36,123 bases of DNA, from the IMG/VR virus record IMGVR_UViG_3300010375_000267, positions 1 through 36,123 of that record; one strand, 5' to 3'. Below the pieces are notes generated by a model. That model was not told where the DNA came from, did no database searches, and worked only from the letters and a program-made list of their open reading frames with translations. Position numbers and translations under genes: made by a program. This DNA is from a virus. Below are positions 1 to 36,123 of the stretch, in pieces (position 1 is the stretch's first letter; each line of letters begins with the position of its first letter).

Positions 1-85
1 CGCGCACCGCCTCCGCCGCGTGCCAGGTTGGCGCGGCGCCGGCCAGCGTGTTGCGCAGGTATTCCCGTGCCTCTTCCTTCGTCAT
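1..85 (-). CDS. Small protein, cut by the window's left edge
   Basis: Only the first 28 codons are present, starting at ATG 85 (MTKEEAREYLRNTL...). A GAGAGGG ribosome binding site lies just upstream, and the start overlaps the stop of the gene at 82-375. The visible part looks helical and charged. I recognise no family. If the window ends are joined in a circle, the frame runs 16 more codons to a TAA at 36074-36076, giving a 44-residue protein. Confidence 0.6.
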   Translation of the reverse strand, partial: MTKEEAREYLRNTLAGAAPTWHAAEAVR

Positions 86-375
86 TTGCCCTCTCCTGTA
101 CGCTCGCGCTGGATGGCGTCCCGTATAACCTTGCAGGCGCGGAAGTAGCCCCACTCCACGTCGTCTTTCTGATCGCGGTTCAGGGACATGCCCGTCTCCG
201 CTAGTTGTTCGCCGACCTTGAGGCCCTCGGCACGGCCAGCGGTGAAGCACCGGGCTCCGAACTGCGCCAGGTGACGCGCCAGCTGGTTCTGTTCCTGGTC
301 CCTGTCGCTCTCATGCAGGTCCATCATCTCGGCCATGTAGGCCACGGCGGCGAGGCCGATGTCTTCGCGCTTCAC
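82..375 (-). CDS. Hypothetical 97-aa early protein
   Basis: GTG start at 375, overlapping the stop of the upstream gene by four bases (GTGA), and an ATGA overlap with the next gene, so translation is probably coupled on both sides. The protein is mostly helical and rich in Glu, Asp, Arg and Gln (for example MMDLHESDRDQEQNQ), with no membrane segment or Cys cluster. No family recognised. It lies in the operon that starts at 7052, so it is probably an early, non-structural phage protein. Confidence 0.7.
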   Translation of the reverse strand: MKREDIGLAAVAYMAEMMDLHESDRDQEQNQLARHLAQFGARCFTAGRAEGLKVGEQLAETGMSLNRDQKDDVEWGYFRACKVIRDAIQRERTGEGK

Positions 376-668
376 CGCGAGCCTCCCGCTGGAGGCTCAC
401 TCGCGACCCTGCCGGTGCCGCCGTAATTGTTTCGAGCCTCCTGTTCGGCGTGAACCACCGCCGCGAGCTTGTGAGCCCCGCGAACGCCCGACGAACGGAT
501 GACCGCCTCGGCGCGTTCCAGGCCAGCAAGGTAGGCCGACTGGATGCATGTTGCGAACGTCTCGCGCGGCGACACCTCGGGGCAGGAGAGCCCGGCCCCC
601 ATGCGGCGCCACTCGTCTACGATCAAGCACTGCACCGCGGCCGGCAACTGCCACTCGGGCAACAGCAT
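372..668 (-). CDS. Hypothetical 98-aa early protein
   Basis: ATG start at 668 (MLLPEWQLPAAVQCL). The open frame extends further upstream, but that part overlaps the gene ending at 679 and has the Arg/Pro/Ser-rich look of non-coding frame, so the start at 668 is preferred. The fold is predicted helical, with three scattered Cys. The C-terminal tail is Gly/Pro-rich and probably disordered. No family recognised. Confidence 0.68.
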   Translation of the reverse strand: MLLPEWQLPAAVQCLIVDEWRRMGAGLSCPEVSPRETFATCIQSAYLAGLERAEAVIRSSGVRGAHKLAAVVHAEQEARNNYGGTGRVASEPPAGGSR

Positions 669-678
669 AGGCGTGCGC

Positions 679-975
679 TTACCCACGGGTGTCACCGTCC
701 AACGCTCGGTCGATGCTGTTGGCCCAGTCGATGAGCCGCGCGCCCTCGGTGCGCAGCCGCTTCGCGAACTCGATGGCCGCCTTTCTCCCGGCAGCATCGT
801 GACCCTCGGCCGTGCCCTCGGCGCGCCCCACGATCCAGCCGCCCGTCCGTGGCTGCGGCGGGTCCTCCCATCGCACGGCGACGCTCGCGGGGGAGCCGTC
901 GTTGTGGAACACGCGGTCACGACCGCAAAGCTCCAGCGCGCGCTCCACGCCCTTGGACAGCTTCGGGAAGCTCAC
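679..975 (-). CDS. Hypothetical 98-aa early protein
   Basis: GTG start at 975 overlaps the stop of the upstream Cys-rich gene (GTGA). The N-terminal half has a beta-type pattern (FHNDGSPASVAVRWEDP, GGWIVGRAEG) and the C-terminal half is helical (KAAIEFAKRLRTEGARLIDW), a layout common in small phage proteins. No catalytic motif is visible and no family is recognised. The stop is 10 bases from the next start, one of the few small gaps in this operon. Confidence 0.7.
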   Translation of the reverse strand: MSFPKLSKGVERALELCGRDRVFHNDGSPASVAVRWEDPPQPRTGGWIVGRAEGTAEGHDAAGRKAAIEFAKRLRTEGARLIDWANSIDRALDGDTRG

Positions 976-1115
976 GCCCCACCGTCCTGTGGGGTCTCGG
1001 TGGTGGGCGCGTCACCCTCGAACGCGATGCAGTCGCACTCGGAGCACGCCGTAGACGCCGGGTACTCGTCGTCGTGGCCGTGCTCTTCCTCGGCGTGTCC
1101 ACACGTGCAGGTCAT
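972..1115 (-). CDS. Small Cys/His-rich protein, 47 aa
   Basis: ATG at 1115 overlaps the stop of the zinc-ribbon gene (ATGA), and its own TGA overlaps the next GTG. The peptide begins MTCTCGHAEEEHGHDDEYP and has a second cluster CSECDC, so five Cys and three His are spaced like metal ligands. It is very acidic. A zinc-binding or host-interaction role is an inference from composition. Overlaps at both ends support it being a real gene despite its size. Confidence 0.62.
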   Translation of the reverse strand: MTCTCGHAEEEHGHDDEYPASTACSECDCIAFEGDAPTTETPQDGGA

Positions 1116-2236
1116 CGCCCACCTCCAGGCGGCGTCTCGGTGGTAGAGGAGAGGCGGGAGATGGCGTCCATGGCCTCGTCGAGCGCGCGCCTCACGGTGT
1201 CGTAGCTGTGCTCGTAACGCTCTCGAATGCGAGCGACGATGGACACGGCCTTCGCGACCACGTCGAGCCGTGCCCGGGAGGCGACAGCGTCACGGTCGGC
1301 GAGGCCGCGGTTGTAGACACGCTGGAGCACCGCCGAGGCATCAGCGCGGCCAATCTCATCGACCGCCACGAGCAGCACGTCGTCGAACAGTCGGTCCACC
1401 TCGACCCTCGCGTCGAACGGCGCCCCACCTCCAGGAAGAGGTCCCGCGCTCTCCGGGACAAGCTCGGCGCTGGCGCGAAACTCGGTGTACGTGCCGCAAA
1501 GCTCGCACGGCAACGCATCCAATCGGCGCACGCGCATCCCGCCGTGCCTCGAGCACAAGACGCGCAGCGCAGGGGCGGCAGGCCCCGCGCTCTCCGGGGG
1601 CGTCGAGGTAGGCGCTGCGCTCGCGCTGCGTGGGACGAGGTTCTTGGCAAAGTCGCGCTTCGCCGTCGGCTCGCCGCACCCGATGCACGTTGCCCACCCG
1701 ATGGCCAGCGACGACGTCAGGCTGACGGGCGAGCACGCGGCGCACAGCGCGACCCTCCGCGCGTCGCCTCGCAGCTCAGCCCCAGGAAGGGGCGGGGCGG
1801 CCTCTGCGTGCTTGTAGCCGTGCGGGTCGCTCAACCACGTGCGGCCCTCGACCTCTCGCTGGGCGCACACGGCCGGGCCGCCGTCTGTGGTCTTCGAACA
1901 CAGGAGCCCCGGAGCCGTGCCGCACTTTGGACACCGGACCATGAGCACGGCCGCCAGCGGCGTCATCTTCCGGGCGCAAGGAGGGGCCTCGCCCTGGGGC
2001 TCGCTCTGGGGCAAATGGCGGTCGGCTGCTTCGCGCAGGTTGAGCACCTTCGCCAACTCGACCTCGGCGATGGGCGACAGGATGCCGTCGAAGTCACCGG
2101 GGCGCGTCGTCCACTGAGCCTGTCCTCTGACGTCCCGCACGCGCCACTGCACGAGCTTGATTCCTCGCTCGACGGCGTGCGCGCGAAGCTCCTGCCGAGC
2201 CCAAGCCTGGAGCAACCATCCCTCCTCGCGTCTCAT
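1112..2236 (-). CDS. Multi-zinc-ribbon protein, 374 aa
   Basis: ATG start at 2236 overlaps the upstream stop (ATGA). Residues 1-90 are helical (MRREEGWLLQAWARQELRA). From about residue 91 follow three Cys-pair clusters: VRCPKCGTAPGLLC, then ALCAACS with ATCIGCGEPTAKRDF, then VLCSRHGG with LPCELCGTY. The final ~110 residues are helical (DVVAKAVSIVARIRERYEHSYDTV cut here to the motif RIRERYEHSYDTV). The CPKCG...PGLLC pattern is a zinc finger often met in phage and actinobacterial small proteins. An internal ATG at 1966 (MTPLAAVL) would begin exactly before the first zinc ribbon, so a shorter product of 284 residues is possible. Function unknown; nucleic-acid binding is the likeliest role. Confidence 0.65.
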   Translation of the reverse strand: MRREEGWLLQAWARQELRAHAVERGIKLVQWRVRDVRGQAQWTTRPGDFDGILSPIAEVELAKVLNLREAADRHLPQSEPQGEAPPCARKMTPLAAVLMVRCPKCGTAPGLLCSKTTDGGPAVCAQREVEGRTWLSDPHGYKHAEAAPPLPGAELRGDARRVALCAACSPVSLTSSLAIGWATCIGCGEPTAKRDFAKNLVPRSASAAPTSTPPESAGPAAPALRVLCSRHGGMRVRRLDALPCELCGTYTEFRASAELVPESAGPLPGGGAPFDARVEVDRLFDDVLLVAVDEIGRADASAVLQRVYNRGLADRDAVASRARLDVVAKAVSIVARIRERYEHSYDTVRRALDEAMDAISRLSSTTETPPGGGR

Positions 2237-3492
2237 GGCGCCTCCGTTCGACAGTGGGTGTTGTGGTTGTGGTCGTGGAAGAAGGCGACTCGCGTGGACG
2301 ACGCGCGCGTCTTGTCGTGGATGGTCGTGAGGTGGCCCGGCCTGTGGCAGAACGGGCAGTCCATCGCGAATGTCCCTGGCTCGCCCCTTGGCTGGGGCTC
2401 GCTCGGGGGTGCTGCATGCTTGTCGCAGAAGTGCGACGGCCAGGTGCCGCCGTGGTTGTTCGGCTTGCTGCACACCCACCCGCAGCGGTCGCACGGTTCG
2501 TTGCACCGCTCGGCCCGCGGCTCTCCCTTCGGCGTCACGGGGCCGGGCTGCGCGTCGCCTCGGTGCTTGATCTCGGGGCCGCAGTTGAACTTGCAGTCGG
2601 CGCGATGTATGTACGGGCAAAAGCCGTGACAACGAATCCACTCGCGATACGCACCGGGGTCTCCGATGCGCCACTTGTGCGACGACACATGGCCCGGTTC
2701 CTTGGTGCATCGCAGATCACCCGAGAGTCCACCAATCGTCGCACCGCACATCGGCGGCTCGGGCGGCGTCACGGGGTCGCGTCGGTCACCGCTCGCGCGC
2801 AGGCCAATGAGTTCGCGTGCCGCCTCGCTTCCGTGCTCGCCCCCCTCGGGCTGCAAGCCGAGGTTGTGCAGCAGCCCCGAGGCCCAATCCTGCCAGGCCA
2901 CGCACGACTTGCGCCACGTCTCGCTCACCTCCTGCCAGTCGATGGGCGGCGTCACGGGTGCTGCGGCAACAGGTTCCACGGCCGAAGAGGTGCCGTCGGG
3001 GCGAACGAGGGCGGCGGGGGTGGCGGTCAGCCAAGCTCGGGCGCGGTCCATCCACTCCTGGTCGTCGGCCTCCGTGAGATTCACGCTACGCAGTAGCCGC
3101 TCGGCGTCTCGAAGGCGGGTCCGCAGGGCGTCGCTGCAACGGCGCGTCTCGCGGCAATGCTCCATCCATGTGTCAACCGCGCGCCTGGCGTTCTCCGCCG
3201 CCTTGTCAGCGGCGTCCCGCTCCGCCGTGAGCCGCTCCACCTCAGCACGTGCGGCCTCGGTGGCGCGCTCGGCGTCTCGGAGACGGGTCCGCAGCCTCGC
3301 CGCCAAGGTCCACCCGTCGGTCGCGTGCTTCGTGAGTCGCTCCATCTCGGCCCGTGCGGCCTCGGCCTCGGAGACGTAGGCCATGATGGCGCCGGTGAGG
3401 CGGTCGAATAGCCGCCCCTCGCTATCCTTCATTCGCGGCACGCCGTCGAGCAGGCGGCGGGCGATTTCGCGTGCTCGGTCTTCGAGGGTCAC
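2233..3492 (-). CDS. Coiled-coil protein with Cys/His-rich C-terminus, 419 aa
   Basis: GTG start at 3492 overlaps the upstream stop (GTGA); the longer frame upstream is Arg/Gly-rich and rejected. Residues ~30-140 form a long coiled coil (AEAARAEMERLTKH, AARAEVERLTAERDA). The C-terminal half has repeated metal-ligand-like clusters: MCGATIGG...CTKEPGHVSSH, CHGFCPYIHRADCKFNCG, CNEPCDRCGWVC, CDKH, and MDCPFCHRPGH. The CGA...C..PGH..SH pattern is a known small zinc-binding motif of phage and actinobacterial proteins. The phrase PVTPPEPP / PVTPKGEP recurs between clusters, suggesting modular repeats. No specific function recognised. Confidence 0.68.
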   Translation of the reverse strand: MTLEDRAREIARRLLDGVPRMKDSEGRLFDRLTGAIMAYVSEAEAARAEMERLTKHATDGWTLAARLRTRLRDAERATEAARAEVERLTAERDAADKAAENARRAVDTWMEHCRETRRCSDALRTRLRDAERLLRSVNLTEADDQEWMDRARAWLTATPAALVRPDGTSSAVEPVAAAPVTPPIDWQEVSETWRKSCVAWQDWASGLLHNLGLQPEGGEHGSEAARELIGLRASGDRRDPVTPPEPPMCGATIGGLSGDLRCTKEPGHVSSHKWRIGDPGAYREWIRCHGFCPYIHRADCKFNCGPEIKHRGDAQPGPVTPKGEPRAERCNEPCDRCGWVCSKPNNHGGTWPSHFCDKHAAPPSEPQPRGEPGTFAMDCPFCHRPGHLTTIHDKTRASSTRVAFFHDHNHNTHCRTEAP

Positions 3493-3677
3493 AGCACGTC
3501 CTCCAGGGACGCGAGGGCTTCCTTCGTGGCTTCGAGCGCGGTCATGAGACGCCCCTGCGCGATGCACACCACGGCGTCGATGCTGGCGTCGATGGGCTGC
3601 GACGAGAGCGCCGTTTCAAGCTCGCGAATCGCGGCCCGGACGTTGTTCAGGGTCTTTTCGGTCGGCGTCGTGCTCAT
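3489..3677 (-). CDS. Small helical protein, 62 aa
   Basis: ATG start at 3677 (MSTTPTEKTLNNVRAAIREL) overlaps the stop of the upstream coiled-coil gene (ATGA); its stop overlaps the next GTG. Predicted as two or three amphipathic helices with no motif. Its start resembles that of the neighbour at 4821-5009 (MPPTEKT), which may be chance. Function unknown. Confidence 0.65.
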   Translation of the reverse strand: MSTTPTEKTLNNVRAAIRELETALSSQPIDASIDAVVCIAQGRLMTALEATKEALASLEDVL

Positions 3678-4579
3678 GGGGTCGGCTCCAGTGCCTTCTC
3701 GGCGGCTCGAATTGGACAGTCGCGCTCGTGAACCTCGGTCCCTGCCGGCGTGTCTTCGTGGTGCGCCATCTGGCACCAGAGACAGAACTTGAAGCCCTTG
3801 TCGTCGGCGTCCGCCCACGCGCCATCGACGATGTCCCTCAGCATCCCCCGCAGCTCACCAGCGGAGGCGCGAGAGGCGTCGAGGGCTTCGAGCAAGGCGC
3901 TGCCCTCCGAGTGCATCAGGTCGAGCCCACGGACGAGGCGAGCGCGGCAGACGGCTACCGCCTTCGTGTCCCCCGCCGCCGCCTCCTCAAGTCGTCTCCT
4001 CAGGGCGGAGAGGTCGCGTTCGGCACGTTCGGCGCGGGCCAGGGCGGTGGTGAGCCCACTCTGCTTGTCCTCGAATGCGCGCAGGGCGGCGAGCAATCTC
4101 GGCAACGCCACCTCGTCACTGTCCATCTCGCGCAGGCGCTTCCCCTCGACGACGGCCATCATCTCGGCCACGCCCAAGCCGCCACGGCTCGCCAGCTTCT
4201 CCAGGTCTTGATCGTGGTTCCGCTTCGCGTTCCCCTCGAAGGGCGCCAGGAACGCCCACGGCACGCGCGTCGGTGCGCCGGGCGGCGCCTGCAACACGGG
4301 GAACGTGCGCGCCCGCAGCCGTCCCAGCTCCTCCCGTACCGCAGAGAGGTCCCGTACGGCGGCGTCGCGCTCGGCTACGGTGACTTCCAGGGCCCGCCGT
4401 AGGGCGTCCCTCTCCCGCTGGACAGCCTCCAGGGCGCGCTCGTGCTCCGTGGCGAGACTGAGGAGGCGCTCGCGAATCGTGTCGCGGCTCTTGTTGTCGA
4501 AGAGGTAGATGTCCTTCAGCAACTCGTCGCGGACGCGCCTCGCCCGTTCTTCGGAGGGGGTCTGGGCTGGGGAGGTCAT
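3674..4579 (-). CDS. Coiled-coil protein with C-terminal Cys/His motif, 301 aa
   Basis: ATG at 4579 overlaps the upstream stop (ATGA). Residues ~40-100 are a heptad-like coiled coil (EHERALEAVQRERDALRRAL), and a second lies at ~190-215 (RAERAERDLSALRRRLEEA). The C-terminal ~40 residues carry FCLWCQMAHHEDTP...VHERDCP, a Cys2-His-Cys arrangement that could bind zinc. The general layout, coil then Cys/His tail, matches the larger neighbour at 2233-3492, and the two may be related by descent or by partnership. Function unknown. Confidence 0.68.
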   Translation of the reverse strand: MTSPAQTPSEERARRVRDELLKDIYLFDNKSRDTIRERLLSLATEHERALEAVQRERDALRRALEVTVAERDAAVRDLSAVREELGRLRARTFPVLQAPPGAPTRVPWAFLAPFEGNAKRNHDQDLEKLASRGGLGVAEMMAVVEGKRLREMDSDEVALPRLLAALRAFEDKQSGLTTALARAERAERDLSALRRRLEEAAAGDTKAVAVCRARLVRGLDLMHSEGSALLEALDASRASAGELRGMLRDIVDGAWADADDKGFKFCLWCQMAHHEDTPAGTEVHERDCPIRAAEKALEPTP

Positions 4580-4824
4580 GGGCAGCCTCCCGGGTGGCGC
4601 TGTGCACAGGCGCCGCAGAGCGGGTGCAGTTCGACGACTGACACCGACGCACTCTTTGCGCATCGGCCAGATGTCGCTGCCACCGCAGGCAGGCTGCGCG
4701 CCACGCGGTCGCACTGGTCGAAAGATCCGAACGTGACAGGGAATTCGTCCGGCTCGCCCTCCTCGTACTCGATGGTCACCAGCGCCGCGTGCGTGGCCTC
4801 GTTCGGAATCACGTATGCGCTCAC
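4576..4824 (-). CDS. Hypothetical 82-aa protein
   Basis: GTG start at 4824 (VSAYVIPNEATHAALVTIEYE) overlaps the upstream stop (GTGA). The first half is beta-rich and acidic; the end carries LHPLCGACAQRHPGGC, a CxxC plus His and Cys that may hold a metal. No family recognised. Overlaps on both sides place it firmly in the leftward operon. Confidence 0.66.
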   Translation of the reverse strand: MSAYVIPNEATHAALVTIEYEEGEPDEFPVTFGSFDQCDRVARSLPAVAATSGRCAKSASVSVVELHPLCGACAQRHPGGCP

Positions 4825-5009
4825 GACGACTCCTCCATGCAGCCAGGGCACGGGTCCCACTCGCGCGCGGTCACGGGGTCCCAGCGGTGCGTCCCAGGCG
4901 GCGTCACCGGCAGGCCGAAGTCATGGTCGCCGTGCTCGCGGCACAGCCCGCACGTCCCGCAGAGGGTCAGCGGCCGGTGCGGCTCGACAGTCTTCTCGGT
5001 GGGTGGCAT
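4821..5009 (-). CDS. Small Cys/His-rich protein, 62 aa
   Basis: ATG at 5009 (MPPTEKTVEPHRPL). Contains CGTCGLCREHGDH and, at the end, CPGCMEESS, so two CxxC pairs flanking several His. That is a probable zinc-binding fold. The start lies two bases from the stop of the exonuclease gene, so it is cotranscribed with the recombination pair. A regulatory or nucleic-acid-binding role is inferred only from composition. Confidence 0.66.
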   Translation of the reverse strand: MPPTEKTVEPHRPLTLCGTCGLCREHGDHDFGLPVTPPGTHRWDPVTAREWDPCPGCMEESS

Positions 5010-5011
5010 GG

Positions 5012-5755
5012 CTAGGCGGCCTCGGCGTCGCCGAAGTCGAGCGACACGTCGTTGTCGGGCACGTCGAGCTCGACCACGCTCTGCGCGTACGGCGGCCATT
5101 CGTTCGACTGCTCGCACACCAGCAGCCGCTCGAGCCAGCCGCGGTAAGTGCGCCGCCCTTGGTCCAGCGCCCGGTCGGTCAGGCGCAGGACCGTGACGGC
5201 GAACGGCGCCGCGGGCTCGACGGCAACGATGTACGCCGAGTCGGGCGTGCCGAGTCCCGCCGCCATGACGCCGTCCATGTACCAGGGCAGCTGCGCGAAC
5301 CAGCCCATGCGCAGAGCCTGGTACATGACCTTGAACGGGTCGGAACTGGCCGTGATCTTCAACTCGGTCACCCACGAGGCGCCAAGCACGTCGATCCGGC
5401 CGGCGCAGGCCCTCGTGCCGAACTTCCACGACGCCTCGTACTCGCGGGCGCCGTCGAGCACCTTGCAGGCCAGCGGGTTGCGCTTCACCGACTCGGCGAT
5501 GGCGTGGGCCTTCCCAAACTCGGTCGCCGTGAGGATGAGCGCGCCGGGGTTGTCGGCCACGAACGCGTCGTAGTCCTTGCCGCGACGGGGACGACCCTCC
5601 TCCCAGGCGAGCACGGGAGAGCCGCCGAGCAGCAGCGAGTGAACGGCGCTGCCCCTCTCCATCGCCGTGGTTTCCTCGACGGTCGCCGATGCGTAGTGCG
5701 CCGGGCTGCGCGCGATGAGCTTGAGCCGCGAGAACCGAACCGGGTCGAGGCCCAT
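5012..5755 (-). CDS. RecE/exonuclease VIII-like PD-(D/E)XK nuclease
   Basis: This 247-residue protein matches the phage exonuclease VIII/RecE C-terminal nuclease type. The family degrades one strand of double-stranded DNA ends so that single-strand annealing recombination can follow. Visible motifs are MERGSAVHSLLL (~32-43), EYEASW (Glu 106), GRIDVLGASW (Asp 122), TELK (Glu 131, Lys 133) and YQALRMGWFAQLPWY with its conserved Gln and Tyr. Together these are the expected PD-(D/E)XK core. Length fits the minimal phage nuclease without RecE's long N-terminus. Start ATG 5755 overlaps the stop of the adjacent partner gene (TGATG). A RecT- or Erf-type annealing protein was not found nearby. Confidence 0.85.
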   Translation of the reverse strand: MGLDPVRFSRLKLIARSPAHYASATVEETTAMERGSAVHSLLLGGSPVLAWEEGRPRRGKDYDAFVADNPGALILTATEFGKAHAIAESVKRNPLACKVLDGAREYEASWKFGTRACAGRIDVLGASWVTELKITASSDPFKVMYQALRMGWFAQLPWYMDGVMAAGLGTPDSAYIVAVEPAAPFAVTVLRLTDRALDQGRRTYRGWLERLLVCEQSNEWPPYAQSVVELDVPDNDVSLDFGDAEAA

Positions 5756-6183
5756 CAGACCACCGCCTCGTGATCGTCGTCGCTACCGGGCTCGCGCTCG
5801 ACGGGCTGCTTCGCCTCGTCGATCTTGCCCTCGGGCGCCTTGTCGCTCGGGATCTTCGGGCGGATGCGGATGCACTCCTCCGTCTTGCCGAACGCCTCGC
5901 ACGTCGTCGGGAACAGCGTGATGCGCTTGCCGAGCCAGTCCTCCGTCCGGAACCCGTACATGCCGGCTATGGTCTTGACGTTCGTGATGTTCAGGGCGAG
6001 GGGCTTCTCCTTGCCCTTGAAGAAGACCAGCGGCTTCTTGGTCTTCGTCTCCTTCCCGGTGGCCTTGTCGCGACCCGGAACGGCGCCCTGGGCGACGCGC
6101 TCGATCGTGACAGTGCAGTCCTTCCCGTCGAGGTGGAAAGCGTACAGATAGTCCTTTTGAAACATGGTCCGCACGTCAGGCAT
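5755..6183 (-). CDS. Conserved phage protein, recombination partner of the exonuclease
   Basis: 142 residues, ATG at 6183 with an AAGGAG site 7 bases upstream. The core has alternating beta strands with VFFKGKEKPLALNITNVKTI, MYGFRTEDWLGKRITLFP and CIRIRPKIP. I recall this layout from a conserved family frequently encoded beside phage RecE-type nucleases and probably OB-fold-like, and some members are suspected to bind single-stranded DNA. The last 30 residues are acidic (PGSDDDHEAVV), as in many single-strand binding proteins. A role with the exonuclease in end processing is inferred from position and fold type; it has not been shown. Confidence 0.72.
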   Translation of the reverse strand: MPDVRTMFQKDYLYAFHLDGKDCTVTIERVAQGAVPGRDKATGKETKTKKPLVFFKGKEKPLALNITNVKTIAGMYGFRTEDWLGKRITLFPTTCEAFGKTEECIRIRPKIPSDKAPEGKIDEAKQPVEREPGSDDDHEAVV

Positions 6184-6301
6184 GGTTCGTCTCCTTGGGC
6201 TTGAGCGACGCGGCCATGGCGCACGTCGCGTGAACTGGTTGGCCGCGCAACCACAGGCGGTCGCTCGGCGAGGTCGGGAACGGGCACAGGGCGCACTTCA
6301 T
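6176..6301 (-). CDS. Small Cys-containing protein, 41 aa
   Basis: ATG at 6301 overlaps the stop of the upstream gene (ATGA). The peptide begins MKCALCPFPTSPSDRLW and has HATC further on, a CxxC...HxxC set that could hold one zinc ion. Its 3' end carries the ribosome binding site of the next gene. Small size lowers certainty, but the overlaps and the neighbouring Cys-rich genes favour it. Confidence 0.58.
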   Translation of the reverse strand: MKCALCPFPTSPSDRLWLRGQPVHATCAMAASLKPKETNHA

Positions 6302-6480
6302 GACGCGCGGCCTCGGAACACGAGCCCGCAGCACACCGAGCACCGCGTCCCGTTGCCCGCCGGGCGGAAGCACGAGCACTCGGTCAGCAGCAGCTCGCGG
6401 TTGTGACGGCGGCACCGAATCTCGTCGGTCGCGGCGTAGATGAGCGCGACGGACACGGCGATGAGCAGCGCAGTGGTCAT
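6298..6480 (-). CDS. Small membrane-anchored Cys-rich protein, 60 aa
   Basis: ATG at 6480 (MTTALLIAVSVALIYAATDE) overlaps the upstream stop. Residues 2-18 form one membrane segment, followed by a Cys-rich tail (IRCRRHNRE, ECSCFRP, CSVCCG) with six Cys that probably faces the cytoplasm and binds metal. A longer frame upstream is Arg-rich and overlaps the neighbour, so it is rejected. An early small membrane protein could interact with host envelope functions; this is speculation. Confidence 0.62.
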   Translation of the reverse strand: MTTALLIAVSVALIYAATDEIRCRRHNRELLLTECSCFRPAGNGTRCSVCCGLVFRGRAS

Positions 6481-6683
6481 GCGGCACCTCGCGGAGCGGG
6501 CGCGATGGCCAGAACCTGAACGCCAGCCCCATCGACGACGCGCCAGGCGCACTCGCCGTCGGCGAGCTCGGCCTCCCGCATCGCCGCGAGCGCGTCAGAG
6601 AGCACGCGGTACGGGGCGAAGTGGCCGACGACCCACGAACCGTCCTCCTGCCACTGCACCCACCAGGGACCGCGCGAGATCAC
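6477..6683 (-). CDS. Hypothetical 68-aa protein
   Basis: GTG start at 6683 overlaps the upstream stop (GTGA), which fixes the start better than the longer frame that runs back to 6776. Beta strands at the N-terminus (RGPWWVQWQEDGSWVVGHF) are followed by a helix (VLSDALAAMREAELADG) and another strand (VQVLAIAPA). This looks like a small alpha/beta phage protein. No family recognised. Confidence 0.66.
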   Translation of the reverse strand: MISRGPWWVQWQEDGSWVVGHFAPYRVLSDALAAMREAELADGECAWRVVDGAGVQVLAIAPAPRGAA

Positions 6684-6913
6684 TTTGCACCTCGCAACAT
6701 GAATGCGAGGCCGCCCGCCAGGTTGCCCGCGATGGCCGTCGCCGTGTCCCGCGACACCGGGTGCCCGTCGGTCCACGAGTGCTGCATGATCCCGCTGCGC
6801 AGCCAGTCGCGCAGGGCCAGCGCAAGTTCGTGGTCCGTGCCGTGCTCATGCGCGCTGATGACCGCGTCCATCAGCGCCTCGGCGTGCAGAATTCGCGCTT
6901 CAACGGATCCCAT
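6680..6913 (-). CDS. Hypothetical 77-aa helical protein
   Basis: The ATG at 6913 (MGSVEARILHAEAL) is chosen over one at 6928 because GAGGAGG lies six bases upstream of it. It overlaps the previous gene by 14 bases. All-helical, with DTATAIAGNLAGGLAFMLRG at the C-terminus. No motif recognised. Second gene of the repressor-controlled early operon. Confidence 0.66.
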   Translation of the reverse strand: MGSVEARILHAEALMDAVISAHEHGTDHELALALRDWLRSGIMQHSWTDGHPVSRDTATAIAGNLAGGLAFMLRGAK

Positions 6914-7052
6914 CAGCGCCCTCCTCATCCTCGTGCCCCTCGCAGTGGATGCCGATGCGGCCGCCGCACACGTCGCAGGTCGGGTACTCCCGCTCCTGCT
7001 CGTTCTCCGCCTCGATGCACCGTTCCTCGGCCGTCCTGTAGTAGAGCGCCAT
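6900..7052 (-). CDS. First early gene: small zinc-finger-like protein, 50 aa
   Basis: ATG at 7052 (MALYYRTAEERC) with AAGGAGG seven bases upstream, the strongest ribosome binding site in this part. The C-terminal half reads CDVCGGRIGIHCEGHEDEEG, a CxxC-Cys-His set typical of a small zinc ribbon. The inverted repeat at 7067-7087 directly abuts the ribosome binding site, so repressor binding there should block this gene and the operon behind it. In phage maps, the first gene after such an operator is often a regulator or host take-over factor; which one is unknown. Confidence 0.68.
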   Translation of the reverse strand: MALYYRTAEERCIEAENEQEREYPTCDVCGGRIGIHCEGHEDEEGADGIR

Positions 7053-7066
7053 GTCGCTGCCTCCTT

Positions 7067-7087
7067 GTGAACACTCTAACTGTTCAC
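7067..7087. promoter_or_regulatory. Operator O1: GTGAACA/TGTTCAC inverted repeat
   Basis: Perfect 7-base arms (GTGAACA and TGTTCAC) separated by seven bases, 21 bases in all, in an unusually AT-rich gap between the repressor gene and the first early gene. On the minus strand it reads into the AAGGAGG site of the gene starting at 7052. TTGCGT followed 15 bases later by TTAGAG, which lies inside the operator spacer, is a weak promoter candidate for leftward transcription. Position and symmetry make it the probable target of the XRE-type repressor next door. Confidence 0.72.
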
Positions 7088-7108
7088 ACGCAGGACGCAA
7101 GAAGAAAA

Positions 7109-7118
7109 GTGAACACTT
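7109..7118. promoter_or_regulatory. Operator half-site O2
   Basis: A single GTGAACAC copy of the O1 arm, 22 bases from O1, without a matching second arm. It lies between the repressor stop and the first early gene. It may be a weak auxiliary repressor contact. Confidence 0.4.
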
Positions 7119-7134
7119 CGCACGAATCGCCTAA

Positions 7135-7560
7135 CTACGCGATTCCGTTGGGCCAGTGCGCAGCGTTCGCGGGCCAGCCGGTGAGCTTCTCGATGCGCTC
7201 GGCCCGGGCACGCGGAATGGGGCGGCCGTTTTCGGCGCGGTACATCGAGAGCAGCGACACCGGCGTGTCGAGCCTGGTGGCGAGGCTGCGCAGCGTGTAG
7301 CCGGCAGCGGTGACCGCCTTCATGAATGGCGTCTTGGCGCGCCCCTTCGAAATTGCTACGCGGTGAACAGTCTGCATGCTACTGTTCACCTTGCCACCAA
7401 TGTTCACACCGTGCAAGGGTGCGTTTCCCGCCGCCTCGCGCAGTAACCGCGCGTGCTCGTCGAGGGCGGCTGCTTCGATGCGCTTCTGCGTGGCCTCGGC
7501 CTCGGCGGCTTCGGCGGCGGCGAGCAGGGACTCACGGGACAGGCGCGGCACGGGAGGCAC
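7135..7560 (-). CDS. XRE-type helix-turn-helix repressor
   Basis: The C-terminal part (~80-128) is a helix-turn-helix of the Cro/CI (XRE) type: TAAGYTLRSLATRLDTPVS, then LLSMYRAENGRPIPRARAERIEKLTGWPAN, the usual five-helix pattern (shown here in two pieces). Residues 8-45 look like an Ala/Glu coiled coil that could dimerise. The GTG start at 7560 has no ribosome binding site, and residues 46-72 have codons with low third-position GC, because operators O3 and O4 lie there. The alternative start, ATG 7377 (MQTVHRVAISK), has AAGGTG upstream and sits inside O3, giving an 80-residue repressor and a 191-base divergent control region. I cannot decide between the two. Probable lysogeny regulator controlling the early operon and itself. 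Confidence 0.78.
   Translation of the reverse strand: MPPVPRLSRESLLAAAEAAEAEATQKRIEAAALDEHARLLREAAGNAPLHGVNIGGKVNSSMQTVHRVAISKGRAKTPFMKAVTAAGYTLRSLATRLDTPVSLLSMYRAENGRPIPRARAERIEKLTGWPANAAHWPNGIA
7362..7390. promoter_or_regulatory. Operator O3: perfect 10-base inverted repeat in the repressor gene
   Basis: Arms GGTGAACAGT and ACTGTTCACC, perfectly matched, nine bases between them, and the same core as O1 but with wider spacing (13 instead of 7 between GTGAACA cores). It overlaps a candidate ATG of the repressor (7377). It could be an autoregulatory operator or an RNA stem-loop at the start of the shorter repressor. Confidence 0.65.
7401..7407. promoter_or_regulatory. Operator half-site O4
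   Basis: A TGTTCAC arm, 10 bases from O3, without its partner. Together with O1-O3 it makes six arm copies within about 340 bases, far above chance in this GC-rich DNA. Confidence 0.4.
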
Positions 7561-7568
7561 GTTGTAGC

Positions 7569-7772
7569 ATGGCTCGCAAGAATCATCCCTGCGTTACGGT
7601 GTCCGTGGTGCGCGACGCCGCCGGCGACGGCCTGGAGGTGCGCGCGGTGTTCACCGCCTACGCAATAGAGCACCTGTCGAGAGACATCAGCGCTGACCTG
7701 ATCGCGGATTCGGTTGCGAAGGTCGAGCGGCGCCTGCTGGAGTATGTGCGTGAACAGGTGACGAAGCCGTGA
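7569..7772 (+). CDS. Small protein, first gene of the rightward operon, 67 aa
   Basis: ATG at 7569 with GGAGG 11 bases upstream. Mixed alpha/beta protein (VTVSVVRDAAGDGLEVRAVF, then a charged helix to VAKVERRLLEYVREQV). It is divergent from the repressor, the usual place of a Cro-like or accessory lysogeny gene, but no DNA-binding motif is visible. Its codon choice is phage-like. No family recognised. Confidence 0.66.
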   Translation: MARKNHPCVTVSVVRDAAGDGLEVRAVFTAYAIEHLSRDISADLIADSVAKVERRLLEYVREQVTKP

Positions 7773-7921
7773 CGATCCGAATCCACCGCGCCGGCACCTG
7801 GTACGCCGTGGTCCTCGCCGGTTGCCGCGCGGCGATGGGCTCGACGTTGCGCGCCGCCGTGCAGCGGTTCAGGTTCGCGCGGCGCGAGCTGTGGATGTGC
7901 GAGACTTGGGGGAGACGATGA
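7769..7921 (+). CDS. Small basic protein, 50 aa
   Basis: GTG at 7769 overlaps the stop of the previous gene (GTGA) and its TGA overlaps the next ATG. The peptide is basic with an aromatic N-terminal part (VTIRIHRAGTWYAVVLAG) and an Arg-rich helix (AVQRFRFARREL). It might touch nucleic acid. No family recognised. The double overlap is the main support. Confidence 0.55.
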   Translation: MTIRIHRAGTWYAVVLAGCRAAMGSTLRAAVQRFRFARRELWMCETWGRR

Positions 7922-8094
7922 GCGACTACGATTACGAGGCCATGGACGCGGCCGAGATGGCCGAGGATGCGCACCGCGAGACGCGCGAGCGGTTAGAGAA
8001 GGCCGTCGCACTGCTGGCCTGGATCAAGGTCCGTGCGCCGCTTGAAGTCCTCGAGAGGATCCGCGAGTTCGAGCGGGAAGTGCGGCGCGGGTGA
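7918..8094 (+). CDS. Small acidic helical protein, 58 aa
   Basis: ATG at 7918 overlaps the previous stop (ATGA) and GGGAGA precedes it. The N-terminal 20 residues are very acidic (MSDYDYEAMDAAEMAED), followed by a long helix (ETRERLEKAVALLAWI). Last gene of the three-gene rightward operon, which ends at a palindrome shared with the converging endolysin gene. Function unknown. Confidence 0.65.
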   Translation: MSDYDYEAMDAAEMAEDAHRETRERLEKAVALLAWIKVRAPLEVLERIREFEREVRRG

Positions 8095-8118
8095 GTTTCG
8101 GAACAAGTGTTACGAAAC
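8095..8118. repeat. Dispersed palindrome, copy 1
   Basis: 24 bases with arms GTTTCGGAACA and TGTTACGAAAC (one mismatch between arms) and two central bases. It lies between the converging rightward operon and the endolysin gene and contains the endolysin TAA stop. It has no T-run. The two-base centre makes it a better protein-binding site than an RNA hairpin, though a terminator role here is possible. Confidence 0.75.
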
Positions 8119-8553
8119 TTCGCTCCCCACGCCCGTCCCGACCCAGCGCGCGATGTGCCCGTCTGCCGGCTTCGGCCTGACGTCCACGTGGACCCAGCCC
8201 CGGTAGAGACCGAGCCCGCCCACGAGTTCCAGTTGCCCCGTCGAGATGGCGCGCAGGATGCGCGCGTGCAGGTCGGCGCAGCACGTCTCCGTGCTGTCCG
8301 CGGGCACGAGCGGCGCGATGTCGGCGGCGCGGCCTTCCATGTGCTGCGAGGCCCCTGCTCCGCCCACGCGCGTGTTCCAGGCCGGCGAGCGGTAGCCAGA
8401 GACGACGCGCAGCGGGCCGCCCCAGAGGCCGCGGATGATGTCGAGCTGCGACATGAGCGCGGCGAGGCGGTCGGCCCACGCGTCGGGGTACGGCGTCCCG
8501 TCGTGGCACGAGAACTCGGCCGCGTGGAACCAGCGCGCCTCGGGGAGCGCCAT
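8110..8553 (-). CDS. Endolysin, M15-type peptidase
   Basis: 147 residues, ATG 8553 overlapping the stop of the hydrophobic peptide gene (TGATG). It matches the M15A/VanY-like peptidase group: SGYRSPAWN (~52-60), SQHMEGRAADI (His 71, Asp 78) and WVHVDVR (His 122) supply the three zinc ligands. Such enzymes cut peptide cross-links of peptidoglycan. Fold family and neighbouring holin-like genes make it the phage lysis enzyme. No signal peptide, so release through a holin is expected. Length fits single-domain M15 endolysins. Confidence 0.87.
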   Translation of the reverse strand: MALPEARWFHAAEFSCHDGTPYPDAWADRLAALMSQLDIIRGLWGGPLRVVSGYRSPAWNTRVGGAGASQHMEGRAADIAPLVPADSTETCCADLHARILRAISTGQLELVGGLGLYRGWVHVDVRPKPADGHIARWVGTGVGSEVS

Positions 8554-8636
8554 CAGAACCTCGGCCCACTGCTGCCGACGAGGATGCCCAGGAAGGCGCC
8601 CACGGCGAAGCAGACGCACCCGACGATGATGGTCAC
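8553..8636 (-). CDS. 27-aa hydrophobic peptide in the lysis cassette
   Basis: GTG at 8636 overlaps the stop of the holin-like gene (GTGA); its TGA overlaps the endolysin ATG (TGATG). The peptide is almost all membrane segment (VTIIVGCVCFAVGAFLGI). Tight coupling on both sides argues for translation. It could be a second holin or antiholin subunit, or only a ribosome-delivery leader for the endolysin. Very short, so moderate certainty. Confidence 0.5.
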   Translation of the reverse strand: MTIIVGCVCFAVGAFLGILVGSSGPRF

Positions 8637-8851
8637 CGCTTGACCACGGAGTCGACGGCCTCGTTGACCGTCTGGGGCGTGATGGGCGACTGCGACAGCT
8701 TCGCCGCGATGCCACCCGCGGCGGCCGCGCCCGCGACAACGGCGGCAGGGATGCCGATGCCGGTGGCCGCGAGGATCGGCACGACCGTCGTGCCCGCGAT
8801 GCCGATGATGTGCAGGACCGTGTTGAACCAGGGCGACTTCCAGAACTTCAT
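8633..8851 (-). CDS. Holin-like membrane protein, 72 aa
   Basis: ATG at 8851 with GAGGAG eight bases upstream. Two hydrophobic stretches (VLHIIGIAGTTVVPILAATG and IPAAVVAGAAAAGGIAA) separated by Gly/Ile and followed by a short polar end. Size, membrane segments and location directly before the endolysin fit a class II-type holin that forms the lysis hole in the inner membrane. Sequence family not identified; holins share little sequence. Confidence 0.66.
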   Translation of the reverse strand: MKFWKSPWFNTVLHIIGIAGTTVVPILAATGIGIPAAVVAGAAAAGGIAAKLSQSPITPQTVNEAVDSVVKR

Positions 8852-9120
8852 GATTGCTCCTCTCGAATGAGTGCGTTGATGGCCCGCCGCGTGTCGTGGG
8901 CGAGGTCGCCTACGGCGCCGAGGGCGTTTGCGAGTAACTCAAGACTGCGGCGACGGCCTGGCGCTCTAGGTGGCGGGATAGCTCCCGCCAGCGTTCGGAC
9001 AGCAGACACAACTCTTCCCAGGCCGCTGGCAATCGACTCGAAGGGGCCCGCTCCTGGGTTCGTGCGATCGTCGCCTCCGAGATCGGGAGAAATGCGGTCG
9101 CCGTCGTGCTCATCGGACAT
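8848..9120 (-). CDS. Hypothetical 90-aa protein of the lysis region
   Basis: ATG 9120; the stop overlaps the holin start (ATGA). The first ~30 residues are acidic and Gly/Pro-rich (MSDEHDGDRISPDLGGDD). The rest is helical (LGRVVSAVRTLAGAIP, LELLANALGAVGDLAHDTRRA). No clear membrane segment. It may be an accessory lysis protein or a leftover virion gene. No family recognised. Confidence 0.62.
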   Translation of the reverse strand: MSDEHDGDRISPDLGGDDRTNPGAGPFESIASGLGRVVSAVRTLAGAIPPPRAPGRRRSLELLANALGAVGDLAHDTRRAINALIREEQS

Positions 9121-9132
9121 GGCCTCCCTCGT

Positions 9133-9390
9133 TCAAGGCGTTTCGTCTTCGGAGTCCGGAATCGGGATGCCGTGCGCGCGTGACAGCGAGCGGCCGCGCT
9201 TGTACTCGTCGAGGCGCTCCTGCGCCTTCGTCCACGACTCGAGCTCGCCGATGCGCTTGCCCTGGTCGCGCGCTGACTTCTCGAGCGCTTTCTCGAGCCG
9301 GTCGAGGCGGTCGAACACGATGAGCCGCAGCAGGTACGAGAACGCACCCGCGAGCAGGCCGGCGCCGAAGAGGACGAGGGGCCAGTTCAC
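9133..9390 (-). CDS. Membrane-anchored coiled-coil protein, spanin- or holin-like
   Basis: GTG 9390 overlaps the SGNH hydrolase stop (GTGA). One N-terminal membrane segment (LVLFGAGLLAGAFSYLLRLI) is followed by a coiled coil (RLDRLEKALEKSARDQGKRI) of about 50 residues. This is the layout of an inner-membrane spanin and of several phage membrane accessories. No outer-membrane lipoprotein partner is nested in it that I can see, so the assignment stays open. Confidence 0.6.
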   Translation of the reverse strand: MNWPLVLFGAGLLAGAFSYLLRLIVFDRLDRLEKALEKSARDQGKRIGELESWTKAQERLDEYKRGRSLSRAHGIPIPDSEDETP

Positions 9391-10103
9391 GCGGCGACCT
9401 TCACCGCCGCCGATCCGAAGGACATGCAGTTGAACACGCCGCGGCTCATGACGGTCTGGCCGTTCGAGTTCGGGTGCGTGCCGTCGACGGTCAGGCCGCC
9501 GCTCGTCGCCTTGCCGGCGTTGTAGTTCGGCTCCCACTGGAGCGAATAGGCGCGCGCGTCGGCGAACGTGACGCCGCGCTTGGCGCACGCGAGGCGAATC
9601 CCGTTGTTGATGGCCGTGCACGTGGCATCGGACATGCCGCCGCCGCCCGTCGTGTTGTTCCACGTCGGAGGCTGCACGCCCGTCTGCGCCCAGAGCTCAC
9701 CGCCCCACATGCAGCTCACGGCGATGATCCGAATCGCCGGCTTCCACGCCCGGATCGCGTCGAGCAGCGCTAGGTAGTAGCCATACTCCTGCTGGGTCGT
9801 CGTGCCCGCGCCGTCGTTGCGCCCCGACTCGATGATGACGACGTCCGGGTTGTACGGGAACAGCATCGTCGACAGGGCGAGGCGGATGCCGTCCGACGAA
9901 ATCCCCACCGTGCCGTTGAACGTCCAGCTGACGGACATCGACGTTCCGGTCTCGTCGGTCGCGGCGGCAACCAGAGTCTCGAGCGGCGAGAACCACGCGT
10001 AGCCCGCTGTCAGCGAGTCGCCGAGGACGTGGATCTTGTCGCCCTGGTAGATCGCGCAGCCCGGCGTCGACCCGAAGCTATCCGGCCACGTCGACGAGCC
10101 CAT
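9387..10103 (-). CDS. SGNH/GDSL-type hydrolase, probable virion esterase
   Basis: 238 residues with the SGNH family blocks: GDSL at 28-31 (Ser 30 nucleophile), ESGRND at 92-97 (the Asn block), and DGTHPN at 207-212 (Asp 207, His 210 of the catalytic set). The core alternates strands and helices as expected for a flavodoxin-like hydrolase. Phage SGNH proteins usually remove acetyl or other ester groups from capsule or O-antigen. It follows directly a fibre-like gene, so a tail-bound receptor-modifying enzyme is likely. No signal peptide. Confidence 0.84.
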   Translation of the reverse strand: MGSSTWPDSFGSTPGCAIYQGDKIHVLGDSLTAGYAWFSPLETLVAAATDETGTSMSVSWTFNGTVGISSDGIRLALSTMLFPYNPDVVIIESGRNDGAGTTTQQEYGYYLALLDAIRAWKPAIRIIAVSCMWGGELWAQTGVQPPTWNNTTGGGGMSDATCTAINNGIRLACAKRGVTFADARAYSLQWEPNYNAGKATSGGLTVDGTHPNSNGQTVMSRGVFNCMSFGSAAVKVAA

Positions 10104-10106
10104 GGC

Positions 10107-10772
10107 CTACGTGTTCTGCACGTAGCCGCCGGTGTTCGCGGCGAACGTCGTGCCGTTATAGTAGACGTCCAGGTACTGATAGGTGCTGCCCGACGCCGGG
10201 CCGAGCGTGATCACCGTCGAGCCCAGGGAGTTCTTGATGATCGCATTGAAGGCGCCGGTGTCCTTGCGGATGATGCGCGCGCCGAGCAGCGAACCAGCGA
10301 TCGCGCTCGTGTTCTGCAACGTGTACGTGCGGTTCGCGGTGAGAGGCGCAGACGCGCCGATGACGTACTGGCTCGCCTTGTCGACGAACGGCGAGATGTT
10401 CGCGTCGGCGTCGCCCAGATCCGCGCCGGGCGCGAGACGGTAGAAGGAGGCCTTCGAGGGCGTCCCGTCGGCGGCGAAGTACAGGAAGCCTGGTCCGCTC
10501 ATCGTAGCCAGGAGCGCCTTGAGAACGGAGCTCGGCAGGTTCGCGAGCGTCGCCGCAACCGAGCCGGTGCCGGCCGCCGTCACGTCGCCGGTCAGGGCTG
10601 TGATTCCGCTGCCGCCGCCGAGCGACGACGTCGATCCGTCCGACTGCTGAAGCAGCGGCGTCGTGCCGTCGTTCGTGATGATCGCGAGCGCTCCCGAAGG
10701 CGGCGGCGCGGGCGTCCCCTTCTGGACGACGAGCTGGTTGGCGATGGCTGGTGTCTGCTTCGCGTCGGCCAT
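10107..10772 (-). CDS. Tail-fibre-like protein, 221 aa
   Basis: ATG 10772 with AAGGGGAG upstream. Residues ~57-78 read ITALTGDVTAAGTGSVAAT, a repeat-like segment very common in phage tail fibres. The C-terminal half is Ser/Thr/Asn-rich beta (TANRTYTLQNTS, YQYLDVYYNGTTFAANTGG), as in fibre tip or beta-helix domains. Short for a whole fibre, so it could be the distal part of a multi-protein fibre. The following SGNH hydrolase fits a receptor-binding module. Confidence 0.72.
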   Translation of the reverse strand: MADAKQTPAIANQLVVQKGTPAPPPSGALAIITNDGTTPLLQQSDGSTSSLGGGSGITALTGDVTAAGTGSVAATLANLPSSVLKALLATMSGPGFLYFAADGTPSKASFYRLAPGADLGDADANISPFVDKASQYVIGASAPLTANRTYTLQNTSAIAGSLLGARIIRKDTGAFNAIIKNSLGSTVITLGPASGSTYQYLDVYYNGTTFAANTGGYVQNT

Positions 10773-10784
10773 GATCGTCTCCCC

Positions 10785-11204
10785 TTAGGCCAGGGCATTC
10801 CCCGAGCGCGCGGCGGCGCCCACCTTGAGCAGCTTCGACGCCGAGCCACCCGACGTGGCCGTGTACTTGAAGCGGATCCACTTCGCCGGCGGCACCGGGT
10901 CGAAGCTGAACAGAAAGTTGATGTTCGCCGAGTCACCGGCGGGGTTCTGCGCGCTCATCGCCGAAGTGAGCGTCAGCGGCGTCGCCCCCAGCGACGCGAC
11001 GTAGCTCGACCCGTTCGGGTTTTCGTCGTCGGTGACGTCGGCGCCCCACGTGCCCACGGGGGCGCCCGTTCCCGTCATGACGACTTGGAACCCGACACCG
11101 CCGTAGCGATTGCAGGGCACCCACGGCCCGACCCAGCTAGCGTTCGTCGCGACGCCCTCTACCCCGGACGTCTGTGCGTAGGCCTGACGGCTGAACGATC
11201 CCAC
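10785..11204 (-). CDS. Beta-rich virion protein, 139 aa
   Basis: GTG start at 11204, four bases downstream of leader motif copy 1 and without a Shine-Dalgarno. Beta-sandwich-like pattern (VGFQVVMTGTGAPVGTWGADV, FLFSFDPVPPAKWIRFKYTA cut to the pieces FQVVMTG and WIRFKYTA), similar in style to discoidin/F5-8-like or decoration folds in phage. It sits between structural genes, so a surface virion role is probable. No family fixed. Confidence 0.62.
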   Translation of the reverse strand: MGSFSRQAYAQTSGVEGVATNASWVGPWVPCNRYGGVGFQVVMTGTGAPVGTWGADVTDDENPNGSSYVASLGATPLTLTSAMSAQNPAGDSANINFLFSFDPVPPAKWIRFKYTATSGGSASKLLKVGAAARSGNALA

Positions 11205-11208
11205 GCCA

Positions 11209-11225
11209 AAGCGGCGTTGGATACC
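11209..11225 (-). promoter_or_regulatory. Leader motif, copy 1
   Basis: GGTATCCAACGCCGCTT on the minus strand, exact 17-base copy, four bases before the GTG at 11204. It begins right after the TAG stop of the preceding gene. Context beyond the 17 bases (TGGC before the GTG) is the same as in copy 4. Confidence 0.8.
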
Positions 11226-12026
11226 CTACCCTCGGCTCGCGTCCTGGCCCGGCGTGGACTGGCCGTCGGTGGTCTCCGGGGCCGCCCCGCCGCCGCCCTT
11301 CCGCTGCTGCGCCTGCAGCGCGGCCTGCTCCTGCGCCGCCTGCTGCGCGAACATCGTCTGCACGTCCGCGGCGATGGACAGGTCGACGGTCGCCTGGCCG
11401 CGCAGGATGCCCACGAGCGCGAGCTTGGTCGGCGACGGCTGCCAGTCCTCGCCCCGCCGCGCGACGAGCTGCGCGCCAGCGTCTACGACGGCCTGCGACA
11501 TCTCGGCGTACGTCGCCGGGTAAAGCAGCTGCATCGCGGCCACCTGGTCCTCGCTGAGCGAGCCGTCTTCGAGGTCGTCGAGGATGGCCATCGGATCGCA
11601 CGCGACCGCCCATACGCGCCGGAAGTCCGCGATCTCGCTCTCGGGCGGGTCCTCGACGTGCAGGTTCATGAAGCCGCCCTGCTCGGGCCGCGGGATGATG
11701 CCGTTCGCCCACGTCTGCAGCCGGTCGGCCTTGACCAGCAGGTCGCTGGCGATCTCGGGCTCCGGCAGCGCCTTCATGAGCGCCGCCGTCTGCTCGGGCG
11801 TCTGCCCGCCGGACACGAGCTTGAGCGTCTCGTCGTAGTCGAACTCGGGCAGTTCCTTCGCCTCGGCGAACTCGTCGGAGGCCAGGAAGTGCGCCATGCG
11901 CCGCCGGATCGCCTTCGGAACGGAAGCGGCCGCCTCGAGCTGATACTTGTGGACGGTCGGCTTGGCTCGAAGGATCGGCAACAGCCCGATGGCCGCGAAT
12001 AGGGCCTCTTCGTCCTCGGGCGTCAT
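11226..12026 (-). CDS. Virion-associated protein, internal/ejection-like, 266 aa
   Basis: ATG 12026, six bases after leader motif copy 2. Helical protein with VHKYQLEAAASVPKAIRRRM, DPMAILDDLEDGSLSEDQV and LLYPATYAEMSQAVV. The phrase 'DP-A-LDDLEDG-L...YP--Y-EM' recalls the C-terminal part of large internal phage proteins (ejection or structural lytic type), but that is from memory of the pattern. Gln/Ala-rich tail (QQAAQEQAALQAQQRKGGGG) is likely disordered. It lies among structural genes. Exact role unknown. Confidence 0.6.
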   Translation of the reverse strand: MTPEDEEALFAAIGLLPILRAKPTVHKYQLEAAASVPKAIRRRMAHFLASDEFAEAKELPEFDYDETLKLVSGGQTPEQTAALMKALPEPEIASDLLVKADRLQTWANGIIPRPEQGGFMNLHVEDPPESEIADFRRVWAVACDPMAILDDLEDGSLSEDQVAAMQLLYPATYAEMSQAVVDAGAQLVARRGEDWQPSPTKLALVGILRGQATVDLSIAADVQTMFAQQAAQEQAALQAQQRKGGGGAAPETTDGQSTPGQDASRG

Positions 12027-12032
12027 GCACGA

Positions 12033-12049
12033 AAGCGGCGTTGGATACC
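12033..12049 (-). promoter_or_regulatory. Leader motif, copy 2
   Basis: GGTATCCAACGCCGCTT, exact, six bases before ATG 12026. The flanking TCGTGC and ATG are identical to copy 3. No Shine-Dalgarno lies between motif and start. Confidence 0.8.
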
Positions 12050-12062
12050 GTCCCCGACCATC

Positions 12063-12139
12063 TATAAGCGCCGCTTATGGTCCACCGATCATCCATAAGA
12101 ATTTCTGATTTGACACGCACCGCGTCACGGTGACATAAG
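12063..12139. promoter_or_regulatory. CATAAG repeat cluster with overlapping inverted repeats
   Basis: ATAAGCG-C-CGCTTAT at 12064-12078 is a perfect 15-base inverted repeat. Its right arm also pairs, as CTTATGG (12074-12080), with CCATAAG (12093-12099). A further ACATAAG lies at 12133-12139. The arrangement could be a set of operator half-sites or two competing RNA stem-loops. Confidence 0.45.
12110..12139 (+). promoter_or_regulatory. Candidate sigma-70-type promoter for the lipoprotein gene
   Basis: TTGACA (12110-12115), 18 bases, then CATAAG (12134-12139, four of six matches to TATAAT). It reads towards the lipoprotein gene, leaving a leader of about 240 bases. A perfect -35 box is rare in DNA of this GC content. 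It would allow expression in the lysogen independent of the leftward operon. Confidence 0.45.
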
Positions 12140-12292
12140 ATCTCTTGCGCCGCACAGCGCTGAGTGATTCGGAGCCGGACGGGCGACAACATGGTCGCGG
12201 TCGCCCTGGGGCTGCACACACGCGCCTCGCTGCCTCTCTGGGCCTCCGGGTGTGCCTACGTAATCAGGATCTTGATCGCGCGCGCGAGGGCG

Positions 12293-12316
12293 GTTCCGTA
12301 ACAAGTGTTGCGTAAT
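12293..12316. repeat. Dispersed palindrome, copy 2
   Basis: Arms GTTCCGTAACA and TGTTGCGTAAT around two bases, the most diverged copy. It lies 70 bases upstream of the lipoprotein ATG, the only copy placed before a gene rather than at a 3' end or inside one. Confidence 0.65.
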
Positions 12317-12386
12317 TGCGCGCCGCGTTGACCCTGGACGGGCGTGCAGCTTGCGCGCCGACGCGCGGGGCGGCACGCTGGCGCCC

Positions 12387-12839
12387 ATGAAACGAGCCTT
12401 CGTGTTGCTGGCGCTGGTGTGCGGTTGCGGCTCCTCGTCTCCCGGCGACAGGCTCGACGGCGACTGGCTCTTCACGAACGCCGAGCAGACGGGCGGCATC
12501 GCGTTGAGCTTCAAGGGCAGCTCCTACTCGGTCGCGTCGATGGTGCTTACCTCGTCGTCTTCCTTCGAGGCGTCCGTCGACAAGGGCACGTTCGCGGCGA
12601 CGGACTCGACGATCGCCATGACGCCGACGCAATCGAGTTGTCCAGGGCCGGACCCCGCGAGCGTCGTCAATTACCGATTCGTCGGCTCCAGCCTTGCGCT
12701 CTCGGACTCGAGCGGAACGACCGTCACGTTCGCGCCGAACAACGGCCCGTCCGGCAGCACGACCGTGGTGATTCAGACGGGGTGCTTCGCGCAGGACGGG
12801 ACGTTCACGCCGGCACCCGTCGCGCCCGTCTCGAATTAG
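12387..12839 (+). CDS. Predicted lipoprotein (moron gene), 150 aa
   Basis: ATG 12387 (MKRAFVLLALVCGCGSSSPG): a short basic start, a hydrophobic core and a Cys at about 14 make a lipoprotein signal peptide, with V-C-G-C as a slightly unusual lipobox. The mature part is a small beta-rich domain (GDWLFTNAEQTGGIALSFKG, VVNYRFVGSSLALSDSSG), resembling lipocalin-like or secreted beta-barrel lipoproteins. It stands alone on the plus strand among minus-strand virion genes, with its own promoter candidate and a terminator hairpin. That is the layout of a lysogenic-conversion gene. Possible roles: superinfection exclusion at the envelope or a host-fitness trait. No specific family recognised. Confidence 0.78.
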   Translation: MKRAFVLLALVCGCGSSSPGDRLDGDWLFTNAEQTGGIALSFKGSSYSVASMVLTSSSSFEASVDKGTFAATDSTIAMTPTQSSCPGPDPASVVNYRFVGSSLALSDSSGTTVTFAPNNGPSGSTTVVIQTGCFAQDGTFTPAPVAPVSN

Positions 12840-12859
12840 CGCCCAAACGCCCGCTAATT
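12834..12859. terminator. Bidirectional hairpin between converging genes
   Basis: Perfect 8-base arms AATTAGCG and CGCTAATT with a 10-base loop. It spans the TAG of the lipoprotein gene and the TAA of the converging virion gene. AT-rich ends of the stem on both strands fit a weak bidirectional terminator. Confidence 0.6.
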
Positions 12860-22220: not shown

Positions 22221-22573
22221 CAGCCGGACCCGTTCTGCGAGACGACGAGCAGGTACTGCTTGCCGCCGGGGTTCACGAGGCTCGCGACGCTCGCCGACGC
22301 GGGCGCGTAGACGCCGCTCGTGTACGACAGGTCCAGCGCGGCCAGCTGCGTGCCGCCGACGGTGCTCGTGGGGTTCGTGGAGACCCAGAGTGCGACGCGG
22401 GGCTTGGCGATCGAGAACGCGTCAGCCTTCGCGATGACCGACACGTCGATGTCGAGGCGCGGCCCGAGCTCGTCGAAGTCGACGAACCAGGCCGCGTCGA
22501 TGTTCGGCGTGGTCGAGGCGTTCGTGATGGGGCTCGCGACCGGCCCAAGCTCCGGAATCGAGAGCCCCGGCAC
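22220..22573 (-). CDS. Small beta-domain virion protein, homologous to the adaptor N-terminus
   Basis: GTG 22573; the stop of the upstream gene is three bases away. The 117-residue protein is one beta-rich domain: AAWFVDFDELGPRLDIDVSV, PRVALWVSTNP, LVNPGGKQYLLVVS. It aligns nearly end to end with residues 1-118 of the adaptor at 20242-21378. A duplication within this genome is the simplest reading. Role: surface or joining protein of the virion. Confidence 0.68.
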   Translation of the reverse strand: MPGLSIPELGPVASPITNASTTPNIDAAWFVDFDELGPRLDIDVSVIAKADAFSIAKPRVALWVSTNPTSTVGGTQLAALDLSYTSGVYAPASASVASLVNPGGKQYLLVVSQNGSG

Positions 22574-22576
22574 GAA

Positions 22577-22804
22577 TCACCCTCGGCGCGCGTCGATGTA
22601 CGCGTCCAACGCGTCGCAGGCGGCCTCGGCGTCGCCGCTCTTGAAGGCGGCGAGCACGTCTTCCATCATGCCGACGCGGGCCGCCTTGTCGTCCTCGGCG
22701 GCCATGTCGTCGGACGGTTCGTCGCCGTCGGGCTCGTCGTAGGGCATGCCCTTGACGAGCTTGTCCGGCGGCGGCGCCTTGCGCGCGAGGTCGCCGACGG
22801 CCAC
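22577..22804 (-). CDS. Small acidic head-region protein, 75 aa
   Basis: GTG 22804, one base from the upstream stop. Acidic middle (PYDEPDGDEPSDDMAAEDDK) and a C-terminal helix pair (MEDVLAAFKSGDAEAACDAL, AYIDARRG). Small proteins with this last pattern are commonly encoded near phage capsid genes; their role is unknown. Confidence 0.66.
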   Translation of the reverse strand: MAVGDLARKAPPPDKLVKGMPYDEPDGDEPSDDMAAEDDKAARVGMMEDVLAAFKSGDAEAACDALDAYIDARRG

Positions 22805-22805
22805 G

Positions 22806-23243
22806 TTAGAACGTCCTCACGACGACGGCCCAGTGGACCTCGTAGCCGCTCGCGCCGTCCGTATCGGCACCCGTCGAATCCAGCATCAGCTGAATGTCGA
22901 AGCTCGCCGGGGTCGCGGCCGGCCCCACGCCCGTCCCTGCGGAACGGTTGCGGTACTCGGCGCCGTTCGCGTTCGTGTTGCCGAACGCCGCGTCTGCGGG
23001 TCCGACGATGCCCGGAGCGCCCAGGAACCGCAGCGACGCATAGGCTTGGTCCAGCGTGACGGTGTAGCGCGCCGTCTTCGTCGCCGTCTTGACGACGCCA
23101 GGCGAGACGCCAGCCGCCGCTGAAGGGACGAATCCGGCCGCCGAGGCGATCGCGCCCGAGGACCCGAGCGTGAACATACCCGAGATGATGACTTCGCCGC
23201 GGGCGACACCGCTGAGGCAGCACTGCTTGAGCTTTTTCGCCAT
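22806..23243 (-). CDS. Head decoration-like protein, 145 aa
   Basis: ATG 23243 (MAKKLKQCCLSGVARGEVII) with AAGG upstream; the longer GTG-type extension lies across the hairpin at 23269-23303 and is rejected. Beta-rich with Gly/Ala loops (FGNTNANGAEYRNRSAGTG, SGYEVHWAVVVRTF). It follows the coat gene, where decoration or head-completion proteins are usual. No family fixed. Confidence 0.66.
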   Translation of the reverse strand: MAKKLKQCCLSGVARGEVIISGMFTLGSSGAIASAAGFVPSAAAGVSPGVVKTATKTARYTVTLDQAYASLRFLGAPGIVGPADAAFGNTNANGAEYRNRSAGTGVGPAATPASFDIQLMLDSTGADTDGASGYEVHWAVVVRTF

Positions 23244-23268
23244 GTCCGTGACCTTTCGGTAGAGACGC

Positions 23269-23303
23269 GCGCCGGGCGACACCTCGTGAGCGCCGCCCGG
23301 CGC
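23269..23303 (-). terminator. GC hairpin after the major coat gene
   Basis: Perfect 10-base arms GCGCCGGGCG and CGCCCGGCGC with a 15-base loop, starting six bases past the coat stop. No T-run follows. It could be a leaky terminator or an RNA-stabilising stem that sets coat-protein mRNA above downstream genes. Confidence 0.55.
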
Positions 23304-23309
23304 AGCGAA

Positions 23310-24560
23310 TCAGACCAGCTGCACCCGCAGGCCGCCGGCGGGGTTCTTGAACTGGAAGATCGCCTGCTGGAACAGGCGCGACTCGTAGCCCGCCGAGTTG
23401 TAGATGCGGGCGATGGTCAGCCCGTCTTCCTTGTCGATGTGCGGCATGGTGCCGATCGACTTCTTGACGATCTGCGACGGGTCGAAGCCCCAGATCACCG
23501 TGTCGTTCACGACGCGGCTGATCTCGAGCGTGCCCTCCGCCTCACCGTCGGAGTAGATCGTCAGGCGCTTCGTGCCGACGCTCTTCCCCTCGCCGTTGTT
23601 GTCGTACCGCACGGCGTTCTGCAGGTCCTTCGCGATGCTGGCGAACGTCGCCTTGCTGCAAAAGCAGCGCAGCTTCTTCGCGCCACCCACCGTGATGGCC
23701 TCCGTCACGCCGTCGATGAGACCGCTCACGGGCGAGCCGCCCGCGGTCGCGTCGATGAACGTGCCGTAGTTGCGCGAGTTCTTCGAGCGGTCGACCGTGA
23801 AGAGCGTCGAGTCGTTCGCCGAGATCGCGCTGTTCTGGTTCGGGAACCACGCGCCGAGGCCCGTGAGGGCGATGCGCGACGGCGTGGCGCTGTTCTGCCG
23901 CGCACCCGCGATGAACGCGTAGTCGTCGTTCACGCCGCCGGGGGTGGAGAGGTTGCCCGAGAGCGTGACCTTCTCCTTGCCGGGCGTGTAGATGACCGCC
24001 GTCACCCACAGGCGCGTCGCCGAGCGCAGCACGGCCCCGTCGAGGGACGAGCTGAACACGAGCGGCATGCCCACGACGTACTTCGTGATGTCCGAGGCGA
24101 TCTTGGGCACGAAGGTCGCGCCCGAGACGCTCGTGATCTGCCCGATCTCGCCCCAGCCGCGACCCTGGAAGAACACCGCGTTGATGTGCTCGACGCCCTT
24201 GAGCGTCTTCTCGAAGGCGACGTCGTAGGCCCGCGCCCACGCGCCGTCGTCGTTGCGCGTCTGTCCGATGATCTCGGAGGTCAGCTGAGCGACGGCCGAC
24301 CACGCGTTCCAGCCGGACAGGTACTTCGACCCGACCGTCTGCGTGTTCGAGCTCGCGCCCGTCTGCGCCTCGGAGAAGTCCGGGGAGCCGTTGTAGGCGT
24401 CGTCGTTGTCGGCGAGCCACGAGAAGTTGTCGCCGCTGCCGTCGGTCTTGCTGGAGAGCGATCCGTAGCAAGGCTCTCGGAGGCCCGAGAGCATGTTTTC
24501 CATGCGCTTCGGGTCGTATGTCCGCTTGACGTATGCGTCGAGTGCGGTTTTGTCAAACAT
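23310..24560 (-). CDS. Major coat (capsid) protein, 416 aa
   Basis: ATG 24560 with GGAG about nine bases upstream. Identified by position (portal, scaffold, then coat), size and composition: mixed alpha/beta with many polar residues. It opens with MFDKTALDAYVKRTYDPKRM, followed by N-terminal-arm-like KTDGSGDNFSWLADND. Central FIDATAGGSPVSGLIDGVTE and YDIVIWGFDPS-like stretch (NDTVIWGFDPSQIV) fit HK97-fold coat proteins. It carries a GC hairpin just after its stop, as expected for a highly expressed message. Sequence family not named. Confidence 0.82.
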   Translation of the reverse strand: MFDKTALDAYVKRTYDPKRMENMLSGLREPCYGSLSSKTDGSGDNFSWLADNDDAYNGSPDFSEAQTGASSNTQTVGSKYLSGWNAWSAVAQLTSEIIGQTRNDDGAWARAYDVAFEKTLKGVEHINAVFFQGRGWGEIGQITSVSGATFVPKIASDITKYVVGMPLVFSSSLDGAVLRSATRLWVTAVIYTPGKEKVTLSGNLSTPGGVNDDYAFIAGARQNSATPSRIALTGLGAWFPNQNSAISANDSTLFTVDRSKNSRNYGTFIDATAGGSPVSGLIDGVTEAITVGGAKKLRCFCSKATFASIAKDLQNAVRYDNNGEGKSVGTKRLTIYSDGEAEGTLEISRVVNDTVIWGFDPSQIVKKSIGTMPHIDKEDGLTIARIYNSAGYESRLFQQAIFQFKNPAGGLRVQLV

Positions 24561-24566
24561 GGTCGG

Positions 24567-25547
24567 TTACTCCGCGGCTGCCCTGAGCAGCCCCTCGGCG
24601 GCGAGATCCCGCAGGACCTGTGCGCGCGCCTCGTCCGGGTCGAGCGAGTACTCACGGACCACCGGGGCGCCCGACGTGCCCTTCGAGGTGATGGTCGTGG
24701 CCTTGGCGCTTCTGCTCGCACCCGGTGCGCCTGGCGCGGGTGCGGTCTGGGCGTTCTTCGCGGCCGAACGCGGGGCCGGATCGCCGAACTCGGCGCGGAG
24801 CTCGCGCTCCACCTGGTCGGCGAGGTAGAAAACAGCGTTGTCGGGGCACGAGCCGTGCGCCTTCGCGTACTCGACGATCTCGCCCCACAGGCGCTGCTGC
24901 CCGAGCGACGTCGCGGTGCGCGCGTACTTGTCGCCCTGCGCCTTGAGCGCCTCGCCGACCGCCTTCTTCGAGGCCTCGACCTTCTCGGCGTTCGCGCGCT
25001 CGGCGGCCTCACGGTCGCGACGCTCGATCTCGGCGCGCAGCTTGCCCACCTCGTCGAGCGGGTCGGGCTTCCTGTCGGTGCCGGCCCCCTTCGCGACCAG
25101 GTGGTCGATGAACTCGCGCGCCGAGCTGAAGCCGGCCGCCTTCATCGCCGCCGCAGGGTCGTCTCGCAGCGACGGGACGGACGAGGCCGCCTCGAGCTTG
25201 GCCTTGAGCGTCGCGTTCTCGCGCGACACCGTCTCGACGGCGCGCTCGGCGCGGCGCGCGGCGGCCATCGTGCGGTTCGCGTACTGCTGGCCGAGGCGGC
25301 GCAGCTCGGCCTCGGGGATCTTCTTGACGAGCTCGGGCAGCTGCTCGAGGAACTTCGCGTCCTCGGCGGCCTTCGCCTCGGCTTCCGCCGCGATTTCCTC
25401 GGGCGTCTTCTCGGCCGGGTCCTCGGCGGGCGCTACCGGCGCGGCCGGTTCACCCTCGACGGGCGTCTCGGGCGCGGGTGCCTCTTCGGTCGTGCCTGGA
25501 TTCGCGGCGCCCTCGGCGGGAGCGTCGGAGCTTTGCGTGGTGTCCAC
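24567..25547 (-). CDS. Scaffold-like protein, 326 aa
   Basis: GTG 25547, four bases after leader motif copy 4. Acidic, Pro/Glu-rich N-terminus (TTEEAPAPETPVEGEPAAPV), long coiled coil (RRAERAVETVSRENATLKAK; KLRAEIERRDREAAERANAE) and a basic/helical end, the classic scaffold layout. Located directly before the coat gene. The protein would guide coat assembly and leave or be cut. No protease gene is visible. Confidence 0.8.
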   Translation of the reverse strand: MDTTQSSDAPAEGAANPGTTEEAPAPETPVEGEPAAPVAPAEDPAEKTPEEIAAEAEAKAAEDAKFLEQLPELVKKIPEAELRRLGQQYANRTMAAARRAERAVETVSRENATLKAKLEAASSVPSLRDDPAAAMKAAGFSSAREFIDHLVAKGAGTDRKPDPLDEVGKLRAEIERRDREAAERANAEKVEASKKAVGEALKAQGDKYARTATSLGQQRLWGEIVEYAKAHGSCPDNAVFYLADQVERELRAEFGDPAPRSAAKNAQTAPAPGAPGASRSAKATTITSKGTSGAPVVREYSLDPDEARAQVLRDLAAEGLLRAAAE

Positions 25548-25551
25548 GCCA

Positions 25552-25568
25552 AAGCGGCGTTGGATACC
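25552..25568 (-). promoter_or_regulatory. Leader motif, copy 4
   Basis: GGTATCCAACGCCGCTT, exact, four bases before the scaffold GTG. The preceding portal stop is eight bases upstream of it. Flank (TGGC then GTG) is identical to copy 1. Confidence 0.8.
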
Positions 25569-25576
25569 ATCGCGCT

Positions 25577-27502
25577 CTACGCCGCAGCGGACGTGGCCGG
25601 CGGCGCATTACCGCCCGGCTGTCCGGGAACCGGCGGCGCGGCCGCAGCCTGTGCGGCTGCCTGCGCCTTCTGCTGCAGCGCCTTGCACCGCTTCAAGTAC
25701 CGGCGCACGCGCTCGAGGTGCTTCTCGGGCACGCCGTCCTCGGCGCCCTGCTCGAGGTAGTCGACTCCGATCTCGAGCGCGAGTTTGTAGTCGGTCCACT
25801 CGTCGGGCACCGCCGCCGCCTTCGGCTCGTACAGCAGGTCCTCGAACATCTGTTCGAGCCTGCGCTGCGGCGCCAGCTGGCGGTTCACGCGGCCGTCTAC
25901 GTCGAGGTCCTGCATGTAGCCGGCGAGCTGCGACGCCGTCCAGGCGCCCATCTCGACCATCTCCTTGCCGTAGGCCATGAGGCCGTCCGGGTCGGTCGGC
26001 ACGGGGCTCGCGGGCTTCGTCTCGAGGACGTAGTCCTTCTCGTCGATCGCCACGTCCTTCCAGTCGACGACGCTGAGGCCGCGCTTGCCGGGCACCGCGA
26101 CCTTGTAGCCGCTGCGCCGCGGCCGCTTCTTGGCCTTGTCGTCGCCCTCGCTCTCGGCGTCGGCGTCCTGGCCCGTGACGATGTCGCGGACGATGCCGAG
26201 AGCGACCTTGACGCAGTCGAGGTGGAAGCGCTCCCAGCGCTGCTGCCGCATGCTCTGGCGCTTCGTCGACTTCTTGGTGCGCTCGCGCAGGGCGGCGCCG
26301 CTGGCGTCCAGGCCGCTGCCCGAGTCGCCCTCGGCCTCGTCCTGGTTCACTCCGTAGTTCTCGAAGATGCGCTGGCCGTCGCGCTCGACCTGGTCGTACA
26401 TCTCCTTGGTCGCCGCCTGGAACAGGATCTGCTTGGGCGGGTTCGGGCCGTTGCCGATCCACGACGAGCCGATCTCATTCGACAGCTGCCCCTTGTCGAG
26501 CTTCATCTCCCGCGGCACGTACAGGTGCCCGGCGTGGAAGAGCTTCTGCGCGCGGTCGATGCGATAGCTGTTCGCGTTGATGCGGCGCTGCAGCTTTCGG
26601 CTGCACGTCATCGGCGACAGGCCCCACCCCGTCGTAAAACGCTCCTCCCACGAGAAGAACACGAGCTCGTGGTACGGCTTCTTGTACGGCTCGACGAGCA
26701 GGTCGCCGCCCTCGATGTCCAGGGCGACGATGTGCCAGCCGTCGTTGCTCTCTTCGTCGGTCGGCAGGTGCCACGCCTCGAAAACGTCGGCGTCGTCGTC
26801 GGCGAACGCGCCCGCTGCCGTCTGCACGTGGTGCGACCGGATGAGGTTCGCCAGCTTCTCGTCGTCCTTCGCGAAGTCGGCGATCACCTTCTCGACCGGG
26901 ACCGGGCGCCGGCGGTAGATCGTGCGCGGCATGCCGTCGACGAGGCCGTCCTTGGGGTTCCACGACAACTCGGGCGCCAGGATGCGCTGCACCGCGCACC
27001 GCTCGCCCTGCGCCGTGCGCTCCCGGTAGAACTGGAGCACGCCCACGCCGCTCTGCAGGACCGCCGCATCGAGCGCAGCGCGCTGCTTGAGCCGGTGCAG
27101 CTTGAGCTCGTGGACGAGTCCGTCGGCAAAGTTCTGCATCTCGCGCCCGCGGCGGCGCTGCCGGTAGCTGCCGTCGTTCACCAGGAAGCGAGCGCGCTGG
27201 TCGGTGCTCGCCACCTGCGAAAGCAGCGTGTCGATCATCGCCTTGGCGCGGTTGTTCGTGCTGTCGTCAGGCGGCGTGAGCGGCATCGCCCCGCCGCCGT
27301 CCGAGTAGTAGCGCCCGGCGAAGTCGTAGAGCGTCGCGTTGGCGTCGGCCTCGTAGAGCCGCACGTTATCGATGTCGCGGTCGCGCCGGTACGTCTCGAA
27401 CGGCAGGTTCGAAATGATCTTCTGGCACTTGACCATCGCCGCCGCGCGCTCGGCGGGCGTCATCTCATCGCGCCAGAACGACAGCGACTCAGACGGGGGC
27501 AC
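25577..27502 (-). CDS. Portal protein, 641 aa
   Basis: GTG 27502 with GAGGG seven bases upstream; overlaps the preceding gene by 14 bases. An ATG at 27463 (MTPAERAAAM) is an alternative. Large helical protein with ILAPELSWNPKDGLVDGMPR, HELVFFSWEERFTTGWGLSP, RINANSYRIDRAQKLFHAGH and a Gln/Ala-rich C-terminus, fitting portal proteins of P22-like podoviruses (600-750 residues). It forms the DNA entry ring at one capsid vertex. Position between terminase and scaffold supports this strongly. Confidence 0.84.
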   Translation of the reverse strand: MPPSESLSFWRDEMTPAERAAAMVKCQKIISNLPFETYRRDRDIDNVRLYEADANATLYDFAGRYYSDGGGAMPLTPPDDSTNNRAKAMIDTLLSQVASTDQRARFLVNDGSYRQRRRGREMQNFADGLVHELKLHRLKQRAALDAAVLQSGVGVLQFYRERTAQGERCAVQRILAPELSWNPKDGLVDGMPRTIYRRRPVPVEKVIADFAKDDEKLANLIRSHHVQTAAGAFADDDADVFEAWHLPTDEESNDGWHIVALDIEGGDLLVEPYKKPYHELVFFSWEERFTTGWGLSPMTCSRKLQRRINANSYRIDRAQKLFHAGHLYVPREMKLDKGQLSNEIGSSWIGNGPNPPKQILFQAATKEMYDQVERDGQRIFENYGVNQDEAEGDSGSGLDASGAALRERTKKSTKRQSMRQQRWERFHLDCVKVALGIVRDIVTGQDADAESEGDDKAKKRPRRSGYKVAVPGKRGLSVVDWKDVAIDEKDYVLETKPASPVPTDPDGLMAYGKEMVEMGAWTASQLAGYMQDLDVDGRVNRQLAPQRRLEQMFEDLLYEPKAAAVPDEWTDYKLALEIGVDYLEQGAEDGVPEKHLERVRRYLKRCKALQQKAQAAAQAAAAPPVPGQPGGNAPPATSAAA

Positions 27503-27791
27503 GGCCGGCCCTCGGGAAGTTCTTCGCGTGGATCGGGTCCTCGATCACGGCCTCGTCCTCGTCGTCACCGCCGAGCGGGTCCTTTTCGAGCGGGCCCATG
27601 CCCTCGTCGAGACTCACGGGCTTCCCCGAGCGGTCGACCAGGCCAGCGGGCACCACAGGAGGGCTGAACTCGACCTCGATGGAGGTCGGCCCGTGCTCAT
27701 CGAACGTGATTCGAGACCGGGAAACCCCCGCCTCTCTCAAGACGGACAGCGCGAACTCCAATTCGTCCGTCCTGGCCGTGCGTTTCCCCAT
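27489..27791 (-). CDS. Hypothetical 100-aa protein before the portal
   Basis: ATG 27791 (MGKRTARTDELEFALSVLRE), five bases after leader motif copy 5. A helix, then strands (SRSRITFDEHGPTSIEVEFS), then an acidic stretch (LGGDDEDEAVIEDP). It lies between terminase and portal and overlaps the portal start, so a packaging or head role is likely. No family recognised. Confidence 0.7.
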   Translation of the reverse strand: MGKRTARTDELEFALSVLREAGVSRSRITFDEHGPTSIEVEFSPPVVPAGLVDRSGKPVSLDEGMGPLEKDPLGGDDEDEAVIEDPIHAKNFPRAGRAPV

Positions 27792-27796
27792 CAGCC

Positions 27797-27813
27797 AAGC
27801 GGCGTTGGATACC
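27797..27813 (-). promoter_or_regulatory. Leader motif, copy 5
   Basis: GGTATCCAACGCCGCTT, exact, five bases before ATG 27791 and 15 bases after palindrome copy 4 on the minus strand. Confidence 0.8.
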
Positions 27814-27828
27814 GTCCGAGTGGCACCC

Positions 27829-27852
27829 GTTTCGGAACATTTGTTACGAAAG
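27829..27852. repeat. Dispersed palindrome, copy 4
   Basis: Arms GTTTCGGAACA and TGTTACGAAAG around TT. It lies five bases past the large-terminase stop. With leader motif copy 5 it forms the same two-part gene boundary as at 16.9 kb. Confidence 0.75.
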
Positions 27853-27857
27853 TCGCC

Positions 27858-29387
27858 CTAGTCGGTGACCCAACCCATGTCGCCGTCGAGGTCGTCCACG
27901 AACTCCTCGCCCTGGTACTCGTCGCCCGGCTGCTGGGTCGCCCGGCGGTTGCGCTCGGCGCGCTGGGCGGCCTCGTGGCGCTCCCTGGCCTCGCGTTCCT
28001 CGGGCGTTTCGGTGGTCGGGGCGTCGGGCAACAGGTTCGCGAGCTCGACCGCGGCGTAGCGGGCCATCGGAACCACGTCCGAGTGCCCCGTTTCCTGGAT
28101 CTTCCCGTTCACGATGCCGTCCACCCACTCGCTGTTGCGCACCTCGGCGTAGAACTGGCTCTTTCGGGACACCTTGAACCCCCTGAGCATGCGGTCGTTG
28201 AGCGCCTTCACCTGCAGGTTCACGGGCGGCTTGACCACGGCGCGCATCGGCACGTCGGGGAACAGCTTCTGCAGGGTCATGATGACCTTGAGCCCGAGCC
28301 CGCCGCCGTCGAACGCGGTCACGACGGGAGCCGTGGGCTTGTCCTCGATGAGCGGCCGCAGCTCGTCGCCGAGCGCGAGCGTGTCCTGCCCGCGCTTCAC
28401 GTGCTCGGACACGAGATAGAGCGTCGGGTCGCCGTCGTTCCAGCCCCAGCGGCCGACGGCGTCAGCGTCGCGCACGCCGATGTCGCCGATGAGCGCGTAG
28501 CGGTCGAAGCGCGGCGGGCCGTTCTCCTCCCACTCGAGCGGCCATACGTTCTCTTCGTCGTCGAAGTGGTACACGCGGCGCGCCAGGTCGACGACCCAGC
28601 GGGCCATGATCTCGCGCTGGTACCAGCTGCCGTCCTTCGTCTCGCCGGCCTCGGCGAGCATCTCGTCGACGACGGCCTCGATCTGCTCGCGCGGGCCGAG
28701 CTTCGAGTTGTCGTACACCGTGCCCGTGAACACCGTGGCGCCGGGCCGGCTCATGTAGTCCCAGAACGTCCCGACCTTGCCGAGCGGATTCGGCGTGCCC
28801 ATCAGCCACAGCTGCGCGTCGATGCCCTTCGCGCGCAGGTCGATGAACATCGGCTTGATGACGTCGAGCAGCAGGTACTGCAGCACCTCGGCCTTGTAGC
28901 GCTGCGACTCGTCCACGCACACGAACGCGACGTTGCTCAGGCCGCGCACCTTGTCGGCCGCCTCGACGCTGTCGACGGGCAGCAGCACGACCTGTGAGCC
29001 ATTCGGCAGTGTCATCGACCAGCCCTCGACGCCCTTGAGCGACACGGCTCCGAGCTCGTGCGCGCGGTTCATCTCGCGCAGCGTGCGCCAGAAGATGCGG
29101 CTGATGCTGCCCTGGGTCGCGCCGATGAGGCAGCACGTCACGCCCGGGTTCGCGATCGCGACGGCAAAGGCCTTGAAGCAGGCCACGACGCTCTTGCCCC
29201 AGCGGCGACCGGCGCAAATGACGACGGTCAGCGCCGCGCACAGGAACACGGCGATCTGACCCGCGTGCAGGACGTTCTCGGGCGTGAACGTCGACGCCTC
29301 GGGCGCCGGCGGGGCGTCCTCGGTCAGCTCGACGAGCTCGTCAGCGAGGATCGCCAGCTGGGAGCGTTCGTTTTCGTCGAGCCTCAT
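27858..29387 (-). CDS. terL: Large terminase subunit
   Basis: 509 residues. The ATPase half has AGRRWGKS (59-66, Walker A with the Arg-rich terminase form) and VAFVCVDE (153-160, Walker B with catalytic Glu), then MGTPNP. The nuclease half has LIGDIGVRDADA (Asp 302), TAFDGGG (Asp 360) and GHSDVVPMARYA (Asp 437), the three metal-binding acids of the RNase H-like fold. It packages DNA into the prohead through the portal and cuts it. ATG 29387 overlaps the small terminase by 47 bases. Acidic tail (GEEFVDDLDGDMGWV) is probably disordered. Confidence 0.92.
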   Translation of the reverse strand: MRLDENERSQLAILADELVELTEDAPPAPEASTFTPENVLHAGQIAVFLCAALTVVICAGRRWGKSVVACFKAFAVAIANPGVTCCLIGATQGSISRIFWRTLREMNRAHELGAVSLKGVEGWSMTLPNGSQVVLLPVDSVEAADKVRGLSNVAFVCVDESQRYKAEVLQYLLLDVIKPMFIDLRAKGIDAQLWLMGTPNPLGKVGTFWDYMSRPGATVFTGTVYDNSKLGPREQIEAVVDEMLAEAGETKDGSWYQREIMARWVVDLARRVYHFDDEENVWPLEWEENGPPRFDRYALIGDIGVRDADAVGRWGWNDGDPTLYLVSEHVKRGQDTLALGDELRPLIEDKPTAPVVTAFDGGGLGLKVIMTLQKLFPDVPMRAVVKPPVNLQVKALNDRMLRGFKVSRKSQFYAEVRNSEWVDGIVNGKIQETGHSDVVPMARYAAVELANLLPDAPTTETPEEREARERHEAAQRAERNRRATQQPGDEYQGEEFVDDLDGDMGWVTD

Positions 29388-29637
29388 CGAGCAGCCTCTG
29401 GATTTCCTTCTCGACCGCGCGGCGCAGCTTGTCGTTCTCGGGGTACGCGATCTCGTACAGCGCCTTCGCCGCCATGACGGCCACGCCGGCCTGACGCCCT
29501 CCGCAGTCGAGCAACTCGGCGAGCCGCTGCACCGCCTTCGGGATGTGCGCGCGGGCCAGCAGCATCACCTCGTCGGGCGTCAGCGGGTCGCGCTGCCCAA
29601 CCAGATCTCCCCCCTGGCCCCCGGAATCGTCGGCCAT
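29341..29637 (-). CDS. Probable small terminase subunit, 98 aa
   Basis: ATG 29637 with AAGGAGG six bases upstream. Helical throughout: LTPDEVMLLARAHIPKAVQR, then AGVAVMAAKALYEIAYPEND and a charged C-terminal helix. The size, helical nature and position immediately before terL fit the DNA-recognition subunit, although it is short and lacks an obvious helix-turn-helix. First gene of the morphogenesis block. Confidence 0.7.
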   Translation of the reverse strand: MADDSGGQGGDLVGQRDPLTPDEVMLLARAHIPKAVQRLAELLDCGGRQAGVAVMAAKALYEIAYPENDKLRRAVEKEIQRLLDEARRKRTLPAGDPR

Positions 29638-29934
29638 AAATCCTCCTTATGACACTATCAGGTTTTCTTATGCTGCCGGGCGCGGCTGGAGCCGAGCCCA
29701 ACCGCCCTAGCGTCGCGTCTCGCGCGATCTCTCCGAAGTAACGTCTCGGGTTGCGTCTCAGAGGCTCGGAGTGGTTGCTACCTCGCACCTCGTACTGCGC
29801 TATGTGTGCCCGCGAGCCCCGCGATGGGGCGCCCTTCGACGCCCCTGCTTTTTCAGGCAGCCCCCGGTCCGGTCGGTTCCGGTTCCATCGGCAGGCCCCT
29901 TTGCAAGCGGTATTCATTGGCCCCGTGTCCTCGG
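29638..29934. other. 297-base gap before the terminase genes
   Basis: No convincing gene. The minus-strand frame covering it is of low coding quality, and no tRNA cloverleaf was found. Near the terminase end lie two CATAAG copies (minus strand) 20 bases apart with TGATAGTG between them, similar words to the cluster at 12.1 kb. A packaging-site or late-promoter role is possible because the gap lies just upstream of the small terminase. Confidence 0.5.
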
Positions 29935-30168
29935 CTATCGGTCCTCCCTCAAGGTCTTCAGCTGCCGCGCAAGCTCCCCGGCGCCCATCGCAAGCACGTT
30001 CCAGCCGGCGGCGACATCCTCGTCGCTCTGCTCGTCACGGAGTGCTCCAGCGATGAGGTCCGCAGCTTCCCCGCGCAGGCCGTTGTGCACGACCTGGATC
30101 CGCCCGTCTTCGTTCACTCGAACGACCGACCAGCGTCCGTCGGAAAAGCCGCGGTGAAGTTCCATCAT
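29935..30168 (-). CDS. Hypothetical 77-aa protein
   Basis: Two ATGs in a row at 30168 and 30165; AAGG lies six bases before the second, which may be the true start. N-terminal strands (GRWSVVRVNEDGRIQVVHNG) then helices (EAADLIAGALRDEQSDEDVA). Compact alpha/beta protein, no family recognised. Last gene before the terminase gap. Confidence 0.68.
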   Translation of the reverse strand: MMELHRGFSDGRWSVVRVNEDGRIQVVHNGLRGEAADLIAGALRDEQSDEDVAAGWNVLAMGAGELARQLKTLREDR

Positions 30169-30173
30169 CCGCC

Positions 30174-30356
30174 TTAGGCCAGCTCCATCCGGATGCCCGC
30201 CGCCAGCGTGCGCATCTTCTCGGCCCGCACGGCCGTCTCGCCCTTGGCCCGAGCGTCGAGCGCGTCGGCCGCCTCGAGCCCACGGCGCCGGAAGTTCGGC
30301 GTCTTGAGACCTGCGGCCTTGGCGCGCGCGAGGCGCTGGCGAGCGTCCTTGCTCAC
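30174..30356 (-). CDS. Small basic helical protein, 60 aa
   Basis: GTG 30356 overlaps the upstream stop (GTGA). Basic and helical (KDARQRLARAKAAGLKTPNF). The segment ARQRLARAKAAGLKTP resembles the start of a DNA-binding or resolvase-tail helix, but no fold can be claimed. Function unknown. Confidence 0.62.
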   Translation of the reverse strand: MSKDARQRLARAKAAGLKTPNFRRRGLEAADALDARAKGETAVRAEKMRTLAAGIRMELA

Positions 30357-30625
30357 GACTCGACCACCCGTTCCGCCTGCGCGATCTTGTGCCAGGGCAC
30401 CGTGATGATGAGGTCGTGCCCCTCGAGCTTCTCGGCGCGCGCCTTGACGCTCTCGTAGCCGCCGCCCGGGATCTTCACGTCGATGCCACCGGCGTGCGCG
30501 CGCCCGTCCACGTCGATTAGGTCAGACTTCTCCCGCGTGCCCGGGATGTTGACGGTCTCCATCGACCGCATCTTGATCAGCGCGTAGCGCGCCCACTGCG
30601 GTGCCTGCTTCGGTTCGGCTGCCAT
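30353..30625 (-). CDS. Possible in-frame internal gene, 90 aa
   Basis: ATG 30625 is preceded by GAGAGGAG (about seven bases), a better site than most starts here. It would give the C-terminal 90 residues of the helix-turn-helix protein on their own. There is no stop between the two parts, so either a fusion protein, a nested product, or both are made. A gene caller may report only this shorter form. Confidence 0.5.
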   Translation of the reverse strand: MAAEPKQAPQWARYALIKMRSMETVNIPGTREKSDLIDVDGRAHAGGIDVKIPGGGYESVKARAEKLEGHDLIITVPWHKIAQAERVVES

Positions 30626-31093
30626 GCTCGCTCTCCTCTCGTTTTGTTTCGCCTCGATGTGCTTCCACGCCTGCTCGCGCCCCGAGCGGCGCCACGGATT
30701 CGCGACCGGCGGCGGCGGCGCGCGCCTCGTCACCGCGCGCAAGGCCTTCTCGACAACGCCGCGGCTCACCCGCAGCCGGCGCGCCACCTGTGCGTTGCTC
30801 TTGCCAGCCGCGTGCAGACGCCACACGGCGCGAAGCTGGACGCTCGCGTCGGAGCGCTGCCGCGGGAAGCAGTCGCGCCGGCGCAGCAGCGAGCGCGCCC
30901 AGGACAGGTATCGATCGCGCGCCTCGACGTCGTCGGACCCGCGCGGGCGGCGTCGCTCCCCCGGCGTCTCTCGGCGCCAGACGCGGCCGTTTCCCGCCGG
31001 GTCGTCAAGCGGCGCCAGGCCCTCGCGCGCGAGGCGCTCCTCGAACAGGCGACGGGCGTGGTCGACGTCGAGGCGCACGGGGGCGAGCTTCAC
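30353..31093 (-). CDS. Helix-turn-helix protein with extra C-terminal domain, 246 aa
   Basis: GTG 31093 overlaps the upstream stop (GTGA). Residues ~86-122 form a helix-turn-helix: LRAVWRLHAAGKSNAQVARR, then LRVSRGVVEKALR (recognition helix), as in small phage transcription factors and sigma-region-4-like domains. Residues 157-246 (from MAAEPKQAPQWARYALIKM) form a second unit with strands (GGIDVKIPGGGYESVKARAE; HDLIITVPWHK). An ATG at 30625 with GAGGAG upstream opens exactly at this second unit, so a separate 90-residue product is likely. Possible late-gene activator by position before the terminase genes. Confidence 0.66.
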   Translation of the reverse strand: MKLAPVRLDVDHARRLFEERLAREGLAPLDDPAGNGRVWRRETPGERRRPRGSDDVEARDRYLSWARSLLRRRDCFPRQRSDASVQLRAVWRLHAAGKSNAQVARRLRVSRGVVEKALRAVTRRAPPPPVANPWRRSGREQAWKHIEAKQNERRASMAAEPKQAPQWARYALIKMRSMETVNIPGTREKSDLIDVDGRAHAGGIDVKIPGGGYESVKARAEKLEGHDLIITVPWHKIAQAERVVES

Positions 31094-31314
31094 CGCTTCG
31101 GCCCTCCCCACGCGCGCCAGCCGGCTGCGTAGGCTTCTTCGCGGCGGCACTCGGCGTCGACATCTCGACAGAGAGCGGTCCACCTGCGCGCCGCCTCGTC
31201 GCTCGCATCCGTCATGGCCGAGGACCGCGCCTTGCGCTGCTTCCCGTACCAGCACACCCCGTCGCACGGCGGGTGGTTGCAAACGCACTCGGGCATGTCG
31301 ACGAGCGGGTTCAC
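31090..31314 (-). CDS. Small Cys-rich protein, 74 aa
   Basis: GTG 31314 overlaps the stop of the membrane peptide (GTGA). Starts VNPLVDMPECVCNHPPCDGVCWYGK: five Cys and a His in 12 residues suggest a metal site. The rest is helical with two more Cys. A shorter form from MTDASDEAARRW is possible. No family recognised. Confidence 0.6.
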   Translation of the reverse strand: MNPLVDMPECVCNHPPCDGVCWYGKQRKARSSAMTDASDEAARRWTALCRDVDAECRREEAYAAGWRAWGGPKR

Positions 31315-31403
31315 GTCCTGTCGACCTCTTCGCCGAACACGTACAGCACCGCCATGAGGCAGCACGCCGCGAACAGCGCGAGGGTCTCGGCGGCGCGTCT
31401 CAC
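31311..31403 (-). CDS. 30-aa single-span membrane peptide
   Basis: GTG 31403 overlaps the upstream stop and the TGA overlaps the next GTG. One membrane segment (LALFAACCLMAVLYVFG) between a basic start (VRRAAET) and an acidic end (EEVDRT). The same coupled layout as the 27-residue peptide in the lysis cassette. Too short to assign a function. Confidence 0.48.
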   Translation of the reverse strand: MRRAAETLALFAACCLMAVLYVFGEEVDRT

Positions 31404-31588
31404 CGCTCCCATCGCCAGCTTTCCCGGGCGGCCCGGATGGCCTCCCAGAGCGCCGTCCCCAGGCGCCGCATGAGGCCGAGACGCTGCCGCACTGGCGGAT
31501 GCTCAAGGCGACTCGGAACGGCGCGCGCGACAGCAAAGAACGGCCCGTTCCCGGGCGTGTCCGTGGGAATCCAGTCGTTCAGGCTCAC
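31400..31588 (-). CDS. Hypothetical 62-aa protein
   Basis: GTG 31588 overlaps the upstream stop (GTGA). Starts VSLNDWIPTDTPGNGPFFAV and ends in a basic amphipathic helix (LGTALWEAIRAARESWRWER). No motif recognised. Four-base overlaps on both sides are the support for this start. Confidence 0.6.
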   Translation of the reverse strand: MSLNDWIPTDTPGNGPFFAVARAVPSRLEHPPVRQRLGLMRRLGTALWEAIRAARESWRWER

Positions 31589-31953
31589 CGGCGCGCCCCC
31601 AGCATCTCCGCGACCTGCCGCGTGGCCTCGGCGAGCGCGACCGCCTCGCTCAGCACCACCTCGGCCTGCTCCAGGGCCGCCTTGGGCCGCGCTTCCTCGT
31701 ACGCGGTCGCGACGCTGGGCATGCGCTCCATGCTCATGGACCGCATGCGAGCTTCCATGTCCCAGGACTCGACGCGACGGAGCGCAGCTCGAGCGACCTC
31801 GAGCCGGGCAACGGCCTTCGCGTGCCAGAACACCCAGCGCAGGTGCGCGGTCGCGTCCTTCGCGAACAGGTCGCGCTTGGCCTGCGCGTACGCTTCCTTG
31901 AGCGTCGTCGGCTCCTGCGCGGTGCTGATCGGCGTGACCGGTGCGACGCTCAT
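31585..31953 (-). CDS. Helical protein, 122 aa
   Basis: ATG 31953 overlaps the upstream stop (ATGA). Helical with FAKDATAHLRWVFWHAKAVA and a Glu/Ala-rich C-terminus (ALEQAEVVLSEAVALAEATR). The first five residues, MSVAP, are the same as in the helicase. No motif. Function unknown. Confidence 0.66.
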   Translation of the reverse strand: MSVAPVTPISTAQEPTTLKEAYAQAKRDLFAKDATAHLRWVFWHAKAVARLEVARAALRRVESWDMEARMRSMSMERMPSVATAYEEARPKAALEQAEVVLSEAVALAEATRQVAEMLGARR

Positions 31954-32270
31954 CGCCGCCGCCCCGTGTCCGTGCCGCAGTCCTGCTCGCCGCGCCTACC
32001 CAGGAACGCGACGGCACCGTCGATGCACTCATGGGCGCCGCGCAGGCCGCACCGTACGCAGTGGGGCTCGCCCTCGCCCCACGAGTCGAACGCGTCGTCA
32101 TGGGAGCGGCCGCGGATGCCCCGCATGGCCCGGGCGATCATGTTGCTCACGGTCGAACGCTGGACGCCCATCAGCTCGGCGATCTCGTTCGTCGACCTGC
32201 CCGCCTTGCGCATCTCGAGCATGCGCAGCGACCGCGAGCCGTCTCGCTTGCGGGTGAGCGGCGCCGACAT
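31950..32270 (-). CDS. Helix-turn-helix protein with Cys/His tail, 106 aa
   Basis: ATG 32270 overlaps the helicase stop (TGATG). Residues ~17-50 hold a helix-turn-helix (MLEMRKAGRSTNEIAELMGV, then QRSTVSNMIARAMRG). The tail has CVRCGLRGAHECI, a possible zinc site, and a short Cys near the end. It is a small transcription factor candidate for switching to late genes. Not matched to a named family. Confidence 0.7.
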   Translation of the reverse strand: MSAPLTRKRDGSRSLRMLEMRKAGRSTNEIAELMGVQRSTVSNMIARAMRGIRGRSHDDAFDSWGEGEPHCVRCGLRGAHECIDGAVAFLGRRGEQDCGTDTGRRR

Positions 32271-34030
32271 CAGCGCACCTCCCCGCCGCCCAGCGCCCAG
32301 GCGTCCATGTGCGGGTTGAAGTGCCGGTACTCTTTCCGGCCGTTCTTGAACATGCCGAGCCGGTTCAGCATGAAGCCGCAGCGACCAGCGCTCAGCGATT
32401 CGGCGCCGGGAACCCCGAGGGCCTTTAGCCGCATGAACTGCTTGTAGGTACCGAGGCCGAGGCGCTTTCGCTCCAGCAGCCGAGCGCGCCACTTCTTCGC
32501 CTTCTCGGGCGACATGCCGCGCAACTCGTACCGGCCGACGCCTTGCGCGCGCAGCCACGCGAACACATCGAACGACGGTCCATCTCCGTCATGCTCGGAC
32601 GCGGCGCCGAAAAGCTCGTGCGCGCCGCGGGCCTTTCCGACCTTGACCTTGCCCTGCGCGCGCGCCGCCTTCGCCGCGAGCCGCGCCAGCTTGCGCCGGT
32701 TCTCCTCGGCGAGCTCGGCCGCGGCGAGTTCCAGCGCGCCCTCGACGCTGCCGCCCTGCTCGGCCAGCTTCTTCTTGGCGCGCGCCTTCGTCTCGTCGTC
32801 GTAACGGCCGCCCAGCAGGTCGACGGGACCGGCGAGCGTGTGCCCGTGCTTGCCGTACTGAGCGTCAAAGAAGCGCCAGCGCGGCTTGGGTGATGCGGCG
32901 ATCGCGGCCAGGCGCTCCTCGGCCGTGGGCAGGTGGTCGATCCCGGTTGGCCACAGGCGCGTCCCGCGGCCGTAAATCTGGGCCCAGCGCAGGCGCGACT
33001 TCGTGGCCGCGAACATGAAGACGTTCTTGAGCCTCGGGAAGTCGGCGCCCTCGATGTACAGCGCGCAGTTCAGCAGGTACGGGAACTCGCCGCGCACCCA
33101 CGCGTCCTCGATCGCCTTGCGGACGTGACCTTCCTGCTCTCCCCAAGTCGCGCGCGCGCACCCCGGTTCCAGCCGGTTCAGCGCCTCGGCCGCGGCCTCG
33201 GCGGTCTTGACGCCCGGGCAGAACCCAAGCGACATCTCGCCGCCGGCCGCATCGTGCATCGCGCGGGCGATCCGAGCGACCTGGAGCACGAGCTGCTCGT
33301 CTAGGGCGCCCTGGTCGATGTCGTTGCCCTTGAGGCCGACCTCGTCAAGCGAGACTCCGTCGACGTTCAGGGGGTACCAGTCCCCGATCGTCAGCCACCC
33401 GTCGCGCGTGCCGTCGACGATGTCGTACTTGAACGCGCCGCCGTGCTCCGTGTCGGTCTTCTCAAAAACCAGACCCATCGCCTTTTTGTCGCCGCGATCC
33501 GCGGTGGCGGTCAGCCCGAGCACGCGCGCCTCGGGAAAGGCGTCGAGGACGTCGCGGTAGCCCTTGGCCACGGCCCTGTGGCACTCGTCGATGATGATCG
33601 TGTCGATGTGCTGCCGGTGGACGTCCGCGAAGAAGCGCAGCCGATCGCCGCGCAGCGACTGCACCGAGGCGACGATGAAGCGCGCACGAGCCGACGCGCG
33701 GCGTTCTGCTTTCTCGACTGCAACGAGCTGGCCCGTGACCTTGCGCAGCTTGTCGGCCGCTTGCTCGATCAGCGTCTCGCGGTGCGCGATGAACAGCACG
33801 CACCCGCGCTGCCGGGCGAGCTCCGACGCGATCACCGTCTTGCCGAGTCCCGTGGCGAGGACCGCCAGCGTCGATCGCTTCGTCTCCCACGCCTTGAGGA
33901 CGGCCCGGATCGCCTCGTCCTGGTACGGGCGCGGCTTCATGGCCGGAGCGGGCGGGACCGCCGCGATCGCGCGATCGCGGATCATCGGCGGGCGCTCGAA
34001 GAGTCCGACCTGGACGGGCGCGACGCTCAT
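32270..34030 (-). CDS. SF2 DNA/RNA helicase, 586 aa
   Basis: ATG 34030 overlaps the nuclease stop (ATGA). Superfamily 2 motifs in order: Q-like RPYQDEAI (34-41), motif I ATGLGKT (59-65), motif II DECH (148-151), motif III TAT (174-176), LGFCPGVKTAEA (motif IV region), FPRLKNV and motif VI QIYGRGTRL (351-359). This resembles phage UvsW/RAD25-like helicases. About 200 extra residues follow, with a Lys/Arg-rich stretch (AAKAARAQGKVKVGKARGAH) and a C-terminal unit (RCGFMLNRLGMFKNGRKEYR). Likely works in replication restart or recombination. Confidence 0.87.
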   Translation of the reverse strand: MSVAPVQVGLFERPPMIRDRAIAAVPPAPAMKPRPYQDEAIRAVLKAWETKRSTLAVLATGLGKTVIASELARQRGCVLFIAHRETLIEQAADKLRKVTGQLVAVEKAERRASARARFIVASVQSLRGDRLRFFADVHRQHIDTIIIDECHRAVAKGYRDVLDAFPEARVLGLTATADRGDKKAMGLVFEKTDTEHGGAFKYDIVDGTRDGWLTIGDWYPLNVDGVSLDEVGLKGNDIDQGALDEQLVLQVARIARAMHDAAGGEMSLGFCPGVKTAEAAAEALNRLEPGCARATWGEQEGHVRKAIEDAWVRGEFPYLLNCALYIEGADFPRLKNVFMFAATKSRLRWAQIYGRGTRLWPTGIDHLPTAEERLAAIAASPKPRWRFFDAQYGKHGHTLAGPVDLLGGRYDDETKARAKKKLAEQGGSVEGALELAAAELAEENRRKLARLAAKAARAQGKVKVGKARGAHELFGAASEHDGDGPSFDVFAWLRAQGVGRYELRGMSPEKAKKWRARLLERKRLGLGTYKQFMRLKALGVPGAESLSAGRCGFMLNRLGMFKNGRKEYRHFNPHMDAWALGGGEVR

Positions 34031-34518
34031 TTGCCACCGTGGGCGACGAGGTATTCGCGCGCGCGCTCCAAGAGAGCGACGGAATCCTTGAAGCGACCGA
34101 GCCCGTCGTTGCAGTTGAAGCACAACAGGGACCGCACGGCGTTCGTGCGGTGGCAGTGGTCGACGTGCAGGTTGCCAGACTGGCGTCTCTTGCAGATGGC
34201 GCAGACACCGCCCTGTGCCGCGAGCATCGAATCGTAGGCGGCCACGGTGAGGCCGTACGCCTCGAGTCTCTTTCTCCGGGCCTGCTCGCGCTTCTTGAGA
34301 CGGTACTCGGCGGCCTTCTCAGGGCTCAGGTTCTTGCGAAACGCACGCGCTCGCGCATTGACCCGATCTCGGTTCTCCGGACGCTGGGCCCATGTGCGCC
34401 ATTTTCCAGGCCGAAGAGCGCAGCGAACGCACGACGACGGCCTGCCGTTTTTCCTGACGTACCTCTCTGTCGAGCCGCAGTTCTTGCAGGGCGACCCCTG
34501 CACGCGCGTGGCGCTCAA
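34027..34518 (-). CDS. Endonuclease VII/HNH-type nuclease, 163 aa
   Basis: TTG start at 34518 with GGAGG seven bases upstream; it overlaps the ParB-like gene stop (TTGA). N-terminal zinc ribbon (CKNCGSTERY...SCVRC) and a basic helical linker. Then the core VCAICKRRQ (Cys 106, 109), LHVDHCHRT (His 118, Asp 120, His 121, His 123), LLCFNCNDGLG (Cys 133, 136, Asn 137). This is the recombination endonuclease VII (His-Me finger) pattern, which resolves branched DNA before packaging. The zinc-ribbon extension is an addition. Confidence 0.84.
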   Translation of the reverse strand: MSATRVQGSPCKNCGSTERYVRKNGRPSSCVRCALRPGKWRTWAQRPENRDRVNARARAFRKNLSPEKAAEYRLKKREQARRKRLEAYGLTVAAYDSMLAAQGGVCAICKRRQSGNLHVDHCHRTNAVRSLLCFNCNDGLGRFKDSVALLERAREYLVAHGGK

Positions 34519-35594
34519 AACGGCACCTCCGACTCGTCCACGACCTCGTGCTCGTCGCCGTTCTGATTGACCACCACGACGCGCGGGCCGCGGCGCGTGT
34601 TCGCCTTGACCAACGCCCGCGCTTGCTGCCCGACGCGGACCTCTACCGGATCCTTGCGCGGCTCGAACTCGATCGTCCCCTCCGGGACCACCGGAACGAT
34701 CGCTCGCCCCAGCTTCTCGCGCGGCGCCGACTGGAGCACCTGCGCCGTCACCCACCCGCGCTCACGGCACGCGCTGCACTTCACGCCCTCGGCCGCCTTG
34801 CAGTACGGGCAGACGCTCGCCGGGGCCAGCGACCGCACGAGCGCGCCGAGAGCCTTCGCGGCCTCCTGGATCAGGCTCACGTCCTCGGGGCTCGACGACG
34901 CGAACATGCCCAGGTCGGCCGCCTTGCGCGACACCTCGCGGGCCGCCTGGTCGATGGCGTTGAACTGCCGCACGAGCCCCGGCACGTCGAGCAGCTGCGG
35001 CGGCAGGGGCGCGCCGAACGTCTCGATCGGAGGGGGAGGGCGGCGGGGCTCCGGAGCCTCTTCGTCTGCCCTTCCCTCCCCCTCCTCGCGAGCTTCCGCG
35101 CGGTGCACCGCCTGCTTCACGGCCGCGGGCGTCGTGCCCAGCTGCGCCGCGACCACCTCGCGCGCCTCACCCTCGGCGCTCTTCGGACGGCCGGGTTTCG
35201 GAACATTTGTTACCGAACTCTCGCGCGCCGCCTGGATGCGCTCGGCCACCTTGCGCACCCGCTCGCGGATGAGCGCGTCCCGGTCGTCGACCCGGCGGTG
35301 CAGGTTCTCGGACACCTCGAGGTCGTGCAGCTCCTGCGGGGTCGCGTCCTCGACGACGCGCACCGGGGCGACCTTCGCGCCCAGCAGCGCCAGCGCCGAG
35401 TACCGGTCGCGGCCGGCGATGAGTTGCCAGCCGCCGCGGACCTTACGCACCCACAGCGGGTTCCCGGGCTCTCCGCCGAGCTCGCGGATGTCCTCGGCCA
35501 GCTGAACGACGTGCGGCGACGCCTGGCGCTCCTTGACGTCCCCCGGCGCCACGATGGACCGCAGCGCCACCTCGCGCGAGTCGCCCCAGCGCAT
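34515..35594 (-). CDS. ParB-like nuclease-domain protein with zinc finger, 359 aa
   Basis: ATG 35594 overlaps the upstream stop (TGATG). N-terminal ParB/Srx-type domain: PHVVQLAEDIRELGG, LIAGRDRYSALALLG (the GxxR motif, 59-72) and EVSENLHRR (93-101). A helix-turn-helix-like stretch EVVAAQLGTTPAAVKQAVHR (146-165) and a Cys4 zinc finger CPYCKAAEGVKCSAC (262-276) follow. Dispersed palindrome copy 5 lies in its codons 127-134 (SVTNVPKP). ParB-like phage proteins act in partition, nucleotide hydrolysis or transcription control. No ParA ATPase is encoded in this window. Which role applies is open. Confidence 0.78.
   Translation of the reverse strand: MRWGDSREVALRSIVAPGDVKERQASPHVVQLAEDIRELGGEPGNPLWVRKVRGGWQLIAGRDRYSALALLGAKVAPVRVVEDATPQELHDLEVSENLHRRVDDRDALIRERVRKVAERIQAARESSVTNVPKPGRPKSAEGEAREVVAAQLGTTPAAVKQAVHRAEAREEGEGRADEEAPEPRRPPPPIETFGAPLPPQLLDVPGLVRQFNAIDQAAREVSRKAADLGMFASSSPEDVSLIQEAAKALGALVRSLAPASVCPYCKAAEGVKCSACRERGWVTAQVLQSAPREKLGRAIVPVVPEGTIEFEPRKDPVEVRVGQQARALVKANTRRGPRVVVVNQNGDEHEVVDESEVPF
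35195..35218. repeat. Dispersed palindrome, copy 5 (inside the ParB-like gene)
   Basis: Arms GTTTCGGAACA and TGTTACCGAAC (one mismatch set) around TT. It is the only copy fully inside a gene, in a linker segment between the ParB domain and the helix-turn-helix, so the palindrome was tolerated or selected despite coding constraint. Confidence 0.72.
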
Positions 35595-35794
35595 CAGCGA
35601 CGACCTCGCGACAGAGAGCGGGCAAAGACGCTGGCGAGAATCGCCGCGATGAACCCGTCGTCAGCCCCGGATGCCGTCGCCACGGGCGGGGCGCCAGGAG
35701 AGAGCGACGGCAGCAGCAGGCCGCCCTTGGCGCCGTTCGGGAACCACTTGTGCCCGCGGCGACCCTTGCGCGACTCCGTGTGCCGCCGCCTCAC
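35594..35794 (-). CDS. Hypothetical 66-aa protein
   Basis: GTG 35794 overlaps the upstream stop (GTGA). Very basic N-terminus (RRRHTESRKGRRGHKWFPNG), then Gly/Pro/Ser and a hydrophobic end (GFIAAILASVFARSLS). Could be DNA-binding or membrane-associated. No family recognised. Confidence 0.6.
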   Translation of the reverse strand: MRRRHTESRKGRRGHKWFPNGAKGGLLLPSLSPGAPPVATASGADDGFIAAILASVFARSLSRGRR

Positions 35795-36042
35795 GACGCC
35801 GCCCTTACCGCCGCGACGACCTGCCTGCGGCCCTGGAGCGGCGAGATGCGGCCGGCGATGACGGCGCGGGTGATACGGGCCAGCAGTTCTTCCTGAATCT
35901 GCCGCGCGCGCTCCTTCAGCGCCGAGTCGCTAAGGCCGCGCAGGGACTTCGCGGTAGATTTCCGGACATGAACACGAGCGGCCCGTCGCTGACGGGGGTT
36001 CAGATCTTCGGGACGAAGAAGTGCGCCTGGACGCGTGGGCAT
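35791..36042 (-). CDS. Hypothetical basic helical protein, 83 aa
   Basis: ATG 36042 with GGAAGG nine bases upstream. Basic, helical (NPRQRRAARVHVRKSTAKSL; DSALKERARQIQEELLARIT). No motif; possible nucleic-acid contact. Its stop overlaps the next GTG. It is the rightmost gene whose start is in the window and may open the replication block. Confidence 0.66.
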   Translation of the reverse strand: MPTRPGALLRPEDLNPRQRRAARVHVRKSTAKSLRGLSDSALKERARQIQEELLARITRAVIAGRISPLQGRRQVVAAVRAAS

Positions 36043-36123
36043 GACGGTTTACCTTCCGGGAATTACCCCGGCGTTAGAGCATCCGGCAGCCTGGCCCCCC
36101 TCGGGTCGGACTCGCTGCGAGTC
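36043..36123. other. Right-edge non-coding stretch with two hairpins
   Basis: Two short inverted repeats: CCGGG-6-CCCGG at 36056-36071, and GACTCG-CTG-CGAGTC at 36109-36123, the last ending exactly at the window edge. On the minus strand the 36077-36123 part continues in frame with the partial gene at position 1 if the ends are joined. Confidence 0.4.

Follow-up and report, generated by a model that had tools for sequence, protein, structure and literature searches.

Start-linked leader repeats ahead of late virion genes that lack a Shine-Dalgarno sequence in an undescribed phage family

Main finding

In the viral sequence analysed here (the window: the whole 36,123-nucleotide stretch of IMG/VR record IMGVR_UViG_3300010375_000267), five genes of the structural region start directly behind exact copies of a 17-base leader, and related phages carry leaders of their own at the same gene slots. 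When taken together, the absence of a Shine-Dalgarno (SD) sequence at these starts, the retention of the slots, the exchange of the gene behind one copy and the private repeats of the individual phages identify this leader as a modular start-associated element, which diverges between phages while being uniform within each. The element is repeated exactly within a genome, stands at a fixed distance from the start codon in place of the SD, holds its slots across a divergent family, changes in concert between phages and is kept when the gene downstream is swapped. The phages carrying it form an undescribed family; similar start-linked repeats are already known in a few actinobacterial phages. We tentatively favor, at somewhat below an even chance, the reading of the element as an mRNA-level, SD-independent initiation signal that is read by a co-evolving phage factor.

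A repeated leader in place of the Shine-Dalgarno sequence

The preliminary description of this DNA had reported five exact minus-strand copies of the leader, GGTATCCAACGCCGCTT, each 4–6 bases before an ATG or GTG. All five were recovered (Table 1), against 0.09 expected from dinucleotide shuffles (largest count 1), and no sixth copy is present in the window even when three mismatches are allowed. The copies all lie between the terminase and the tail-fibre region. The description had also set these genes, as free-standing members of the structural region, against neighbors coupled by overlap, and this holds: their starts are non-overlapping, with 21, 29, 60, 66 and 827 nt separating them from the preceding same-strand gene, whereas the neighboring late genes are mostly coupled by overlap. 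In-frame stops occur 8–23 codons upstream of the five starts. For the copies at 12033 and 25552, the start is confirmed by a protein N-terminus that is conserved in G004, a relative with a terminase 89% identical to that of the window. A search of the window against Rfam gave no match at gathering score.

Equally, the claimed lack of an SD at these five starts, as against its presence at the neighboring genes 29637, 8851 and 7052 (AAGGAGG, AGGAG and AAGGAGG, respectively), is borne out by duplex energies with the anti-SD. These range from -1.5 to +1.3 kcal/mol at the five starts, while 16 of the 18 free-standing window genes without the element reach -4.5 kcal/mol or better, the threshold used here for a strong SD. 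Across 14 element-adjoining starts the energies are -2.5 to +1.3 kcal/mol and not one has a strong SD, as opposed to 89%, 60% and 67% of the remaining free-standing genes. When the five window genes were scanned for in-frame alternative starts within 40 codons having an SD at -5 kcal/mol or better, only the gene behind the copy at 27797 yielded one, a TTG at codon 10 (-6.5 kcal/mol).

Table 1. Coordinates of the element copies, the genes behind them and associated features of the window
Feature	Position	Strand	Remarks
Element copy 1	11209..11225	-	GGTATCCAACGCCGCTT; spacer TGGC (gap 4); GTG start of gene 10785-11204
Element copy 2	12033..12049	-	Spacer TCGTGC (gap 6); ATG start of gene 11226-12026
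Element copy 3	16908..16924	-	Spacer TCGTGC (gap 6); ATG start of gene 15999-16901
Element copy 4	25552..25568	-	Spacer TGGC (gap 4); GTG start of gene 24567-25547
Element copy 5	27797..27813	-	Spacer GGCTG (gap 5); ATG start of gene 27489-27791
Gene under copy 1	10785..11204	-	Unrelated to the same-slot gene of G004 and G007
Gene under copy 2	11226..12026	-	85% identical in G004
Gene under copy 3	15999..16901	-	
Gene under copy 4	24567..25547	-	Upstream of major head protein 23310-24560; scaffold-like by position
Gene under copy 5	27489..27791	-	100 aa; between terminase large subunit and portal
Inverted repeat ATAAGCGGCGCTTAT	12064..12078	-	14 nt upstream of copy 2
Inverted repeat CGGAACATTTGTTACG	16943..16958	-	18 nt upstream of copy 3
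Imperfect inverted repeat TTTCGTAACAAATGTTCCGAAA	27830..27851	-	16 nt upstream of copy 5; ESAS-like
Conserved protein before terminase genes	30353..31093	-	Helix-turn-helix at residues 82-124; C-terminal beta domain

Private repeats at shared gene slots

G004 retains all five copies at matching slots, with 84 of 85 element bases identical to the window as against 44 of 100 in the 20 nt just upstream; third codon positions are 74–80% identical. It is the only other contig with multiple copies of GGTATCCAACGCCGCTT, and these stand at orthologous starts; the occurrence at random places in relatives that the preliminary description had held to speak against a signal was not seen. Single matches to the 17-mer in the viral contigs L006–L008 were judged to be chance, there being one copy in each, which in L006 and L008 is not at an evident start.

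In every phage of the family, four or five late virion genes are preceded by a private exact repeat of 17–23 bases. Relatives more distant than G004 fill these slots with other sequences: G007 has five copies of GGTCCCCGATCGGGCGCCTGTGA, G008 four copies of a repeat beginning GGCCCTCCCCATG, and L066 three copies of GGACCCATCCGCGC; different exact repeats likewise occupy the slots in G009 (grouped with G008), G010 and L069. Single leaders stand at matching positions in G005, G006, L034, L061, L062 and L067. Common to all is a loose GG-n-CC-C-A head 20–30 nt before the start. The GG lies 20–26 nt from the start codon (26–30 nt in G008 and G010), and this distance varies by no more than 4 nt within one genome, except for one displaced G007 copy. 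The slot of copy 4 is shared by G004, G007, G008, G010, L034, L061, L062, L066, L067 and L069, and those of copy 5 (G004, G005, G006, G008, G010, L066 and L069) and copy 3 (G004, G007, G008 and probably L066) are also occupied in relatives; in G007 the element of the copy 5 slot sits one inserted gene upstream. A search of bacterial genomes with the terminase for a prophage or host returned only terminases with 26–34% identity.

At the copy 1 slot, G004 has the element ahead of a gene unrelated to that of the window (BLASTP E 0.91) and 52% identical to a gene of G007. Here the gene was replaced while the element stayed. Such a precise swap would suit pure recombination linkers, that is, boundary sequences kept for gene exchange with no role in expression, as would the 26 nt, including spacer and ATG, shared by copies 2 and 3 and the 25 nt shared by copies 1 and 4, which suggest copying within the genome. 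We consider this explanation very improbable, since it accounts for neither the replacement of the SD nor the fixed distance to the start.

Initiation signal, promoter or protein-binding site

The preliminary description had offered two mechanisms, a non-canonical translation-initiation element and a leaderless-type promoter. An SD-replacing start-linked element is strongly supported, also in relatives with different sequences, while the promoter is disfavored on the grounds given below. Briefly, we advance the following mechanism for the initiation signal. Placed just before the starts of late virion genes that lack translational coupling to the gene upstream, the element would do there the job that the SD does elsewhere. 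Its recognition would take place in the mRNA, where it would bring ribosomes to a start without an SD; given that every phage has a private element sequence, the reader would be a phage-encoded, co-evolving factor and not the host ribosome alone. What weighs against this reading is that the trans-acting factor is so far only a candidate, namely the conserved protein encoded before the terminase genes, which is unproven in that role. No convincing pairing partner (exact words of at least 10) turned up elsewhere in the phage genomes, antisense or decoy copies included.

The main rival is a phage-specific late promoter ending at the start codon, the leaderless mRNAs of which need no SD; we regard it as unlikely. 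Identity within and difference between phages are typical of promoters that co-evolve with their reader, and the slots (before a small gene and the portal, before the scaffold, after a nozzle-like gene and before the tail-fibre region) would resemble by position those of the T7 promoters phi6.5, phi9, phi13 and phi17. Further, the genes preceding copy 2 are on the opposite strand in the window and G004 alike. In G007, three copies abut the ATG and one is 1 nt away, and the copy with a longer stretch, at 6564, which some 40 nt separate from the start codon of an inserted gene of 64 aa, has a strong SD there; this pattern is as expected if transcripts begin at the edge of the element, and the copy at 6564, being away from its start, is no less compatible with a role at the transcript start or in the DNA than with initiation. 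However, there is no -10/-35 sequence, and the conserved block spans only -26 to -1, an extent that would suit a T7-type enzyme and not a holoenzyme of the bacterial kind; in the window, G007 and G008, records that may be incomplete, no ORF as long as a single-subunit RNA polymerase (near 800 aa) is left unexplained. Moreover, 8 of 31 element starts are GTG. Host-type promoters were rejected: the region 10500–29900 has no sigma70-like site (0.5 expected), and the leaders show no AT enrichment at -14 to -5 (36% AT), with TAnnnT in 2 of 21. No phage sigma factor was found over the cut-off, and a PF00940 search, which matched neither the phages nor any control, is uninformative.

Alternatively, the element could be a DNA site for a phage protein, stoperator-like or an operator, controlling transcription of late segments. 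It is asymmetric, oriented with transcription and private to each phage, and the helix-turn-helix protein before the terminase genes is conserved in the relatives covering that region. Inverted repeats at or above the 95th percentile of background precede 10 of 32 copies, often at 14–20 nt and with no promoter inside; TTTCGTAACAAATGTTCCGAAA is present at copy 3 too, in the opposite orientation, and a nearly identical sequence lies at the same distance in G005. Nevertheless, we think this improbable, as the strict distance to the start codon and the missing SD go unexplained. On either side of the likely immunity repressor (7135–7551) lie GTGAACA-n-TGTTCAC palindromes, which do not resemble the element, and the helix-turn-helix model is of low confidence (pTM 0.36), its best fold matches being generic helix-turn-helix domains, including sigma region 4, with none at E 0.001.

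A translational operator, in which pairing of the element with the start-codon region forms a hairpin that is bound or opened by a phage protein, finds support in G008 and G010: all six copies pair with the start codon (probability 0.94–1.0), and both sides of the hairpin have changed between copies (CTG/CAG versus TCG/CGG). Likewise, in G004 four of the five copies, and in the window two of the five, form a better fold with their own start than the same element does when joined to any other start of that genome, and G occupies +4 in 20 of 31 starts against a background of 37% (p 0.001, post hoc and from non-independent sites). Yet the mean z over 11 lineages is -0.34 +/- 0.27, which does not make it a family feature; the own-versus-swapped mean z is 0.08 +/- 0.32, and the hairpin is absent from G007, L061, L062, L067, L069 and window copies 2 and 3. 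Hence, as a general mechanism it was rejected, being supported in G008/G010 and much of window/G004 and not family-wide, and we rate the operator as distinctly improbable. The strong start-codon hairpins of G008 and part of window/G004 would hinder rather than help initiation, which also weighs against the initiation signal.

Finally, a match to 16S rRNA, raised in the preliminary description as a pointer to mechanism, was obtained in part. An extended, shifted SD would pair just upstream of the anti-SD (complement of GGUGAUCCAACCGC), and the window GGT-ATCCAACgCCGC and the G005 GGTCA-CCAATCGCAG do pair better than shuffles (p 0.012–0.03). The ten other elements tested are not significant (mean z -0.26 to -0.59, depending on the 16S type assumed for the host), and part of the 16S target lies within helix 45. 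The pairing thus beats chance in two lineages only, window/G004 and G005; it was rejected for the family as a whole, and we hold a shifted SD to be extremely unlikely.

Relation to known start-linked and intergenic repeats

The closest known kind is the SAS, with its Extended SAS (ESAS), of cluster K mycobacteriophages (PMC3203893) and cluster EF Microbacterium phages (PMC7302621); only papers on SAS-type repeats emerged from a literature search for the same element, and our scan for start-linked repeats recovers the SAS in Anaya. Both are short asymmetric repeats in many exact copies of one orientation, a few bases (within about 3–9 bp for the element, as for the SAS) before starts of genes preceded by a gap; some copies of the SAS have an upstream inverted repeat, as some of the element may, and the sequence differs between phage groups. 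In contrast, the SAS contains an SD core (AGGAG/AGGA) that pairs with the 16S 3' end, which the element lacks, and in cluster K it lies near non-structural genes, whereas the element precedes virion genes. Also unlike the SAS, the element is 17–23 nt long, begins 20–30 nt before the start and differs in nearly every relative.

The intergenic repeats of cluster EC and EI Microbacterium phages (PMC7302621; 18–30 bp, 5–12 copies) share with the element their orientation, asymmetry and location in short intergenic gaps. However, the EC repeats precede the start by 21–30 bp, with a separate ribosome-binding site following them; the element starts have no such site. EC phages have an annotated sigma factor, whereas no full sigma factor was found here. 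T7-type promoters (V01146) are also oriented, phage-private repeats at similar late-gene slots, but they lie further upstream with an SD in between and need the phage RNA polymerase; the same scan found no start-linked repeat in T7. Cluster A stoperators and cluster O 17-bp repeats (PMC4351075) resemble the element as many short repeats that are presumed protein-binding sites. Stoperators, which are repressor sites, are likewise asymmetric and oriented, while the cluster O repeats differ in being palindromic and not start-linked.

Implications

No role is yet known for the SAS, on record since 2011, and SD-containing examples make translation hard to separate from other roles. The present family has no SD at the element starts, and at shared slots every phage bears a sequence of its own, so that nature has provided swaps that make the question testable. 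At its boldest, and in our estimate doubtful, the initiation-signal reading would amount to a private translation channel: the late virion genes would have dropped the SD to start only via a phage-specific leader and a phage-encoded factor, the two co-evolving at such a rate that almost all phages use a code of their own. If the leader works only with the factor of its own phage, initiation here would follow a phage-encoded pathway distinct from both SD-dependent and ordinary leaderless initiation.

A proposed modular start signal in the virion region

The 17-base element is a modular start signal standing in place of a Shine–Dalgarno (SD) sequence. As the preliminary description held, the window carries five exact copies, all on the minus strand with a start codon 4–6 nt downstream (0.09 expected from shuffles); no further copy was found there with up to three mismatches. 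The upstream flanks are mutually dissimilar, and certain copies adjoin, or stand shortly after, the stop codon of the preceding gene. Since copies 2 and 3 share 26 identical nt, ATG included, and copies 1 and 4 share 25, these sequences suggest duplication inside this genome.

Genes were taken from a simple codon-usage caller (starts as called, with hand correction for three window genes and one of the close relative G004) and SD from anti-SD duplex energy. In the window, G004 and the distant relative G007, a strong SD (−4.5 kcal/mol or better) precedes none of the 14 genes that start next to an element, as against 89%, 60% and 67% of their other free-standing genes, bearing out the claimed difference; for coupled genes the values are 81%, 65% and 62%. 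An in-frame alternative start with a strong SD is absent from four of the five window genes and present in the fifth (TTG at codon 10). Position +4 is G in 20/31 element starts of the window and relatives versus 37% in other genes of those phages.

Elements and other features of the window and its relatives
Feature	Location	Sequence or remark
Copy 1	11209-11225	spacer TGGC
Copy 2	12033-12049	spacer TCGTGC
Copy 3	16908-16924	spacer TCGTGC
Copy 4	25552-25568	spacer TGGC
Copy 5	27797-27813	spacer GGCTG
G007 element, 5 copies		GGTCCCCGATCGGGCGCCTGTGA
G008/G009 element, 4 and 3 copies		GGCCCTCCCCATGyyGACTm
G010 element, 2 copies		GGCCCTCCCCATGCGGGCA
L066 element, 3 copies		GGACCCATCCGCGC
L069 element, 2 copies		GGCCCGCCCCATAGCGCCG
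Upstream inverted repeat, window		TTTCGTAACAAATGTTCCGAAA; nearly identical in G005
Upstream inverted repeat, G007	L032:4181-4195, 6583-6597, 9248-9262; L033:4589-4603	TGGGACA-n-TGTCCCA
Hairpin, L071	L071:3700-3746	CTCCTACGCGATACGTGTAGGGAG; immediately upstream of start
Helix-turn-helix gene	30353-31093 (-)	
Repressor-like gene	7135-7551, in 7041-7640	GTGAACA-n-TGTTCAC palindromes
Opposite-strand gene	12351-12839 (+)	VCGCGSSSPGD
ParB-like protein beside endonuclease VII, and ResIII/DEAD-type helicase	34515-35594 and 32270-34030	

Retention and replacement among relatives

The 17-mer does recur in a related phage: G004 (IMGVR_UViG_3300033475_000140; terminase 89%, head protein 94% identical) has elements at all five window slots, of which four match exactly and the fifth differs by an A at position 1. 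The two agree at 84/85 element bases, at 44/100 positions in the 20 nt upstream and at 74–80% of third codon positions. Because the genes behind copy 1 are unrelated (BLASTP E 0.91) and the element is present in both, the downstream gene was exchanged with the element retained; between G004 and G007, the genes in that slot are 52% identical.

Alignments of terminase, portal and head protein, used to scan viral contigs, revealed distant relatives with different elements in the same slots, including single sites on short contigs (G005 (L012), G006 (L013), L034, L061, L062, L067). Common to them are a loose head, GG-n-CC-C-A, and a distance of 20–30 nt to the start; the 18-mer core of G007 had no match outside G007 in the viral collection searched. 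Four long genomes share the slots at the small gene upstream of portal (separated by one inserted gene in G007), the gene upstream of the head protein, that following the large nozzle-like gene and that preceding the tail-fibre region, and additional copies follow lineage-specific insertions (copy 2 in the window and G004; 35456 in G007). Instead of the element, a hairpin precedes the start of the same gene in L071 (head protein 43%), and L072 (25%) uses an ordinary SD.

A neutral search for exact repeats tied to start codons recovered the element in the window, G004, G007 and L066, in G008 on the complementary strand only, and the Start-Associated Sequence (SAS) in mycobacteriophage Anaya; T7 and D3 yielded nothing comparable. 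The arrangement works like the SAS and Extended SAS (ESAS) found in mycobacteriophages of cluster K and Microbacterium phages of cluster EF, to which the literature still assigns no known role (PMC3203893, PMC7302621, PMC11373665, PMC12699233). Unlike SAS, the element on testing had neither an SD core nor a non-structural location, and hence we do not class it as SAS. Upstream of 10/32 copies, often 14–20 nt distant, stand inverted repeats that score at least the background 95th percentile, a possible parallel to ESAS of cluster K; their sequences are phage-specific. Of the four G007 repeats, two precede elements by 18 nt, and one overlaps the start of a Mgm101-like recombinase gene.

Other genes of the window

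The repressor-like gene, with homologues in G007 and G008, lies in a likely genetic switch, which suggests a temperate phage. The opposite-strand gene is inserted into the late region, where G004 has other opposite-strand genes; its lipoprotein-like signal hints at a Gram-negative host. The ParB-like protein and helicase are conserved in G007.

Possible modes of action

Of the two mechanisms originally proposed, action at the mRNA level ranks first, tentatively, at somewhat under even chances; a leaderless promoter, second, appears unlikely. This order rests on the conserved block being limited to the last 20–30 nt before the start, with no -10/-35, which misfits a bacterial holoenzyme promoter; such a block would fit a T7-type polymerase, but the three long records, possibly incomplete, hold no sufficiently long gene. 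Neither a sigma70-like site in the window's structural region nor an AT-rich stretch at the element leaders was found.

In the suggested test of a match to 16S rRNA, the elements of the window and G005 pair better than their own shuffles, and the other ten do not. Hairpins pair the start codon in 6/6 G008/G010 copies, with changes on both sides, and folding is strong at 4/5 G004 copies; G007 shows no such excess, and the mean z over eleven lineages is −0.34 ± 0.27. One G007 copy lies ~40 nt upstream of a start with a strong SD; no other single observation argues as strongly that action at the start codon itself is not required.

The only nameable candidate reader is the helix-turn-helix protein, which precedes the terminase genes in relatives covering that region. 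Its helix is identical between the window and G004 and nearly so between G008 and G010, the pairs with common elements; with few lineages, this co-sharing is no more than expected from phylogeny. That the element is uniform within and divergent between phages speaks for a phage-encoded reader co-evolving with it.
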